Below are positions 1 to 64,000 of a DNA stretch of 64,000 nucleotides, one piece after another (the first letter of the stretch is position 1; every line of letters begins with the position of its first letter). The DNA is from Novosphingobium percolationis (GTDB lineage Bacteria; Pseudomonadota; Alphaproteobacteria; Sphingomonadales; Sphingomonadaceae). The stretch lies in NCBI RefSeq assembly GCF_020179425.1, contig NZ_JAILYM010000002.1, positions 744,001-808,000 on the forward strand. Reading direction: 5' to 3'. The translations under genes were made by a program, and so were the position numbers. The notes under the pieces are model-generated. The model was not told where the DNA came from. It did not search any database and worked only from the letters and a program-made list of their open reading frames with translations.

Positions 1-1
1 G

Positions 2-43
2 GTGGGGATTGCGCTCGCCCGGCAGGAGGCGGGCGCGCCCTGA
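2..43 (+). CDS. C-terminal tail of an upstream gene, probably N-acetylmuramoyl-L-alanine amidase
   Basis: The first 42 bases read open in one frame (ending VGIALARQEAGAP) and stop with TGA at 41-43, about 57 bases before the PBP1A start. The tail is too short to identify on its own. In many alphaproteobacteria an AmiC-type amidase lies directly upstream of the PBP1A gene and prfB, and that order continues here, so the amidase is an inference from synteny. Confidence 0.35.
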   Translation: MGIALARQEAGAP

Positions 44-100
44 CCCCTCGCGAATGGGCCACTGGCCTAGCAGGGAAGCGGCGTGCTAGAGGGCGCGACG

Positions 101-2641
101 ATGGCTGATGATTTGCCCCAGAACGAGCCCGGCGCGCAGCGCTTCCGTATCCGTCGCGGCGCCGCAGGGCTGCTGGAGTCCGATCTTGTCGGCAGGGCGC
201 GGCAGGCGTGGTCGACGAACAAGTGGGTGCGGCGCGCGGGCTATGCGTTGCTGGCGTTCCTGGTGCTCTATGCGATCGTGTGGGTGACGGTGATCCGCAC
301 GCTGCCGTCCGCCGACAAGCTGCTGACCTACCAGCCGCCGCTGCCGACGATGGTGCGCGGCAACGATGGCGAGATCGTGTCGAGTTATGCGCGTGAACGC
401 CGCGTGCAGCTGCGCTTCGTCGATTTTCCCGAGCCGCTGATCAACGCGTTCCTCTCGGCCGAGGACAAGACCTTCTGGACCCACGGCGGGATCGACTACC
501 TCGGCTTTGCGGGCGCGGTGGTCGATTATGCGACGAAGTACGGGTCCGGCCAGCGCGCCAAGGGTGGGTCCACCATCACGCAGCAGGTGGCCAAGAACAT
601 CCTTGTCGGCGACGAATATTCGGTCAGCCGCAAGCTCAAGGAAATCCTGCTGGCGCGCAAGATCGAGGGCGTGCTGAGCAAGCAGCAGATCCTTGAGCTT
701 TATCTCAACGAGATCCCGCTGGGGCGCCAGAGCTTCGGCGTGCAGGCGGCGGCGCGCGCCTATTTCGACAAGGACGTGGGCGACCTGAAGCTGCACGAGG
801 CGGCGTTCCTGGCGATCCTGCCCAAGGCGCCCGAGCGCTATGGCCGCAAGAAGTACGAGACGCAGGCGCTCACGCGGCGCAACTGGGTGCTCGACCAGAT
901 GGTCAAGAACGGCTGGGCGACGCGTGCGCAGGCCGACGAGGCCAAGGCGCAGCCGCTGGGCCTCGTCCAGCGCCGCGCCGAGAACTATACGGCGGATGCC
1001 GGGTACTTCCTTGAAGAAGTGCGGCGCCAGCTGATCGACAAGTTCGGCGAGAACGCCGACAACGGGCCGAACAGCGTCTATGCGGGCGGACTGTGGGTGC
1101 GCACTTCGCTCGACACGCAGTTGCAGAAGGCGGCGCAATCGTCGCTGCGCACCGGGCTGCTGCGCTATTCGGCGGGGCGCGCGTGGAGCGGGCCGATCGC
1201 GACGATCAATGTCGACGACAACTGGCAGGGCGAACTCGTCGCCAGCAATATCTCGATCAACTACCAGGACTGGCGCATCGGCGTGGTGCTGAAGGGCGGC
1301 GGCGGGAACGGCACGATCGGGTTCGCCGATGGTTCGACCGGGCCGCTGTGGGGCGTGTCCGACGCGATGAAGCCGGGCCACGTGATCGCGGTCGCGCCTT
1401 CGGGTGGCGGCTGGACGGTGCGCGTGGTTCCGGAAGTTTCGGGCGGCATGGTGGTGGAAGACCCGCAAAGCGGGCGCGTGCTGGCGATGCAGGGCGGTTT
1501 CGATTCCCGATTGGGTTCGTTCAACCGCGCGACGCAGGCCAACCGTCAGCCGGGCTCCACGATCAAGCCCTTCGTCTATGCGACGGCGCTCGACAACGGG
1601 ATGACGCCGGCCTCGCCGGTGCTGGATGGCACGTTCTGCGTCTATCAGGGCGCGGCGCTGGGGCAGAAGTGCTTCCGCAACTTCGACATGCGCGGGGCAG
1701 GCGGCACGCATACCATGCGCTGGGGGCTGGAACAGTCGCGCAACCTGATGACGGTGCGCATCGCCAACGACACCGGCATGGACAAGGTGGTCCGCACGAT
1801 CAAGAACGTGGGGATCGGCGATTACCAGCCGTTCCTCTCCATGGCGCTGGGCGCGGGCGACACCACGGTGGCGCGCATGGTCAACGCCTATGCCGCGCTC
1901 GCCAACCATGGCCGTCAGCACGAACAGACGCTGGTCGACTACGTGCAGGACCGCAACGGCAAGGTGGTGTGGAAGGCCGACAACCGCGATTGTGCGGGGT
2001 GCAACATGCCGCGCTGGGATGGCAAGCCGATGCCGCGCTTCAAGCCGCTGGGCAAGCAGGTGATGGACCCGCGCACCGCGTACCAGGTGGTCCACATGCT
2101 GGAAGGCGTGGTGGTGCGCGGCACCGCCGAAGTGCTGGCCGACCTGAAACTGCCGCTGTTCGGCAAGACCGGCACCACCAGCGGCCCGACCAATGTGTGG
2201 TTCTGCGGCGGTTCGCCCGACATCATTGCCGGGATCTACATGGGCTATGACGCGCCGCGCAGCCTTGGCGGCTATGCGCAGGGCGGGCGGATCGCCGCGC
2301 CGATCTTCAAGCAGTTCGTGCTGGAAACGCGTGGCCGCTGGTCGGACACGCCGTTCACGGTTCCCGCCGGTATCCGCATGGTCAAGGTCGACCGCGTATC
2401 GGGCAAGCGCGTGTTCGCCGGCGTGCCGCAGGACGACGAGCGCAAGGCGAGCGTGATCTGGGAAGCCTTCAAGCCCGATACCGAGCCCAAGCGCACCGTG
2501 CGCGCCGAGGAAATGACCGCCAAGGAAGCGGTTATCGAGGCCCTGAAGCGCGCCCGCGCGGCACGCGGCCTGCCGCCGCCGAGCGACGAGGGCGGCAGCG
2601 TGGAAGGCGACTTCGTGGAGGAACAGGGCGGCATCTACTGA
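101..2641 (+). CDS. mrcA: Penicillin-binding protein 1A (bifunctional transglycosylase/transpeptidase)
   Basis: Class A PBP that polymerises glycan strands from lipid II and cross-links peptides in the periplasm. A short cytoplasmic N-terminus is followed by one membrane anchor (about residues 45-65). The GT51 domain shows EDKTFWTHGG and GGSTITQQVAKN. The transpeptidase domain shows the nucleophile motif STIK (serine about residue 486), SRN, and KTGTTSGPTN (lysine about residue 689). At 846 residues it has the usual family length. The ATG at 101 is preferred over the in-frame GTG at 83 because AGAGGG at 88-93 is a well-spaced ribosome site. It lies between a probable amidase tail and, after a peroxiredoxin gene, prfB. 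Confidence 0.95.
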   Translation: MADDLPQNEPGAQRFRIRRGAAGLLESDLVGRARQAWSTNKWVRRAGYALLAFLVLYAIVWVTVIRTLPSADKLLTYQPPLPTMVRGNDGEIVSSYARERRVQLRFVDFPEPLINAFLSAEDKTFWTHGGIDYLGFAGAVVDYATKYGSGQRAKGGSTITQQVAKNILVGDEYSVSRKLKEILLARKIEGVLSKQQILELYLNEIPLGRQSFGVQAAARAYFDKDVGDLKLHEAAFLAILPKAPERYGRKKYETQALTRRNWVLDQMVKNGWATRAQADEAKAQPLGLVQRRAENYTADAGYFLEEVRRQLIDKFGENADNGPNSVYAGGLWVRTSLDTQLQKAAQSSLRTGLLRYSAGRAWSGPIATINVDDNWQGELVASNISINYQDWRIGVVLKGGGGNGTIGFADGSTGPLWGVSDAMKPGHVIAVAPSGGGWTVRVVPEVSGGMVVEDPQSGRVLAMQGGFDSRLGSFNRATQANRQPGSTIKPFVYATALDNGMTPASPVLDGTFCVYQGAALGQKCFRNFDMRGAGGTHTMRWGLEQSRNLMTVRIANDTGMDKVVRTIKNVGIGDYQPFLSMALGAGDTTVARMVNAYAALANHGRQHEQTLVDYVQDRNGKVVWKADNRDCAGCNMPRWDGKPMPRFKPLGKQVMDPRTAYQVVHMLEGVVVRGTAEVLADLKLPLFGKTGTTSGPTNVWFCGGSPDIIAGIYMGYDAPRSLGGYAQGGRIAAPIFKQFVLETRGRWSDTPFTVPAGIRMVKVDRVSGKRVFAGVPQDDERKASVIWEAFKPDTEPKRTVRAEEMTAKEAVIEALKRARAARGLPPPSDEGGSVEGDFVEEQGGIY

Positions 2642-2727
2642 TCGCCGCCCCCCCCAAAGGGCAGTTGGCGGGCACCGGCTCTGCGCGGGGGTTGAGCGGG
2701 GGTGGGGCTGTGATAGTCTCCTGCCCC

Positions 2728-3273
2728 ATGACCCGCACGATCCTTGCCTCCGCGACAGCGTTCGTCCTTATGGCCTCTCCCTCGGCCCATGCTCAACTGG
2801 CGCAAGGGGCCTTGGCCCCCGACTTCACCGCGCAAGGCGCGCTGAAGGGCAAGCCCTTCGCCTTCAACCTCAAGCATGCGCTGAAGAAGGGGCCGGTGGT
2901 GCTCTACTTCTATCCCAAGGCGTTCACGCAAGGCTGCACGCTGGAAGCGCACGCCTTTGCCGAAGCAAGCGGCGCATTCCACAAGGCGGGCGCGCAAGTG
3001 GTGGGCATGTCGAACGACGACCTGCCGTCGCTGCTGCGCTTTTCAACCGAGGCCTGCCGCGACAAGTTTGCCGTGGCCGCCGCGACGCCGCCGGTGATCG
3101 CGGCCTATGACGTGGACCTGAAGCAGAACGGCGTTTCTACCGGGCTGACCACGCGCACCAGCTATGTGATCGGGCGCGACGGCAAGGTGGTGCTGGTCCA
3201 TTCGGACATGAACTATCGCGACCACGTGAAGCTGACGCTGGCGGCGGTGGAGAAGCTGAAGGCGCGGCGCTGA
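2728..3273 (+). CDS. Secreted peroxiredoxin (AhpC/TSA, BCP-like)
   Basis: Thiol peroxidase of the AhpC/TSA thioredoxin-fold family that reduces peroxides. The start at 2728 gives a Sec signal peptide (MTRTILASATAFVLMASPSA, then HA before the likely cleavage site), so the enzyme probably acts in the periplasm. The peroxidatic site is YPKAFTQGCTLEA, which fits PxxxTxxC. A second cysteine in STEACRDKF about 38 residues later could be the resolving cysteine. At 181 residues it is slightly longer than cytoplasmic BCP because of the leader. An in-frame GTG upstream at 2665 would add an unlikely Gly-rich stretch. The physiological electron donor cannot be told from the sequence. Confidence 0.85.
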   Translation: MTRTILASATAFVLMASPSAHAQLAQGALAPDFTAQGALKGKPFAFNLKHALKKGPVVLYFYPKAFTQGCTLEAHAFAEASGAFHKAGAQVVGMSNDDLPSLLRFSTEACRDKFAVAAATPPVIAAYDVDLKQNGVSTGLTTRTSYVIGRDGKVVLVHSDMNYRDHVKLTLAAVEKLKARR

Positions 3274-3347
3274 GGGCGAGGGGCCCTTGATGCTTCCCAT
3301 TCGCGCTTCGTGAAAACGGGATGACATGATCTCTCCCCTCTCCTTCG

Positions 3348-3469
3348 TCGCCCCGTGCTTGACACGGGGCTGGGCTTTTCTCCCGGCCTACCGTTTGGCA
3401 TCGGGCACGGATGGGGGGGGGTGGAACCCGGAAGGAGGTTAGCCAAGCCCCGTGTCAAGCACGGGGCGA
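3348..3469 (+). repeat. Pair of inverted palindromic repeats (REPIN-like) in a 438-bp intergenic region
   Basis: The gene-free stretch 3274-3711 holds two copies of one palindrome in opposite orientation. Copy 1 has CCCCGTG (3351-3357), loop CTTGA, CACGGGG (3363-3369). Copy 2 has CCCCGTG (3448-3454), loop TCAAG, CACGGGG (3460-3466). The flanks are also reverse complements (GTCG...GCT versus AGC...CGAC), so each unit is about 25 bp. Two REP-like hairpins facing each other about 75 bp apart are the architecture called REPIN. I see no ORF with a convincing start or family in the rest of the stretch. Confidence 0.7.
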
Positions 3470-3711
3470 CGGGTTACTTGTTCGATGGGTTGTCCGCTCC
3501 CTATCCAGAAGTGGACGTTGGTGCAGGCATGGGCGAAGGTCGCATTTGTCGTCGTGTCCGGAACGGCGGCATTCCGACAAAAAACGGGCAAGGCCGTCTC
3601 CACGCCATGACGGGAGGGTGTGGCGAAGCAAGGCTGCCCCCCATCCGCCCTTTACTTGAAGCGCCACTGCGTTAGGGGGCGTGGTTTCGAATTCGACCGG
3701 AGTGCAAAGTC

Positions 3712-4839
3712 ATGCGTGCCGAAGGGCAGGCCCATATCGACCGCATCAACGCCGCGCTGGCGCTGGTGCGCAAGTTCCTCGACTGGGATCGCGCGGTGCG
3801 GCGGCTCGACGAGCTGAACGCGCGCGTGGAAGATCCCAAGCTGTGGGACGATCCCAAGAAGGCCGAGGAAGTGATGCGCGAGCGGCGCCGCCTTGAGGCC
3901 TCGATCGGCACGGTCAACGAGATCGGGCAGGAAATGGCCGACGCGATCGAGTTCATCGAGCTGGGCGAGATGGAAGGCGATGAAGCCACCATCGCCGATG
4001 GCATGGCGAGCCTTGCCGCGCTGGCCGCGCGGGCCGACAACGACAAGATCCAGGCGCTGCTGGCGGGCGAGGCCGATGCCAACAACGCCTTCCTCGAAGT
4101 CCACGCGGGCGCGGGCGGCACCGAAAGCCAGGACTGGGCCGAAATGCTGCAGCGCATGTACACGCGCTGGGCCGAGCGCCACGGCTACAAGGTCGAGCTG
4201 CTGGACTATCACGCGGGCGAAGCGGCCGGGATCAAGTCGGCCACGCTGCTGATCAAGGGCGAGAACGCCTATGGCTATGCCAAGACCGAAAGCGGCGTGC
4301 ACCGGCTGGTGCGCATCAGCCCCTATGACAGCTCGGCGCGGCGGCACACCTCGTTCAGCTCGGTCTGGGTCTATCCTGAAATCGACGACAACATCGATAT
4401 CGAGATCAATCCCGCCGACCTGAAGATCGACACCTATCGCGCATCGGGTGCAGGCGGGCAGCACGTGAACACCACCGATTCGGCGGTGCGCATCACCCAC
4501 GTGCCTTCGGGCATCATCGTGGCCAGCCAGATCGATCGTTCGCAGCACAAGAACCGCGCGACCGCGATGGGGATGCTGAAGGCGCGGCTCTACGAAGCCG
4601 AACTGGCCAAGCGTGAAGCCGCGGCGAGCGGCGAATATGCCGCCAAGACCGAGATCGGCTGGGGCCACCAGATCCGCTCGTACGTGCTGCAGCCGTACCA
4701 GCAGGTGAAGGATCTGCGCACGGGCGTGGTCTCGACCAACCCGACCGACGTGCTCGACGGCGCGCTCGATCCGTTCATGGCCGCCGCGCTTTCGCAGAAG
4801 GTCACGGGCGAAAAGGTCGACGTTTCGGACGACGACTGA
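3712..4839 (+). CDS. prfB: Peptide chain release factor 2
   Basis: Class I release factor that reads UGA and UAA and hydrolyses peptidyl-tRNA. The universal GGQ motif lies at residues 248-250 ([10 protein letters not shown]). The codon-recognition tripeptide, SPF in E. coli RF2, reads SPY at residues 203-205, in [16 protein letters not shown]; this variant is one I associate with alphaproteobacteria. The 375-residue frame is open from ATG 3712 with no internal UGA, so the autoregulatory +1 frameshift known from E. coli prfB is absent. A terminator-like hairpin follows the stop. Confidence 0.96.
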
Positions 4840-4852
4840 CAGTTCGATCAGG

Positions 4853-4876
4853 GCTGCCGCAATTGTGGCAGCTTTT
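4853..4876 (+). terminator. Rho-independent terminator after prfB
   Basis: GCTGCC and GGCAGC form a stem around a central CAATTG and are followed by TTTT, 14 bases after the prfB stop. Confidence 0.75.
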
Positions 4877-5014
4877 CGGCAAAGTGCGCGCCACGCTCTT
4901 TCGTTTGCGCGCAATTGCTTCTAAGCGGCAGAGGTCGGGGAGCCTCGCCGCAGCGAAGCTTGATGCACCTGTTCCGCCGGACCCGGCGCGGCGGTGCGGG
5001 GTTGAAAGAGTGCT

Positions 5015-6424
5015 ATGTCTGTTTTCAAGGGTTTGAAGCCGATCAACTACGGCGGCCGCGAAGTCTGGCCGCTGGTGGAAGGTGGCAAGGGCGTCGCTGC
5101 GACGAACCACATGAGCTCCGGCGCATGGGCGGCAGCGGGCGGCATCGGCACGGTCAGCGCGGTGAATGCCGACAGCTATGACGCCGAAGGCAAGATCATT
5201 CCCCAAATATATGAGCAGCTTACCCGCAAGGAGCGCCACGAACAGCTGATCCGCTACGCCATCGACGGCGCGGTGGAGCAGGTGAAGCGCGCGCACGACA
5301 TTGCCGGCGGCAAGGGTGCCATCAACATCAACGTGCTGTGGGAAATGGGCGGTGCCCAGCCCGTGCTCGAAGGCGTGCTGGAACAGACCCGCGGCCTCGT
5401 TACCGGCGTCACCTGCGGCGCGGGGATGCCCTACAAGCTGTCGGAAATCGCGCAGCGCTTCAATGTCCATTACCTGCCGATCGTGTCGTCGGGCCGGGCC
5501 TTCCGCGCGCTGTGGAAGCGCGCCTACAGCAAGGTGCCGCAGCTGCTGGGCGCGGTGGTCTATGAAGATCCGTGGTTGGCGGGCGGGCACAACGGCCTGT
5601 CGAACGCCGAAGACCCCAAGAAGCCTGAAGATCCCTATCCGCGCGTCAAGGCCTTGCGCGACGTGATGCGCGCCGAGGGCGTTGCCGACGACGTGCCGAT
5701 CGTGATGGCGGGCGGCGTGTGGTTCCTGCGCGAATGGAACGACTGGATCGACAACCCCGAACTGGGCGCGATCGCCTTCCAGTTCGGCACGCGGCCGCTG
5801 CTGACGCAGGAAAGCCCGATCCCGCAGGGGTGGAAGGACCACCTGCGCACGCTGGAGCCGGGCGACGTGCTGCTCCACCGCTTCTCGCCCACGGGGTTCT
5901 ATTCCTCGGCGGTGCGCAATCCGTTCCTGCGCAGCCTTGAGGCCCGCTCGGAACGCCAGATTCCCTATTCCAAGGTCGCCGCGGGCGAGCACACGGTGCA
6001 GCTCGATGTCGGCGTGAAGGGCAAGAACTTCTGGGTGACGCCCGCCGACCTCGGCCGCGCGCGCGCCTGGCATGGCGCGGGTTTCACCGACGCGCTGCGC
6101 ACGCCTGACGACACGATCGTGTTCGTCACGCCCGCCGAGCGCGAGGAGATCCGCAAGGACCAGGCCGACTGCATGGGCTGCCTGTCGCACTGCGGGTTCT
6201 CGTCGTGGAAGGATCACGACGACTACACCACCGGGCGGCTGGCCGATCCGCGCAGCTTCTGCATCCAGAAGACCTTGCAGGACATCGCGCATGGCGGTCC
6301 GATCGACGAAAACCTGATGTTCGCGGGCCACGCGGCCTATCGTTTCAAGCAGGACCCGTTCTATTCCAACGGCTTCACGCCGACGGTGAAGGAACTGGTG
6401 GATCGCATCCTGACCGGCGATTGA
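5015..6424 (+). CDS. Nitronate monooxygenase-like flavoprotein (2-nitropropane dioxygenase family)
   Basis: FMN-dependent TIM-barrel oxidoreductase of the NAD(P)H-dependent flavin oxidoreductase/nitronate monooxygenase family. Family signatures are the glycine-rich GVTCGAGMPYKL segment, the VAGIVSSGRAF-like strand (here LPIVSSGRAF), and MAGGVWFLREW followed by AIAFQFGTRPLLTQES. At 469 residues it is longer than the classical 320-350-residue enzymes. The extra C-terminal part carries a cysteine cluster (DCMGCLSHCGF, about residues 387-397) that could bind metal or form disulfides. Its natural substrate cannot be told. It is monocistronic, between prfB and the Rieske oxygenase gene. Confidence 0.85.
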   Translation: MSVFKGLKPINYGGREVWPLVEGGKGVAATNHMSSGAWAAAGGIGTVSAVNADSYDAEGKIIPQIYEQLTRKERHEQLIRYAIDGAVEQVKRAHDIAGGKGAININVLWEMGGAQPVLEGVLEQTRGLVTGVTCGAGMPYKLSEIAQRFNVHYLPIVSSGRAFRALWKRAYSKVPQLLGAVVYEDPWLAGGHNGLSNAEDPKKPEDPYPRVKALRDVMRAEGVADDVPIVMAGGVWFLREWNDWIDNPELGAIAFQFGTRPLLTQESPIPQGWKDHLRTLEPGDVLLHRFSPTGFYSSAVRNPFLRSLEARSERQIPYSKVAAGEHTVQLDVGVKGKNFWVTPADLGRARAWHGAGFTDALRTPDDTIVFVTPAEREEIRKDQADCMGCLSHCGFSSWKDHDDYTTGRLADPRSFCIQKTLQDIAHGGPIDENLMFAGHAAYRFKQDPFYSNGFTPTVKELVDRILTGD

Positions 6425-6453
6425 GCGATCGGGCGGGCTGCGGCCCGCGCCGG

Positions 6454-6480
6454 TTGACAAGAATGGTCATTCTATTTTAG
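6454..6480 (+). promoter_or_regulatory. Candidate promoter/operator before the Rieske oxygenase gene
   Basis: TTGACA at 6454-6459 resembles a -35 box. It runs directly into a palindrome AGAATG-GT-CATTCT (6460-6473) and an AT-rich TATTTTAG. A perfect 6-bp inverted repeat just downstream of a -35-like hexamer is typical of a repressor operator, for example of the TetR or MarR family. The -10 box is not clear, and the element is about 205 bases before the start codon, so the transcript would have a long leader. Confidence 0.4.
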
Positions 6481-6685
6481 ACCGGCAATGCCTGCTTCGG
6501 CGGGCAAAGCCTGGTGACCGGCGCTGACGCTTCGTTGGCGCGCCGGTCTGGGATGACGCGATTTTCGCGTCAGCTGCAGGCCCCACGACTTTTGGGCGGG
6601 ACTGTCCCGCGTGTGGGTGCGGGCATGCAGCGTTCAACAACCATCAACCGCGTCGCCCGCTCCCCTGTCTGGAGGAGAATACGCG

Positions 6686-7684
6686 ATGCCAGCTTTTGTC
6701 CGCAACGCATGGTACATGGCAGCATGGGCCGATGAGGTGCCGCAAGGGGGCTTTCTGGCCCGCACGCTGCTGGATGAACCCTGGTTGATCCTGCAAGGCG
6801 GCGATGGACGCTGGGCAATGATGGCCGATCGCTGCCCGCACCGCTTCGTGCCGTTGAGCCGGGGGCGGCGCGTGGGAGATGGAGTTGCCTGCGGATACCA
6901 CGGGCTGACGTTCGGGATGGACGGGGCTTGCGTGTTCAATCCCTTCGGACGGGAGGTGCCGCCCGAGGCGCGGGTGGCGACGCTGCCGCTGGTGGAGCGC
7001 CACGGCGGGCTGTGGTTCTGGCCGGGCGATGCCGACCGCGCAGACCCTGCGACGATTCCCGACTTCGGTTTCATCGACGACGAGCGCGATTGCCGGGACT
7101 GGCTGCTGATGGACGTGGGCTACGAGCTGATCGCGGACAACCTGCTCGACCTGAGCCATGCCGAGTTCCTGCACGTAGAGACCTTCGGCGTGAACGGATC
7201 GCTGTTCGAATGCGGGCGGCAGACGGTCGAGACGGACGAGACCGGGGCGATCTGGAACAAGTGGGACATGGATGGCAGCCGCGCGCCCGACTGGTCGGTG
7301 CCCATGGTGGGCGAGGGCGCGCGGGTGGACCAGTGGCTGCACATCCGCTGGCACGCGCCCGCCTCGCTCGCGCTGTTCATCGGGCTGGCGCGCGAGGGAA
7401 CGGGGCGCGCCGACATGGTGGTGCCGCCGATGGCCAACCCGCACATCCTGACGCCGAAAAGCGCCACCGAGACGCACTATTTCTACACGCGCGGGCACGG
7501 CGAGGAAGCGGCGGCGATGGCGCGCAAGGTGTTCCTCGAAGAAGACGAACCGATGATCCGCGCGCAGCAGCAGGCGATGGCGGGCGAGGACTTCTGGGCC
7601 TTGCGGCCGGTGATCCTGCCTTCGGATGCCGCTGCGATCCGCGCGCGGCGCAAGCTGATGCAGATGCGGCGCGAGGAAGGGTAG
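6686..7684 (+). CDS. Rieske non-heme iron oxygenase, VanA-like
   Basis: Alpha-subunit-type aromatic oxygenase of the vanillate O-demethylase/dicamba monooxygenase group. The N-terminal Rieske [2Fe-2S] site is CPHR (about residue 48) and CGYHG (about residue 68). The mononuclear iron site is DNLLDLSHAEFLH, which fits D-x3-D-x2-H-x4-H. At 332 residues it has the normal length for the family. ATG 6686 is supported by GGAGGAG at 6671-6677. No VanB-type reductase lies next to it, so electrons must come from elsewhere. The substrate is probably a methoxylated or other aromatic acid; this is an inference. Its stop lies 4 bases from the convergent ccdB stop. Confidence 0.88.
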   Translation: MPAFVRNAWYMAAWADEVPQGGFLARTLLDEPWLILQGGDGRWAMMADRCPHRFVPLSRGRRVGDGVACGYHGLTFGMDGACVFNPFGREVPPEARVATLPLVERHGGLWFWPGDADRADPATIPDFGFIDDERDCRDWLLMDVGYELIADNLLDLSHAEFLHVETFGVNGSLFECGRQTVETDETGAIWNKWDMDGSRAPDWSVPMVGEGARVDQWLHIRWHAPASLALFIGLAREGTGRADMVVPPMANPHILTPKSATETHYFYTRGHGEEAAAMARKVFLEEDEPMIRAQQQAMAGEDFWALRPVILPSDAAAIRARRKLMQMRREEG

Positions 7685-7688
7685 GGCG

Positions 7689-7988
7689 TCAGAAGCCGAC
7701 GAGCAGCATGTCGAGCGCCGCCGCTATTTCATCCTGCCGATCGATGAGCGCGACGACGCGTTCGCCGAGTTCGCGCGATGGGACGGCGGCGGCGAGGTGG
7801 GTGGCCATGACGAAGCGCTGACCGTCGATTGCGAATATGGGATTGAGGCGCGCCATCGGCCTTGGCACATCGGCTTCGGGCAGGAGCGGCACGACGAAGC
7901 GGGTGGCCAGATCGCCGAGTAGATCGGCCTGGCAATCGAGCAGGAGCGGCCCGTTGCTGCGCGAGCGAAAAACGTCGAAGCGCGCCAC
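7689..7988 (-). CDS. ccdB: CcdB-family toxin
   Basis: At 99 residues it matches the length and overall pattern of CcdB, the DNA gyrase poison of type II toxin-antitoxin modules: MARFDVFR, LLLDCQADLL, RFVVPLLP, LNPIFAIDG, a conserved VPSRELGERV and a C-terminal LLVGF ending close to the WGI tail of the F-plasmid toxin. It lies 6 bases downstream of ccdA, the standard antitoxin-toxin order. Gyrase as target is family knowledge. Confidence 0.9.
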   Translation of the reverse strand: MARFDVFRSRSNGPLLLDCQADLLGDLATRFVVPLLPEADVPRPMARLNPIFAIDGQRFVMATHLAAAVPSRELGERVVALIDRQDEIAAALDMLLVGF

Positions 7989-7994
7989 TTGCGG

Positions 7995-8243
7995 TCAGAA
8001 CTGGCGGTGATGTGCCAGAGGAAGGGGCGCTTCGTCGGTCCAGGCGTTCCAGTCGGCGATGGCGGTCGCGTTTTCGACCTTCCACAGCCGCTCCCGCTCG
8101 GCTGCGATCTGGGCGGCGAGACCGGCCTCGCAAGCGCGCGAGATGTTGAGACCTAGCGCCTTCGCCTCGTTCACCAGGGCAGTGGCGAGCGATACGTTGG
8201 TCGGCTTGCGGCTGGCGTCGGGAAAATCGTGACGATGCTGCAT
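7995..8243 (-). CDS. ccdA: CcdA-family antitoxin
   Basis: 82-residue antitoxin. The N-terminal half (KPTNVSLATALVNEAKALGLNIS) fits the ribbon-helix-helix DNA-binding domain. The C-terminal half (ERERLWKVENATAIADWNAW) fits the toxin-binding tail of F CcdA. Start at 8243 is chosen because GGAG lies about 7 bases upstream; two other in-frame starts at 8273 and 8297 lie inside the palindromic upstream region. It is translated with ccdB and probably represses its own operon at the nested palindromes just upstream. Confidence 0.85.
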   Translation of the reverse strand: MQHRHDFPDASRKPTNVSLATALVNEAKALGLNISRACEAGLAAQIAAERERLWKVENATAIADWNAWTDEAPLPLAHHRQF

Positions 8244-8310
8244 CGGCAGGCTCCGGTTATGCGCAGGGATCATGCGCATGATCCTTGTTGGCGTCAACCG
8301 GAGCCTGCCG
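8244..8310 (-). promoter_or_regulatory. Nested palindromes between amtB and ccdA (candidate ccdAB operator or amtB terminator)
   Basis: A perfect 15-bp inverted repeat (CGGCAGGCTCCGGTT at 8244-8258; its complement at 8296-8310) encloses a perfect 18-bp palindrome GGATCATGCGCATGATCC at 8267-8284. The outer arm abuts the ccdA start codon and contains its Shine-Dalgarno, so a folded transcript would hide the ribosome site. The outer stem begins 10 bases after the amtB stop, so it could also end the amtB transcript. Confidence 0.6.
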
Positions 8311-8319
8311 GAGCAGGCC

Positions 8320-9636
8320 TCAATCGAATTCCCAGGCGCGTTCGCCGTGGCTGGTGATGTCGAGGCCTTCGCGCTCTTCGTCTTCGGTCACGCGCATCGG
8401 GATCACCATCGAGACCATCAGCGAGGCAATCACGGTGGCGACCGCGCTCCACGCCGCGACAATGCCGACGCCCGCGAACTGGGCGACGAACTGGCGGGTC
8501 ATGGTCATGCCCTCGGCATAGCCGGTGCCGCCGAGCGCGGGCGAGAGGAACGCGGCGAGCAGGATAGAGCCGGTGATTCCGCCCATGCCGTGCACGGCGA
8601 AGACGTCGAGCGAATCATCGACGTGCAGCTTGAACTTCACCAGCAGGATCATCGGGTAGCAGATCGCCACGGCGGCAAGGCCGAACAGGATCGCCGCGCC
8701 CGGCGCGATGAAGCCAGCCGCGGGCGTGACGGTGGCAAGGCCCGCGACCGCGCCGGTGGCAAAGCCGATCGAGGTCGGCTTGCCCACGGCGAAGCGTTCG
8801 ACGAGGATCCACGCCAGCGCGGCGGTGCAGGCGGCGAGGTGGGTGTTGATGATCGCGGCGGCGGCATCATCGTTGGCGGCGAGCGCCGAGCCGCCGTTGA
8901 AGCCGAACCAGCCGACCCACAGCAGGGCGGCACCCGCCATGGTGAGGGCGGGGCTGTGCGGCAGCATCAGCGTCTTGGGAAAGCCCGCGCGCTTGCCCAG
9001 TAGCAGCGCGACGACGAGGGCGGAGACGCCCGCCGTGGTGTGGACGACGATACCGCCCGCGAAATCGAGCGTGCCGAGCCGGGTCGAGAGCCAGCCGCCG
9101 CCCCAGATCCAGTGGGCGGCAGGCGCATAGACGATCAGGCTCCACAGCGCGGTAAAGCCGATCACCCAGCCGAAGCGCGCGCGATCGACCCATGCGCCGA
9201 CCATCAGCGCCGGGGTGATCAGGGCGAAGGCCATCTGGAACAGCGCGAAGGCGCTTTCGGGAATGTCGGTGTTCGCGCGCACGTTGCCGAGGTGCATCAG
9301 CATCCACGCGTTGCCGCTGCCCAGCCAGCCATTGGTCACATCGCCGAAGGCGAGCGTGTAGCCGCAGACGATCCAGATCAGCGACGCCACCGCCGCAATC
9401 GCGCCGGTCTGCACCATGACGGCGAGGAAGCCCTTGGTGCGTACCAGACCGCCGTAGAACAGCGTCAGCCCGGGGGCGGTCATCATCAGCACGAAGGCCG
9501 AGGAGACGAGGATCCACGCGGTATCGCCGCTGTCTGCCACATCGACGTTGCTGGTAAGGCCTGCATCCTGCGCATGGGCCAGGACGGGCACGGCGAGCGA
9601 AGCGGCAGCGATGGCGGCCGCCAGAACCTTGCGCAT
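8320..9636 (-). CDS. amtB: Ammonium transporter AmtB
   Basis: Amt/Mep/Rh-family trimeric channel of the inner membrane that conducts ammonium. A cleavable-looking N-terminal leader (MRKVLAAAIAAASLAVPVLA) is followed by hydrophobic segments expected for the 11-helix fold. Family signatures are MTAPGLTLFYGGLVRTKG, the DFAGGIVVHTTAGVSALV segment with the first pore histidine region, and DVFAVHGMGGITGSI with the second. 438 residues is normal. No glnK (PII) gene is adjacent, which is unusual because amtB is often paired with it. The start at 9636 gives the signal peptide; an ORF extension upstream is not needed. The hydroxyacid dehydrogenase gene lies 137 bases upstream on the same strand. Confidence 0.94.
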   Translation of the reverse strand: MRKVLAAAIAAASLAVPVLAHAQDAGLTSNVDVADSGDTAWILVSSAFVLMMTAPGLTLFYGGLVRTKGFLAVMVQTGAIAAVASLIWIVCGYTLAFGDVTNGWLGSGNAWMLMHLGNVRANTDIPESAFALFQMAFALITPALMVGAWVDRARFGWVIGFTALWSLIVYAPAAHWIWGGGWLSTRLGTLDFAGGIVVHTTAGVSALVVALLLGKRAGFPKTLMLPHSPALTMAGAALLWVGWFGFNGGSALAANDDAAAAIINTHLAACTAALAWILVERFAVGKPTSIGFATGAVAGLATVTPAAGFIAPGAAILFGLAAVAICYPMILLVKFKLHVDDSLDVFAVHGMGGITGSILLAAFLSPALGGTGYAEGMTMTRQFVAQFAGVGIVAAWSAVATVIASLMVSMVIPMRVTEDEEREGLDITSHGERAWEFD

Positions 9637-9773
9637 GATGAGACAACTCTCCCTTGGGTCGCCCGTGCGTGCGGCACGGGCGATGATCCCCCAAAGGCGC
9701 GCTCTAGGCAACGAAATGCCGTGTCGCAAGCATCAGGCGAACGATTGTTGTGCGCTGCCGCCCGGCACGCCGA

Positions 9774-10802
9774 TCAGGCCCAGCCTTCGAGCACTTGGTC
9801 GGGCGGGCGGTGGCCATCCGCCCAGAAGCGCACGTTGGCGATGACCTTGTCGCCCGAGGCGAGGCGGCCTTCGAAAGTGGCGCTGCCCATGTGCGGCAGG
9901 ATCGCCACGTTGTGGTGCGACAGCAGGCGGGGATCGACCGAGGGCTCGTGTTCGAACACATCGAGCCCGGCGCCGCCGATGCGGCCTTCGACGAGCGCGG
10001 CGATCAGCGCCTCCTCCTCGATCAGCTGGCCGCGCGCGGTGTTGATGATGGTGGCGTGGGGCTTCATCAGCGCGATGCGGCGGGCGTCGATGATATGGCG
10101 GGTTTCTGGGCTGGCGGGGCAGTGCAGGCTGAGCACGTCCGACTGCGCGACCAGCGCATCGAGATCGGGCTCCCACGTGACGCCGAAGATCGTTTCGAGC
10201 GATTCGGGCAGGCGATGGCGGTTGTGGTAAACGACCGAGAGGCCGAAAGCGCGCGCGCGGTGGGCAACGGCCTGGCCGATCCGGCCCATGCCGACGATGC
10301 CCAGCACCTTGCCGCCGATGCGGTGGCCGAGGAGCGTGGAGGGAGCCCAGCCCTCCCAGTTGCCCGCCCGCAGCACGCGCCCGCCGTGGTTGAGGCGGCG
10401 CGTGACCGAGATGATCAGCGCCATGGTCATGTCGGCGGTATCGTCGGTGAACACGCCCGGCGTGTTGGTGACGGGGATTTTCCGCGCGCGGGCTGCGGCA
10501 AGGTCGATATGCTCGGTGCCTGCGCCGAAATTGGCGATGAGGCCGAATTGCGGCCCGGCGGCGGCGATCAGGTCCGCGTCGATCGCGTCGGTGACGGTCG
10601 GCACCAGCGCGTGCGCCCATTGCAGGGCCTCGGCCAGTTGCGCGCGCGTCAGCGGCAGGTCCGCCCCGTTGAGGCGGACATCGAACAGCTCTGCCATGCG
10701 CGCCTCGGTTTCGGGCAGCAGGCGGCGCGTGACGAAGACGCGGGGCTTGCCCTCGACGCGGCGGGCAGGGCGGTAGTCGGCGGAAGTGGCGTGCTGGCTC
10801 AT
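9774..10802 (-). CDS. D-isomer-specific 2-hydroxyacid dehydrogenase (glyoxylate/hydroxypyruvate reductase type)
   Basis: NAD(P)-dependent reductase of the D-2-hydroxyacid dehydrogenase family. The Rossmann motif is GIVGMGRIGQAVA. Substrate and catalytic motifs follow: NTPGVFTDDTADMT near the first domain crossover, INTARGQLIEEEAL with the catalytic arginine, and LPHMGSAT with the catalytic histidine. The 342-residue length and the NFGAGTEHIDL segment fit GyaR/GhrB-like glyoxylate reductases best. The exact substrate is not resolved. Confidence 0.88.
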   Translation of the reverse strand: MSQHATSADYRPARRVEGKPRVFVTRRLLPETEARMAELFDVRLNGADLPLTRAQLAEALQWAHALVPTVTDAIDADLIAAAGPQFGLIANFGAGTEHIDLAAARARKIPVTNTPGVFTDDTADMTMALIISVTRRLNHGGRVLRAGNWEGWAPSTLLGHRIGGKVLGIVGMGRIGQAVAHRARAFGLSVVYHNRHRLPESLETIFGVTWEPDLDALVAQSDVLSLHCPASPETRHIIDARRIALMKPHATIINTARGQLIEEEALIAALVEGRIGGAGLDVFEHEPSVDPRLLSHHNVAILPHMGSATFEGRLASGDKVIANVRFWADGHRPPDQVLEGWA

Positions 10803-10923
10803 CGTGGGTCCATCGCTAGGCTGCTTGGCGAGCGGCGGTCAAGCGGTGACGGTTGCGGTTGCAGGCCATTGTCATATCGGACAAGCGGTGTATCGGACGG
10901 GTTTGCAAGGAGACTTCACAACC

Positions 10924-11409
10924 GTGCCTAAGCTCAGGGCCCTGCTGCCGCTTGTGCTGGGGTTGTCGCTGTCCTTCACGGCAGCGAGCGCGCCCGCCCA
11001 TGCCGAAGACGATGACGGCGTGCCCTACTGGGTGTCGCTGCGCAAACAGCCCGCGAATCTGCGCGTGGGGCCGGGGCGCGAATACCGTATCAGCTGGGTC
11101 TATGTGCGGCAGGGCCTGCCGATGCGGGTGCTGCGCGTGATGGGCGGCTGGCGCCTGGTCGAAGATCCCGATGGCGCGCGCGGCTGGATGCTGGCGCAGT
11201 TCCTGACGCGCACCCACACCGGGATGGTGAAGGGCGGAGAGGCCGCGATTCGCGAGAGCAAGGACGGATCGGGCAAGCTGTTGTGGCGCGCCGCGCCGGG
11301 GGTTGTCGCGAAGATCGACGATTGCGAGGACGGCTGGTGCAAGGCCGACATCGACGGGCGCAAGGGCTTCATCGAGGCGGAAAAGGTGTGGGGCGCGGGC
11401 GCGCCCTGA
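10924..11409 (+). CDS. Exported bacterial SH3-domain protein
   Basis: 161-residue protein with a Sec-type leader (about residues 1-27, ending PAHA). Two SH3b-like repeats follow: the first around LRKQPANLRVGPGREYRISW and RVMGGWRLVEDPDGARGWM, the second around WRAAPGVVAKIDDCEDGWCK and IDGRKGFIEAEKVWG. Such proteins bind peptidoglycan or act in envelope homeostasis; the role here is unknown. The GTG start at 10924 is supported by AAGGAG at 10907-10912 and by the signal peptide. It is divergent from the hydroxyacid dehydrogenase gene. Confidence 0.78.
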   Translation: MPKLRALLPLVLGLSLSFTAASAPAHAEDDDGVPYWVSLRKQPANLRVGPGREYRISWVYVRQGLPMRVLRVMGGWRLVEDPDGARGWMLAQFLTRTHTGMVKGGEAAIRESKDGSGKLLWRAAPGVVAKIDDCEDGWCKADIDGRKGFIEAEKVWGAGAP

Positions 11410-11448
11410 GGCAAGCTTAAGCGGCGCTGTCGCGCGCCCACCCCCCGA

Positions 11449-11470
11449 CCCCTCCCGCGAGCGGGAGGGG
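11449..11470. terminator. Bidirectional hairpin between convergent genes
   Basis: A perfect 10-bp stem CCCCTCCCGC / GCGGGAGGGG with a GA loop lies between the SH3 gene and the convergent thiolase gene. There is no T tract. It may be a terminator shared by both strands or a dispersed intergenic palindrome. Confidence 0.5.
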
Positions 11471-11483
11471 AGAGGTTAGACCG

Positions 11484-12677
11484 TCAGACCAGTTCGATGG
11501 CGATGGCGGTGGCTTCGCCGCCGCCGATGCACAGGCTGGCCACGCCCTTGGTGAGGCCCTTGTGCTTCAGTGCGCCGATCAGCGTGGTGATGATGCGCGC
11601 GCCCGAGGCGCCGAGCGGGTGGCCGAGCGCGGTGGCGCCGCCGTGGACGTTGATCTTTTCGCGTCCGATTCCAAGATCATGCATCGCGAACATGGCAACG
11701 CACGCGAAGGCTTCGTTGACTTCGAACAGGTCGACGTCGGCGACGGTCCAGCCTGCCTTGGCCAGCACCTTCTGGATCGCATCGACCGGGGCGGTGGTGA
11801 ACTTGGCCGGTTCCTGCGCGTGGGCGTCGATGGCGACGACCCGGGCGACGGGGGCGAGGCCCTTTTCCGCAGCGAGGCTGGCGCGCGTCAGGACGAGCGC
11901 GGCGGCGCCGTCGGAGATCGACGAGGACGAGGCGGCGGTGATGGTGCCGTCCTTGCCGAAGGCGGGCTTGAGGGTGGGGATCTTGTCCGGGCGGCCCTTG
12001 CCGGGCTGTTCGTCGGTATCGACGACGACTTCGCCGCTGCGGGTCTTGACCGTGACGGGCACGACTTCGCTGGCAAAGCCGCCGTTGGCGATGGCCGCCT
12101 GCGCGCGGGCGAGCGATTCGATCGCGTATTCGTCCTGCACTTCGCGGGTGAGCTGGTATTCGTCCGCCGTCGCCTGCGCGAAGGTGCCCATCGCGCCGCC
12201 CTGGTAGGCGTCTTCGAGCCCGTCGAGGAACATGTGGTCATAAGCGGTGTCGTGGCCGATGCGCGCGCCCGAGCGGTGCTTCTTGAGCAGGTACGGCGCG
12301 TTGGTCATCGATTCCATGCCGCCCGCGACGATTACGTCGGCACTGCCGCTGGCGATGGCTTCGGCCGCCATCATCACGGTCATCATGCCCGAGCCGCAGA
12401 CCTTGTTGACGGTGGTGGCTTCGACCGACGTGGGCAGGCCCGCCTTGATCGCGGCCTGGCGCGCGGGGGCCTGGCCGAGCCCGGCAGGCAACACGCAGCC
12501 CATGTAGATGCGCTCGATATCATCGGTGGCGACGCCGGCGCGCTCGACCGCCGCCTTGACTGCGGTGGCGCCGAGATCGGTGGCCGACACATCGGCGAGA
12601 ACGCCCTGCATCCCGCCCATCGGCGTGCGCGCATAGGAGAGGATGACGACCGGGTCGGCGGCGGAGAACTGGGCCAT
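11484..12677 (-). CDS. Acetyl-CoA C-acetyltransferase (thiolase)
   Basis: Biosynthetic-type thiolase that condenses or cleaves acetoacetyl-CoA. The acyl-accepting cysteine is in NKVCGSGMM. The catalytic histidine is in GGATALGHPLGASG, and the second cysteine is in LCIGGGEATA. At 397 residues it has the canonical length of PhaA/AtoB enzymes. No phaB or phaC lies nearby, so its pathway (polyhydroxybutyrate, ketone body or fatty acid metabolism) is not settled by context. Confidence 0.93.
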   Translation of the reverse strand: MAQFSAADPVVILSYARTPMGGMQGVLADVSATDLGATAVKAAVERAGVATDDIERIYMGCVLPAGLGQAPARQAAIKAGLPTSVEATTVNKVCGSGMMTVMMAAEAIASGSADVIVAGGMESMTNAPYLLKKHRSGARIGHDTAYDHMFLDGLEDAYQGGAMGTFAQATADEYQLTREVQDEYAIESLARAQAAIANGGFASEVVPVTVKTRSGEVVVDTDEQPGKGRPDKIPTLKPAFGKDGTITAASSSSISDGAAALVLTRASLAAEKGLAPVARVVAIDAHAQEPAKFTTAPVDAIQKVLAKAGWTVADVDLFEVNEAFACVAMFAMHDLGIGREKINVHGGATALGHPLGASGARIITTLIGALKHKGLTKGVASLCIGGGEATAIAIELV

Positions 12678-12807
12678 GGCGCGGGTTCCTTGCTGTGCTA
12701 GGACATACGGCCGGGAGGCCGATTGTTCGCCGATCTAATGGTGCGGCGCAACAATTGCAAATGACAGGTGTCCGTCGTCAGGCGGGGGCAAAGCAGGGGC
12801 GGGAGCA

Positions 12808-13599
12808 GTGATCGCAGGGCTGGAGCAGACAGGCGGGCAGGGCGCAGGCGTGCTGCTGGCGGGGGCTGGCGTGCTGGGCGCGATCGTCGGTAGTTTTCTC
12901 GGCGCGACGCTGGAGCGCCTGCCTGCCGGACGCTCGGTGGTGACGGGGCGGTCGGCCTGCGATTCCTGCGGCACGGCGCTGACCGTCATCGAACTGGTGC
13001 CGGTGCTGTCGTGGCTGGTGCAGCGGGGCAAGTGTCGCACCTGCGGATCGCCCATCGGCTGGTGGCAGATGGCGGCGGAACTGGGGGCGGCGGGAATTGC
13101 CATGGCCTCGGTGCTGCTTGCGCCGCCGGGCACGGTGCTGGCGGCGATGGTCTTCGGTTGGCAACTGCTGCTGCTGGCGCTGCTCGATGCGCGGCACTTG
13201 TGGCTGCCGCGCGTGCTGACGGGCGCTCTGGCGGCGAGCGGGCTGGCGGTGGCGGGGGCGCGGGCGTTTGCCTTGCAGGATGGAGCGCCCTTGCTGAATG
13301 CGCTGGCGGGGGGCGGGCTGGGCTTTGCGCTGCTGTGGCTGGTGGCGACGCTCTATCGTCGCACGCGCGGGCGCGAGGGCATGGGCGGGGGCGACCCGCC
13401 GCTGCTGGGCGCGATCGGGCTGTGGCTGGGGCCGCTGGGCGTGGTGCACACGGTGCTGGGCGGTAGCCTCGTCGGCCTCGCGGCGGCGCTTGCGCTTTTT
13501 CTGGCTGGGCGTAAACTATCTGGTGATAGCGTCCTGCCGCTCGGAACCTGCCTCGCCATCGCGGCCTGGCCCTTGTTCCTGTGGGCGGGGGGCGTCTGA
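12808..13599 (+). CDS. Prepilin leader peptidase / N-methyltransferase (A24 family)
   Basis: Integral membrane aspartic peptidase that processes type IV pilin or type II secretion pseudopilin leaders. The N-terminal domain has the two zinc-type CxxC pairs (CDSCG and CRTCG) typical of bifunctional PilD. The two catalytic aspartates are in LLALLDARHLWLP and GMGGGDPPLLGAIG; the usual GxGDxK motif reads GGGDPP. Six or more hydrophobic segments are visible in 263 residues. It starts with GTG. No pilus or secretion genes are adjacent, so it probably serves a system encoded elsewhere. Confidence 0.87.
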   Translation: MIAGLEQTGGQGAGVLLAGAGVLGAIVGSFLGATLERLPAGRSVVTGRSACDSCGTALTVIELVPVLSWLVQRGKCRTCGSPIGWWQMAAELGAAGIAMASVLLAPPGTVLAAMVFGWQLLLLALLDARHLWLPRVLTGALAASGLAVAGARAFALQDGAPLLNALAGGGLGFALLWLVATLYRRTRGREGMGGGDPPLLGAIGLWLGPLGVVHTVLGGSLVGLAAALALFLAGRKLSGDSVLPLGTCLAIAAWPLFLWAGGV

Positions 13600-13624
13600 C
13601 AACGAGATAGAGGGGAGCTAGGAC

Positions 13625-15055
13625 ATGGACGTGACGGGCAAGCAGCCGATGCTCGATCTGCTGGAGCGCCAGCGCAAGGCCTTCACCGCCGCGCGGCCAG
13701 AGCCGTTGAGCGTGCGGAACGACCGGCTGGAGCGCTGCTTTGCCATGATGAAGGATCACGGCGAGGCCTTTGCCCGCGCGATGAGCGAGGACTTCGGCCA
13801 TCGCAGCCACGAACAGTCGATGATGACCGATATCATGCCGTCGGTCAGCCTGCTGCGGTACTGCCAGAAGAACCTCAAGAAGTGGGCGAAACCCGAAAAG
13901 CGGCACGTCAACTTTCCTCTGAACCTGCTGGGGGCCAAGGCCGAGGTGCGGTATGAGCCGAAGGGCGTGATCGGCATCGTCGCGCCGTGGAACTTCCCGG
14001 TGCAGCTGACGATGGGGCCGCTGATCCAGAGCTTTGCGGCGGGCAACCGCGCGATGATCAAGCCCTCGGAGTTCACCGAGCAGACTTCGGAATTGATGGC
14101 AGAACTGTTCCCCAAGTACTTCTCGGACGAGGAAGTTTCCGTGGTGCTGGGCGGGGCGGACGTGGCGCAGGCGTTCTGCTCGCTGCCGTTCGACCACCTG
14201 CTGTTCACAGGTGCGACGAATATCGGCAAGCACGTGCTGCACGCGGCGGCGGACAATCTGGTGCCGGTGACGCTGGAACTGGGCGGCAAGAGCCCGACGA
14301 TCGTTTCGCGCAGCGCCGACCTGAAGCGGGCGGCCGAACGCATCGCGCTGGGCAAGATGATGAATGCCGGCCAGATCTGCCTTGCGCCCGACTACATGCT
14401 GGTGCCCGAGGAACTGGAGGCACGCGCGATCGACGCGGTGCGCGATGGCGTCTCGGCAATGTATCCGTCGCTGCTCGCCAACGACGATTATACTTCGGTG
14501 ATCAATGCGCGGCACCGCCAGCGGTTGCAGGGGCTGATCGACGATGCGCTGGACAAGGGGGCAGAGGCCGTGGTCGTCAACCCGGCGAACGAGGACTTTG
14601 CCAGCACCAATGGCAACAAGATGCCGCTGACGATCCTGCGCGGCGTGAACGACCAGATGCGGGTCATGCAGGAGGAGATCTTCGGCCCGGTGCTGCCGGT
14701 GAAGACCTATCGCGGGATCGGCGAGGCGATCGATTACATCAACGACCACGACCGCCCGCTGGGGCTCTACTACTTCGGCGAGGACGAGGGCGAGCGCGAA
14801 CAGGTGCTGACGCGCACGATCTCGGGCGGGGTGACCGTCAACGACGTGATCTTCCACGTTTCGGCCGACGACCTGCCGTTCGGCGGGGTGGGGCCTTCGG
14901 GCATGGGCAGCTACCACGGGGTGGAGGGCTTCCGCACGTTCAGCCACGGGCGCTCGGTGTATCGTCAGCCGAAGATCGATCTTGCCAAGCTGGCGGGCCT
15001 GAAGCCGCCCTATGGCGCGGCGACGCAGCGCACCTTGAAGATGCAGATGAAGTAG
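13625..15055 (+). CDS. calB: Coniferyl aldehyde dehydrogenase
   Basis: NAD(P)-dependent aldehyde dehydrogenase of the coniferyl aldehyde dehydrogenase subgroup, oxidising aromatic aldehydes to acids. Catalytic residues are the glutamate in LELGGKSP and the cysteine in NAGQICLAPDY. Cofactor region signatures IGIVAPWNFP and FTGATNIGK are present. The long N-terminal acyl helix region and 476-residue length match this subgroup. A strong terminator follows. The symbol calB is a family-level assignment; coniferyl aldehyde itself as the substrate is inferred. Confidence 0.82.
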   Translation: MDVTGKQPMLDLLERQRKAFTAARPEPLSVRNDRLERCFAMMKDHGEAFARAMSEDFGHRSHEQSMMTDIMPSVSLLRYCQKNLKKWAKPEKRHVNFPLNLLGAKAEVRYEPKGVIGIVAPWNFPVQLTMGPLIQSFAAGNRAMIKPSEFTEQTSELMAELFPKYFSDEEVSVVLGGADVAQAFCSLPFDHLLFTGATNIGKHVLHAAADNLVPVTLELGGKSPTIVSRSADLKRAAERIALGKMMNAGQICLAPDYMLVPEELEARAIDAVRDGVSAMYPSLLANDDYTSVINARHRQRLQGLIDDALDKGAEAVVVNPANEDFASTNGNKMPLTILRGVNDQMRVMQEEIFGPVLPVKTYRGIGEAIDYINDHDRPLGLYYFGEDEGEREQVLTRTISGGVTVNDVIFHVSADDLPFGGVGPSGMGSYHGVEGFRTFSHGRSVYRQPKIDLAKLAGLKPPYGAATQRTLKMQMK

Positions 15056-15077
15056 CACGATATCCGATGGGTTCGCG

Positions 15078-15111
15078 AAAGGCCGTTGCCCCGGCGGGCA
15101 GCGGCCTTTTT
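15078..15111 (+). terminator. Strong rho-independent terminator after the aldehyde dehydrogenase gene
   Basis: A 13-bp stem (15078-15090 with 15097-15109, one G-T wobble) with a 6-base loop runs into TTTTT. It insulates the nuo operon that starts 134 bases downstream. Confidence 0.85.
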
Positions 15112-15244
15112 CGTGTGGAGCATTGGTTAAAAGGCTGCGGGTTTGAGCGCATATTGCGGCGCACCCCACTTGCGCGTGCCTCACGGCGGGACTAGGGCGC
15201 GGTCCAAACAATTGCCCTGAACACCTGCAACGCGAGTCAGGCCC

Positions 15245-15631
15245 TTGGTCGATCAAACCGCCCTTCTGGCACAATACCTTCCGATCCTGATTTTCCTCGG
15301 GATCGCGCTCGCCCTTTCGGCGGCTTTCGTGTTCCTGCCGATGGGCGTTGCCCGGCTGACCGGGGCGCACAATCCGAACGCCGAAAAGCTGTCGGAATAC
15401 GAGTGCGGCTTCCCCGCGTTCGAAGACCCGCGCAGCCAGTTCGACGTGCGCTTCTACCTCGTCGCGATCCTGTTCATCATCTTCGATCTCGAAGCCGCGT
15501 TCCTGTTCCCCTGGGCCGTCAGCCTGAAGCAGACCGGCTGGGCCGGGTGGCTGACGATGATGGTGTTCCTGGGCGAACTGGTGATCGGCTACATCTACGC
15601 CTGGAAGAAGGGCGCGCTGGACTGGGAATGA
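15245..15631 (+). CDS. nuoA: NADH-quinone oxidoreductase subunit A
   Basis: Small membrane subunit of respiratory complex I at the joint between peripheral and membrane arms. Three hydrophobic segments are visible, with the conserved EYECGFPAF loop and [11 protein letters not shown]. The frame has no ATG near its N-terminus; TTG at 15245 gives the expected length of 128 residues, so an unusual TTG start is proposed. It is the first gene of the nuo operon; its stop overlaps the nuoB start (ATGA). Confidence 0.92.
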
Positions 15632-16185
15632 GCAACATGGCCACTTCTTCTTCGCTCGTCACCGCCAACCCGGGTGCCGTCACGGCGCCGGACCAGGCGT
15701 TTTTCGACAGCCTCAATGCCGAGGTCAACGACAAGGGCTTCCTCGTCACCTCGACCGAGGAACTTTTCCAGTGGGCCCGCACCGGCTCGCTGTGGTGGAT
15801 GACCTTCGGCCTTGCCTGCTGCGCGGTCGAAATGATCCACGTGAACATGCCGCGCTATGACATGGAGCGCTTCGGCGTCGCACCGCGCGCCTCTCCGCGC
15901 CAGTCGGACGTGATGATCGTGGCCGGCACGCTGTGCAACAAGATGGCCCCGGCGCTGCGCAAGGTCTACGACCAGATGTCGGACCCTAAGTACGTGATCT
16001 CTATGGGTAGCTGCGCCAACGGCGGCGGCTATTACCACTACAGCTACTCGGTGGTGCGCGGCTGCGATCGCATCGTGCCCGTGGACATCTATGTCCCCGG
16101 TTGCCCGCCGACCGCCGAGGCGCTGCTCTATGGCGTGATGCAGTTGCAGCGGAAGATCCGCCGCGCCGGCACGCTGGAACGCTGA
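15628..16185 (+). CDS. nuoB: NADH-quinone oxidoreductase subunit B
   Basis: Peripheral-arm subunit that carries the terminal iron-sulfur cluster N2 next to the quinone pocket. Cluster ligands are visible as [19 protein letters not shown] and the VPGCPPT segment. ATG 15628 overlaps the nuoA stop, which fixes the start; the open frame upstream is a shadow of nuoA. 185 residues is normal for the family. Confidence 0.96.
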
Positions 16186-16198
16186 GGGAGGCACGGCC

Positions 16199-17056
16199 AT
16201 GGCAGTTCTTCACTCCGCCCCGCGCTATGCCTCGTTCGAAGGCGTGCTCGATGAAGTGGTCTCCGCGCTGGGTGACAAGGTCGTCGCCGCGCGCGAGGAA
16301 CACGGCGAGATCGTGATCAACGTCGCGCGCGAGGGCATCGCCGATGCGCTGCGCACGCTTCGCGACGAGCACCAGTTCCAGCAGCTGATGGACATCGCGG
16401 GCGCCGACTATCCGACGCGCGCGGACCGCTTCGACGTGGTCTATTGCCTGCTGTCGGTGACGCGCAACCTGCGCCTGATCATCAAGACGACCACCGACGA
16501 GGCGACTCCGGTGCCGACCGTGACCACGCTGTGGCCGAACGCCGGCTGGTACGAGCGGGAAGTCTACGACATGTATGGCGTTCTGTTTGCCGGCAACACC
16601 GACCTGCGCCGCATCCTGACCGACTACGGCTTCGAAGGGCACCCGTTCCGCAAGGACTTCCCGCTGACCGGCTATGTCGAGCTGCGCTATTCCGAGGAAG
16701 ACAAGCGCGTGGTCTACGAGCCGGTCGAGCTTGCGCAGGACTTGCGCCAGTTCGACTTCATGAGCCCGTGGGAAGGCGCGGATTACGTGCTGCCGGGCGA
16801 TGAGAAGGCGGTTCCGCCGTCGCCCGCGCCTGCGCCGGTCGCAGCCGCGCCCGTCACGGGCGGCGCGCCGAAGGTCGATACGCCCAAGACCACTGATACG
16901 CCCGCCCAGACCGGCGCGGGCGAAAAGGCGAATGCCGAGGCGGCGAAGCCCGTCGCCGAAGCGGCGGCGCCAAAGGACGGCGGCAAGGCTCCGGAAGCTC
17001 CGGCCCCGACCGAGAGCCGCCCCGGTGCCGATAAGGCCGATGGAGGCAAGGCATGA
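16199..17056 (+). CDS. nuoC: NADH-quinone oxidoreductase subunit C with a long Ala/Pro/Lys-rich tail
   Basis: 30-kDa-type peripheral subunit of complex I. The conserved core ends with [30 protein letters not shown] and the [11 protein letters not shown] segment. The core covers about residues 1-200, the usual full length. Residues about 201-285 form a low-complexity tail rich in Ala, Pro, Lys and Glu (for example [12 protein letters not shown]). Translation continues without a break to an ATGA overlap with nuoD, so the tail is probably real. Confidence 0.95.
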
Positions 17057-18264
17057 GCTTCGCACTCGAACAGTCGCCGACCACCGGCGACGAGGTCATC
17101 ACCAACTACACGATCAACTTCGGGCCCCAGCACCCGGCGGCGCACGGCGTGCTGCGCATGGTGATGGAGCTTGATGGCGAGATCATCGAGCGCATCGATC
17201 CGCACGTCGGCCTGCTGCATCGCGGCACCGAAAAGCTGATCGAGCACAAGACCTACCTGCAGGCGCTGCCGTACTTCGACCGGCTGGATTACTGCTCGCC
17301 GCTGGGGATGGAGCACAGCTACGTCCTTGCGATCGAGAAGCTGCTGAACCTCGAAGTTCCGCTGCGCGCCCAGTACCTGCGCGTGCTGTTCGCCGAGCTG
17401 ACCCGCATCTGCAACCACATGCTCAACATGGGGTCGCACGTCATGGACGTCGGCGCGATGACGCCGAACCTGTGGCTGTTCGAAATCCGCGAGGACTGCC
17501 TCAACTTCTTCGAACGCGCTTCGGGCGCGCGCATGCACTCGGCGTGGTTCCGCCCCGGCGGCGTGCACCAGGACGTGCCGGAAAAGCTGCTGGTCGATAT
17601 CGGCGAGTGGATCGACACGCGCCTGTTCCCGCTGTTCGAGGACGCGATGAGCCTCGTCGTCGACAACCGCATCTTCAAGCAGCGCAATGTCGACATCGCG
17701 CTGGTGAGCAAGGAAGACGCGCTGGCGTGGGGCTTCTCCGGCCCGATGATCCGCGCGGCGGGCATCCCGTGGGACTTGCGCAAGAGCCAGCCCTACGACG
17801 TCTATGACCGGATGGAGTTCGACATTCCCGTCGGCACCAATTCGGACTGCTACGACCGCTTCATGGTGCGCGTGGAAGAAGTGCGTCAGTCGGCCCGGAT
17901 CATGAAACAGTGCCTGGCGCAGATGCCGCAGGGCCCGATCATGACGACCGACCGCAAGGTCGGCCCGCCCAAGCGCGCCGAGATGAAGCAGTCGATGGAA
18001 TCGCTGATCCATCACTTCAAGCTCTACACCGAGGGCTTCCACGTTCCGGCGGGCGAAGTCTATGTCGCGACCGAAAGCCCCAAGGGCGAGTTCGGCGTCT
18101 ATCTGGTCAGCGACGGCAGCAACAAGCCGTACCGCTGCAAGATCCGCCCGACCGCGTTCTCGCACCTTCAGGCGATGGACTTCATGAGCAAGGGCCACAT
18201 GCTGCCGGATGCTACCGCCATTCTCGGCGCGATCGACGTGGTGTTCGGGGAGTGCGACCGTTGA
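17053..18264 (+). CDS. nuoD: NADH-quinone oxidoreductase subunit D
   Basis: 49-kDa quinone-site subunit related to the large subunit of NiFe hydrogenases. Signatures are [14 protein letters not shown] near the N-terminus, [12 protein letters not shown]-like [13 protein letters not shown], and the C-terminal [18 protein letters not shown] with the acidic end ECDR. 403 residues is normal. It overlaps nuoC by four bases (ATGA), and its stop overlaps the start of the next small gene. Confidence 0.97.
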
Positions 18265-18611
18265 GCAATCTTGAAACCGCCAAGGCGATGATCGCCGCCT
18301 ACAATGCGCAGGACGTGGATACCTACGTCAGCTACATGACCGACGACGCCTGCGAGGCGAACTATCGCGGCGACGTGGTGCGCGAAGGCAAGGAAGGCAC
18401 GCGTTCGGGTCTTGCCGCCGCGTTCGCGCGCTGGCCGCAGAACCACGCCGAGATCAAGGAAGCGCAGGCCATCGGCAATTACGTGCTGATGCGCGAACAC
18501 GTTACGCGCGGGCCGGCGACCGACGGGTCGGCGCTGGTAGAGCCGTTCGACGTGATCGCCGTCTATTCCTTCGAGGGCGACAAGTGCGCCCGTGTGGAGT
18601 TCATCCGGTGA
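18261..18611 (+). CDS. NTF2/SnoaL-like small protein inside the nuo operon
   Basis: 116-residue protein with the pattern of the cystatin-like NTF2/SnoaL fold: [20 protein letters not shown]-like helix and turn, then [12 protein letters not shown] and a C-terminal strand [17 protein letters not shown]. The TTG start overlaps the nuoD stop (TTGA) and the stop overlaps the next start (GTGA), so it is translationally coupled on both sides. It is not a standard complex I subunit. Role unknown; an assembly or regulatory factor of complex I is one possibility. Confidence 0.75.
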
Positions 18612-18805
18612 AGCAGGACCCCACCCGCCAGCTTTCGATCCTTGCCTGCGTGACCGGGCTGCTGCTCGCCGCAGTGTGGTTTCTGGCTCTCGCCAACGGG
18701 GCCGATACCCCCGACTGGATGCCGATGATGATTGCCGCCATCGGCGGTTTCGAGCTTTTCCTGTTCGGCCAGAGCTTCTGGTTCAAGCGGGCAGGGGAGC
18801 GCTGA
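18608..18805 (+). CDS. Small two-helix membrane protein inside the nuo operon
   Basis: 65-residue protein with two hydrophobic segments (LSILACVTGLLLAAVWFLAL and MMIAAIGGFELFLFGQSFWF) and a basic C-terminus. GTG at 18608 overlaps the stop of the NTF2-like gene (GTGA), and nuoE starts 6 bases after its stop. I do not recognise a family. Its position and topology suggest an accessory part of the complex I membrane arm, which is an inference. Confidence 0.65.
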   Translation: MKQDPTRQLSILACVTGLLLAAVWFLALANGADTPDWMPMMIAAIGGFELFLFGQSFWFKRAGER

Positions 18806-18811
18806 GGATTT

Positions 18812-19480
18812 ATGGCTGACCGTCATCCCGAACCCGATAGCCCCGAACTGCGCGCGCGCTGGGGCAACTTCGCCTGGACGCCCGAGAACGCGGCCAAGGC
18901 GAGCGACATCATTGCCCGCTATCCCGAAGGGCGCCAGCGCTCGGCGGTGATGCCGCTGCTCGATCTGGCGCAGCGTCAGGTCGGCGCGGAAACCCAGACC
19001 CAAGGCTGGCTGCCGCTGCCGGTTATGGAATTCATCGCCGCGCAGCTTTCGATGCCGGTGATCCGCGTGCTCGAAGTCGCGACGTTCTACACGATGTACA
19101 ACATCGCGCCGGTGGGCCGCTTCCACGTGCAGGTCTGCGGCACTACGCCGTGCATGCTGCGCGGGTCGGACGAGATCATGGCCGCCTGCAAGGCCAAGGG
19201 CATGAAGAAGGGCCACACCACGGCGGATGGCCTGTTCACGCTGACCGAGGTCGAATGCATGGGCAACTGCGCCTCGGCCCCGATGGTGCAGATCAATGAC
19301 GACAACTACGAGGATCTGACCGCAGAGCGCGTGACGTTCGTCCTTGATGAACTCGCCGCCGGTCGCCGCCCCAAGGCGGGCACGCAGGAGCCGGGCCGCC
19401 ATACGGTGGAGCCGGTGGGCGTGCTGACCACGCTGACCGCGATGGTGGGCGAGAACCACGACTATCGAGGGGAGTGGTAA
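18812..19480 (+). CDS. nuoE: NADH-quinone oxidoreductase subunit E
   Basis: 24-kDa thioredoxin-like subunit of the NADH dehydrogenase module; it binds the [2Fe-2S] cluster N1a. Ligands are CGTTPC and CMGNC, separated by about 36 residues. [15 protein letters not shown] is a family hallmark. 222 residues is normal. It precedes nuoF by one base. Confidence 0.96.
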
Positions 19481-19481
19481 G

Positions 19482-20777
19482 ATGGCCCTTCACGACAAGG
19501 ACCGCATCTTCACCAATCTCTACGGCTACCAGCCGTGGAACCTGCCGGCCGCGCAGGCGCGCGGGGATTGGGACAACACCAAGGCGCTGCTCGAACGCGG
19601 GCAGGACGCGATCATTCAGGAAGTGAAGGATTCAGGCCTTCGCGGCCGTGGCGGTGCGGGCTTCCCCACCGGCATGAAGTGGTCGTTCATGCCCAAGGAA
19701 TCGAAGGACGGCCGTCCCAGCTTCCTCGTGATCAACGCCGACGAATCCGAGCCGGGTTCGTGCAAGGACCGCGAGATCATCCGCCACGATCCGCACAAGC
19801 TGCTCGAAGGCGCGCTGGTAGCGGGCTTCGCCATGCGCGCGCGGGCGGCCTACATCTACATCCGCGGCGAATACATCCGCGAGGCCGAGACGCTGTTCGC
19901 GGCGCGCGACGAAGCCTATGCGGCGGGCCTGCTGGGCAAGAACGCCTGCGGTTCGGGCTATGACTTCGACGTCTTCGTCCATCGCGGCGCGGGCGCCTAC
20001 ATCTGCGGCGAAGAAACCGCGATGATCGAAAGCCTCGAAGGCAAGAAGGGCCAGCCCCGCCTGAAGCCGCCGTTCCCGGCAGGCGCGGGCCTCTATGGCT
20101 GCCCGACCACGGTCAACAACGTCGAATCGATCGCGGTTGCGCCGACGATCCTGCGCCGTGGCGCGGCGTGGTTCTCCAGCTTCGGGCGGGAGAACAACAA
20201 GGGCACCAAGCTCTTCCAGATCAGCGGCCACGTGAACCGGCCGTGCGTCGTTGAAGAAGAGATGTCGATCCCGTTCAGCGAACTGATCGAGAAGCACTGC
20301 GGTGGCATTCGCGGCGGGCGCGACAACCTGCTGGCGGTGATCCCCGGCGGTTCGTCGGTGCCGCTGGTTCCGGCTGCGGAAATCTGGGACGCGCCGATGG
20401 ACTTCGACGGCCTGAAGGCGGTCGGTTCGGGCCTCGGCACCGCTGCGGTCATTGTCATGGACAAGTCGACCGACATCGTCCGCGCGATCAGCCGCCTGTC
20501 GTACTTCTACAAGCACGAGAGCTGCGGCCAGTGCACCCCGTGCCGCGAAGGCACCGGCTGGATGTGGCGCGTGATGGAGCGCCTGCGCACCGGCGATGCC
20601 GACGTGTCGGAAATCGACATGCTGCAGCAGGTGACCAAGCAGGTCGAAGGCCACACCATCTGCGCACTGGGTGACGCGGCCGCATGGCCGATCCAGGGCC
20701 TGATCCGCCACTTCCGCCCCGAAATCGAACGCCGCATCGCGACACGCGCGGGCGACGTCCGGGAGGCTGCTGAATAA
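19482..20777 (+). CDS. nuoF: NADH-quinone oxidoreductase subunit F
   Basis: 51-kDa NADH- and FMN-binding subunit. The FMN/NAD region shows [16 protein letters not shown] and [19 protein letters not shown]. Cluster N3 ligands are [11 protein letters not shown] and the later HTICALGD cysteine. 431 residues is normal. The stop at 20777 shares a base with the nuoG start codon (TAATG), so the two are coupled. Confidence 0.97.
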
Positions 20778-22786
20778 TGCCCAAGGTCAAAGTAGACGGC
20801 GTCGAACTCGAAGTCCCGGTGGGCGCAACCGTCCTCCAGGCGTGCGAGCTGGCCGGCAAGGAAATCCCGCGGTTCTGCTATCACGAGCGGCTGAGCATCG
20901 CCGGCAACTGCCGGATGTGCCTTGTCGAAGTGAAGCCCGGACCGCCCAAGCCGCAGGCTTCGTGCGCGCTTCCGGCGGCGGAAGGCCAGGAAATCCGTAC
21001 GGATTCCGAGATGGTCAAGAAGGCGCGCGAAGGGGTGATGGAGTTCCTTCTCATCAACCACCCGCTCGACTGCCCGATCTGCGATCAGGGCGGCGAATGT
21101 GACCTTCAGGACCAGTCCGTGGCCTATGGCCGCGGCACCTCGCGCTTCCACGAGCACAAGCGCGCCGTGACCGAAAAGTACATGGGCCCGCTGATCAAGA
21201 CCACGATGACGCGGTGCATCCAGTGCACCCGCTGCGTGCGCTTCAGCGAGGAAGTCGCGGGTGTCGATGAAATCGGCGCGCTTTATCGCGGCGAGAACAT
21301 GCAGATCACGACCTATCTGGAAAAGGCCGCGACCCACGAGCTGTCGGCCAACGTGATCGACCTCTGCCCGGTCGGCGCGCTCACCAGCGGGCCGTACGCC
21401 TTCGAAGCGCGTCCGTGGGAGCTGAAGAAGACGCTCGCCATCGACGTTTCGGACGCGATCGGTTCGAACGTGCGGCTCGACAGCCGTGGCCGCGAAGTGC
21501 TGCGCATCCTGCCGCGCGTGAACGATGACGTGAACGAGGAATGGCTGTCGGACCGTGGCCGCTTCCTGGTGGATGGCCTGACCCGCCGCCGCCTCGACAA
21601 GCCGTGGCTGCGTCGTGACGGCAAGCTGGTCGCCGCGAGCTGGGCCGAGGCGTTTGACGCCGTGGCGAAGATCAATCCGGGCTCGTCGGTTGCGGTGATT
21701 GCGGGCGACCTGGTCGATTGCGAGACGATGTTCGCCGCCAAGGCGCTCGCGGGCGCGCTGGGTTCCAGCCTGCTCGAAGGCCGCCAGACCGGGCTTGCCT
21801 ACGATTGCTCGAACCTTGCCGCCGTCAATTTCAACTCGACCCTTGCCGGGATCGAGGAGGCCGACGCGGTGCTGATCATCGGGTCGATGGTCCGCGACGA
21901 GGCGCCGCTGCTCAACACCCGCCTGCGCAAGGCGGTGAAGAAGGGCGCGAAGGTCTTCATCGTCGGCCCGCACTGGGATCCGACCTATCCGGCGACCTTC
22001 CTCGGCGACGATCTGGCCGTGCTGGGCGATCTGCCCGCCGATGTCGTGGCCGCGTTCGAAGGCGCCGCCAAGCCTGCGGTGATCGTGGGCGGGGCCGGGC
22101 TTGCCAAGGGTGGCCGCGAAGCCGCGCTGGCGCTGTCGGAACGCTTCAACATCGTTCGCGAAGGCTGGAATGGCTTCAATGTCGTCCACATGGCGGCGAG
22201 CCGCATGGGCGGGCTGATGCTCGGCTATGCGCAGAAGGGCGGCATTGCCGACCTGATCGCGGCCAAGCCGAAGATGGTGATCTCGCTCGGTGCGGACGAA
22301 GTGGACTTCACCAAGTTCGCAGACAGCATGATCGTCCACATCGGCCACCACGGTGACAAGGCGGCGCACGCTGCCGACGTGATCCTGCCGGCAGCCGCCT
22401 TCAGCGAAAAGGACGGCACTTACGTCAACACCGAAGGCCGCGTGCAGTATGGCGAAAAGGCCGTGTTCGCGCCGGGCGAGGCCCGCGAGGACTGGACCAT
22501 CCTGCGTGCGATGGCCGATGCGCTGGGCGTGACGGTGGGCTTCGACAGCTTCGAACAGCTGCGCGCCGCGATGGTTGCCGCCGTTCCGGCGCTGGGCACC
22601 GAAGGCCTTGCCGATTACGGCGCGCTTCCGGCCGCGCCTGCGGGCGTGAAGCCGGAAGGCGCGATCGCCGGGTATCCGATCAAGGATCGCTACCTCACCA
22701 ACGCCATCGGTCGCGCCAGCCCGACGCTGCAGCGCTGCTCGGCGGAACTGATCCACGGTGAAGCCCAAGCGGAGGCCGCAGAATGA
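20777..22786 (+). CDS. nuoG: NADH-quinone oxidoreductase subunit G
   Basis: 75-kDa subunit that carries several iron-sulfur clusters. The N-terminal 2Fe-2S domain has [15 protein letters not shown]. The His-ligated N5 cluster is [18 protein letters not shown], and N4 ligands are CIQCTRC with a distal DLCPVGAL cysteine. A molybdopterin oxidoreductase-like region follows without cofactor function expected. At 669 residues it is of the shorter alphaproteobacterial/mitochondrial type. It overlaps nuoH by four bases. Confidence 0.96.
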
Positions 22787-23826
22787 CCGCGTTCTTCCAA
22801 AGCCTTGGCCTGTCCTACGAATGGGCCTGGGGCATTTCCACCATTTGCGGCATCCTGCTGATCGCGCTGCCGCTGATGCTCGGCGTGGCGATGATCATCT
22901 ATGCCGACCGCAAGATCTGGGCGGCCATGGCGCTGCGCCGTGGTCCGAACGTGGTCGGCCCGCTCGGGCTGCTGCAGTCGTTCGCGGACGGGTTGAAGGT
23001 CTTCCTTCAGGAAACCATCATTCCGAGCGCCGCGAACAAGGGCCTGTTCCTGATCGCGCCGATCATCACCTTCACGGTGGCGCTGATGGCGTGGGCGGTG
23101 ATCCCGTTCAATTCGGGCGCGGTGCTGGCCGATGTCAACGTGGGCCTGCTCTACGTGCTCGCGATCTCGTCGCTGGGCGTTTACGGCGTGGTGATCGCGG
23201 GCTGGTCGTCCAACTCGAAGTACCCGTTCTTCTCGGCCATGCGCGCTTCGGCGCAGATGATCTCGTATGAAGTCTCGATCGGCTTCATCCTGATCTGCGT
23301 GGTGCTGTGGGCCGGATCGTTCAACCTGAACGCCATCGTCCACGCGCAGAAGGATCACGTCTGGATCATCAACGGTTTCGTCGCGAACCCGCTGCTGTTC
23401 CCGATGTGGGTGATGTTCCTGATTTCGGGCATGGCCGAAACCGCGCGCGCGCCGTTCGACCTGACCGAGGCGGAATCCGAACTCGTCGCCGGCTACCAGA
23501 CCGAATATTCTTCGATGAGCTTCGCGCTCTACTGGCTGGGCGAATACGCCAACGTGCTGCTGATGTGCGCGCTCAACGCCACGCTGTTCTGGGGGGGCTG
23601 GCTGCCGCCGCTCGACATTCCGGTGCTGTACTTGGTGCCGGGCTTCGTGTGGCTGCTGCTCAAGATCCTGTTCTTCTTCTTCGTGTTCAGCTGGGTGAAG
23701 GCGACGGTTCCGCGCTATCGCTATGACCAGCTGATGCGCCTGGGCTGGAAGGTGTTCCTGCCCGTCTCGCTGCTGTTCGTATTCGTGATCAGCGGCTACC
23801 TCATGGCTACCGGACACTTCGCATGA
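22783..23826 (+). CDS. nuoH: NADH-quinone oxidoreductase subunit H
   Basis: ND1-type membrane subunit that forms the quinone-entry channel with NuoB and NuoD. Signatures are [20 protein letters not shown], the charged loop [20 protein letters not shown], and [10 protein letters not shown]. About eight hydrophobic segments are visible in 347 residues. ATGA overlaps join it to nuoG and to nuoI. Confidence 0.97.
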
Positions 23827-24308
23827 CCGCCGCACAGCTCATCAAGAGCTTCACCCTGTGGGAGTTCGTGAAGGCGCACTGGCTGACCTTGAAGTATTTC
23901 TTCAAGCCCAAGGCGACGATCAACTACCCGTTCGAAAAGAACCCGCTGTCCCCGCGCTTCCGTGGTGAGCACGCCTTGCGCCGTTATCCCAACGGCGAAG
24001 AACGCTGCATCGCGTGCAAGCTGTGCGAGGCGGTCTGCCCGGCGCAGGCGATCACGATCGAGGCCGAACCGCGTGAGGACGGCAGCCGCCGCACCACGCG
24101 CTACGACATCGACATGACCAAGTGCATCTACTGCGGCTTCTGCCAGGAAGCCTGCCCGGTGGATGCCATCGTCGAGGGGCCAAACTTCGAATTCGCGACC
24201 GAAAGCCGCGAGGAACTGCTCTACGACAAGGCCAAGCTGCTGGCGAACGGGGACAAGTGGGAGCGCGCGATCGCTGCCAATCTTGAAGCCGATGCGGCGT
24301 ATCGGTAA
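23823..24308 (+). CDS. nuoI: NADH-quinone oxidoreductase subunit I
   Basis: 23-kDa (TYKY) ferredoxin-like subunit with two [4Fe-4S] clusters N6a and N6b. The two motifs are [13 protein letters not shown] and [13 protein letters not shown]. The N-terminal amphipathic segment ([19 protein letters not shown]) is typical. 161 residues is normal. Confidence 0.97.
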
Positions 24309-24320
24309 GGGGCCGCGAAA

Positions 24321-24938
24321 ATGATCCAGGCATTTGCCTTCTACCTCTTCGCGACGCTGATGATCGCCTCGGGCGCCATCACCATCCTCGCCCGCAACCC
24401 CGTGCATTCGGTGCTGTGGCTGATCCTTGCGTTCTTCAACGCGGCGGGCTTGATGGTCCTCGTCGGCGCTGAATTCATCGCGATGCTGCTGATCATCGTC
24501 TACGTCGGCGCGGTCGCGGTGCTGTTCCTGTTCGTGGTCATGATGCTCGACATCGACTTCGCCGAACTGCGCGCAGGCTTCGTCAACAACTTCCCGCTGG
24601 GCTTCGTGCTGGCGGTGGTGCTGCTGGCTGAACTGGTGCTGGGCGTGGGCGCCTATCGCGCCGGGGCCTTGCCGCTGGGCGTGGCGGACGGTTCGGGCGC
24701 GGCGGCGGCCGGGCTTTCGAACACCGCCGCGATCGGCGCGCTGCTCTACAGCCGCTATCTGTTCCTGTTCGAAGCGGCGGGCGTGATCCTGCTGGTGGCC
24801 ATGATCGGCGCGATCGTGCTGACCCATCGCCAGCGCAGCGGCGTGCGCGGCCAGAACATCTCGAAGCAGGTCGCGCGCCGTCCCGAGGACGCCACGATCA
24901 ACGTGCAGCCGGAAGTGGGCAAGGGGGTCTCGCTCTAA
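24321..24938 (+). CDS. nuoJ: NADH-quinone oxidoreductase subunit J
   Basis: ND6-type membrane subunit. Hydrophobic segments include [20 protein letters not shown] and the family signature [20 protein letters not shown], whose pi-bulge region is important for coupling. The C-terminus is hydrophilic ([10 protein letters not shown]-like). Its stop shares one base with the nuoK start. Confidence 0.95.
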
Positions 24939-25243
24939 TGATCGGCATCGAACACTATGTCGTCGTCAGCGCGATCCTTTTCGTGCTCGGCGTGCTCGGC
25001 ATCTTCCTCAACCGCAAGAACGTCATCATCATCCTGATGGCGATCGAGCTGATCCTGCTGTCGGTGAACCTGAACCTGGTCGCCTTCAGTGCCGCGCTCC
25101 ATGACCTCGTCGGCCAGATCTTCGCGATGTTCGTGCTGACCGTGGCGGCGGGCGAAGCGGCGATCGGCCTTGCGATCCTCGTCATCTACTTCCGCGGCCG
25201 TGGCACCATTGCCGTTGACGACGTCAACCGGATGAAGGGCTAA
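24938..25243 (+). CDS. nuoK: NADH-quinone oxidoreductase subunit K
   Basis: ND4L-type membrane subunit of 101 residues with three hydrophobic helices. Conserved membrane glutamates expected for proton translocation are in [13 protein letters not shown] and [13 protein letters not shown]. It lies between nuoJ (one-base overlap) and nuoL (3-base gap). Confidence 0.96.
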
Positions 25244-25246
25244 ACC

Positions 25247-27307
25247 ATGTCGTCCATCCTGTTCATCGTCTTCCTGCCGCTTGCGGCAGCGATCATCGCC
25301 GGTCTCGGCAACAAGAAGCTGGGCTTCGTTCCTTCGAAGGTCGTGACGACCGGCGCGCTGTTCATTTCGTGCGCGCTGTCGTGGACGATCTTCCTGTCGT
25401 TCCTGAACGGCAGCGCCGAAGCGACCGTGGTTCCGGTGCTCCAGTGGGTGAAGTCGGGCGATCTCGATTTCGCCTGGGCGCTGCGCGTCGATACGCTGAC
25501 GGCGGTCATGCTGGTGGTCATCACCAGCGTCTCCGCGCTCGTGCACCTCTATTCGTGGGGCTACATGAGCGAGGAGCCGGACCAGCCGCGTTTCTTCGCG
25601 TACCTGTCGCTGTTCACTTTCGCCATGCTGATGCTGGTGACCGCCGATAACCTCGTCCAGATGTTCTTCGGCTGGGAAGGGGTGGGCCTCGCGTCCTACC
25701 TCCTGATTGGCTTCTGGTTCCGCAAGCCCTCGGCCAACGCCGCCGCGATGAAGGCCTTCGTGGTCAACCGCGTGGGTGACCTTGGCTTCATGATGGGCAT
25801 CTTCGGCGTGTTCCTGGTGTTCGGCACCGTGTCGATCCCGACGATCCTGCACACGGCGCCGCAAGTGCTGAACGGTTCGACCATCGGCTTCCTGGGCCAC
25901 CGCTTCGACACCGCCACCGTGCTGTGCATCCTGCTGTTCATCGGCGCGATGGGCAAGTCGGCGCAGCTGGGCCTGCACACCTGGCTGCCCGACGCGATGG
26001 AAGGTCCGACCCCGGTGTCGGCGCTGATCCACGCGGCGACGATGGTCACCGCGGGCGTGTTCATGGTGTGCCGCCTTTCGCCGCTGTTCGAAACCAGCCC
26101 GACGGCGCTGGCGTTCGTGACCTTCATCGGCGCGGCGACCTGCTTCTTTGCGGCCACGGTCGGCACCACGCAGACCGACATCAAGCGCGTGATCGCCTAT
26201 TCGACCTGTTCGCAGCTGGGCTACATGTTCTTCGCGGCTGGCGTCGGCGCTTATGGCGCGGCGATGTTCCACCTGTTCACGCACGCCTTCTTCAAGGCGC
26301 TGCTGTTCCTGGGTGCGGGCTCGGTCATCCACGCGATGCACCACGAACAGGACATGCGCTATTACGGTGGCCTGCGGAAGCACATCCCGCTGACCTACTG
26401 GGCGATGATGGCGGGCACGCTGGCGATCACCGGCGTCGGCATCGTCGACGTGGCGGGCTTTGCGGGCTTCTATTCGAAGGACGCGATCCTCGAAGCAGCC
26501 TATGCCAAGGGCACCGAACTGTCGCACTTCGCCTTCTTCATGGGCATCTTCGCGGCGCTGCTGACCAGCTTCTACAGCTGGCGCCTCGTGTTCCTGACCT
26601 TCTTCGGCAAGCCGCGGTGGGAGCAGAGCGAGCACATCCAGCACGCGGTTCACGATGCGCATGGGCACGGTCATGACGATCATGGCCACGACCATGCACA
26701 CGGTCACGACGACCATGGCCACCACGATGCGCATTCGGACGGCACGGCGGGCTATCACCCGCACGAAAGCCCGGCGAACATGCTCGTGCCGCTCGGCATC
26801 CTGTCGCTCGGCGCGGTGGCTGCGGGCTTCGTGTTCCACGGTGCGTTCGTTTCCGAAGGCACGGGCGAGTTCTGGAAGGGTGCGCTGGTGTTCAACGAAC
26901 ACCTGATCCACGCGATGCACGGCGTGCCGGACTGGGTGAAGTGGGCGCCGTTCGCGGTCATGGCCACGGGCCTGCTGATCGCCTGGTACGGCTACATCAA
27001 GAACACCCGGTTCCCTGCGGCGTTCGTCGACCAGTTCGGCTTCCTGTACCGCTTCCTGCTCAACAAGTGGTACTTCGACGAGCTCTATCACTTCATCTTC
27101 GTCCGTCCCGCCATGGCGCTGGGCCGGGTGTTCTGGAAGGTGGGTGATCAGGGGATCATCGACCGCTTCGGACCGAACGGCGCGGCTTGGGTCGTCGCCA
27201 AGGGGAGCAAGGCCGCGGTCAAGCTCCAGTCCGGATATCTCTACAGCTATGCGCTGGTCATGCTCGTCGGCCTTGTCGGCGCGATCAGCTGGGTGATTGC
27301 ACGATGA
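25247..27307 (+). CDS. nuoL: NADH-quinone oxidoreductase subunit L with a His/Asp-rich loop
   Basis: ND5-type antiporter-like subunit at the distal end of the membrane arm. Signatures are [18 protein letters not shown], the lysine region [20 protein letters not shown] and the histidine helix [17 protein letters not shown]. At 686 residues it is longer than most homologues. The excess is a segment at about residues 464-505 made largely of His, Asp and Gly ([15 protein letters not shown]-like), placed between predicted C-terminal helices. Start ATG 25247 follows nuoK directly; the stop overlaps nuoM (ATGA). Confidence 0.96.
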
Positions 27308-28839
27308 GCGGCTTTCCTATTCTGAACCTCATGCTGCTGGTGCCGCTGGTCGGCGCGGTGGCGTGCCTCAAGGCGGGGCGTGAACAGGCGCGGATGATCG
27401 CGCTGGTGACGACGCTTGTCGATCTGGTTCTGGGCGCGCTGCTCTGGGCCAATTTCGACACCGGTGGCGCGCAGTGGCAGTTCACGGAGCGGGCGAACCT
27501 GTTCGCCGGGTTCCAGTGGGCTCTGGGCATCGACGGCATCGCGCTGTTGCTGATCGCACTGACCGTGTTCCTCATGCCGATCTGCATCGGCGCGAGCTGG
27601 AACTCGATCGAGAAGCGCGCCGGGGAATATTACGCAGCGTTCCTGCTGATGGAGACGCTGATGATCGGCGTCTTCGCGGCGCAGGACCTGTTCCTGTTCT
27701 ACATCATGTTCGAAGCCGGCCTGATCCCGATGTACCTGATCATCGGCATCTGGGGCGGCGCGGACCGGATCTACGCCAGCTACAAGTTCTTCCTCTACAC
27801 GCTGCTCGGCTCGGTTCTGATGCTGATCGCGATGTTCTGGATGGTGAACGCGGCCGGCACGACCGACATCCCGACGCTGATGCAGTACAACTTCCCGCCC
27901 CACGCGCAGACCTGGCTGTTCCTGGCGTTCTTCGCCAGCTTCGCCGTCAAGATGCCGATGTGGCCGGTCCACACATGGCTCCCCGACGCGCACGTTCAGG
28001 CCCCGACCGCAGGTTCGGTGATCCTGGCGGGCGTGCTGCTGAAGATGGGCGGCTACGGCTTCATCCGTTTCTCGCTGCCGATGTTCCCCGAAGCTTCCGC
28101 GCAGTTCGCGCCGCTGGTGTGGGGCCTGTCGATGGCGGCGGTGGTGATCACCTCGCTGATCGCGCTGGTGCAGCACGACATGAAGAAGCTGATCGCCTAT
28201 TCCTCGGTCGCGCACATGGCGATCGTGACGATCGGCCTGTTCGCCTTCAACACGCAAGGCCTCGAAGGCTCGATGCTGATCATGCTGAGCCATGGTCTGG
28301 TCGCGGGCGCGCTGTTCCTGGGCGTGGGCGTGATCTACGATCGCCTGCACACCCGCGAGATCGACCGTTACGGCGGCCTTGCGATCAACATGCCCTACTT
28401 CGCGCTGTTCTTCCTGCTGTTCACGATGGCCTCGATCGGCCTGCCGGGGACCAGCGGCTTCGTTGGCGAGTTCCTGTCGCTGATGGGCGTTTACCAGGAA
28501 TCGAGCTGGGTGGCGCTGGTCTGCACCACGGGCATCATCCTGGGCGCGGCCTACATGCTCTACCTCTATCGCCGCGTCGTGTTCGGCGAGCAGAAGAACG
28601 CCGATGCCGCCGCCATGCCCGATCTCGACGCGCGCGAATGGGCGATGATGGTGCCGCTCGGCCTCGTGACGCTGTGGATGGGCGTTTATCCGGAATCGTT
28701 CCTCGCGCCGATGCGCAAGGACATCGCGTTGCTCGAAGCGCGTGTCGCCGTCGCTGCGCCCAAGGGCGATGCACAGGTCAAGAAGGGGGCTGCCAAGCCC
28801 GCTGCCGAACATGAAGCCGCGCACGGGGAGGCGCACTGA
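27304..28839 (+). CDS. nuoM: NADH-quinone oxidoreductase subunit M
   Basis: ND4-type antiporter-like membrane subunit. Signatures are the [16 protein letters not shown] loop with the conserved glutamate, [20 protein letters not shown] with the conserved lysine, and [14 protein letters not shown]. The ATG at 27304 overlaps the nuoL stop; an open frame extending upstream is a shadow inside nuoL. The 511-residue product ends in a short Ala/Lys/His-rich tail. It shares one base with nuoN. Confidence 0.96.
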
Positions 28840-30302
28840 TGGAACTCGTCCGCTCTCTCCAACTCGTCGCAGGCGAGGAAGTCCTCAGCATTTCGGGCCT
28901 GATCCTGCTGCTGTGGGCCGCCTGGGCTGGTGATAAGGCTGCGCGCGCGATCTCGATCGCCAGCGTTGCGGTGTTGACCGTTGCCGCGCTGATCGCCGCG
29001 CCCGCGCTGTACGGTGCTGCCATGGGGGCCGATACGGTGGCCTTCGGTGGCCAGTATCGTGCCGACGCCTTCTCGGCTTTCGGCAAGCTGCTGATCTACG
29101 CTTCGGCGGCGGTCACACTTATCGTCGCGCCTGCGTTCTTCGACCGCTTCAAGGCGATGCGTGCCGAATTCCCGCTGCTGGTGCTGTTCGCGGCGCTGGG
29201 CATGGGGATGATGGTTTCAGCGACGGACCTGCTGACGCTCTACATCGGCCTCGAACTCAACAGCCTTGCCTCCTATGTTCTCGCCGCGATCCTGCGCAGC
29301 GACGAGCGTTCGGCGGAATCGGGCCTCAAGTACTTCGTGCTGGGTTCGCTCGCCTCTGGCATCCTGCTCTATGGTGTCAGCCTGACGTACGGCTTCACCG
29401 GCACCACCAGCTTCGAAGGCATCCGCCACGCCCTTTCGGCGGGCACGCTGTCGACCGGCGCGGTGTTCGGCATGGTGTTCGTGCTGGCGGGCATGGCCTT
29501 CAAGATCAGCGCCGCGCCGTTCCACATGTGGACGCCCGACGTTTACGAAGGCGCGCCGACCCCGGTGACGACCTTCTTCGCCACGGCGTCGAAGGTTTCG
29601 GCGCTGGGCTTGCTGATGCGCATCAGCCTGATGGCGTTCGGCGCGGCTCCGGCAGCGTGGCAGCAGATCGTGATCTTCGCCGCAATCCTGTCGATCGTGA
29701 TCGGCGCGCTGGGCGCGATCGGTCAGGACAACATCAAGCGCCTGATGGCCTATTCGTCGATCAACAACGTCGGCTTCATCCTGATTGGCCTCGCCTGCGC
29801 CAACCAGCCCGGCGCGGCCGCGATGCTGGTCTATATCGCGATCTACGTCGCGATGTCGGTGGCGGGCTTTGTCGCGGTGCTGATGCTGCGTGACGAGAAC
29901 GGCGATCCGGTGGAATCGATCGCGGACCTTTCGGGTTTGTCGAAGACCCGTCCCGGCCTTGCCGCTGCGCTGGCTGCGGTGATGTTCAGCCTCGCGGGCA
30001 TTCCGCCGCTGTTCGGCTTCTGGGGCAAGTTCGTGGTGTTCCAGGCCGCCGTGCAGGCGAACCTCGTGGCGCTCGCCGCGATCGGTATCGCCGCCTCGGT
30101 GATCGGCGCGTTCTACTACCTCAAGGTCGTCAAGGTGATGTACTTCGACGAAGCCGTGGACAAGGTCCGTGGCAAGTCGGACCTCGCCCACGGCGTGCTG
30201 CTGGTGATCGCCTCGGTGTTCATCTCGCCGCTCGGCTACCTGCTGACCAACTGGCTTCACACGCTCGCGGGTAACGCGGCGGCGGCGCTGTTCCACGTCT
30301 GA
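28839..30302 (+). CDS. nuoN: NADH-quinone oxidoreductase subunit N
   Basis: ND2-type antiporter-like membrane subunit, last of the complex I genes. Signatures are YIGLELNSLASYVLAAILR, FVLAGMAFKISAAPFHMWTPDVYEG and RLMAYSSINNVGF. 487 residues is normal. birA follows after 22 bases and is probably read through from the nuo transcript. Confidence 0.96.
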   Translation: MELVRSLQLVAGEEVLSISGLILLLWAAWAGDKAARAISIASVAVLTVAALIAAPALYGAAMGADTVAFGGQYRADAFSAFGKLLIYASAAVTLIVAPAFFDRFKAMRAEFPLLVLFAALGMGMMVSATDLLTLYIGLELNSLASYVLAAILRSDERSAESGLKYFVLGSLASGILLYGVSLTYGFTGTTSFEGIRHALSAGTLSTGAVFGMVFVLAGMAFKISAAPFHMWTPDVYEGAPTPVTTFFATASKVSALGLLMRISLMAFGAAPAAWQQIVIFAAILSIVIGALGAIGQDNIKRLMAYSSINNVGFILIGLACANQPGAAAMLVYIAIYVAMSVAGFVAVLMLRDENGDPVESIADLSGLSKTRPGLAAALAAVMFSLAGIPPLFGFWGKFVVFQAAVQANLVALAAIGIAASVIGAFYYLKVVKVMYFDEAVDKVRGKSDLAHGVLLVIASVFISPLGYLLTNWLHTLAGNAAAALFHV

Positions 30303-30324
30303 TGGCAAACCACGGCAACGCGGC

Positions 30325-31038
30325 ATGATCGAGACGATCGCGGAGATCGGTTCGACCAATGCCGCGCTGCTGGCGCGGCTTGGCGCGGGCGAGGGCAACC
30401 CCGAGGGGGCCTGGCTCGTCGCCGACCGGCAGAGCGCTGGGCGCGGGCGCGCGGGGCGCAGTTGGTCCGATGGCTTCGGCAATTTCATGGGATCGACCGT
30501 GGCGCACTTGCGCAGTGGCGATCCCCTGCCGCAGACGCTGGCGCTGGTCGCAGGGCTTGCCGCGCACAAGGCGGTTCTGGCGCTGGCGCCGGGGCTGGCC
30601 GATCTGCAACTTAAGTGGCCGAACGACCTGCTGGTGGGCAAGGCCAAGCTGGCCGGCATCCTGCTGGAACGGCAGGATGATGGCGTGGTGGTCGGTATCG
30701 GCGTCAATCTGGCGCAGGCGCCCGATCTGCCCGATCGGCCGACGGCTTCGCTGGCGGGGCTGGGCCATCCGGTGACGCGCGATGCCTTTGCGCAAGCGCT
30801 GGAGCAGGAATGGCTGTGGGCGCTGACCCGCTGGCATCAGGGCGAATGGGCGGCTTTGCGGCAGGAATGGTGCGCGCGGGCGCATCGCGTGGGAAGCCTG
30901 ATCAGCGTCAACGACAGCGAGCATGGCCTGTTGATGGGCGCGTTCGGCGGCATCGACGACAACGGTGTTGCGCTTCTGCGCTTGGCGGATGGCGCGACCC
31001 GTGCCATCCACGCGGGCGACATCGACCTGGTGGGCTGA
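30325..31038 (+). CDS. birA: Biotin--[acetyl-CoA-carboxylase] ligase
   Basis: Attaches biotin to the BCCP subunit of acetyl-CoA carboxylase through biotinyl-AMP. Signatures are IGSTNAALL, the ATP/biotin loop [11 protein letters not shown], and [22 protein letters not shown]. At 237 residues it lacks the N-terminal winged-helix domain of E. coli BirA, so it should be a monofunctional ligase without repressor activity. It follows nuoN closely and precedes coaX, an order common in sphingomonads. Confidence 0.93.
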
Positions 31039-31073
31039 CGTGCCTTGAACCGGGCGGGAGAAGGACGAAACTG

Positions 31074-31856
31074 ATGCTGCTGGCAGTCGACGTGGGCAAC
31101 ACCAACGTGGTCTTCGCGCTGTTCGACGGGCGCGAGATCAAGGGCCGCTGGCGCGTCGCCACCGACCCGCGCCGCACGGGCGACGAATATGCGGTGTGGC
31201 TGCTGCAACTGCTCCAGCTGGAAGGCTATGATCGCAAGCAGGTCGAGCAGATCGTCATTTCGACGGTGGTGCCGCGCGCCCTGCACAACCTGAAGGTGCT
31301 GGCGCAGAAGTACTTCGGCATCGACGCGCTGGTCGCGGGCGAGGGGCTGGCGAGCTATGGCTTTGTCGCCGACGTTGACGAGCCGCGCTCGCTGGGCGCG
31401 GACCGCGCGGTCAATGCCATTGCCGCGCACGCCAAATATGCGGGCGACCTGATCGTGGTCGATTTCGGCACCGCGACGACGTTCGACCACATCGATTTCA
31501 TGGGCACCTACAAGGGCGGGATCATTGCGCCGGGGATCAACCTGTCGCTCGATGCGCTGGTCAATGCCGCGGCCAAGCTGCCACGCATCGCCATCGAGGC
31601 GCCGGGCAGCCGCACCGTGATCGGCCGCAATACCGAAGACCAGATGCACATCGGCGTGTTCTGGGGGTATGTCGCGATGATGGAAGGCCTGATCGCGCGG
31701 ATGCGAAGCGAGATCGGTCGCCCGGCGCAAGTGGTGGCGACCGGCGGCCTTGCCGTGCTGTTCGGCGACCACACCGATATTTTCGACCACGTCGACGCGG
31801 ACCTGACGCTGGACGGCATTGCGCTGCTCGGCGAACGTGCGGCGTCGCTGGCGTAA
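31074..31856 (+). CDS. coaX: Type III pantothenate kinase
   Basis: First enzyme of coenzyme A synthesis, phosphorylating pantothenate with ATP. The ASKHA-fold phosphate loop is [18 protein letters not shown] near the N-terminus. The pantothenate-site region is [15 protein letters not shown], and [14 protein letters not shown] and [11 protein letters not shown] are family hallmarks. ATG 31074 is preceded by GGGAGAAGGA. 260 residues is normal. The longer open frame starting inside birA is not needed. Confidence 0.95.
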
Positions 31857-31880
31857 GATCATGATTTTGAGGGAGATGCC

Positions 31881-33533
31881 GTGAAGCCCGGTAAGGAACT
31901 GCTTTTCCTCGCGCTCGGAGGTTCGGGCGAAATCGGGATGAACGTCAACCTCTACGGTTGCGATGGCAAATGGCTGATGGTCGACCTCGGGATGACCTTC
32001 GCCGATCCGCATTATCCGGGGGTGGACCTCGTGTTCGCCGACCTCGAATTCATCGAGGAGCGGGCGAAGGACCTGATCGGCATCGTGCTGACCCACGCGC
32101 ACGAGGACCACATCGGCGCGGTGCCCTATTTCGCGCAGGAACTGGGCGTGCCGCTTTATGCGACGCCGTTCACCGCGCGCCTCGTCAACGAAAAGCTGGT
32201 CGAGGCGGGGATCGACAAGGTGGTCGAGCTGAACGTGGTGCCCAACGAGGCGGCGTTTAGCCTGGGGCCGTTCGACATCCGCTATGTGCCTCTGGCGCAC
32301 TCGATCGCCGAGGGCAACGCGCTGGTGATCGACACGCCTTATGGCCGGGTGTTCCACACCGGCGACTGGAAGCTGGACGACGAGCCGCGCGTCGGCACGC
32401 CCGCGACCGAGGACGAACTGACCGCAATCGGCGACGAGGGCGTGCTGGCGCTCGTCTGCGATTCGACCAACGTGTTCAATCCGAACCCGTCGGGTTCGGA
32501 AGGCGCGGTGCGCGCGGGGCTGCTCGAATCGGTTTCGCAGTTCAGCGGTCGGCGCGTGGTGGTGACAACCTTCGCGTCGAACGTGGCGCGCCTGCAGACG
32601 CTGGGCGAGGTGGCCGAGGCGACCGGGCGTCAGCTTTGCGTGGCGGGGCGCTCGCTCGACCGGATCATCTCGGTGTCGAAGGCCTGCGGCTATCTGCAGG
32701 ATTTCCCCGAGACGATCAGCATGGACCGGGCAATGGACCTGCCGCGCGGCGAGGTGATGATCCTTGCCACCGGCGGGCAGGGCGAGGCGCGCGCGGCGCT
32801 GGCGCGGATCGCGGGCGAGCAGCATCCGATCAAGCTGGAAAAGGGCGATGTCGTGCTGTTCTCCAGCCGCCAGATCCCCGGCAACGAACTGGCGATCGGA
32901 CGCATCCAGAACCAGCTGGTGGAAAAGGGCATCCAGCTTGTCACCGACCGCCAGTCGATGATCCACGTGTCCGGGCATCCGGGGCGGCCCGAGCTGGTCG
33001 CGCTCTATGATTGGATCCGCCCGCAGATGCTGGTGCCGGTGCATGGCGAAATGCGCCACATGACCGAGCAGGCGCGCCTGGGCCGCGACGAGGGCATTCC
33101 CAGGGCGATCGTGCAGAAGAACGGCGATCTGGTGCGTCTGGCGCCCAACGGGCCGCACAAGCTGAGCGCGGTGCGCGCAGGCCGACTGGTGCTGGATGGC
33201 GACATCATCGCGCCCGCCGATGGCGAGGCGATGGGCGTGCGGCGCAAGCTGGGGCAGGGCGGGATCGTGGCGGTTTCGCTGGCGGTTTCGCGCGAGGGCA
33301 AGCTGGTTTCTTCGGTGCAGGTCGCGCCGGTCGGGCTGCCGCTGGACGAGGATCTGGGCGACTTCGTGATCGAGGCTGAAAGCGATGCGGCCGAGGCGGT
33401 GCGTACCCTCAAGGGCGATCGCAAGCGGGACCGCGTGGCGGTTGCCGAAGCGGTGCGTCTGGCGGTAAGGCGGGCGGCGCAGCGCTGGAGCGGCAAGAAG
33501 CCGGTGGTCCAGGTTCTGCTGCGCGAATCCTGA
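31881..33533 (+). CDS. rnj: Ribonuclease J
   Basis: Metallo-beta-lactamase/beta-CASP ribonuclease with endo- and 5'-exonuclease activity in RNA maturation and decay. The zinc site is THAHEDHIGA, preceded by GGSGEIGMNVNLYGCDGKW. The beta-CASP motifs are present as CDSTNVFN, FASNVARLQ and the C-terminal HVSGHPGRPEL. It is 550 residues long, normal for alphaproteobacterial RNase J. It starts with GTG 24 bases after coaX, and its gene order fits the sphingomonad block birA-coaX-rnj-DUF1467. Confidence 0.94.
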   Translation: MKPGKELLFLALGGSGEIGMNVNLYGCDGKWLMVDLGMTFADPHYPGVDLVFADLEFIEERAKDLIGIVLTHAHEDHIGAVPYFAQELGVPLYATPFTARLVNEKLVEAGIDKVVELNVVPNEAAFSLGPFDIRYVPLAHSIAEGNALVIDTPYGRVFHTGDWKLDDEPRVGTPATEDELTAIGDEGVLALVCDSTNVFNPNPSGSEGAVRAGLLESVSQFSGRRVVVTTFASNVARLQTLGEVAEATGRQLCVAGRSLDRIISVSKACGYLQDFPETISMDRAMDLPRGEVMILATGGQGEARAALARIAGEQHPIKLEKGDVVLFSSRQIPGNELAIGRIQNQLVEKGIQLVTDRQSMIHVSGHPGRPELVALYDWIRPQMLVPVHGEMRHMTEQARLGRDEGIPRAIVQKNGDLVRLAPNGPHKLSAVRAGRLVLDGDIIAPADGEAMGVRRKLGQGGIVAVSLAVSREGKLVSSVQVAPVGLPLDEDLGDFVIEAESDAAEAVRTLKGDRKRDRVAVAEAVRLAVRRAAQRWSGKKPVVQVLLRES

Positions 33534-33547
33534 AGGAATTCAGCCAG

Positions 33548-33820
33548 ATGAAGTGGACGTCGATCGTCGCGATCTTTTCGCTGTTCTGGGTGTTCTCGGC
33601 GTTTCTGGTGATGCCGTTCGGGGTGCGCACCCCGGACGAGCTGGGCGTGGAGAAAGTGCCGGGGCAGGTCCATTCGGCGCCGGCCAACTGGCGGCCGGGC
33701 CGCGTGGCCAAGCGCGCCACGGTGCTGGCGATCGTGCTGTTCGGCCTTTATTACGTCAATTACGTCAACCGCTGGATCACGACAGACGATCTCGACGTGT
33801 CGCGGCTGATGGGGATCTGA
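33548..33820 (+). CDS. DUF1467 family small membrane protein
   Basis: 90-residue protein with two hydrophobic segments (TSIVAIFSLFWVFSAFLVMP and VLAIVLFGLYYVNYVN) and the family-typical FGVRTPDELG and VPGQVHSAPANWR between them. DUF1467 members are widespread in alphaproteobacteria and often follow RNase J genes. The function is unknown. Confidence 0.85.
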   Translation: MKWTSIVAIFSLFWVFSAFLVMPFGVRTPDELGVEKVPGQVHSAPANWRPGRVAKRATVLAIVLFGLYYVNYVNRWITTDDLDVSRLMGI

Positions 33821-33823
33821 TTG

Positions 33824-33841
33824 CCTCCCCGGGCGGGGAGG
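33824..33841. terminator. Bidirectional hairpin between DUF1467 gene and phoB
   Basis: A perfect stem CCTCCCCG / CGGGGAGG with a GG loop fills the 28-base gap between two convergent genes. There is no T tract on either strand. Confidence 0.5.
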
Positions 33842-33848
33842 AACGTTG

Positions 33849-34538
33849 TCAGACGCCTTCGAGCGCGTATCCGGCCGAGCGCACCGTGCGCACCGGATCG
33901 GGTGCCGAGGGCAGGGCGATGGCCTGGCGCAAGCGGCGGATGTGGACGTCGACAGTGCGCAGTTCGATGTCGCTGCCGCTGCCCCACACCGCATCGAGCA
34001 GTTGCCCGCGCGAGAACACGCGGCCGGGGTGTTCCATGAAATGCTTGAGCAGGCGGAACTCGGTCGGCCCGATCTTGAGCGATTCGCCGCGGCGGGTGAC
34101 GCGGTGCGCGGTGGGATCGAGCGTGAGGTCGCCCACGGTGATCGTCTCGCCAGCCAGCGCCGGGCGAACGCGGCGCAGCACAGCGCCGACGCGGGCGATC
34201 AGCTCGCGCGGGGAGAAGGGCTTGGTCACGTAATCGTCGGCGCCGGTTTCGAGGCCACGCACGCGATCGTCCTCGTCGTGGCGGGCGGTCAGCATGATGA
34301 TGGGGACGTGCGCGGTGGACTTGTTGCGACGCAGGCGGCGGCAAACTTCGATGCCGCTGGTACCGCCGATCATCCAGTCGAGCAGGACCAGATCGGGCGT
34401 GTCCTCGGCCGCAAGCAGCAGCGCTTCGTCGCCATCGTCGGTGGTGCGGACATCGTAGCCTTCGCCGCGGAAGCGATATTCGACCAGTTCGGCGAGGGCC
34501 GTATCATCCTCGACGAGAAGCAGCTTGGGAGCCGACAC
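33849..34538 (-). CDS. phoB: Phosphate regulon response regulator PhoB
   Basis: OmpR/PhoB-type transcription factor. The receiver domain has the acidic pocket EDD near residue 10, the phospho-acceptor aspartate in LVLLDWMIGG, and the lysine in DDYVTKPFSP. The C-terminal winged helix includes GPTEFRLLKHFMEHPGRVFSR and RTVDVHIRRLRQAI. It is the last gene of a minus-strand pho-pst cluster, 74 bases after phoU. Its expected targets include the Pho box before pstS. Confidence 0.94.
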   Translation of the reverse strand: MSAPKLLLVEDDTALAELVEYRFRGEGYDVRTTDDGDEALLLAAEDTPDLVLLDWMIGGTSGIEVCRRLRRNKSTAHVPIIMLTARHDEDDRVRGLETGADDYVTKPFSPRELIARVGAVLRRVRPALAGETITVGDLTLDPTAHRVTRRGESLKIGPTEFRLLKHFMEHPGRVFSRGQLLDAVWGSGSDIELRTVDVHIRRLRQAIALPSAPDPVRTVRSAGYALEGV

Positions 34539-34612
34539 ACATTCCTCCGTGACAGTCGTGTGTGCATGACACGCGTAGTGTTACCGGCGTGTGACGAACT
34601 CCCTGATCGCGA

Positions 34613-35299
34613 TCAGGCCGGTGGAATCACGTCCTCACGCTCGGGCAGGTAGGTGCCCGTGGCGGCGTAGTGAACCATTTCGGCGATGTTCGTGGCCTGG
34701 TCGCCGATACGCTCGATGTTGCGCGCGACGAACATGAGCTGCGCCACCGAGCTGATCGTCGCGGGGTTTTCGACCATGTACGACACGAAGTTGCGGAATA
34801 CGCTGTCGTAGAAGGCATCGACCTTGGCATCGCGCTGGACGATCTCGGCCGCAGCGACGGCATCGCGCGCGGCAAACGCGGTCAGCACGTCGTGGACCAT
34901 GTCCCCCGCCATCTCGTTCATCACGGGCAGCAGCGTGAGCGGCTCGAAGCGCTTGCGCCCCTCGATGTGGCCGACGCGCTTGGCGATGTTCTTGGCATAG
35001 TCGCCGATGCGCTCGATCACGCCCGCGATCTTGAGGGCGGCGATCACTTCGCGCAGGTCGTCGGCCATGGGCGCGCGCAGCGCAAGGACGCGCACGGCAA
35101 GGCGATCGACTTCGGCTTCCAACTGGTCGATGCGCTTGTCGCGCGCGACGACGCTGGCGGCCAGTTCTTCGTTGCCGCTGACCAGCGCGTCCATTGCCTC
35201 GGCGATGGAAAGTTCGGCCAGGCCGCCCATTTCCGCGACCAGGCCGCGCAGGCGGGTGATGTCTTCGTCGAATGCCTTGACGGTATGTTCGGCCACCAT
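34613..35299 (-). CDS. phoU: Phosphate transport regulator PhoU
   Basis: All-helical protein that links the PstSCAB transporter to PhoR and silences the kinase when phosphate is plentiful. Two PhoU repeats are visible, each with the metal-binding ERIGDYAKNIAKRV / ERIGDQATNIAEMV motif. 228 residues is normal. It follows pstB by 11 bases. Confidence 0.95.
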   Translation of the reverse strand: MVAEHTVKAFDEDITRLRGLVAEMGGLAELSIAEAMDALVSGNEELAASVVARDKRIDQLEAEVDRLAVRVLALRAPMADDLREVIAALKIAGVIERIGDYAKNIAKRVGHIEGRKRFEPLTLLPVMNEMAGDMVHDVLTAFAARDAVAAAEIVQRDAKVDAFYDSVFRNFVSYMVENPATISSVAQLMFVARNIERIGDQATNIAEMVHYAATGTYLPEREDVIPPA

Positions 35300-35310
35300 G
35301 TTCCGTTCCT

Positions 35311-36123
<813 letters not shown>

Positions 36124-36124
36124 G

Positions 36125-37384
36125 TTACCACCGTTTCTCGAAGCGGTTGCGCAAGTAGATCGCAAGGCCGTTCATCAGGAGCAGGAAGACGAGCAGGACG
36201 ACGATCGCGGCGCTGGTGCGCTCGATGAAGCCGCGGTCGATTTCGTCGGACCACAGGAAGATCTGGACGGGCAGCACGCTCGACGGGGCGACGAAGCTTG
36301 ACGGAGCGCTGGCGACGAAGGCGCGCATGCCGATCATCAGCAACGGCGCGGTCTCGCCCAGCGCGCGGGCCATGCCGATGATCGTGCCGGTGAGGATGCC
36401 GGGCAGGGCGAGCGGAAGCACGTGGTGGAACACCACCTGGATCGGGCTGGCGCCCATGGCGAGCGCGGCGTCGCGGATCGAGGGCGGCACCGCCTTGATC
36501 GCGTTGCGGCCCGAAATCACGATGACCGGCATGGTCATCAGTGCCAGCGTCATGCCGCCGATCAGCGGGGCCGAACGCCAGTTGGGAAACAGGCCGAGGA
36601 ACACGGCAAGGCCGAGAAGGCCGAAGATGATCGAGGGCACCGCCGCGAGGTTGTTGATCGAGATTTCGATCAGGTCGGTCCAGCGGTTACGCGGCGCATA
36701 TTCTTCGAGGTAGAGCGCCGAGAGGACGCCGACCGGGAAGGCGAGCAGGAGCGTGACGAGCATCGTCATCATCGAGCCCTTGAGCGCGCCCCAGATGCCG
36801 ACCGCCTGCGGGCTGGTGGCATCCGAACGAACGAGGAAGCCCCAGTCGAAAGCACGCACGAGCTTGCCTTCGTTCATCAGACGCTTCGCCGTGGCCTGGA
36901 GCGCCGGTTCGCCGCCGCCGCGCATGGCCGAGGCGAGATCGTCGCTGGCGGGCAGAGAGACGGTCGCTTCCGGCTGATCGAGCATGGCGGGCTTGTCGAT
37001 GATGGCCTGGCCAAGATCGCGCCACGCGCTGTTGCCGAGCAGACCCGCGCCGCCTGCGCCGAAGGCCTGGTCGGCCGCGCCATCGACCGCCATGGGCAGT
37101 CCGGCGCTTTCCAGTCCGCCCAGCGGATCGGCTTGCGCAAGACGCGAGGGATCGATCAGCACGGTGCCCTTGAGCGGCACGGTCAGGCGCAGTTCGGCGC
37201 GCTGGAAGCCGGCAATGCCGTTCGAGGTCATCGAGACGAGCAGGAAGGCCAGCACCAGCGCCGAAAAGACGATGGCGGAAAGGCCGAGCAGGCGGAAGCG
37301 GCGGTCGGCGGCGTAGCGGCGGGCAAGGCCAGCCTGCATCCGCGCCCGCCGCGCGGCCTGGATCTGTTCGAAGCTGTCGCTCAT
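36125..37384 (-). CDS. pstA: Phosphate ABC transporter permease PstA
   Basis: Inner-membrane permease. A hydrophobic segment [18 protein letters not shown] near the N-terminus is followed by a large periplasmic region of about 150 residues, then the MetI-like permease domain with the coupling loop [16 protein letters not shown] and [21 protein letters not shown]. At 419 residues it is longer than E. coli PstA because of that periplasmic insert, a form common in alphaproteobacteria. Confidence 0.94.
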
Positions 37385-37391
37385 CTGCCGG

Positions 37392-38774
37392 TCACTCGTA
37401 GGCTTCGCGGTAGCGCTTGACGACGCGCAATGCGATGAAGTTGAGGGTCAGGGTGACGAGGAACAGCACCATGCCCAGCGCGAACGCCGACAGCGTCGCG
37501 GGATGGTCGAAGCTGCCTTCGCCGGTCAGCATGGCGACGATCTGGAAGGTGACCGTGGTCATCGACTGGAACGGATTGGCAGTGAGGTTGGCAGACGCAC
37601 CCGCTGCCATCACCACGATCATGGTTTCGCCGATGGCGCGGCTGATCGCCAGCATCACGCCCGCGACGATGCCGGGCAGCGCCGCCGGGACCAGCACCTT
37701 GCGGATCGTCTCCGCCTTGGTCGCGCCCATGGCGAGGCTGCCGTCGCGCATCGCCTGCGGCACGGCGGCGATCGAATCGTCGGCCATCGAGGAGACGAAC
37801 GGAATGATCATCACGCCCATGACGAGCCCTGCGGCCACCGCGCTTTCGGTCGAGGCGCTGGCGATGCCGATGGCCTGCGCCGCATCGCGCACGGCGGGTG
37901 CAACGGTCAGCGCGGCGAAGTAACCGTAGACGACGGTGGGCACGCCCGCGAGGATCTCGAGCAGCGGCTTCATCACCTGGCGCACGCCGTTCGAGGCATA
38001 TTGCGTGAGGTAGATCGCGCTCATCAGGCCGAGCGGGATGGCCACGATCATGGCAATGATCGCGCCGATGTAGATCGTGCCCCAGAACAGCGGGATCGCG
38101 CCGAACTGCTTGCCATCGACCGCGCCGCTGCTCATCGGATCGGGCGCCCAGTGGGTGCCGAACAGGAAATCGATGGGCGAAACCATCGAGAAGAATCGCG
38201 CGGTTTCGAACACGAGGCTGGCGACGATGCCGAGCGTGGTCAGGATCGCCACCAGCGAGGCGAACAGCAGCAGGTTCATCACCGCGCGTTCAACGCGGGT
38301 GCGCGCGGTGAAATCGGGCGTGAGCCGCAGGAACGAGAACGCGCCGCCAGCAAACGCGATCAGCACGGTGACGATCAGGCCGATCGCTTCGTAGCGCAGG
38401 ATCGCCGCGCGGAAGGGCTCGACGAGGCCTTGCGCTTCGGTGTTGAACACGGCCGCTGCGCTGCCGGTGGCGACCGCGCGGGCCTCCGACAGCATCGAAT
38501 CGCGTTCGAACCCGAAGGCGGGAAGGACCGAGGCGGCCGGATCGGCCAACACGGATTGCGTTATCAGGCCGGGGCTGATGGCGTTCCAGGCGAACGCGAA
38601 GAGCAGCGCCGGCACCGCGATCCAAAGTGCCACGTACCAGGCATGGAAATTGGGCAGCGAATGGATGCGGCCTCCCGGCGCGGCGCGACGGAAGGCCCAT
38701 GCCCGGGAGCGTGCCGCCAGCCAGCCGACGAGACCCAGCCCGAAGGCGAGCAGAAGCAGGACGGCTGGCGACAT
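37392..38774 (-). CDS. pstC: Phosphate ABC transporter permease PstC
   Basis: Inner-membrane permease partner of PstA. The C-terminal MetI-like domain shows LLEILAGVPTVVYGYFAAL, DGSLAMGATKAETIRKVLVP and AGVMLAISRAIGETMIVVM. The N-terminal third carries an extra membrane segment and soluble region before the core, giving 460 residues versus about 320 in E. coli. pstA follows after 7 bases. Confidence 0.94.
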   Translation of the reverse strand: MSPAVLLLLAFGLGLVGWLAARSRAWAFRRAAPGGRIHSLPNFHAWYVALWIAVPALLFAFAWNAISPGLITQSVLADPAASVLPAFGFERDSMLSEARAVATGSAAAVFNTEAQGLVEPFRAAILRYEAIGLIVTVLIAFAGGAFSFLRLTPDFTARTRVERAVMNLLLFASLVAILTTLGIVASLVFETARFFSMVSPIDFLFGTHWAPDPMSSGAVDGKQFGAIPLFWGTIYIGAIIAMIVAIPLGLMSAIYLTQYASNGVRQVMKPLLEILAGVPTVVYGYFAALTVAPAVRDAAQAIGIASASTESAVAAGLVMGVMIIPFVSSMADDSIAAVPQAMRDGSLAMGATKAETIRKVLVPAALPGIVAGVMLAISRAIGETMIVVMAAGASANLTANPFQSMTTVTFQIVAMLTGEGSFDHPATLSAFALGMVLFLVTLTLNFIALRVVKRYREAYE

Positions 38775-38790
38775 GACTCTTCGGGTATCC

Positions 38791-39837
38791 TTACTTCAGT
38801 TCGCTGCCATCGAGCACGGGCAGGTCGGCGACGGCCTTGGCGCTCTTGGCGAGCACGTCGTCCGGCGCGACGACCATGCCGAGCTTGGCGAGCGTTCCGC
38901 CCTTGCCCCACGCCTTTGACCATTCCGTGACATAGGCCTGCAGGCCCGGAATCGCCTTGAGGTGTGCCTTCTTGACATAGATGTAGAGCGGACGTGCGCC
39001 GGGATAGCTGAAATCCGAGATCGACTGGTAGGTCGGCACGATGCCCGACATGGTCAGGCCCTTGAGCTTGTCGCTGTTCTCTTCGAGATACGAGAAGCCG
39101 AAGATGCCGATGGCCTTGGGGTTGGCCTCGATCTTCTGGACGATCAGGTTGTCGTTCTCGCCCGCATCGACATAGGCGCCGTCTTCGCGCACTTCGCCGC
39201 ACACGGCGTCATGCTTGTCCTTGTCGCTTTCCTTGAGCGCCTTCATGTCCGGATTCGCGTCGCAACCCTTGGTCAGGATCAGCTCCTTGAGCGCATCGCG
39301 CGTGCCCGAGGTCGACGGCGGGCCGTAGACGAGGATCGGCTCGGCAGCGAGCGCCGGGTTGACGTCCTTCCACGTCTTGGCGGTGTTGGGCTTGCCATAG
39401 GGGTTCTTGGCCAGCGCCTTGTAGACGTCTTCCGGGGTCAGGGCCATGCCGGGGCCGTTCTTGCCCTCGGCGAAGGCGACGCCATCGAGGCCGACCTGGA
39501 TCTCGACGATCTCCTTGACGCCGTTCTTCTGGCAGTCCTCGAACTCGGACTTCTTCATCCGGCGCGAAGCGTCCTCGATATCGGGGTGCTGCGGGCCGAC
39601 GCCGGCGCAGAACAGCTTCATGCCCGCACCCGTGCCGGTCGATTCGATGATCGGCGACTTGATCGAGGCATCCGACTTGGCGAGCTGTTCGGCGACCGCC
39701 TTGGCGAAGGGATAGACCGTCGAGGAACCGACGGCGCGGACCTGATCGCGGCTGCCGCCACCCTGCGAGCCGCAACCGGCGAGCGAGAGAGCGGTAAGGG
39801 CGACGGTGGCGAGAGCGACGTTATGCTTGGTGATCAT
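38791..39837 (-). CDS. pstS: Phosphate-binding lipoprotein of the Pst transporter
   Basis: Periplasmic solute-binding protein. The start at 39837 gives a lipoprotein signal with lipobox LSLAGC (about residues 15-20), so it is anchored rather than freely soluble. Phosphate-site features are AVGSSTVYPFA and the IESTGTGAGMKLF loop, then GPPSTSGTRDALKEL. At 348 residues it has the size of the PBP-like PstS family. A Pho box lies 50 bases upstream, so it should be induced by phosphate limitation. Confidence 0.93.
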   Translation of the reverse strand: MITKHNVALATVALTALSLAGCGSQGGGSRDQVRAVGSSTVYPFAKAVAEQLAKSDASIKSPIIESTGTGAGMKLFCAGVGPQHPDIEDASRRMKKSEFEDCQKNGVKEIVEIQVGLDGVAFAEGKNGPGMALTPEDVYKALAKNPYGKPNTAKTWKDVNPALAAEPILVYGPPSTSGTRDALKELILTKGCDANPDMKALKESDKDKHDAVCGEVREDGAYVDAGENDNLIVQKIEANPKAIGIFGFSYLEENSDKLKGLTMSGIVPTYQSISDFSYPGARPLYIYVKKAHLKAIPGLQAYVTEWSKAWGKGGTLAKLGMVVAPDDVLAKSAKAVADLPVLDGSELK

Positions 39838-39876
39838 GGGGAAGATCCTTCCTTCCGCTGGGGCTGCGCGGCCAAT

Positions 39877-39905
39877 GCGACGATCTCGTGACGGTTTTAT
39901 GACAA
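39877..39905 (-). promoter_or_regulatory. Pho box upstream of pstS
   Basis: On the minus strand the 18-mer TTGTCATAAAACCGTCAC (39888-39905) matches the PhoB consensus (two CTGTCAT-type half-sites) at 16 of 18 positions. A third half-site, CGTCG, follows at the same 11-bp spacing. It sits about 50 bases before the pstS start, between phoR and pstS, and points at the pst operon. Confidence 0.85.
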
Positions 39906-39929
39906 AAACATTTTGAAGGGGAGAGGCTG

Positions 39930-41120
39930 TCACGAAGCGGCTCCCGCCAGGGCGATGCGAATGGTCACGGTCGTCCCTACGCCGAGCGTGCTGGTGATGT
40001 CGAGTTTGCCTCGGTGGCGTTCCACGATGTGCTTGACGATGGCGAGCCCCAGCCCGGTTCCGCCGGCCTGGCGGCTGCGGCCGGGATCGGTGCGATAGAA
40101 GCGCCGGGTGAGGTAGGGCAGGTGATCGGGGTGGATGCCTTCGCCCCGGTCCGTCACTTCGAGCACCGCCTCGCGCCCTTCGATGGCCAGCGAAACGTGG
40201 ACCGGCTTGTCAGCCGCGCCGTACTTCATGGCATTGTCGATGAGATTGCGGATCACCTGGTCGAGTTGCTGGCGATCGCCGATAACGGGGGCGGGCACCG
40301 CGCTGACGGTGACGCGATCTTCGCCCACGGTCGCGCCCACTTCGCCGACGATGCTTTCGGCGAGCTGGCCGAGATCGATGCGCTCCTTGGGCGGCTCGTG
40401 CTTTTCGGCCTCGATCCGCGACAGGCTCATCAGGTCTTCGACAAGGCTTTGCAACCGCTTGGATTCACGCAGCACCGTGGCGTGGAAGCGCGCGGTGGTG
40501 GCCTTGTCGATCTTCGCATCGGGATCGGACAGCGTTTCGACGTAACCGATGATCGAGGCAAGCGGCGTGCGCAGTTCGTGACTGGCATTGGCGACGAAAT
40601 CGGTGTGGGCGCGGCTGATGTCGGCCTCTGCCGTGCGATTGACCAGCTCGATCAGCGAAAAGCGCTGGTCGATGGCGACGCGGTTTACCTGCCAGATCGA
40701 GCGCGGGCCGGTAAGGCCGCGCACCATGGCGCTGCCGCCGGGCTGGTCGAGCAGCTTGACCGCGGCGGGATGGCGCAGCGCCACGCGCGCGTCCTGCCCG
40801 ACGATGTGCGGGCCCAGCGCCTCGCGCGCGGCGGCGTTGGCAGCGGCGATGCGCTGGTTGTCGAGCATCAGCACGGGGACGCTGAACGGTTCGACCAACT
40901 GGACCATCGCCTGTCGGCTGACCGAGCCTTCGTCCGGTCCGCGTGTCGTCACGGTCGGTTCGGGGCGGGCGAGCCAGATCGTTGCCAGCCACACGATCAG
41001 CACCGCGACCGCCAGCCAGGCATTGGCGCCGGCCACGATCATCGCGACCGCCGTGCCGATGGCGACGGCGATGCTCGACCAGGGAAGCGTTGAGCCTTTC
41101 ATGCCTGTGCTTGATACCAT
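39930..41120 (-). CDS. phoR: Phosphate regulon sensor histidine kinase PhoR
   Basis: Membrane sensor kinase for PhoB. Two hydrophobic segments at about residues 14-51 are followed by a PAS-like domain (about residues 75-165). The H-box is ASHELRTPLASIIGYVE, the N-box is VIRNLIDNAMKYG, and the ATP lid has DRGEGI and GGTGLGLAIVKH. 396 residues is normal. The first ATG (41120) or the one at 41102 could be used. It precedes pstS, an alphaproteobacterial order with phoR upstream and phoB at the far end. Confidence 0.93.
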   Translation of the reverse strand: MVSSTGMKGSTLPWSSIAVAIGTAVAMIVAGANAWLAVAVLIVWLATIWLARPEPTVTTRGPDEGSVSRQAMVQLVEPFSVPVLMLDNQRIAAANAAAREALGPHIVGQDARVALRHPAAVKLLDQPGGSAMVRGLTGPRSIWQVNRVAIDQRFSLIELVNRTAEADISRAHTDFVANASHELRTPLASIIGYVETLSDPDAKIDKATTARFHATVLRESKRLQSLVEDLMSLSRIEAEKHEPPKERIDLGQLAESIVGEVGATVGEDRVTVSAVPAPVIGDRQQLDQVIRNLIDNAMKYGAADKPVHVSLAIEGREAVLEVTDRGEGIHPDHLPYLTRRFYRTDPGRSRQAGGTGLGLAIVKHIVERHRGKLDITSTLGVGTTVTIRIALAGAAS

Positions 41121-41274
41121 CCATGTTACCGAAGCGTGACAGCGATTTGCAGCCGGACGTCCGGATTGGCCGCGCCCTTAGGCGAGGGCAACCCATGGGG
41201 GCAAGGCGGGCGATGCGGGGGACCGGGAAATCCCTTGGGAAAACAACACGAGTTCCCTTGGGTTGTCTAACGAA

Positions 41275-41321
41275 TGTCAAAAAACCATCAAGAAAGTCAC
41301 AAACTGTAACAAAAACGTCTT
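41275..41321 (+). promoter_or_regulatory. Array of PhoB-like half-sites before the DUF2490 gene
   Basis: TGTCA-like pentamers recur every 9-11 bases: TGTCA 41275, CATCA 41286, AGTCA 41295, TGTAA 41305 and CGTCT 41316, separated by A-runs. Two 18-base windows (from 41275 and 41304) each match the Pho consensus at 13 of 18 positions. The array lies between divergent phoR and the outer-membrane gene and could serve either. Confidence 0.45.
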
Positions 41322-41364
41322 TTAAGCGTCATAATCGGCCTCGCATCCAACGGGGAGCCGTCAC

Positions 41365-42045
41365 GTGCGCCAGTCTTTCGCTTTGATCATCGCCGCCGCC
41401 GCCGCCGCGGCCTGCCTTTCCACCCCCGCACAAGCGCGCGACGATGCGCAAGGGTGGGGCGCTGCAACCGTCAACGTCGATCTTGGCGGCGGCTTTCGGG
41501 CCAGCAACGAGACCGTTCTTCGCTTCAGCGACAACCGCGGCGGTCTCTACGAGATCGAGGACAATGTGATGGTGGGCTACAAGCCCAGCAAGCAGGTCAC
41601 GCTGTGGATCGGCTATACCCATAACCCGCAATACGATCACGGCGACTTCACGCGCATGGAGCATCGCTTTCGCCAGCAGGTCAACGTCGACAACTTCGCG
41701 CAGATCGGCAAGATCAAGCTGTCGGGCCGCGTGCGACTGGAAGAGCGCTGGCGCGACGGGCAGGGCGGTCCCGCCTGGCGGCTGCGGCCTTATGTGAAGG
41801 CCACTGTGCCCGTCGCGGGCAAGGTGAACCTGGTGGCCAGCCACGAAAGCTTCATCGATCTCAATACCAACGCCTTTCAGCGCGTGGGCGGTGAAGAGCG
41901 CATGCGCAACTTCGTCGGTTTCGCCGCCCCGCTGTCAAAGAAGATCGGAATCGAGGCTGGCTACCTGTTGCAGCACGGCTTCGTGCGCAATGGTCCGGAC
42001 AACCACGACCACGTGCTGTCGGTCTCGCTGACGGGCAATTTCTGA
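41365..42045 (+). CDS. DUF2490 outer-membrane protein, possibly phosphate-regulated
   Basis: 226-residue protein with a signal peptide (about residues 1-24, ending PAQA) and alternating strands ending in LSVSLTGNF, whose terminal aromatic residue is typical of outer-membrane beta-barrels. The pattern (VLWIGYTHNP-like strand, RLEERW, RLRPYVKATVP) matches DUF2490. GTG 41365 is supported by GGGGAG at 41352-41357. It is divergent from phoR with PhoB-like half-sites between them, which suggests a role in phosphate starvation. A terminator follows. Confidence 0.82.
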   Translation: MRQSFALIIAAAAAAACLSTPAQARDDAQGWGAATVNVDLGGGFRASNETVLRFSDNRGGLYEIEDNVMVGYKPSKQVTLWIGYTHNPQYDHGDFTRMEHRFRQQVNVDNFAQIGKIKLSGRVRLEERWRDGQGGPAWRLRPYVKATVPVAGKVNLVASHESFIDLNTNAFQRVGGEERMRNFVGFAAPLSKKIGIEAGYLLQHGFVRNGPDNHDHVLSVSLTGNF

Positions 42046-42076
42046 CGCCGGATCCGGAATCGCGATTTCGGAGAGG

Positions 42077-42102
42077 GGGCCATCGGCAACGGTGGCCCTT
42101 TT
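42077..42102 (+). terminator. Rho-independent terminator after the DUF2490 gene
   Basis: GGGCCATCG (42077-42085), loop GCAA, CGGTGGCCC (42090-42098) with one G-T wobble, followed by TTTT. Confidence 0.82.
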
Positions 42103-42176
42103 CGTGCGCGATGCTGATATTGCTCAAACCGTGCCGCGATGGGTGGATCAACGCAGGCTTGAATTATCGAGGCTAT

Positions 42177-42220
42177 TGGTGACCCCTACGGGAATCGAAC
42201 CCGTGTTTCAGCCGTGAGAG
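42177..42220 (-). repeat. Attachment site copy 1: 3' part of tRNA-Glu(CUC)-like gene
   Basis: This 44-bp block is repeated exactly at 53183-53226. Read on the minus strand it is the 3' part of a tRNA: anticodon loop CTCTCAC, T arm ACGGG-TTCGATT-CCCGT, acceptor strand AGGGGTC, then ACCA. The loop predicts anticodon CUC (Glu). The 5' half does not follow, so this is a displaced tRNA end and not a gene. Integrase 1 starts 126 bases to the right. Confidence 0.85.
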
Positions 42221-42238
42221 GGCGGAAAATAGGGCGTT

Positions 42239-42328
42239 GCTGAACGTCAGTGAACCCCAGAAAACCGCCGATTTTTAGATTTGCGTTCACCCTTGTTCAC
42301 CTGCCTTCGGTAACGCATATTACCGAAA
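42239..42328 (+). promoter_or_regulatory. Left-arm motifs shared with the right end of element 1
   Basis: ATATTACCGAAA at 42317-42328 recurs at 53124-53135. GCTGAACGTCA at 42239-42249 recurs inverted at 53097-53107. Within the left arm CGGTAA and TTACCG form an inverted repeat around GCATA. Shared short motifs flanking both att copies are what integrase or excisionase arm sites look like. Confidence 0.4.
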
Positions 42329-42346
42329 TATTCCCGAAGGTGCTTC

Positions 42347-43630
42347 ATGGCCAGAACCGTCCGCGACTACCGACTCGAAACCCGCGCTGCCCGCGCCCGG
42401 CTGGGACAGCGAACAGAACCTTATTGGATGCTGCTGAGCGAGGGCTTCCACCTGGGCTATTACCGGGGGAGGCAAACCGCCAAGTGGGTCGCCCGGCATC
42501 GTCCGGCTGGGCAGGCGGCTGCCTATACCAAGACAACGCTGGGAGAGGCGGACGACACTTCGGACGCGGACGGCGTGCGCATCCTCGATTATCGCCAAGC
42601 GCAGGACAAGGCGCGCGAGTGGTTGCGGGCGGTTGAAGGTGGTGTTGCCGTCACGGCCAGCTTCACCGTGGGGGATGCCTTGGACGAATACCTAAAGGCC
42701 TTCACCAAGAAAGACCTGGCGAACACCAAACGGCGCGTCGAACAGTTTGTGCGCCCGGCGCTGGGCAACGTTCGCTTGGCCCGGCTGACAGCGGCGCAGG
42801 TGCGAGGATTCCTGAACGATCGTGCGAACACCCCGGCACGGCTGCGGACCCGCAAGGGAGAGGAACAGAAGGTTCGCCCGCTCGATACGCCCGAGGCGAT
42901 GCGGCGGCGCAAATCAACCGCGAACCGCGACCTGACGGTTTTGAAAGCCGCGCTTAATCTCGCCTTCGCCAATGGGCGCATTGCCAGCGATCATGCGTGG
43001 CGCACGGTCAAGCCCTTCAAGAACGTGGATGGTGCGAAGCTGCGCTACCTGTCGGACGACGAAGCGCGGCGGCTGGTCAATGCCTGTTCGCCCGAGTTTC
43101 GTCCGATCGTGCAAGCGGCGCTGCTTACCGGCGCGCGGTGGGGCGAGTTGCGCAACGTGTCCGTTGTCGATTTCGACCTTAGGGCCGGGACCGTCCGGCT
43201 TGTCGAAACCAAAGGTGGCCAGCCGCGCGACTGCTACCTTGAAGGGGAAGGGCTGGCGCTGTTCAAAGCGCACACGATCGGCAAGGCGGGCGATGCCCCT
43301 GTGTTTCCTGCGCCTGGCGGCGCGCGCTGGACGGATTCGACCCAAATCCGCCGCATGACCTTGGCGTGTGAAGCCGGTAACGTGACCCCGCCCGCTGCCT
43401 TCCATGACTTGCGCCGCACTTTTGGCGCGCGGCTGGCACTCGCAGGCGTCCCAATGGCAGTGATCGCGCAGGCGTTGGGCCACAAGGACGAGCGGATAAC
43501 CCGCAAGCACTACGCGCACCTTTCGCCTTCCTATGTCGCTGACACGGTGCGGCAGCATACGGCGGGGCTGGGCATCGTGGATACTTCGCCCGACAACGTG
43601 ACCGATTTGCGATCCAGTGCCGCCGCGTAG
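42347..43630 (+). CDS. int: Tyrosine site-specific integrase (element 1)
   Basis: Phage-type integrase expected to recombine at the tRNA-Glu 3' end. The N-terminal third carries an arm-binding-like and core-binding region (VGDALDEYLKAFTK). The catalytic domain shows arginine in TGARWGELRNV, HDLRRTFGARLA with the second His/Arg pair, LGHKDERITRKHYAHL with His and the nucleophilic tyrosine. 427 residues is normal for this class. It reads away from the att site. Confidence 0.93.
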   Translation: MARTVRDYRLETRAARARLGQRTEPYWMLLSEGFHLGYYRGRQTAKWVARHRPAGQAAAYTKTTLGEADDTSDADGVRILDYRQAQDKAREWLRAVEGGVAVTASFTVGDALDEYLKAFTKKDLANTKRRVEQFVRPALGNVRLARLTAAQVRGFLNDRANTPARLRTRKGEEQKVRPLDTPEAMRRRKSTANRDLTVLKAALNLAFANGRIASDHAWRTVKPFKNVDGAKLRYLSDDEARRLVNACSPEFRPIVQAALLTGARWGELRNVSVVDFDLRAGTVRLVETKGGQPRDCYLEGEGLALFKAHTIGKAGDAPVFPAPGGARWTDSTQIRRMTLACEAGNVTPPAAFHDLRRTFGARLALAGVPMAVIAQALGHKDERITRKHYAHLSPSYVADTVRQHTAGLGIVDTSPDNVTDLRSSAAA

Positions 43631-43731
43631 ATCGGAACTGTTTGGACCGCGCAGGCGGACAAGGCGGAGAACCGGAACCGCTTTGGCGGACGGGGTTGGC
43701 CTGCGCTGAACTTCCCGTCTAATTATTCGGC

Positions 43732-44599
43732 ATGAACCCGCACGACTTCATCGCCAAGTATCGCAACGCCGAATTGAAAGAGCGCAGCGCATCGCAATCG
43801 CACTTCAACGACCTGTGCCGGTTGCTGGGTGTGGACGATCCGATTTCCGCCGATCCCAAGGGCGAGTGGTTCACGTTCGAAAAGGGCGACCAAGACCAGC
43901 GGGGGCGAAGGCTGGGCCGATGTGTGGCGCAAGGGGTGCTTCGCCTGGGAATACAAGGGCAAGGCTGCCAATCTGGACAAGGCCTTTGACCAATTGCTGC
44001 GCTATTCCATCGCGCTGGAAAGTCCGCCGCTGCTGATCGTGTCGGATATGGACCGCATCCGCATCCACACCAATTGGACGAACACGGTTCAGGCGGTGCA
44101 CGAAATCGCGCTGGACGACCTGGCCGACGCTGCCAAGCGCGACCTGTTGCGGCAGTGCTTCACCGATCCCGAGGCGCTGCGCCCGACCAAGACGCGCCAG
44201 ATGCTGACCGAGGAAGCGGCAAAGGAACTTGCAGCGCTGGCGCAGCGGCTGCGCGATCGGGGCCATGAACCGCACACCGTGGCCCACTTCGTCAATCGGC
44301 TTGTGTTCTGCATGTTCGCCGAGGATGTGAAGTTACTGCCCAACGACATGTTCACGCGAATGCTGGAAGCCACCCGGGCGCACTCGCATTTTCACGAAGT
44401 TTGATCGCTGCGCATGGGCACGTCTCTAGAAGACCGCCCACGTTACACTTCGTCGACGACGTTCCGCACGTTCCCGTTCCCGGCTGGCCTGACCCCCGAC
44501 ATTCCCGCCGCCGACTATGCCGCCGATCCGCGCGCCATCGCCATTGCCGCCGCTGCGGCACGGCTGAACGAATTGCGCGAGAACTGGTTGAACCCGGCG
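43732..44599 (+). pseudogene. Broken type IIL restriction-methyltransferase gene (N-terminal and late parts)
   Basis: The frame from 43732 (MNPHDFIAKYRNAELKERSA) and a second frame (GEGWADVWRKGCFAWEYKG, then LLIVSDMDRIRIHTNW) are both typical of the N-terminal nuclease-like part of large class I SAM-dependent DNA methyltransferases such as MmeI relatives. They are joined by a frameshift near 43885. At about 44378 the reading jumps from the early segment FTRMLEATR to the late segment HSHFHEV, so the catalytic core is deleted. The next codon, normally Trp in this family, is TGA (44402-44404). The late part SLRMGTSLEDRPRY then runs to NWLNPA at 44599, where foreign sequence begins. The remainder is at 46877-47149. 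Confidence 0.82.
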
Positions 44600-44716
44600 G
44601 TGGGAAAGAGCCTGGCCGCTCATGTCTTCGCTGAAATAGCCGACGATCGCCTTTTTCCCTTCGCGGGCTTTAGCTTTCGTGCTGGTTGGCGAAGCGGTGG
44701 CGATGTCCTCGGCCAA
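44600..44716 (-). pseudogene. Fragment of a ribbon-helix-helix antitoxin-like gene
   Basis: On the minus strand a start at 44716 gives MAEDIATASPTSTKAKAREG followed by KKAIVGYFSEDMS. That resembles the N-terminus of small plasmid-type ribbon-helix-helix proteins found in sphingomonads. The similarity stops at the junction with the methyltransferase remnant, so only about 35 codons remain. Recognition is by pattern only. Confidence 0.35.
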
Positions 44717-44868
44717 TGCTGGCGCGGCCTTCGCGGCGAGCCGCAGCAGTTCCGCCCTTTACCTCAACAGCGAGGCGGTCATCGCTGATGGCCCCAATGC
44801 GCGTCGCCGCATTTACACCCGCATCGGGTTTCGCGGCCGCAATGCCGGTACGGGTGCCGAGGACACCT

Positions 44869-45267
44869 ATGAGCGTGCCCACCACCATGCGGGTGTTCAT
44901 CCCGCTCACCATCCGCAAGCGCAACGGGCGGCCGAAGATCGTGCCGCCGACGGACATCGTGCCGGACATCGGCGGGGTAGATGCGCATGTGCTGAAGGCG
45001 ATCGCCAAGGCGTGGGGTTGGCGGCGGAAGCTGGAATCCGGGGCGGCAGCGACCATCCAGGACATTACCGACGCCGAGGGCATATCGGACCGCTACGTCG
45101 GGCGCCTGCTGCGACTAGCCTATCTGGCACCAGCCGTGCCGGACAGATTGCTGATCGCTAGCGTGCCGCCGGCGGTTGCGATTAGGGATCTGGCAATGGC
45201 GGCCAAACTGCCGTGGGAACACCAGAAAGATAAGATCTTTAACGATACCAAACACGCGCCCTCATAA
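44869..45267 (+). CDS. Helix-turn-helix protein resembling the C-terminus of large serine recombinases
   Basis: 132-residue frame with LTIRKRNGRPKIVPP, VLKAIAKAWGWRRKLESG, ITDAEGISDRYVGRLLRLAY and a final LPWEHQKDKIF. This order matches the C-terminal DNA-binding part of alphaproteobacterial Pin-like serine recombinases (KRRGGRK..., DPALVKALARAHRWR..., IAAAEGV...SRLLRLTLLAP). No catalytic serine domain precedes it, so it is either a truncated recombinase or a stand-alone relative. It lies in the 2.3-kb segment that interrupts the methyltransferase remnant. Confidence 0.5.
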   Translation: MSVPTTMRVFIPLTIRKRNGRPKIVPPTDIVPDIGGVDAHVLKAIAKAWGWRRKLESGAAATIQDITDAEGISDRYVGRLLRLAYLAPAVPDRLLIASVPPAVAIRDLAMAAKLPWEHQKDKIFNDTKHAPS

Positions 45268-45379
45268 TCTGAGACTGTGAGTACCGCTTCTCGCTTTTAT
45301 GCCGAAACCTCGATTGCGCCTTCTATTGGGCGATGGGCCTGTATATGGGCCGGAGTGAACTGGATTTTCGGAGGGCTCG

Positions 45380-46267
45380 GTGGTCACATACACGATTAAC
45401 GTTGGCGGCATTAACCAGAAGGCGATTGCCGAAGAGGTTGTCAGTTCCGCTGCGCGAGTATTACTCCTAGCAGGGCTTGCTGAGGGCCAGATCGCAGAAA
45501 TCTTCGAACAAGCAGCACAACAAATCCGTTCTGGAGAGGCAGTCGAACGAGACCAGTCCGATGATCCTGAGGATTACTTCGAAGACGATAGCGAAGACCA
45601 AGGAATTTGGGGTATCGCTGAAAAATTTGAGCAGATTAAGCCCGTTAAATCGCTCAGGCGTCTCGGCAAAAGAGCCAATACGGTCAACGATATTGAGGGT
45701 TCCGCAACGTTAGCTAAGGCGGTTTCGATTGTCACCGAGGCAGCAGGTCTACGGAAAGAAGCCTTGGATTGGCTGCGGAACGAGGCAAGCAAGGCTGGTA
45801 TTGAGGTTGTATCAGACCACGACCAATGGACCGAGACCGCGACCGATGAACAACTGGACAACGAGGATAATGTTGTTTTCCTCGATGACTATCGCTGGTC
45901 CGGCGACTTTAATTGGCATCTCGTCAGTCAGATAGCTCGATCCCTAGCAGAAACAGGTGACAGAGAAGCACTCTCCAGCTTCAGTGAAGTTTTTCTGGAG
46001 GAAGACCTCGCTGTTGAGAGCCAAATCCGTGAAGACGTTGAAAAGGCTCTAGGAGCTGCTGGTCAATACGAGGAATTCCTCGAATACGTACAAAGTCATT
46101 CAGGATCCGGCGAACTTGCTCAAGCCGAATTCTTGGACAAGTTCATCCGTGCGTCCGGTTTCTCGAGTGGTACATACACGCTGGAAAGCTGGCTTGAAGG
46201 CATGGCGAAACGCGGCGAATTAGAACGCTACAAGCGATCCAACCGTTGGCGGATCATGGTGGGCTAA
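45380..46267 (+). CDS. Hypothetical protein with atypical base composition
   Basis: 295-residue acidic protein; I recognise no family. It has a very acidic stretch (DDPEDYFEDDSEDQG, about residues 55-70), then helical segments, and ends in a basic GELERYKRSNRWRIMVG. The ORF is visibly richer in A and T than the host genes and uses codons such as TTA and AAT that are rare around it. It is the only complete-looking gene in the 2.3-kb insert, so it may be its cargo. It has no signal peptide or membrane helix. Confidence 0.6.
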   Translation: MVTYTINVGGINQKAIAEEVVSSAARVLLLAGLAEGQIAEIFEQAAQQIRSGEAVERDQSDDPEDYFEDDSEDQGIWGIAEKFEQIKPVKSLRRLGKRANTVNDIEGSATLAKAVSIVTEAAGLRKEALDWLRNEASKAGIEVVSDHDQWTETATDEQLDNEDNVVFLDDYRWSGDFNWHLVSQIARSLAETGDREALSSFSEVFLEEDLAVESQIREDVEKALGAAGQYEEFLEYVQSHSGSGELAQAEFLDKFIRASGFSSGTYTLESWLEGMAKRGELERYKRSNRWRIMVG

Positions 46268-46387
46268 GGTGTCGAGGGCCGGCCAATTCGTCTATTGGCG
46301 GTTCACTCTGGTTCTCTTCAAAGTCCGTGCAGTCTACGAGCCGTGAATCTACCTCCCGTGGGTGTAACACCGAAACGGGAGGCCCCA

Positions 46388-46588
46388 TTGGACTTGCTCA
46401 TTCTCCTCTCCATTGCCAGCACCATCGCAACGGTGCTGGCAACCATGTGCGCGTTTCTGACTTTCCGGCGCACTCCTAAACCACCTGCGCCGCCGGTTGC
46501 CCCGGTGAGCACGACCATTCTCAGGGCGAGGCTATACGAGGATTTGCCGGGTCTGCCGCGCCACCGGCGACGAAAGAGGCACGAGTAA
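46388..46588 (+). CDS. Possible small single-helix membrane protein
   Basis: A TTG at 46388 would start a frame of 66 residues with one hydrophobic segment (LLILLSIASTIATVLATMCA) and a Pro- and Arg-rich tail. An ATG at 46295 in the same frame would add an unlikely N-terminus. No ribosome site or family supports it. The rest of 46268-46867 holds one hairpin and no other gene I can support. Confidence 0.25.
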   Translation: MDLLILLSIASTIATVLATMCAFLTFRRTPKPPAPPVAPVSTTILRARLYEDLPGLPRHRRRKRHE

Positions 46589-46701
46589 TTGCGCCCCACC
46601 ACGCCCACCTCGGATTCTCCGCCAAGGCGCCTGCCGAGAATGGTGCCAAAAGGTACGGTCGAAGTTGGTCAGAAAAACCGCCGAAATCCGACGTTTTCTG
46701 A

Positions 46702-46730
46702 ACCCGAACCTTTTCCGGTGAGGTTCGGGT
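46702..46730. repeat. Hairpin in the gene-free part of the insert
   Basis: ACCCGAACC (46702-46710) and GGTTCGGGT (46722-46730) form a perfect 9-bp stem with an 11-base loop. A second, weaker pair CATCTCA (46846-46852) / TGAGATG (46864-46870) lies next to the right junction of the insert. Confidence 0.5.
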
Positions 46731-46867
46731 GAAAAGAGACGAAAGCCGGTCTGAGACCGATTTTGACCGCCCTGGCAGTCTCCGAGGTTCGGTCGCAATC
46801 AGCAAAATGGCGCGGAAGCTCGGGATTTTCTGGCCCTGTGAGGCCCATCTCATTGATTTGCATTGAG

Positions 46868-47149
46868 ATGTTGGCAGACCTTGTGCGCCGCGAACCCGAG
46901 GTTGTGCCCGGCTATCCCGATCGCATCCTGCCGGTGAACGAAGCGGCGGCGAAGGAACTGGCCAAGCGCACTCTGACCAACCTCTACAACGCGCGCCCCG
47001 CCTGGCTGGACCATGCGCACAAAGCCTTGGATGAAGCCGTGGCCGATGCCTATGGCTGGGGCTATGATTTCCGCGCGGGACTGCTGACCGATGACGAAAT
47101 CTTGGAGAAGCTGTTCGAAATTAACCGGGAGCGGTGTTCGGCCAGTTGA
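46868..47149 (+). pseudogene. C-terminal remnant of the broken type IIL methyltransferase gene
   Basis: From about 46877 the frame reads DLVRREPEVVPGYPDRILPV, LAKRTLTNLYNARPAWLDHA and the closing AVADAYGWGYDF...DEILEKLFEINRER. This is the usual C-terminus of the same enzyme family whose late part ends at 44599 with NWLNPA. Joining the two gives the expected family sequence without a gap, so the region between them is an insertion. Confidence 0.8.
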
Positions 47150-47199
47150 TCATCACCGGCCCGGAAACCCGAATGCTTGTCTTGCAGCTGAAGGGCGCA

Positions 47200-47400
47200 A
47201 ACCGGGCAATAATTTTTCGGGATAATTTCACCGTCAACCCTTCCCAAGGCCTCGACCCGCAGAAAAGCACGAGTCGTTGCGTTGAACCGATTTTCCGTGC
47301 TGTGGATAACTGCATTCGCAAGACTGCAAATGGAAAATTCTTTCGGCCACTACGCAATGTAGGTGCTCTGCGAATTATGCACAGCATCGGTGGACAACGC
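47200..47400. other. Candidate replication origin of element 1 (DnaA-like boxes)
   Basis: The 321-base gap 47150-47470 has no gene. It holds an AT-rich segment at about 47209-47230, then TGTGGATAA (47301-47309, the exact complement of the DnaA box TTATCCACA), TTATGCACA (47375-47383, fits TTWTNCACA) and GGTGGACAA (47389-47397, one mismatch). These lie upstream of the regulator, primase and ATPase genes. Function as an origin is an inference. Confidence 0.35.
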
Positions 47401-47470
47401 GCGCGAAACTCTTGCGCGCACGATTATGGTTCCTAATGTTTCCCTTGTTCAAACGAATGAGGGATTCCAC

Positions 47471-47659
47471 ATGAACACTTCGCTGAACCACCCTGAACCG
47501 CTCGCCTATTCGATCGCCGACGCCGTGCGCGTTTCGGCCATCGGTCGCACCCGCCTTTATGCGCTGATCGGCGAAGGCCGTTTGAAGGCGACGAAGGTGG
47601 GCAAGCGCACGCTGATCCCCGCCGCCAGCCTGAAAGCCCTGATTGCGGGCGAGGCATAA
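47471..47659 (+). CDS. AlpA/excisionase-type DNA-binding protein
   Basis: 62-residue protein made almost entirely of one MerR-like helix-turn-helix: YSIADAVRVSAIGRTRLYAL, then IGEGRLKATKVGKRTLIPAA and a final helix. Such proteins regulate int or replication genes in P4-like satellites or act as excisionases. The ATG at 47471 is used; an open frame extending upstream is not supported. A stem-loop follows its stop. Confidence 0.8.
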   Translation: MNTSLNHPEPLAYSIADAVRVSAIGRTRLYALIGEGRLKATKVGKRTLIPAASLKALIAGEA

Positions 47660-47660
47660 A

Positions 47661-47691
47661 CGAAACCCCGACCTGAGGGGCCGGGGCTTCG
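47661..47691 (+). terminator. Stem-loop after the AlpA-like gene
   Basis: CGAAACCCCG (47661-47670) pairs with CGGGGCTTCG (47682-47691) with one mismatch and an 11-base loop. There is no T tract, so it may only weaken transcription. Confidence 0.4.
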
Positions 47692-47824
47692 AGCGACTTA
47701 GTTGGCGCTTCATCGCTCGAACGTCCTAACCCCGTTTCAGGTCATCCGTAAACATCGAATGTGACGGCACGTGCCCTGCGTCTGCGGGGCCGACCGATCG
47801 CGCTCGCCTTTAGGGCATGACACA

Positions 47825-48001
47825 ATGACGGAGCTTATCCCCAATGCGCACGGCGACCCAGAGGAACCCCGTTCCGAAGCCGCCGTGCCTTCCTCTCACC
47901 CGTTGCCGTATCCGGCGCAATTCCTGATCCTGGCGCACTACGTCCGCCCCGAATGGGCCGCGATGCTGGCGGCGCTCGCTTTCGACGGGGGCGCGCGATG
48001 A
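47825..48001 (+). CDS. Small hypothetical protein before the primase gene
   Basis: 58-residue frame from ATG 47825, Pro- and Glu-rich at the start and ending FLILAHYVRPEWAAMLAALA. Its stop overlaps the primase start codon (ATGA), which supports translation. I do not recognise a family. Confidence 0.45.
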   Translation: MTELIPNAHGDPEEPRSEAAVPSSHPLPYPAQFLILAHYVRPEWAAMLAALAFDGGAR

Positions 48002-48921
48002 TCGACATCGACACCATCCGGCAGGCCAACCCCCTGCCGGACATTGCAGGCAAGCTGGTGCGCTTGCGGCCAGCCGGGCGGGAATGGGTGGCGTGCTGCC
48101 CCTTCCATGCCGATCGTTCCCCCAGCTTCACGATCTACCATGATGGCACCCGGTTCCATTGCTTCGGTTGTGGCGCATCGGGCGACGTGCTGGACTTCGT
48201 GCAGCGCGCCTATGGGGTGGACCTGATCGACGCGGCGCGAATGCTGGGCGCGGGCGAGGTTCCTGCGCTGGACCTGCCGACGCCGGAATTTTCGGTAGCC
48301 GTAAAAGGCGACACGTCAGGCGCGGCGCGGGCGATCTGGCAAAGGGCTGTTCCGGCGGCTGGGACGCTCGCTGAGTCCTATTTGCGATGGCGGGGCATCC
48401 TTCCCCCCTATCCGCCCGGTTTGCGCTTCCTGCGGCTTCCCTGCGACGATCTGGGCGCGCTGCCCTGCCTTGTCTGCGCGGTGCAGGATGCGGGCGGCGA
48501 TGTGACCGGCATTCAGCGTATCTGGCTGGCGCACGACGGCATGGGCAAGGCGGACGTTGCCAAGCCCAAGCGTTCGCTGGGCCATGTGAAGGGCGGCGCG
48601 ATCCGCCTGGGCCAGCCGGACGGCTCTGGCGTGCTGGCGGTGTGCGAGGGGCCGGAAACGGGCTTGTCGCTCGCCGCGATGCTGGGCGGGGCGGTGTGGG
48701 TATCGGCGGGCGCCTCGTTCCTGCCCGCCATGCAGTTTCCCCCCGAGGTGCATTCGATCGTGATCGGCGCGGACAACGACGAAGCCGGGCGCGCAAGCGG
48801 CGGGCAAGCGGCGCGTGCCTTTGCCGAACGGGGTTTGAGTGTGCGCGTGATCCATCCGCTGGACGGCTTCAAGGACTTCAACGACGAACTGCGGGGGCGT
48901 GCTGATGGCGACCAATGCTAA
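47998..48921 (+). CDS. CHC2 zinc-finger / Toprim DNA primase
   Basis: 307-residue primase-like protein of mobile elements. The N-terminal zinc finger is CPFH...FHCFGCGASGDV (about residues 34-62). A middle domain leads to a Toprim fold with the acidic CEGPETGLS motif and IGADNDEAGR. Such proteins prime replication of plasmids, phages and satellites. It is coupled to the small gene before it and overlaps the DUF3987 gene by 23 bases. The combination suggests the element can replicate after excision. Confidence 0.88.
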   Translation: MIDIDTIRQANPLPDIAGKLVRLRPAGREWVACCPFHADRSPSFTIYHDGTRFHCFGCGASGDVLDFVQRAYGVDLIDAARMLGAGEVPALDLPTPEFSVAVKGDTSGAARAIWQRAVPAAGTLAESYLRWRGILPPYPPGLRFLRLPCDDLGALPCLVCAVQDAGGDVTGIQRIWLAHDGMGKADVAKPKRSLGHVKGGAIRLGQPDGSGVLAVCEGPETGLSLAAMLGGAVWVSAGASFLPAMQFPPEVHSIVIGADNDEAGRASGGQAARAFAERGLSVRVIHPLDGFKDFNDELRGRADGDQC

Positions 48922-50455
48922 CCTGCGCGAGCGGGTGGAACAGGCCGAACCCTTTAACCCGTGGCTCGATCCGCTGCCGCTGCGCGATGAACTGCCGCCT
49001 GTGCTGGCGTTCGAACCGAACCTGTTGCCGGGGCAACTGCAAGCCTGGGTGATGGACATTGCCGAACGGATGAACTGCCCCGCCGATCTGGTTGCCATTC
49101 CCGCGATGGTGGCGGCAGGCGCGCTGATCGGGCGCAAGGTGGGCATCCGCCCGCAACGGCGAACCGATTGGCTGGAAGTGGGCAACCTGTGGGGCTGTGT
49201 CATTGCCCCGCCTGGCAGCCTGAAAAGCCCTGCGGCTGCGGAGGCGCTGGCACCGATCCGGCGGCTGGAAGCCAAGGCGGCGAAGGCCAACGAAGCGGCG
49301 CTTGCAGACTTCAAGGCGGCTGAGACCCTGTTCAAGCTGGAAAAGGACAATGCAGCGGGCGCGGCCAAGGCGGCGCTCAAGGACAAGGACAGGGGCAAGG
49401 CTGCGGGACGGGATGCGGCACTCACCATGCTGCGCGCAATTGCGGAGCCTGCCGCCCCGGCGATGAAGCGTTACCTTACCAGCGATGGCACGGCGGAAAA
49501 GCTGGGCGAGATTTGCGCCGACAACCCCGATGGCATCCTGGTGCATCGGGATGAATTGCTTTCGCTGTTCGCCGATCTGGACAACCCGGACAAGGCATCG
49601 GCGCGCGGCTTCTACCTGACGGGCTGGGGCGGGCAGGACGCGTACACGTTCGATCGCATCATGCGTGGCACGGTGCGCATCAAGGCGGTAAACCTGTCGG
49701 TCTGCGGCACGACCCAGCCGAGCCGGATTGCGGGCTATATCCGCGAAAGCCTGCGCAGCTTCGATGACGGCATGGTGCAGCGGTTGCAGTTGCTCGCCTG
49801 GCCGGACTTCGGCGGCGAGTTTCGGGAAGTGGACCGCTACCCGGACAGCGAAGCGCGGGCGGCTGCATTCGAGTGCTATTCGGACCTTGCCAGCATGGAC
49901 GTGCGCGAAATCGGGGCGGTGTGGGAGGAAGCGAGCGGACCCGATGGCGTACCGTACCTGCGCTTTGCCGACGATGCACAGGACGTGTTTTCGGAATGGC
50001 GCATGGGCCTGGAGCAACGCTTGCGCGGCGACGAACTGCCGCCTGCGCAGATGGCTCACTTTGCCAAGTATCGCGGGCTTGTTCCGCGCCTGGCGCTGGT
50101 GTGCCACCTTGCCAACAATGACTTCGGCCCTGTGTCGGCAAAGGCGATCGGGCAGGCGATCGCCTGGGCGCGCTATCTCGAAAGCCATGCGGTGCGCACC
50201 TATTCTTCGCTGGCGATCGACAACGCCGATGCGGCACGCGCAATCTGGCGGCGCATTCGAAAGGGTGATTTGCCCCAGCCGTTCACCGCCCGCGAAATTC
50301 AGCAAAAGGGCTGGTCCGGCCTGACCGACAAGGAACGGGTGAAAGCCGGGCTGGACGCCTTGGCCGATGCTTCCTGGTTGCGGGGCGAAAAGGTGGAAAC
50401 CGGGGGGCGTCCATCCCTTCGCTATCACGTCAATCCGAAGGCGCTGAACGCCTGA
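48899..50455 (+). CDS. DUF3987 (YfjI-type) ATPase
   Basis: 518-residue protein of the DUF3987 family, often found after primases on phages and integrated elements. A P-loop-like GCVIAPPGSLKSP lies at about residue 98, then an Ala/Lys-rich coiled segment, VHRDELLSLFADLDNPDKAS with an acidic Walker-B-like pair, and a C-terminal winged-helix-like tail (FTAREIQQKGWSGL). A helicase-like role in replication is likely but inferred. The GTG at 48899 or the ATG at 48905 could start it. Confidence 0.85.
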   Translation: MLMATNANLRERVEQAEPFNPWLDPLPLRDELPPVLAFEPNLLPGQLQAWVMDIAERMNCPADLVAIPAMVAAGALIGRKVGIRPQRRTDWLEVGNLWGCVIAPPGSLKSPAAAEALAPIRRLEAKAAKANEAALADFKAAETLFKLEKDNAAGAAKAALKDKDRGKAAGRDAALTMLRAIAEPAAPAMKRYLTSDGTAEKLGEICADNPDGILVHRDELLSLFADLDNPDKASARGFYLTGWGGQDAYTFDRIMRGTVRIKAVNLSVCGTTQPSRIAGYIRESLRSFDDGMVQRLQLLAWPDFGGEFREVDRYPDSEARAAAFECYSDLASMDVREIGAVWEEASGPDGVPYLRFADDAQDVFSEWRMGLEQRLRGDELPPAQMAHFAKYRGLVPRLALVCHLANNDFGPVSAKAIGQAIAWARYLESHAVRTYSSLAIDNADAARAIWRRIRKGDLPQPFTAREIQQKGWSGLTDKERVKAGLDALADASWLRGEKVETGGRPSLRYHVNPKALNA

Positions 50456-50550
50456 AATCTGCCCGGCACCTACCTTCAAAACCTACGAAAGACCCTTTTG
50501 CAGGTTTTGGGGGTGCGGGCCGGGCGCATTTCTCCAAATCGAGGTGAAGC

Positions 50551-51225
50551 ATGACGGCACGAAAGACCAAGGCGAATGCGGCGAACGGCAAGCCGATCAA
50601 CCTGACCCGCAAGGAAGGCGAAAGCGATGGCGAGGCCATTGCGCGCAACATTCTCGGGCCGGGCGCTCGCCACGGTGTCACCCATGCGCAGGTGATGCAG
50701 GCGCAAATGGGGAGTCTCGCCAACGCGCCCGACGTGGTGGACTACGCCAAGGCGGTAGAGGGCATTGCCGACAAGGGCGCGGCGGGCGATCTGGACTTTG
50801 CGAGCCGACTGCTTGCGGCGCAGGCGGTAACGCTCGATTCGATGTTCACGGAACTGGCCCGGCGCATGGCGCTCAACATGGGCGAACACCTGCACGCAAC
50901 GGAGATTTACGCGCGCATTGCCCTCAAGGCGCAGGCCAATTCCCGCGCGACGATCGAGGCGCTGGCGAAGCTGCACCAGCCGCGCGAACAGACGGTGCGG
51001 CATGTGCACGTCAATGACGGCGGGCAGGCGGTGATTGCCGATCAATTCCACCATCACCAGCACGACGCACAGGGGGGCACAGGAAATGGACAATCAAGCG
51101 AACAACCCCATGCACAGGGCGCACCTTGCCCCGCGCTGCCATGCCCGAACCCGATCGGGCCAGCCGTGCCGCTCGCCCGCGATCAAGGGCAAGAGCCGGT
51201 GCAGGATGCACGGCGGAAAGGGTAG
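50551..51225 (+). CDS. Conserved hypothetical protein of integrated elements
   Basis: 224-residue protein. A basic, Asn/Lys-rich N-terminus precedes a helical region (DFASRLLAAQAVTLDSMFTE), the motif ANSRATIEALAKLHQPREQT and a His/Gln-rich tail. I recall similar proteins next to primase genes in sphingomonad elements but no function. ATG 50551 is supported by GAGGTG just upstream. Its last 140 bases overlap the start of the next gene in another frame. Confidence 0.65.
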   Translation: MTARKTKANAANGKPINLTRKEGESDGEAIARNILGPGARHGVTHAQVMQAQMGSLANAPDVVDYAKAVEGIADKGAAGDLDFASRLLAAQAVTLDSMFTELARRMALNMGEHLHATEIYARIALKAQANSRATIEALAKLHQPREQTVRHVHVNDGGQAVIADQFHHHQHDAQGGTGNGQSSEQPHAQGAPCPALPCPNPIGPAVPLARDQGQEPVQDARRKG

Positions 51226-51343
51226 CGGTGCGCCCGAGGGCAACCGCAACGCCTGGAAGCATGGCGCGCGATCGGCTGGCACACTGGAGACGCTGGCGCT
51301 TATCCGCTCTCTAGGGCGCTTGCTAGACGACGGCGAGGCATAG
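51086..51343 (+). CDS. HGG-motif phage-type small protein
   Basis: 85-residue protein with CHARTRSGQPCRSPAIKG, CRMHGGKGSGAPEGNRNAWK and a helical C-terminus. The Cys pattern plus HGG...GNxNAxKHG is seen in many phage and element proteins of unknown function. The ATG at 51086 lies inside the end of the preceding gene; an in-frame ATG at 51035 is an alternative start. Confidence 0.65.
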   Translation: MDNQANNPMHRAHLAPRCHARTRSGQPCRSPAIKGKSRCRMHGGKGSGAPEGNRNAWKHGARSAGTLETLALIRSLGRLLDDGEA

Positions 51344-51523
51344 GGCTTTTCGGGAGCCGCACGCGCGGGCGCGCGCGAAGGCCCGAATTGGCATTGCAGG
51401 CCTGCTAGGGGGGGCGGTGCAAATCTCTCACGTGCCGATCGGGAAACCGACGCTTCCCCTTCGATCGAACGCTAACACGGATTTTCCGTCGCGTGGGTGC
51501 ACGCACGATGGCAGGTAGCAACG

Positions 51524-51874
51524 ATGCCCATGCTTACCTTTCTCGCTTCCGCCGCGCTGTGCGCCTCGCCTGCCGTTCATGACGGCGACACGATCCGGTG
51601 CGGGGCCGAGCGCATTCGCATTGCCAATATCGACGCACCCGAACTGCCGGATAGTCCCAAATGCCAAGACTACCGGCGAGCCTATGCTTGGTGTGACTAC
51701 CGCGCTGGCAATCGAGCGCGCATTGCCCTGCAAGGCTTCCTGCGGGGCGGGTCGGTGAAGGTGCAACGCTTGGGGACCGACAAGTATGGCCGGATGCTTG
51801 CCCGCGTGACGGTGAACGGCAAGGATGCAGGCGATTATTTGGTGCGGCTGGGTTTGGCGCGGGAGTGGAGGTAG
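51524..51874 (+). CDS. Thermonuclease-family (SNase-like) exported protein
   Basis: 116-residue protein of the staphylococcal nuclease family. A short leader (MPMLTFLASAALCASPA) is followed by VHDGDTIRCGAERIRIANID and APELP, then GTDKYGRMLARVTV. The Asp, Arg and Glu positions of the calcium/catalytic site look conserved in these motifs. Small proteins of this type are frequent on alphaproteobacterial mobile elements. A longer frame begins at 51497. Confidence 0.8.
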   Translation: MPMLTFLASAALCASPAVHDGDTIRCGAERIRIANIDAPELPDSPKCQDYRRAYAWCDYRAGNRARIALQGFLRGGSVKVQRLGTDKYGRMLARVTVNGKDAGDYLVRLGLAREWR

Positions 51875-51882
51875 GTGGCGGT

Positions 51883-52233
51883 CTACCGAAGGCGTGAGAC
51901 GGCACGCTTCCATTCCCGTTCATCCGGCCACGGCAATTCAAAGTCACCCTGTTTCCATGGCACCAATTCCAGCCGATCGGGTCTGACCTTCCGCTTGTGC
52001 TGCGATCCGCATACGCGGCACCAGAAATGCGCCCGAGCGGCGGACAACTGATCGTCCCAACCCCTGCGGTGGAAGTGCCACCATAAGCCATGCGCTTCGA
52101 ATCGGGCCGAATGTCCGCATCGGCATACCGGCATGAGCGAGCGTTGAAACGTGGCCGCTTCCAGTATGCACGTTGGCACCATGATGCCATCGGTTGACCA
52201 TCGCACGTCACAGGATCGTTGCAGCCGCTTCAC
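51883..52233 (-). CDS. Small zinc-ribbon-like protein
   Basis: Up to 116 residues. The C-terminal 83 residues show MPVCRCGHSARF, FWCRVCGSQHKRK and DERKRAVSRLR-like DEREWKRAVSRLR; the two Cys pairs could bind zinc. I recall similar short proteins in sphingomonad genomes without a known role. The start may be 52233, 52182 or 52134. It follows the DUF6771-like gene on the same strand with a possible overlap. Confidence 0.6.
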   Translation of the reverse strand: MKRLQRSCDVRWSTDGIMVPTCILEAATFQRSLMPVCRCGHSARFEAHGLWWHFHRRGWDDQLSAARAHFWCRVCGSQHKRKVRPDRLELVPWKQGDFELPWPDEREWKRAVSRLR

Positions 52234-52408
52234 CTGGAGCGGAAAACGGCTCTGCGTGGTTCAGGATAGCGCGGGCCAATTCTAACGCTGCATCCTCGCG
52301 CATCCATGGGGTTGGGTCTGAAATGCCGACCCGTGCCCAACCGGGCGCTGTCAGCAGGGCTTCGGCAATCTGCCGCTCTTCGATTCGTGTCACAATCAAT
52401 TGGAACAT
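52208..52408 (-). CDS. DUF6771-like small protein
   Basis: 66-residue frame from 52408: MFQLIVTRIEERQIAEALLT then APGWARVGISDPTPWMRE and DAALELARAIL. The pattern PxWARVGLTxPxxxLRExAAxELA is one I associate with the DUF6771 family of sphingomonads. It is divergent from the SRAP gene and overlaps the zinc-ribbon-like gene downstream. Confidence 0.55.
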   Translation of the reverse strand: MFQLIVTRIEERQIAEALLTAPGWARVGISDPTPWMREDAALELARAILNHAEPFSAPGEAAATIL

Positions 52409-52481
52409 TAAGGGAACAAAACTGCAAGGGGCAGAATGCTCACTGTTGACTCTCCATGGCCATAGGCGGACGCTTCGCCCC

Positions 52482-53099
52482 ATGTGCAACCTCTACCGCA
52501 TGAAAGCCTCTGCGCAGGAAGTGGGCCATTTGTTTGGCGCGGTTCCGGTCGAAGGGGCGAACGTGGGGACCGAGGTTTACCCCGGCTATCCGGGCTTTGT
52601 GGTTGCTGGCGGGCAGGTTCGCCGCATGACGTGGGGCTTCCCGCTGGCGCTAAAGGGCAAGCAAGGCCAACCCCTCAAACCCAAGCCGGTGAACAACGCG
52701 CGCGAGGACAAGTTGCGCACCTCGTTTTGGCGGGACAGTTTCGAGCGCAGGCGCTGCCTTATTCCTGTAAGTGCGTGGGCCGAGGCCGAGGGCGAAAAGG
52801 GCCGCATGACCCGCACATGGTATTCGCTGCCCGGAGAGGAATTGTTTGCTGTGGCAGGGCTATGGAGGCCCACCGCTGAATGGGGCGATGCCTATTCGAT
52901 GGTTATGGTCGAAGGCTGCCCCAGCATGGCAGATGTTCACGACCGAATGCCGGTTGTGCTTGCAGGCGAGGACCGCGCGCGGTGGTTGAACGGCGATCCG
53001 ATTGAAGCATTCGCCCTATGCCGGACTTGGGCGAATCCGCTGGCGGTGGACCGCACGCAAGACCGCTGGGCAAGCCGCACGGCCAACGTGGTTCGGTGA
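52482..53099 (+). CDS. SOS-response-associated peptidase-like protein (SRAP, YedK/HMCES family)
   Basis: 205-residue protein that in this family forms a covalent link to abasic sites in single-stranded DNA. The catalytic cysteine is residue 2 (MCNLYRMK), which fixes the start at 52482. Other conserved residues are the asparagine in NNAREDKLR, glutamate in CLIPVSAWAEAE and histidine in HDRMPVVL. Its presence on an element with its own primase fits protection of replicating single-stranded DNA. It is the last gene before the right att copy. Confidence 0.9.
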   Translation: MCNLYRMKASAQEVGHLFGAVPVEGANVGTEVYPGYPGFVVAGGQVRRMTWGFPLALKGKQGQPLKPKPVNNAREDKLRTSFWRDSFERRRCLIPVSAWAEAEGEKGRMTRTWYSLPGEELFAVAGLWRPTAEWGDAYSMVMVEGCPSMADVHDRMPVVLAGEDRARWLNGDPIEAFALCRTWANPLAVDRTQDRWASRTANVVR

Positions 53100-53135
53100 C
53101 GTTCAGCGCCGCTTATTGCCGAGATATTACCGAAA
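53097..53135 (+). promoter_or_regulatory. Right-arm motifs shared with the left end of element 1
   Basis: TGACGTTCAGC (53097-53107) is the reverse complement of 42239-42249. ATATTACCGAAA (53124-53135) repeats 42317-42328. Both lie within 90 bases of the right att copy. Confidence 0.4.
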
Positions 53136-53182
53136 CAGGCTGATTGCAGCGAGTGAAGTCGGCATAAGTCACTGATTTATAA

Positions 53183-53226
53183 TGGTGACCCCTACGGGAA
53201 TCGAACCCGTGTTTCAGCCGTGAGAG
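53183..53226 (-). repeat. Attachment site copy 2: second tRNA-Glu 3' part, junction of two elements
   Basis: Identical over 44 bp to 42177-42220 (anticodon loop to CCA). The bases to the right do not form the 5' half of a tRNA: the anticodon-stem partner would be AGGCA, which does not pair with GGCTG. So this copy is also an internal junction and a complete tRNA should lie further right, outside the window. Integrase 2 starts 146 bases downstream. Confidence 0.85.
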
Positions 53227-53372
53227 TGCCTGGAATATTCACTTTTCAGCCCTTGAGAAAATCCACATAAATCCTTATTTTTCTGATGGTTGGTGCGAAA
53301 TTTTCCGCATCAGTCCATGTCCGTGCGTACGTGTTTATTCGACGTATAATAGACAAGTTTTGCGGTGAGATC

Positions 53373-54722
53373 ATGTCCAAAACACTCGTCGACCAACCCT
53401 TGACCACCCGAGAAGCCAGGAAGCGATTGGCCGCAGGCATGTACTGGCGGAGCATCGATGTCGAAGTCCATCTGGGATACCGCAAAGCCAAACGAGGTGG
53501 AATGTGGATTGCGCGCTGGCGAGTGGACAAGAGATATCGTCAGGCCGTCCTCGGGCCGGCAGATGATGCCATTGAGGTTGGCACGCTCGATTATCGTGCA
53601 GCGGTCAAGCAGGCCCTTGAGACCGTCGGAACCGCGCGTATTGCCGTCAGGGCGCTGGCTGATGGCCCAGCCCTGACTGTACGTCTGGCTGTTGAGGCGT
53701 ACATTGCGGTCAGAAATGCGAGGGATAGTCGCAGGGTAGGTCGAGAGACTCGCTCTGACTCGGCTCGGCGATTGGAAAAGTACGTCATTGGCCGCGAAAA
53801 ATTGCGCAAAGGTGAGGCGGTTGTCGCCTCTCCATTGGCACGTGTTGCCTTGCACGAACTCACTGAGGCCAACCTTAGAGATTGGCGGATCAGTTTACCA
53901 AACAGCCTCAAGGCCACGGCCAAGCAGCGGCTCACGAGTGACCTGAAGGCCGCACTGAATGCTGCGTGCGAGCAACATCGTGCCCGCGTGCCCGCAGGTT
54001 TGCCAGGCATCATCAAGCTGGGGTTACGGGCGGAACTGGCCGATGAAGATGACGCGGTCCCACTCGCGCGCGAAAATCAAATTCTCTCGGACAGTCAGGT
54101 CAGCAGTCTTGTTCAGGCCGCGCGACAGCTTGACGCAGAGCAAGGCTGGGAGGGCGACCTTTTTCGCTTGATAGTCGTCATGGCGGCGACGGGAGCGAGA
54201 TTCTCTCAGGTAGCGAGATTACGTGTTGTCGATGTCCAGACTGGAGCTGGTCGCTTGATGGTTCCGCCAAGCAGAAAGGGGAGGGGCGTGAAATCCGGGC
54301 ACACACCGGTGCCGGTCGGAAAGGATGTGCTCGACACGCTCATGCCTATTTTGTCGGGGCGGCCCAAGGCTGCAATTCTCTTCGAGCGTTGGCGGTATGA
54401 GCAACAATCAGGCAGTATCCGATGGAGGAAGGCCGCCCGTGGTGCATGGCAGACACCGAGCGAGATTGTGCGGCCGTGGGGCGAAATACGAAAACGCACC
54501 GGCTTACCGGACGTTGTCCCATACGCTTTGCGCCATTCCTCCATCGTCCGAGGAATTCGGGCAAACCTGCCATTGCGGTTGGTCGCAGCAATCCATGATA
54601 CGAGTGTCGTAATGATTGAGCGGCATTACGCCCGCTATATTGCCGACGGGCTTGATGCGCTGGCCGCTAAGGCTGTGGTCCCATTGTTGGCTACCGACGA
54701 GACAACCCTCCAAGCCCGCTAA
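53373..54722 (+). CDS. int: Tyrosine site-specific integrase (element 2)
   Basis: 449-residue integrase unlike integrase 1 in sequence. Catalytic residues appear in AATGARFSQVARLRV (first Arg), PYALRHSSIVRGIR (His/Arg) and MIERHYARYIADG (Tyr). The box between them, IHDTSVVMIERHY, is shorter than in integrase 1. ATG 53373 with GGTGAG upstream is preferred to the in-frame ATG at 53286. A strong terminator follows, so it is transcribed alone. Confidence 0.9.
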   Translation: MSKTLVDQPLTTREARKRLAAGMYWRSIDVEVHLGYRKAKRGGMWIARWRVDKRYRQAVLGPADDAIEVGTLDYRAAVKQALETVGTARIAVRALADGPALTVRLAVEAYIAVRNARDSRRVGRETRSDSARRLEKYVIGREKLRKGEAVVASPLARVALHELTEANLRDWRISLPNSLKATAKQRLTSDLKAALNAACEQHRARVPAGLPGIIKLGLRAELADEDDAVPLARENQILSDSQVSSLVQAARQLDAEQGWEGDLFRLIVVMAATGARFSQVARLRVVDVQTGAGRLMVPPSRKGRGVKSGHTPVPVGKDVLDTLMPILSGRPKAAILFERWRYEQQSGSIRWRKAARGAWQTPSEIVRPWGEIRKRTGLPDVVPYALRHSSIVRGIRANLPLRLVAAIHDTSVVMIERHYARYIADGLDALAAKAVVPLLATDETTLQAR

Positions 54723-54755
54723 GCGACTACTGGGAAAACGGCCGAATAGACGCGT

Positions 54756-54793
54756 GAGGCTACCATCCGCGTGGGATGGTAGCCTCGCTCTTT
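54756..54793 (+). terminator. Rho-independent terminator after integrase 2
   Basis: A perfect 13-bp stem GAGGCTACCATCC (54756-54768) / GGATGGTAGCCTC (54774-54786), loop GCGTG, then GCTCTTTGT. No gene is supported in the rest of 54723-54955. Confidence 0.85.
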
Positions 54794-54955
54794 GTAGAGT
54801 CACGGTCGGGTGGCTTGCGATGCCGCGCGCCAAGCTTCGCCACTCTGAAGCCTTTGTCGAATGGTAGAACGTAATGGAGTGAGCTGTTGCGCGGGGAAAG
54901 GGGGGCATTTAACCAACGGAGACCGTTTCGCATCAGACGGACACTCCCTCGGACT

Positions 54956-55360
54956 CTATTCTGCCCGAATCCTGCCTTTCATGCGGCTGGCCTGGGCGCG
55001 CCAACGTGCGGAATTCTGGGCGGTCCAGCGCTCGCCGGCAACCTCCTCCAGTGTCTCGACGAGGATGTCTAGCGCGTCGTCAAATACAGACTCCGAAATA
55101 TCGCCGTAGCTGTGATGTTTCGCGACCATTGCGTCTATTGCTTCCAGCGCCCATGGATCGTTCACTTCCAGTGCCGCGAGATATTCGATCATCTCGTTGA
55201 CCATGGCACCTTGTGTTGCCTGTGGACGATTGAAGCTGTCGCGATGCTCGGGATGGGCCGCGAAGAAGCGTTCGAAGAATATCGGTGTGATGTCGATGTC
55301 GGTTTCGGCGACTGCATCCAGCGAGGCGAGGAGCGTGGAAGGGGTCGCCGACATCGTCAT
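54956..55360 (-). CDS. Globin-like protein coupled to a P450 ferredoxin
   Basis: 134-residue protein with a single-domain globin pattern: [34 protein letters not shown] (CD region), a helix ending in [13 protein letters not shown], whose histidine sits where the proximal heme ligand is expected, and a final helix [14 protein letters not shown]. Its ATG overlaps the ferredoxin stop (ATGA), so the two are translationally coupled. A link between a globin and a P450 redox chain could mean oxygen delivery or nitric oxide removal; neither is shown by the sequence. The fold assignment is by pattern. Confidence 0.7.
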
Positions 55361-55668
55361 TCTTCCGGAGCGATGCGGACGATCAGACCATCATGCTCGT
55401 CCGCCAGGATGACTTGGCAGGAAAGGCGCGATTGGTCTGTGCGATGTCCTGATGAATCCAGCAGGTCATTTTCGTCTTCCGAGAAGGCCTTGGCCACGCC
55501 CGCGTCTTCCACGTACACGTGGCATGTCGCGCAGGAACAGCAGCCCCCACAAAGGGCCAGTAACTGGTCGAAGCCGCGATCGCGGATTGCCTCCATCAAT
55601 GAAAGGCCCGCTTCGGCCGAGATGGTGGTGGCGACGTCCTGTCGGTCGACAATGGTGAGCGAAATCAT
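55357..55668 (-). CDS. [2Fe-2S] ferredoxin, adrenodoxin/putidaredoxin type
   Basis: 103-residue electron carrier. Cluster ligands follow C-x5-C-x2-C ([10 protein letters not shown]) with a fourth cysteine in RLSCQVIL about 35 residues later. [17 protein letters not shown] is the acidic recognition region typical of P450 ferredoxins. The start at 55668 is chosen for length; the frame is open further upstream without similarity. It lies 104 bases downstream of the P450 gene, so it is the likely electron donor. No ferredoxin reductase gene is in the window. Confidence 0.9.
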
Positions 55669-55772
55669 GGAGTAATAACTTTCACGTTCCGTCGGCGCGG
55701 CACGCTGACGGCCCTGTTGTGGAATTGGAGGGGGCGATGACGGAGGCCCACTAGCGAGCCTCCGCCAACCGG

Positions 55773-56996
55773 TTAGCCAACGTCCCAGCGCAGGACGAAC
55801 GGCTCGCACCCTCCGACGATGCCGCCGCGATGCCGTAGTGTCTGGCCGGGTTCCAGTTCGAAGCGCGGGATGCGCGCGAACCATTCCTCCAGCAGCACCT
55901 TCATTTCCATGCGTGCAAGGAACTGGCCGGGGCAGGTGTGATTGCCGCTGCCGAATGCCATGTGATTGCGTACCTTGCGATCGAGATCGTACTTGAGCGG
56001 ATCGGCGTTCATTTCGGGGTTGAGCGCATACAGCTCGGTCGGCGCGACGATCATGTCGCCCCGTGCCAGCGTGACGCCGTCGACTTCAACGTCGGCCACC
56101 ACTTCGCGGGCGGAAGAAACCAGCGGCAGGCGCCGCAGGCATTCGTTGATCGCCGCATGGTGCAGATCATGGTTGGCGGCAAGGCGGGCCTGGACCTCGG
56201 GTGCCTGTGCCAGCAGCCGCATCGTGAAGCTCATGAAGTTCACGACCGTGTCCAGTCCACCGACCAGCACCTGTATGGCCAGGCGCGCGGCTTCGCTTTC
56301 TGTCATCGGGCGGCCGTTCACTTCGCTGGTGGCGATGTGGGTCAGCAGGTCGTTACCACCCTTGGCCTTCCGCTCCTCGATGATCGGATGGACGTAGGCC
56401 TTGAAAGCTTCGGTCGCTTGCGCTGGGGTGATGCTGCCATCTGGACGCGTGAACTGGTCGGCCAGATGCTTCAACTTGGGCAGGTGCTCTACCGGAAGAT
56501 CGACCAACTGCATGAACACGCGCAGCGGCAGTTCTTCGGCGAATTCATGCACGAAGTCGCAGCGGCCGTTGGCGACGAAACTTTCAATCAGGTCGACCGT
56601 CAGCTTGCGCACCTTCGGCTCAAGCGGGTGGATAGCCGACCCGTAGAGTTTGTCGTTCAGCACCTTGCGGAAAGGGCGGTGTTCTGGCGGATCGAGCGAG
56701 AGGGGAATGAAGTCGCCGTAGGCCTCGCCCGCGGTGCTCTTGGGCACCAGCACGACTCGGCTGGAAAACCGCGTGGCGTCTGAATAGACTTGGTTGATGA
56801 GATCGGGCGACAGCGCAATCCAGTGGCCCTCGTTATAAGGCGTCCAGACGACCTCGTGCGGCGTGGAATCCCGAAGCTGGGTCCATGCGACGTGCAGGTC
56901 GTGCTGACCATGGAACGGATTGTAGATATCGAAATCCACGATCCGGTCCTGCGGCACCCCGGCTGGTGGCCGGGCGAGCGTTGCGGCTTCGGACAT
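55773..56996 (-). CDS. Cytochrome P450, CYP101-like
   Basis: 407-residue soluble P450. The heme loop is [10 protein letters not shown] with the cysteine ligand, the I-helix is [14 protein letters not shown], and the ExxR motif is NECLRRL, where the usual Glu-x-x-Arg reads ECLR. The I-helix and the end ([19 protein letters not shown]) follow P450cam closely, so it belongs near CYP101 enzymes that hydroxylate camphor-like terpenoids. The substrate here is unknown. ATG 56996 lies one base from the stop of the flavin monooxygenase gene, and the ferredoxin gene is next. Confidence 0.9.
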
Positions 56997-56997
56997 G

Positions 56998-58089
56998 TCA
57001 GACCTCCGACTTCGCAACGGCGCCCGACGGCAGCTTCGGCGCGATTTCCTGCGCCAGACGACGCATCGATTCGTTCCAGGGCGTGGGATTGTCGATGTAG
57101 TCGTAGCTGTAGAGCAACAGGGTACCGAACCCGCCGCCAAGGCCGTCGAACCACTTTTCGAACTTCTCCTGTACCGTTTCAGGCGAGCCGACTATCCAGA
57201 AGTGATCGGCGAGGAATTCGGGCGTCACGTCCGAAACCGAAAGACCGGTGCCTTCGGTCATGGCTTCGGCAATGCCAAAGGCATGATAGGTTGGCAGCAG
57301 GTATTCCTTCCAAGCGCGGCCCATGCCTCCTTCCAGCGCCAGCTTGCGGGCTTCGGCGTCGGTATCGGCAATGAACACGTCACGCACCACGCGGTGCATC
57401 GCGCGATTGCCGGGGCGGCCGGCGTCGGCAGCGGACTTGGCGTAGATGTCAAAGTGGTCGATAAGGGCCGAGTTGCTCGAAAACACCGAGCAGGGCGAAT
57501 AGCCATGCGCGCCGGCATAGCGGATCGACGGCGAATTGGGGCTGAGGCCGGTCATGGCCATCGGCATCGAGCCGCCCCACGGCTTCTGATCTCGCACAGG
57601 GTGGGCGGCATCGCCTTCCGGAAGGCCGGCGTTCCAGAATTCACCTTCATAATCGAAGGCTTCACCCTTCCACACCATTTCCATGATCTTGACCGATTCC
57701 GTCATCATCCGGTGGTTCTTGGAAAGATCCTTGAGTCCGCGAAGACGCGCGTCGCCCGGATAGGCGCCCGGTGCCACGCCCATCTGGTAACGGCCCTTGA
57801 GGATGTGGCTGAGCCAGGCGGCCTGTGCGGCCAGCGTGGCCGGGTGGTAGTAGGGCAGAAGGTGTGCCAGCGGACCGAGCTTGATGCGTTCGGTCTGGCG
57901 CGCTGCGGCGGCGATAACCAGCTCAGGATTGGGGATAGCTTCCCAGTTCAGGGTGATGTGCTCACCAATCCAGTATTCGCTGAAGCCCACCTGATCGGCG
58001 GTGACCGCTTGTGCGACGGCCCAGTCGAACACTTCCGACGGGGTGCGCTCGGGCGGGAGGAACGGGGTCTGAAACATACCGACTTCCAT
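56998..58089 (-). CDS. LLM-class flavin-dependent monooxygenase
   Basis: 363-residue luciferase-like monooxygenase that would use reduced FMN and oxygen. Family features are FSEYWIGEHITLNWEAIPNP, IKLGPLAHLLPYYHPA and GRYQMGVAPGAYPGD, with the usual C-terminal VGSPETVQEKFEKW. A flavin reductase gene is not adjacent. Such enzymes include Baeyer-Villiger-type ketone oxygenases of terpene pathways, which would suit a P450 partner. It is first in the unit LLM-P450-ferredoxin-globin and divergent from a TetR gene. Confidence 0.87.
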   Translation of the reverse strand: MEVGMFQTPFLPPERTPSEVFDWAVAQAVTADQVGFSEYWIGEHITLNWEAIPNPELVIAAAARQTERIKLGPLAHLLPYYHPATLAAQAAWLSHILKGRYQMGVAPGAYPGDARLRGLKDLSKNHRMMTESVKIMEMVWKGEAFDYEGEFWNAGLPEGDAAHPVRDQKPWGGSMPMAMTGLSPNSPSIRYAGAHGYSPCSVFSSNSALIDHFDIYAKSAADAGRPGNRAMHRVVRDVFIADTDAEARKLALEGGMGRAWKEYLLPTYHAFGIAEAMTEGTGLSVSDVTPEFLADHFWIVGSPETVQEKFEKWFDGLGGGFGTLLLYSYDYIDNPTPWNESMRRLAQEIAPKLPSGAVAKSEV

Positions 58090-58132
58090 GGCATCTCACT
58101 CCATTTTTGCGTTTCTGTGGTGGCCGTGAATT

Positions 58133-58220
58133 ATTACACGTGTGCGATTTGTAGCTTGATCCTGGTCAATAATCTACCATTTTTCGAAAAAGATTCGGCA
58201 AAAAATAGCACGGGTGTGAT
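58133..58220. promoter_or_regulatory. Paired operator-like motifs between the LLM and TetR genes
   Basis: ATTACACGTGTGC (58133-58145, containing the palindrome ACACGTGT) and, on the opposite strand, ATCACACCCGTGC (from 58220 leftwards) match at 10 of 13 positions. They flank an AT-rich region in the 170-base divergent gap. Binding by the adjacent TetR protein at both is a natural hypothesis. Confidence 0.5.
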
Positions 58221-58259
58221 AGGAATTGACATCTCTGGCGGTCGTCCTACTCGGAGGAC

Positions 58260-58922
58260 ATGGCATCCACGATCGTCCGATCCAGAAAAACCAAGCCCTT
58301 GGCGAGTGGTACGCGCGAACGCCTCATCCTTGAGGCGGAAACGCTGTTCGGTGAACGCGGCATCGATGGCGTGACCATGCGCATGATATGCGAGGCTGCA
58401 GACCAGAAGTTTGCGGGCTCGGTGCAGTACCATTTCGGCGACCAGCTCGGCTTGCTTTACGCCGTGTTCGAATACCGCGAGGATCAGCTTCAGCCCCAGC
58501 GCAAGGCGTTGCTGGATGAGGGGCGCAAGACGGGGCAGCTGGACAATGTGCGCTACTTGCTGCGCATTCTGTTCGAACCGAATTTTCGCATGTACGAAGA
58601 CCACGGCGTCATTTCCTACATGCGCTGCCATGCGGCCTATCTGGCGACACACCGCCCGCGCGGCGTCGACCACCCGGTCGACCGCGACAGTCCGGCAACG
58701 CAGATTCTGCGCGAGGCGATGCTGCTGCTTGAAAAACGGTTGTCTGCAATGGGGCCGCAGCTTGCGGCGTTTCGTCTGGAATGCGTGGGAGCGATGTTCC
58801 TGCAGGGGATGACGCAGTATGCGTCCGGTCCGGGGCACTCGGGCATGACGCCGCGGCAGTTCTTCGATGACATGCTCGATATGATGACGCATGCCATCTC
58901 CGTCCTGCCGCGTCCTCGTTAG
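58260..58922 (+). CDS. TetR-family transcriptional regulator
   Basis: 220-residue repressor. The N-terminal helix-turn-helix includes TRERLILEAETLFGERGIDG, VTMRMICEAAD and GSVQYHFGDQLGLLYAVFEY, which fit TetR DNA-binding domains well. The C-terminal ligand domain is of the type with VRYLLRILFEP and CHAAYLATHR. It is divergent from the LLM-P450 unit and probably controls it. Its stop overlaps the convergent SDR stop by three bases. Confidence 0.88.
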   Translation: MASTIVRSRKTKPLASGTRERLILEAETLFGERGIDGVTMRMICEAADQKFAGSVQYHFGDQLGLLYAVFEYREDQLQPQRKALLDEGRKTGQLDNVRYLLRILFEPNFRMYEDHGVISYMRCHAAYLATHRPRGVDHPVDRDSPATQILREAMLLLEKRLSAMGPQLAAFRLECVGAMFLQGMTQYASGPGHSGMTPRQFFDDMLDMMTHAISVLPRPR

Positions 58923-59866
58923 GCAGCGCCAAACAGTTTTGGGATCAACTCGAGTTCGTCGCCGGTCCAGTTGATGTCGAGATAGTTGCCCAACGACCTG
59001 ATCCTTTCGGCGTGATCGCGCAGGTCTTCGGGTGCATGGTGCGGATCGAACCAGCCTTCGCCCACAACGAAGCCAACGCGGGCCACCTTGCCCGATGAAC
59101 TGCTGAAGATTTCGCCGTTGATCGCGGTGGAACGGTGCGCCAGCCACAGTACCGTCGGTGCTACCGCTTCCGGCGGCCCCATAGGAACCCGGCCCGCGCG
59201 AATGTCCTCGCGCCAGTCTTCGCCTTCGGCTTCCTTGCCACCGAAAAAGGCATCGCGGTTCATGCGCGTGACCGCCATGGGCGCGACAGCGTTGACTGTG
59301 ATGCCGGTCTCCCCCGCTTCCTGCGCCAGGCACTTGGTCAAACCCGCCACGCCCAGCTTGGCTGCGCCATAATGCGCCAGCGTCTCGTTGCCTCCAAAGC
59401 CTGCGTTAGAGGTCGTATTGACGATGCGTCCGTACCCTTGCGCCGCCATGTGCGGCCACACAGCGCGGCACATGAAAAACGCGCCGTCCAGCGTGACCGA
59501 CTGCATGGTGCGCCACGCTTCGTCGGTCAGGCTGCTCAGTGGCGCAAAGCTGATGATTCCCGCGTTATTGATCAGCACCGTGACCTTGCCAAACGCGGCG
59601 ATGCCGGCTGCGATAACTGCTTCTGCGCCACCCGGTTCTGTGATCGAATGGGTGTCGGCTACGGCTCGTCCGCCGGCTGCCTTGATTTCGGCCACAACGC
59701 GTTTCGCGACAGGCGTTACGGTGCCGCTGCCATCGGCTGCCGTCCCGATATCGTTGACCACCACCGCGGCACCTCGCGCGGCGAAGGCGAGCGCATATTC
59801 GCGCCCCAGCCCGCGCCCCGCGCCGGTGATGACAACGACGTCATCGTCGAATCGCATCTCAGCCAT
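58919..59866 (-). CDS. Short-chain dehydrogenase, MFE-2-like
   Basis: 315-residue NAD(P)-dependent SDR. The Rossmann motif is TGAGRGLGREYA, the NNAG motif is LINNAGI, the catalytic serine is in NTTSNAGFGG and the catalytic Tyr-Lys is AHYGAAKLG. It is about 60 residues longer than classical SDRs; the first part (GRGLGREYALAFAARGAAVV) and C-terminal extension resemble the dehydrogenase domain of multifunctional enzyme type 2, which acts on 3-hydroxyacyl-CoA. That fits the thiolase gene just upstream. The start at 59866 was chosen for similarity. Confidence 0.87.
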   Translation of the reverse strand: MAEMRFDDDVVVITGAGRGLGREYALAFAARGAAVVVNDIGTAADGSGTVTPVAKRVVAEIKAAGGRAVADTHSITEPGGAEAVIAAGIAAFGKVTVLINNAGIISFAPLSSLTDEAWRTMQSVTLDGAFFMCRAVWPHMAAQGYGRIVNTTSNAGFGGNETLAHYGAAKLGVAGLTKCLAQEAGETGITVNAVAPMAVTRMNRDAFFGGKEAEGEDWREDIRAGRVPMGPPEAVAPTVLWLAHRSTAINGEIFSSSSGKVARVGFVVGEGWFDPHHAPEDLRDHAERIRSLGNYLDINWTGDELELIPKLFGAA

Positions 59867-59877
59867 GACGCTCGCCC

Positions 59878-61083
59878 TCAGACCGGGATTTCGAATAGCC
59901 CGGCCGACCCCATGCCGCCGGCGACGCACATGGAAACCACCGCATAGCGTGCTCCGCGCCGACGCGCTTCGATCAGAGCGTGTCCGGTAAGGCGGCTGCC
60001 TGTCATGCCGAAGGGGTGGCCGATGGCGATGCCGCCGCCATTCACGTTGAGCCTCGCCGGATCGATGCCCAGCTTGTCGCGGCAATACAGCGCCTGGCTG
60101 GCAAAGGCTTCGTTGATTTCCCACAGTCCGATGTCGTCGACCGAAAGACCCGCGCGTTCCAGCAGCTTGGGAATGGCAAAGACCGGGCCAATGCCCATTT
60201 CCTCGGGCGCGCAGCCGACCGACTGGAAGCCCCGGAAGAGGCCGAGGATCGGCAGTCCCTCGCGCTCGGCGGTGGCGCGGTCCATCAGCACCTGGGCAGA
60301 GGCCCCATCGGACAGTTGGCTGGCGTTGCCAGCGGTCACGAACTTGCCTTCCTTGACGATCTGCCCGTCCTTCCACACCGGCTTCAGTTTTGCGAGGCCT
60401 TCCAACGTGGTGTCGGCACGGATTCCCTCGTCGCTGGTGAGTGTAACGGTTTCCGAGCCCGAGACCGTGCCGTCCTTTTCGATGATGTTCTTTTCGACGG
60501 TGATGGGCGCGATTTCGTCTGTCAGGCGGCCCTCGCGGGTCGCGGCGGCGGCGCGCACGTGGCTTTCGACTGAGAATTCGTCCTGCGCCTCACGCGAGAT
60601 GCCATAGCGTTCGGCGACGATCTCTGCTGTCTCGATCATGGCCATGTAGGCGTGGGGAGCGCCTGCCAGCACTTCGGCCGGCTGCGCGCGGTATGTCGGC
60701 GTATGGGCATTACGGGTGTGGGTGATCGATTCCGCACCGCCAGCAAGACCTGCTTCGATGTCGCCTGCGATGATCGCGCGGGCGATGTAGGCCAGCGTGG
60801 TGAGCCCCGATCCGCACTTGCGATCCAGCGTGGTGCCGGGGATCGAGAGCGGCAGGCCCGCCGCGAAGATCGCGGTGCGCGCAAGGTTGGACCCTTGCGT
60901 GCCCCATTGGGTGCCAACGCCGATAGCGGCATCCTCGATCCGCGCGGGGTCGATCCCGGCGCGTTCGATTGCGGCGTTCATCACGTGTGCGGTCATGCGG
61001 GGGGCATCGGTGTTGTTGAACGCGCCCTTGAAGGCGCGGGCGACGCCGGTGCGGGCGGTGGAAACAATAACAGCTTCACGCAT
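59878..61083 (-). CDS. Acetyl-CoA acyltransferase (thiolase)
   Basis: 401-residue thiolase of the degradative type. The acylated cysteine is in DRKCGSGLT, the catalytic histidine in GGIAIGHPFGMTG and the second cysteine in SMCVAGGMGSAG. MREAVIVSTARTGVAR is a standard N-terminus, so ATG 61083 is preferred to 61107. Its start overlaps the hydrolase stop by 8 bases. It would split off acetyl-CoA or a longer acyl-CoA in the proposed breakdown pathway. Confidence 0.92.
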   Translation of the reverse strand: MREAVIVSTARTGVARAFKGAFNNTDAPRMTAHVMNAAIERAGIDPARIEDAAIGVGTQWGTQGSNLARTAIFAAGLPLSIPGTTLDRKCGSGLTTLAYIARAIIAGDIEAGLAGGAESITHTRNAHTPTYRAQPAEVLAGAPHAYMAMIETAEIVAERYGISREAQDEFSVESHVRAAAATREGRLTDEIAPITVEKNIIEKDGTVSGSETVTLTSDEGIRADTTLEGLAKLKPVWKDGQIVKEGKFVTAGNASQLSDGASAQVLMDRATAEREGLPILGLFRGFQSVGCAPEEMGIGPVFAIPKLLERAGLSVDDIGLWEINEAFASQALYCRDKLGIDPARLNVNGGGIAIGHPFGMTGSRLTGHALIEARRRGARYAVVSMCVAGGMGSAGLFEIPV

Positions 61084-61969
61084 TCTGAAATGTCCTGCGG
61101 TTTTCATGGAGAAAGGCGAGCGCTTCGCTCACGAAACGCTCGTGGAATTCGTGGTGGAGCCAGTGGCTGCCGCCGGCGAAATGGCTGATCGCGTGGTTCT
61201 TCAGATGCGCGAGTCGCGCCGGACCGGGGAGGGGCACCCAGCTTGCATCGCCATAGGCAAGCAGGACAGGGCAGGCCACGGCGTCGAGAAGCTGATCGAG
61301 ATCGGTTCCGTGCTGATCTTCAGGGGCTCGGCGTTTCACGCGGGGATCGAACTTCCAACGCCAGCCTTTGCCGAGGTCGAACGCCACGGCATGACGGGCA
61401 AGCTCGCCGATGATTTCCGGCGAAAGCGTGGGTTGTTCGCGCTGCATGCGGGCGCTGGCGTCGTCGACCGTGGCATAGTGGCGCATATCACGTCCTGCGG
61501 CAGCCTGCCGGCGTTCGATCCATTGCCGCAAACGCACAGGGTAAGGCGTCGGCTGAGCGGCTTCGTCGCGCTGAATTGGCAACTCGATGCACTCGATCCC
61601 GATGAAGACCTTGACCTGATCCGGGTAGGCCGATGCAACCCTCAGCCCGATGGCGCCGCCAAGCGAATGACCGATAATCGCATAGCGCTTCAGCGCGAGT
61701 GCCTCGGCGATGTCAGCAATATCGGCAACATAGGCGGACAAGGCATAGCCATCGGAATCAGCCCAATCGCTGTCGCCGTGTCCGCGCAGGTCAGGAACGA
61801 TCACGCGGTATTCCGCTGCCAGCGCGTGGGCAACGCGATCCCAGCTACGGCTGTGATCGCGCATGCCGTGGATCAGGATGACCGCCGGCGCGCTTTCTTC
61901 CCCCCACGTCGTGACGTTGAGGCGGCGGCCATCGATAAAAACAGTGTGGCTGGATGGCGATCCGCTCAT
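61076..61969 (-). CDS. Alpha/beta hydrolase
   Basis: 297-residue serine hydrolase. The nucleophile elbow is GHSLGG, the oxyanion region is LIHGMRDHSRSWD, the acid is probably the aspartate in LAYGDASW and the histidine is in GGSHWLHHE. Such enzymes open lactones, esters or C-C bonds of ring-cleavage products. It lies in a tight unit between the acyl-CoA ligase (ATGA overlap) and the thiolase. Confidence 0.86.
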   Translation of the reverse strand: MSGSPSSHTVFIDGRRLNVTTWGEESAPAVILIHGMRDHSRSWDRVAHALAAEYRVIVPDLRGHGDSDWADSDGYALSAYVADIADIAEALALKRYAIIGHSLGGAIGLRVASAYPDQVKVFIGIECIELPIQRDEAAQPTPYPVRLRQWIERRQAAAGRDMRHYATVDDASARMQREQPTLSPEIIGELARHAVAFDLGKGWRWKFDPRVKRRAPEDQHGTDLDQLLDAVACPVLLAYGDASWVPLPGPARLAHLKNHAISHFAGGSHWLHHEFHERFVSEALAFLHENRRTFQNA

Positions 61970-63537
61970 GCGACGGCCGGCGTGGCGAGGCGGGCGCGCA
62001 ACGCCCGTCGCAGGATCTTGCCCGTGGGCCCCTTGGGCAATTCGTCGAGAAGATGGATTGCACAGGGGCGCTTGTAGCTGGCCAGCAAGATTTCGCAGCT
62101 TGCATTGATGGCACTTGGGCTGACCGATGCTCCCGGCTGCAGCGCGACGAAGGCGACAGGCACTTCGCCAAGTACTTCATCGGCCTGTGCCACCACGGCG
62201 ACTTCCGCCACGCCGTCAATCGCGTAAATCGCTTCTTCGATGTCGGCAGGATAAATGTTCTGCCCACCCCGGATGATGACGTCCTTCTTTCGGTCGACGA
62301 TGTACGCGTAGCCATCCTCGTCAATATACCCGATATCGCCGGTACGGAGCCATCCGTCCTGGAGTGCCTGGGCCGTATCTTGCGGGGCGTTGAAGTACCC
62401 GGCCATGACATTCGGTCCCCGTACGACCAACTCGCCGGTAGCCCCGGCGGGCAAGGTCGCGCCCGCATCGTCCATTACGGCAAGATCGATGCCCGGGAGA
62501 ACGCGTCCGATGGTTCGTCCGTGGGTGAGTTCCCCCCGTCCATCGCAAGTCACCTCATGCAGGGTCACCAGCGCGGCGCCTTCCGTCAGGCCATAGCCCG
62601 TCAAAATTCGGGCATCGGCGCTGGTCGCGGTCAGGACCCTTTGCAACAGCGGTGCCGGAACCGGTGCACCGCCGGTCATGATCAGCCGCAGGGTGTGCAG
62701 CCCGCCTTGCCGCAGACCGGGAAAATCGACGATCTTCTGGAGCATCGTTGGCACAGCGGGCATGAATGTGCAGCCGGAACGCTGGATGGCGTCGATGCAC
62801 TTTCCCGCGTCGAAGCGTGGCAGCAGGATTAGCCTTGCACCGCTGACCAGCATGGCATTGATGCACTGATTTAGGCCGAACGTGTTATATAGCGGCAAGG
62901 CGCACAGGATGACGTCTTCAGACGTCAAGCCGAGCCAACCCGGTGTCGCATCATAGTTGGCGGCAAGGTTGGCTGCCGTCAGCATCACGCCCTTCGATTT
63001 GCCCGTTGTGGCGCTGGTGTTCAGCAGCATGGCAATGTCAGTGGCAGCAACCGGCTGTGCATCCAGAACCGGTTCCGCTCCAGCGACCGCAGCATCGAGT
63101 GACGAGAACCCTGCGCTATCCTCTGTCGTGCCGCACAGGATAGCGCTGCGCAGAGAGTTTGCCGAATTTCGGACAGATTGCGGCAGCCGGTCGCTCAGGT
63201 CGGCATGCAGCACCACATATTCCAGCGAGCAGCTTTCGATGGCGTGGGCCAATTCTCCCGGGCGATAGTAGATATTGAGCGGCGAGATCGTTGCGCCCAC
63301 CAAGTGCAATGCCTGCTGGACCACGATGAACTGCGGCTCGGCCGGCATCATCACGCCAACGCGTGAACCATGGCCCACACCCAGTGCCCGCAATCCGCCT
63401 GCTGTCGCGCGGACCATGTCCGCCAGCTCGGCAAAGCTGATGCGTCGCTTGCCATATTCGATGGCGATGCGATTGCCGCCGCTCCGGGCTTGTGACAGCA
63501 AGTGCTTCGCCCGGTTATATTCAGTCTCTCTCGTCAT
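61966..63537 (-). CDS. Acyl-CoA synthetase (AMP-forming)
   Basis: 523-residue ANL-family ligase that activates a carboxylic acid with ATP and CoA. The phosphate loop reads LNTSATTGKSKGVML; the usual TSGTTG is altered at its start. Other motifs are ILTGYGLTEGAA, the hinge GWLRTGDIGYIDEDGYAYIV and DRKKDVIIRGGQNIYP, and the C-terminal lysine in KGPTGKILRR. The start at 63537 overlaps the amidohydrolase gene end by 17 bases. It would feed ring-opened acids into the SDR and thiolase steps. Confidence 0.9.
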   Translation of the reverse strand: MTRETEYNRAKHLLSQARSGGNRIAIEYGKRRISFAELADMVRATAGGLRALGVGHGSRVGVMMPAEPQFIVVQQALHLVGATISPLNIYYRPGELAHAIESCSLEYVVLHADLSDRLPQSVRNSANSLRSAILCGTTEDSAGFSSLDAAVAGAEPVLDAQPVAATDIAMLLNTSATTGKSKGVMLTAANLAANYDATPGWLGLTSEDVILCALPLYNTFGLNQCINAMLVSGARLILLPRFDAGKCIDAIQRSGCTFMPAVPTMLQKIVDFPGLRQGGLHTLRLIMTGGAPVPAPLLQRVLTATSADARILTGYGLTEGAALVTLHEVTCDGRGELTHGRTIGRVLPGIDLAVMDDAGATLPAGATGELVVRGPNVMAGYFNAPQDTAQALQDGWLRTGDIGYIDEDGYAYIVDRKKDVIIRGGQNIYPADIEEAIYAIDGVAEVAVVAQADEVLGEVPVAFVALQPGASVSPSAINASCEILLASYKRPCAIHLLDELPKGPTGKILRRALRARLATPAVA

Positions 63538-64000
63538 GTGACACCGTTGCATGCTTTTGATTGGTGAGATCGGAGATCCGGTAAAAACGAGCAGCCGTTC
63601 CAGAAAACAGCTCGCCACGTTCATCCGGCGACGCCGATGAGGTCAGCCGCTTGAAGGCGTTCCAAAGCGCGCGGTACGTATACATGGCCTTGTCGACCGG
63701 GAAATTGCTCTCGAACATGCAGCGCCGCGCGCCAAACAGCTCGATGCAGGTTTCGACATAAGGCCGCCAGGCTTCGGCTAGGACGTCCGAAGCGGGCGGG
63801 CGAGCTGCCTCGTGCCAACGGGCACCGCATACGATCATGCCGAATCCGCCGATCTTCACGGACACGTTGTCGCGCCGCGCCAGTTCGGCAATGTCCTTGC
63901 GCCACTGCGCCAGCAGTTCAGCTTCGCGGCCTTCATAAAGGCCTACGCCAAGAATGCAGCCGATATGGTCGAGCACGATCGGCAGGCCGGGCATGGCGTC
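63521..64000 (-). CDS. Amidohydrolase-family protein, truncated by the window edge
   Basis: The C-terminal 159 residues of a metal-dependent TIM-barrel hydrolase of the amidohydrolase 2 family. PIVLDHIGC is the family strand with a metal or catalytic aspartate-histidine, followed by VSVKIGGFGMI and MFESNFPVDKA near the end. The N-terminus lies beyond position 64000. Relatives include lactonases and decarboxylases of ring-cleavage pathways. Confidence 0.8.
   Translation of the reverse strand, partial: DAMPGLPIVLDHIGCILGVGLYEGREAELLAQWRKDIAELARRDNVSVKIGGFGMIVCGARWHEAARPPASDVLAEAWRPYVETCIELFGARRCMFESNFPVDKAMYTYRALWNAFKRLTSSASPDERGELFSGTAARFYRISDLTNQKHATVSHDERD

Follow-up and report, generated by a model that had tools for sequence, protein, structure and literature searches.

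The window, a 64,000-nucleotide stretch of Novosphingobium percolationis DNA, holds a genuine single-domain globin gene in a catabolic oxygenase unit, where the genes follow the order LLM flavin oxygenase, cytochrome P450, [2Fe-2S] ferredoxin and globin in the direction of transcription. Ferredoxin–globin pairs are present in five other genomes (G436, G519, G049, G420 and G559). Within this bacterial family, related haemoglobins recur beside other oxygen-using enzymes, a hint that such enzymes may have a natural haemoglobin helper.

Composition of the oxygenase unit and identity of the globin

All four genes described in the initial annotation lie on the minus strand where it had placed them (Table 1). 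The P450 scores 94 bits against the Pfam p450 model (cut-off 22.8), and its best solved relative is CYP101J2 (5kyo, E 1e-141), with P450cam at about 1e-109, bearing out the sequence relationship to CYP101 that had been proposed. The LLM oxygenase (Bac_luciferase, 155 bits; cut-off 27.9) has 3,6-diketocamphane 1,6-monooxygenase (4uwm, E 2e-97) as its best solved relative, and the ferredoxin (Fer2, 31 bits; cut-off 21) has 3lxf (E 1e-34), followed by terpredoxin. Judging from its sequence, the ferredoxin adjoining the P450 appears to be of the right type for class I electron transfer; the scanned genes of the unit include none for a ferredoxin reductase. The unit is tight, as had been described, but the tightness is uneven because the LLM oxygenase and P450 genes are separated by 1 nt and the P450 and ferredoxin genes by 104 nt. 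An alignment of four clusters reveals conserved blocks in the LLM–TetR intergenic region around TATnAC..TGTGCTA and ACACGTGTAATAA; as to an operator palindrome, no inverted repeat with a length of at least 8 is found in the window copy of this region.

Table 1. Genes and intergenic region of the oxygenase unit and its surroundings in the window
Feature	Position	Strand	Remarks
Globin, single-domain M-type	54956..55360	-	134 aa; 132 aa from the second ATG at 55354
[2Fe-2S] ferredoxin, putidaredoxin/terpredoxin type	55357..55668	-	103 aa; C-x5-C-x2-C...C read directly
Cytochrome P450, CYP101J2-like	55773..56996	-	407 aa
LLM flavin oxygenase, 3,6-diketocamphane 1,6-monooxygenase-like	56998..58089	-	363 aa
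LLM–TetR intergenic region	58090..58259		Blocks conserved in four clusters
TetR-family regulator, divergent	58260..58922	+	220 aa; TetR_N 24.5 bits, cut-off 24
Short-chain dehydrogenase	58919..59869	-	adh_short 130 bits on fragment; start not fixed
Thiolase	59878..61107	-	Thiolase_N and Thiolase_C
Alpha/beta hydrolase	61076..61969	-	Abhydrolase_1
Acyl-CoA ligase (AMP-binding)	61966..63624	-	AMP-binding 274 bits

The ferredoxin stop codon and the globin start codon overlap as ATGA in the window, an arrangement from which translational coupling had been proposed. Close coupling is supported, but the exact overlap is not conserved, the junctions in two cluster orthologs being +10 and +1 nt with no ATGA. 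The ferredoxin–globin junction ranges from -8 to +10 nt across six loci, whose P450s are of two distinct kinds. A second in-frame ATG, 2 nt past the ferredoxin stop codon, has by eye a better-placed GGAAG and matches the starts of the orthologs better than the overlapping ATG does.

The globin scores 27.4 bits against the Pfam Globin model (PF00042; cut-off 22), and some of its relatives fall below this cut-off (L043, 18.6 bits; L108, 15.0 bits). The structure model is confident and helical (pLDDT 87.2, pTM 0.83). The first 38 rows of a Foldseek search with the model are globins with a probability of 1.00, albeit with a best E of just 5e-3, and the rows shown in a VIA fold comparison are also globins, the best match having Z 14.1 over 124 residues, which is near the warning level of the tool for helical proteins. 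His82 (F8) is present in the window globin and in 87 of 87 aligned globins, Phe43 (CD1) is kept in 85 of the 87, and Trp120 is conserved. Profile, model and pocket residues thus agree on a globin, ruling out the possibility raised earlier that 54956-55360 is something else, and the protein very likely binds haem. In the pocket, assigned by alignment and not from coordinates, Phe29 occupies B10 and Gln50 occupies E7, so that the flavohaemoglobin signature of Tyr B10 and Gln E7 is incomplete; across the globin family, E7 is Gln, Cys, Arg, Ser, Ala or other residues. A distal Met at E7 was suspected from one pairwise alignment, but later alignments place Gln50 at E7 and Met53 at E10, and Met was accordingly rejected as a haem ligand. 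A second globin gene of the genome adjoins a gene for an Rrf2-family regulator.

Recurrence of the globin beside ferredoxins and oxygenases

The ferredoxin–globin pair is not unique to this strain, as the search suggested in the initial annotation reveals. The full unit including the globin is also found in Novosphingobium piscinae and one further genome, and operons with other P450s in three further genomes (G049, G420 and G559) likewise carry the pair. A fourth near-orthologous cluster (G403, L185) keeps the other genes and lacks the globin, and no match to the window globin is found anywhere in the G403 genome, so that three of the four near-orthologous clusters have the globin. Among the cluster genes, that of the globin shows the lowest conservation, with 45-46% identity versus 87-88% for the P450. 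The TetR regulator occupies the same place in the other three clusters with 84-86% identity, measured partly on cut stretches. The short-chain dehydrogenase, thiolase and alpha/beta hydrolase neighbours are kept in G436 and G519, as is the acyl-CoA ligase, which is cut there by the ends of the stretches. The dN/dS of the cluster globin is about 0.24 and 0.28 in two pairs, rough values at a dS of 1.8-2.1, and the third pair is saturated; these estimates roughly suggest that the cluster globin is under constraint.

A scan of the named genomes with the window globin as a single protein gives no match, and a profile scan gives 11 loci, among which only that of Novosphingobium piscinae has the cluster. 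In the genus, where 20 of the 22 non-window matches entered the analysis, a putidaredoxin-type ferredoxin is found in 190 of 195 genomes at E 1e-12. The ferredoxin–globin pair is rare, since a globin lies within 1.5 kb of the ferredoxin at only 3 of the 30 best ferredoxin loci, and the ferredoxin type is accordingly rejected as a predictor of the globin. A plasmid-borne trait is likewise rejected: neither the window globin nor that of L104 has a match in 72,556 plasmid records at E 1e-3. Fifteen plasmids carry P450s at E 1e-60, with a best identity of 45%.

Counting up to two genes away, a P450 or Rieske gene accompanies 24 of 89 globin genes versus 23 of 592 other genes from these regions; at one gene away or less, the counts are 12 of 89 versus 8 of 592. 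The rows are related and not independent. Together with the six shared junction loci, this excess suggests that the globin–oxygenase association exceeds chance, even though the rows are not independent. The oxygenases beside the family globins are of several ferredoxin-dependent kinds: CYP101J-like P450s; CYP108/P450terp-like P450s in other sphingomonads; a P450cin-like P450 accompanied by another P450 and by Rieske alpha and beta subunits; Rieske alpha/beta subunits encoded together with a ferredoxin reductase and a small ferredoxin; and a P450 with a reductase that has its own Fer2 domain. A globin–reductase fusion at L142 was rejected, these being separate neighbouring genes. Most family globins stand alone, 65 of 89 having no P450 or Rieske gene within two genes, and the closest relative of the window globin (54% identical) has no such neighbour. 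The surroundings of this relative contain genes that read by eye like tat genes.

Outside the family, the link is weak. At class level, where 35 of the 52 listed non-window matches entered the analysis, a P450 is near 4 of 37 globins, at three loci and always on the opposite strand. No P450 or Rieske match is found within 1.5 kb at 20 of 21 further phylum loci, the remaining one having a partial P450 match that reaches the stretch edge. In the order sample, a P450 lies within 1.5 kb at 6 of 29 loci; these belong to a single genus, and five of them had already been counted.

The tree leaves out two of the 89 globin genes, whose matched part is under 90 residues. In a quick tree, the window globin belongs to a clade of 69 rows (SH-aLRT 99), and the P450 label needs nine changes, at least four of them forced by supported branches. 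A somewhat better tree than this was found, and holding the three cluster globins as one clade gives a better tree. Phe B10 is present in 20 of 24 oxygenase-linked globins versus 25 of 63 others, but only four supported independent pairs are available, without significance, and the residue was rejected as a mark of the oxygenase link; Phe B10 follows the clades and not demonstrably the association with oxygenases.

Possible roles of the globin

Its neighbours and precedent make it plausible that the globin has a role in O2 or NO handling or accepts electrons from the ferredoxin. The globin is probably an accessory of the oxygenase system, and there is a fair prospect, though short of an even chance, that its job is to supply O2 to the oxygenase. 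Equally tentative is the reading that a class I P450 system here has the globin as a fourth, optional component, reduced by the ferredoxin and supplying O2. The setting would be an operon for the breakdown of a bicyclic-terpene-like substrate, and the other three components would be the P450, the ferredoxin and a reductase presumably encoded elsewhere. The gene order suggests that the globin may be co-expressed with the oxygenases under TetR control, and the adjacency of the genes suggests that the ferredoxin of the operon may keep the globin haem in the Fe(II) state. The ferrous globin would then reversibly bind O2 in the Phe-B10/Gln-E7 pocket and release it at the oxygenase under O2 limitation. 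If globins of related bacteria did the same for Rieske dioxygenases, this would account for the occurrence of the globin family with varied ferredoxin-dependent oxygenases. The reading is favoured by the globin identity, the short ferredoxin–globin junctions at six loci, the several kinds of oxygenase neighbour and their excess, the repeated changes of the P450 label on the tree and the rough signs of constraint on the cluster globin. Inside a bacterial cell, O2 diffuses without need of a carrier except where the globin docks on the oxygenase, which counts against O2 supply, and this reading is further weakened because the globin is absent from the G403 cluster, has the lowest conservation and in 65 of 89 cases has no oxygenase neighbour, and because the link is weak outside the family. 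DNT dioxygenase is an enzyme of the Rieske type. In the available part of PMC3962134, which offers a precedent, it is among the listed partners of Vitreoscilla haemoglobin (VHb), and adding VHb in vitro raises its activity 2.7-fold.

NO removal is the main rival to O2 supply. As a ferredoxin-fed NO dioxygenase, the globin would convert NO and O2 to nitrate, thereby protecting the [2Fe-2S] cluster and the haem of the P450, while the ferredoxin would feed both globin and P450. We consider this role rather unlikely. The accessible text of PMC4724949 proposes that Bradyrhizobium Bjgb and NasC share the donor Flp and describes bjgb and flp mutants as NO-sensitive; that of PMC3820574 lists nanomolar NO as inhibiting P450s and regards ferredoxin reductases as likely donors for single-domain globins. 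Relatives of the window globin occur in nitrate-type clusters (L164 and L165, with gene identities partly by eye), but on the tree, which does not include Bjgb itself, both branch apart from the supported clade that holds the window globin, and a terpene operon, unlike nitrate reduction, is not known as an NO source. Tyr B10, which forms the flavohaemoglobin signature together with Gln E7, is central to NO dioxygenation by flavohaemoglobins, but the window globin has Phe at this position. In addition, the second globin and its Rrf2-family regulator may already cover NO defence, and therefore the window globin would be less needed for it.

It is quite improbable that the globin acts as a redox valve or peroxide sink, taking surplus electrons from the ferredoxin or removing H2O2 released by an uncoupled P450. 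Uncoupling is a general problem of P450s and the globin has the same ferredoxin and P450 neighbours, but no peroxidase-like residue pattern is noticed and E7 varies across the family. An ordinary sphingomonad globin may instead have settled downstream of the ferredoxin and been kept without working with the oxygenase. The many family globins without an oxygenase neighbour, the closest relative among them, and the near-orthologous cluster without a globin all favour such a bystander; against it stand the repeated settling beside different P450s and Rieske oxygenases with short ferredoxin–globin junctions, the presence of the globin in most near-orthologous clusters and the better tree with the three cluster globins as one clade, and we regard it as unlikely.

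Should the globin indeed work together with the oxygenase, P450 and Rieske systems would have a naturally occurring accessory haemoglobin. This would provide a native test bed for bacterial globins handing O2 to oxygenases, an argument that in the available part of PMC3962134 rests on VHb added to a foreign enzyme, and a possible part for improving biocatalysis by P450s and dioxygenases when O2 is low. A wider proposal, that sphingomonads several times evolved a dedicated haemoglobin for P450s and Rieske dioxygenases, charged by the same ferredoxin and delivering O2 as a natural VHb–oxygenase pairing, is doubtful.

Comparison with known systems

The unit shares a P450 and a putidaredoxin-type ferredoxin with class I P450 systems (P450cam/putidaredoxin, P450cin, P450terp/terpredoxin and sphingomonad CYP101) and also has a camphor-type LLM monooxygenase, but it adds a globin after the ferredoxin and has no reductase gene among those scanned. 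No described P450 system with a ferredoxin–globin arrangement was found in the literature searched. The Bradyrhizobium narK-bjgb-flp-nasC cluster likewise combines a single-domain globin with a redox protein proposed, in the accessible text of PMC4724949, to feed the main enzyme, which serves nitrate assimilation there whereas that of the window is an oxygenase. VHb is also a single-domain bacterial globin and matches the fold of the window globin (Z 13.0), but it has Tyr at B10 where the window globin has Phe, and its pairing in the available part of PMC3962134 is with a foreign enzyme whereas the window globin is natively encoded with an oxygenase. Flavohaemoglobins share the globin domain with a weak sequence match (26.7 bits to the NO-inducible flavohemoprotein model; cut-off 432), but a profile search finds no fused C-terminal FAD/NAD reductase domain in the 134 residues of the window globin. 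Among other single-domain globins, PA3967 of Pseudomonas aeruginosa (1tu9), whose structure title names no function, matches with Z 14.1 and 21% identity, and Hell's Gate globin I (3s1i) with Z 13.9 and 16% identity.

The gene unit and its close relatives

The initial annotation described a unit encoding a luciferase-like flavin oxygenase (LLM), a P450, a ferredoxin and a globin, and it was right: all four genes are assigned by Pfam at the annotated positions and are transcribed in this order on the minus strand. The nearest solved structures are 3,6-diketocamphane 1,6-monooxygenase for the LLM protein, CYP101J2 for the P450 and 3lxf, with terpredoxin second, for the ferredoxin. Past the TetR gene, the minus strand encodes a dehydrogenase, a thiolase, a hydrolase and a CoA ligase. 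Judged by its protein families, the gene set follows the logic of bicyclic monoterpene degradation, in which a P450 hydroxylates the substrate, the product is dehydrogenated, an LLM enzyme carries out a Baeyer-Villiger oxidation, and ring opening, activation with CoA and thiolysis follow; a compound of this class is the candidate substrate.

Genes of the LLM–globin unit and the adjacent regulator gene
Gene	Coordinates	Strand	Assignment or remark
LLM flavin oxygenase	58089-56998	minus	Pfam Bac_luciferase above curated cut-off
P450	56996-55773	minus	Pfam p450 above curated cut-off
Ferredoxin	55668-55357	minus	Pfam Fer2 above curated cut-off
Globin	55360-54956	minus	Pfam Globin above curated cut-off
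TetR	from 58260		divergent from LLM unit

The whole cluster, from the CoA ligase through the globin, is also present in Novosphingobium piscinae KCTC 42194 (G436) and in a second genome, G519, with identities to the window of 90-91% for LLM, 87-88% for P450, 72-73% for ferredoxin and 45-46% for globin. A fourth cluster, in genome G403, retains TetR, LLM, P450 (86%) and ferredoxin and is without the globin, and no match to the window globin is found anywhere in that genome at E 1e-5. The next eight P450 loci (at most 61% identity) have no ferredoxin or globin match within 1.5 kb. The gap between LLM and TetR (58090-58259) contains blocks around TATnAC..TGTGCTA and ACACGTGTAATAA that are conserved in the four clusters and, by eye, resemble a putative operator present twice in facing orientation. 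On the other side, a stretch at 42347-54722, bounded by tyrosine recombinase-like ORFs (42347-43630 and 53286-54722) and containing a primase-like ORF, all recognized by eye, ends about 230 bp short of the stop codon of the globin gene.

In the window the ferredoxin gene ends, as annotated, in an ATGA overlap with the first ATG of the globin gene; the second globin ATG, two bases past the ferredoxin stop, is better placed for GGAAG and the ortholog starts. The ferredoxin–globin gap is 10 nt in G436, 1 nt in G519, -1 nt in G049 and -8 nt in G420 and G559, the last three being genomes with other P450s, and the pair is thus found beyond this strain. Since the genes are so closely spaced, coupled translation of ferredoxin and globin is likely in several of these loci, although the exact overlap is not conserved among orthologs.

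Assignment of the globin

The window globin matches Pfam Globin modestly, above the cut-off (27.4 bits; cut-off 22). Its predicted structure (input 12 sequences; pLDDT 87.2, pTM 0.83) has helices in globin order. The first 38 of 50 Foldseek rows are all globins with probability 1.00 and E from 5e-3; no row has E <=0.001, and three phycobiliprotein chains appear further down. VIA-align places 1tu9 (PA3967) at the top (Z 14.1, rmsd 2.4, 124 residues), with flavohaemoglobin (Z 13.6) further down and Vitreoscilla haemoglobin (VHb; Z 13.0). These Z values are close to the tool's warning range for helical proteins, and so the sequence evidence carries the assignment: a profile from 24 relatives matches PDB entries of bacterial globins and of flavohaemoglobins at E 1e-13 to 1e-11, and the proximal His82 is conserved in 87/87 and Phe43 in 85/87 aligned globins. 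By alignment, Phe29, Gln50 and Val54 correspond to B10, E7 and E11, a trio shared with the myoglobin of elephants, which binds O2 reversibly. Met occupies E10 (window residue 53) in 71/87 family members. In a Porphyrobacter bin globin (L112:396-824), which adjoins a Rieske dioxygenase, Leu replaces Phe at CD1.

Globins beside other oxygenases

Within the sphingomonads, more than one kind of oxygenase is encoded in such an arrangement. The order P450, ferredoxin, globin is also found in G049, G420 and G559, whose P450s share only 24-30% identity with that of the window; in G559 the P450 adjoining the ferredoxin is nearest to P450cin. A further P450 and a pair of Rieske alpha/beta genes (Pfam-scanned in G420 only) lie upstream of it in G420 and G559. 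In G538 the globin lies upstream of a P450 and of a reductase with its own Fer2 domain, and in one other genus upstream of a CYP108/P450terp-like P450, within 1.5 kb in 6/7 genomes seen. A Rieske alpha subunit gene lies at most two genes from the globin in Croceicoccus hydrothermalis, a Porphyrobacter bin and six further genomes; the two Pfam-scanned loci, L034 and L108, encode both the alpha and the beta subunit together with a ferredoxin reductase and, on the opposite strand, a small ferredoxin. A case from outside the family is G679, where the gene for a Rieske oxygenase, with a VanA-like part scoring just under its cut-off, stops one base ahead of the globin start. We found no description of a P450–ferredoxin–globin arrangement in the literature searched, in line with the initial annotation.

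Globin relatives occur in 29/397 family, 22/195 genus, 40/385 class, 37/246 order and 41/349 phylum genomes; each count includes the window's genome, the samples overlap, thresholds differ, and class, order and phylum were searched by profile. Neighbours were counted in 87 fetched regions (29 family, 20 of 22 non-window genus matches, 2 named, 35 of the 52 non-window class matches listed, and the window; same-genome repeats from the scan of named genomes were dropped) containing 89 globin genes. Of these, 24/89 have a P450 or Rieske alpha gene no more than two genes away (family 7/29, genus 10/20, window 1/1, named 2/2, class 4/37) and 12/89 no more than one gene away, compared with 23/592 and 8/592 for control genes at least four genes from the globin in the same regions. 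These counts use rough gene calls made for this analysis and miss the G679 oxygenase, and no p-value is given because the rows are related. On a quick tree of the 87 globins and an outgroup, in which 35/85 inner branches are unresolved, the P450 label requires nine changes, of which supported branches force at least four; for the Rieske label a single change is enough. P450 matches number 3-29 per genome in 12 genomes counted (one gene can yield two matches).

Other counts tell against a globin–oxygenase link. At class level the cases come down to four globins spread over three loci, with the P450 always on the opposite strand. A P450 lies within 1.5 kb in 6/29 order loci, all in the CYP108/P450terp genus and five counted before. 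In 20 of 21 further phylum loci (L253-L273), neither a P450 nor a Rieske match lies within 1.5 kb; the remaining locus, of flavohaemoglobin type, has a partial P450 match at the stretch edge. Ferredoxin of the window type is present in 190/195 genus genomes, but the globin at only 3 of the 30 best loci.

Globin relatives also lie within putative nitrate assimilation clusters, partly recognized by eye, at L164 (G938) and L165 (G602), matching what is described for the Bradyrhizobium globin Bjgb. Tandem globin gene pairs occur in other alphaproteobacteria (L166, G677:C2; L178, G696:C18; L266, G1336:C82).

Possible function

The neighbours point to a redox partnership between globin and oxygenase, and many linked loci also encode a suitable electron carrier, but not those beside CYP108-like P450s. 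There are two precedents: in Bradyrhizobium the flavoprotein Flp is proposed as electron source for both NasC and Bjgb, and the bjgb and flp genes both protect against NO (PMC4724949); and DNT dioxygenase activity rises 2.7-fold with added VHb, the pair being listed as partners (PMC3962134). The window globin might, tentatively, supply O2 to the oxygenase of its operon. Removal of NO by this globin is the less probable reading: the operons consume O2 and are not known to make NO; the globin lacks Tyr B10; and another globin of the genome adjoins an Rrf2-family regulator, which may or may not sense NO. O2 supply is therefore preferred, and the function is directly testable.

The window-cluster globin evolves faster than its neighbour genes. 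Its dN/dS is ~0.24 and ~0.28 in two pairs with dS near saturation, the third pair being saturated, and it seems to be under constraint; a better tree results when the three cluster globins are kept as one group. The second single-domain globin gene of the genome (G000:C37:252197-252640; L062:6198-6641) is divergent from the Rrf2-family regulator gene, with a DoxX gene nearby.
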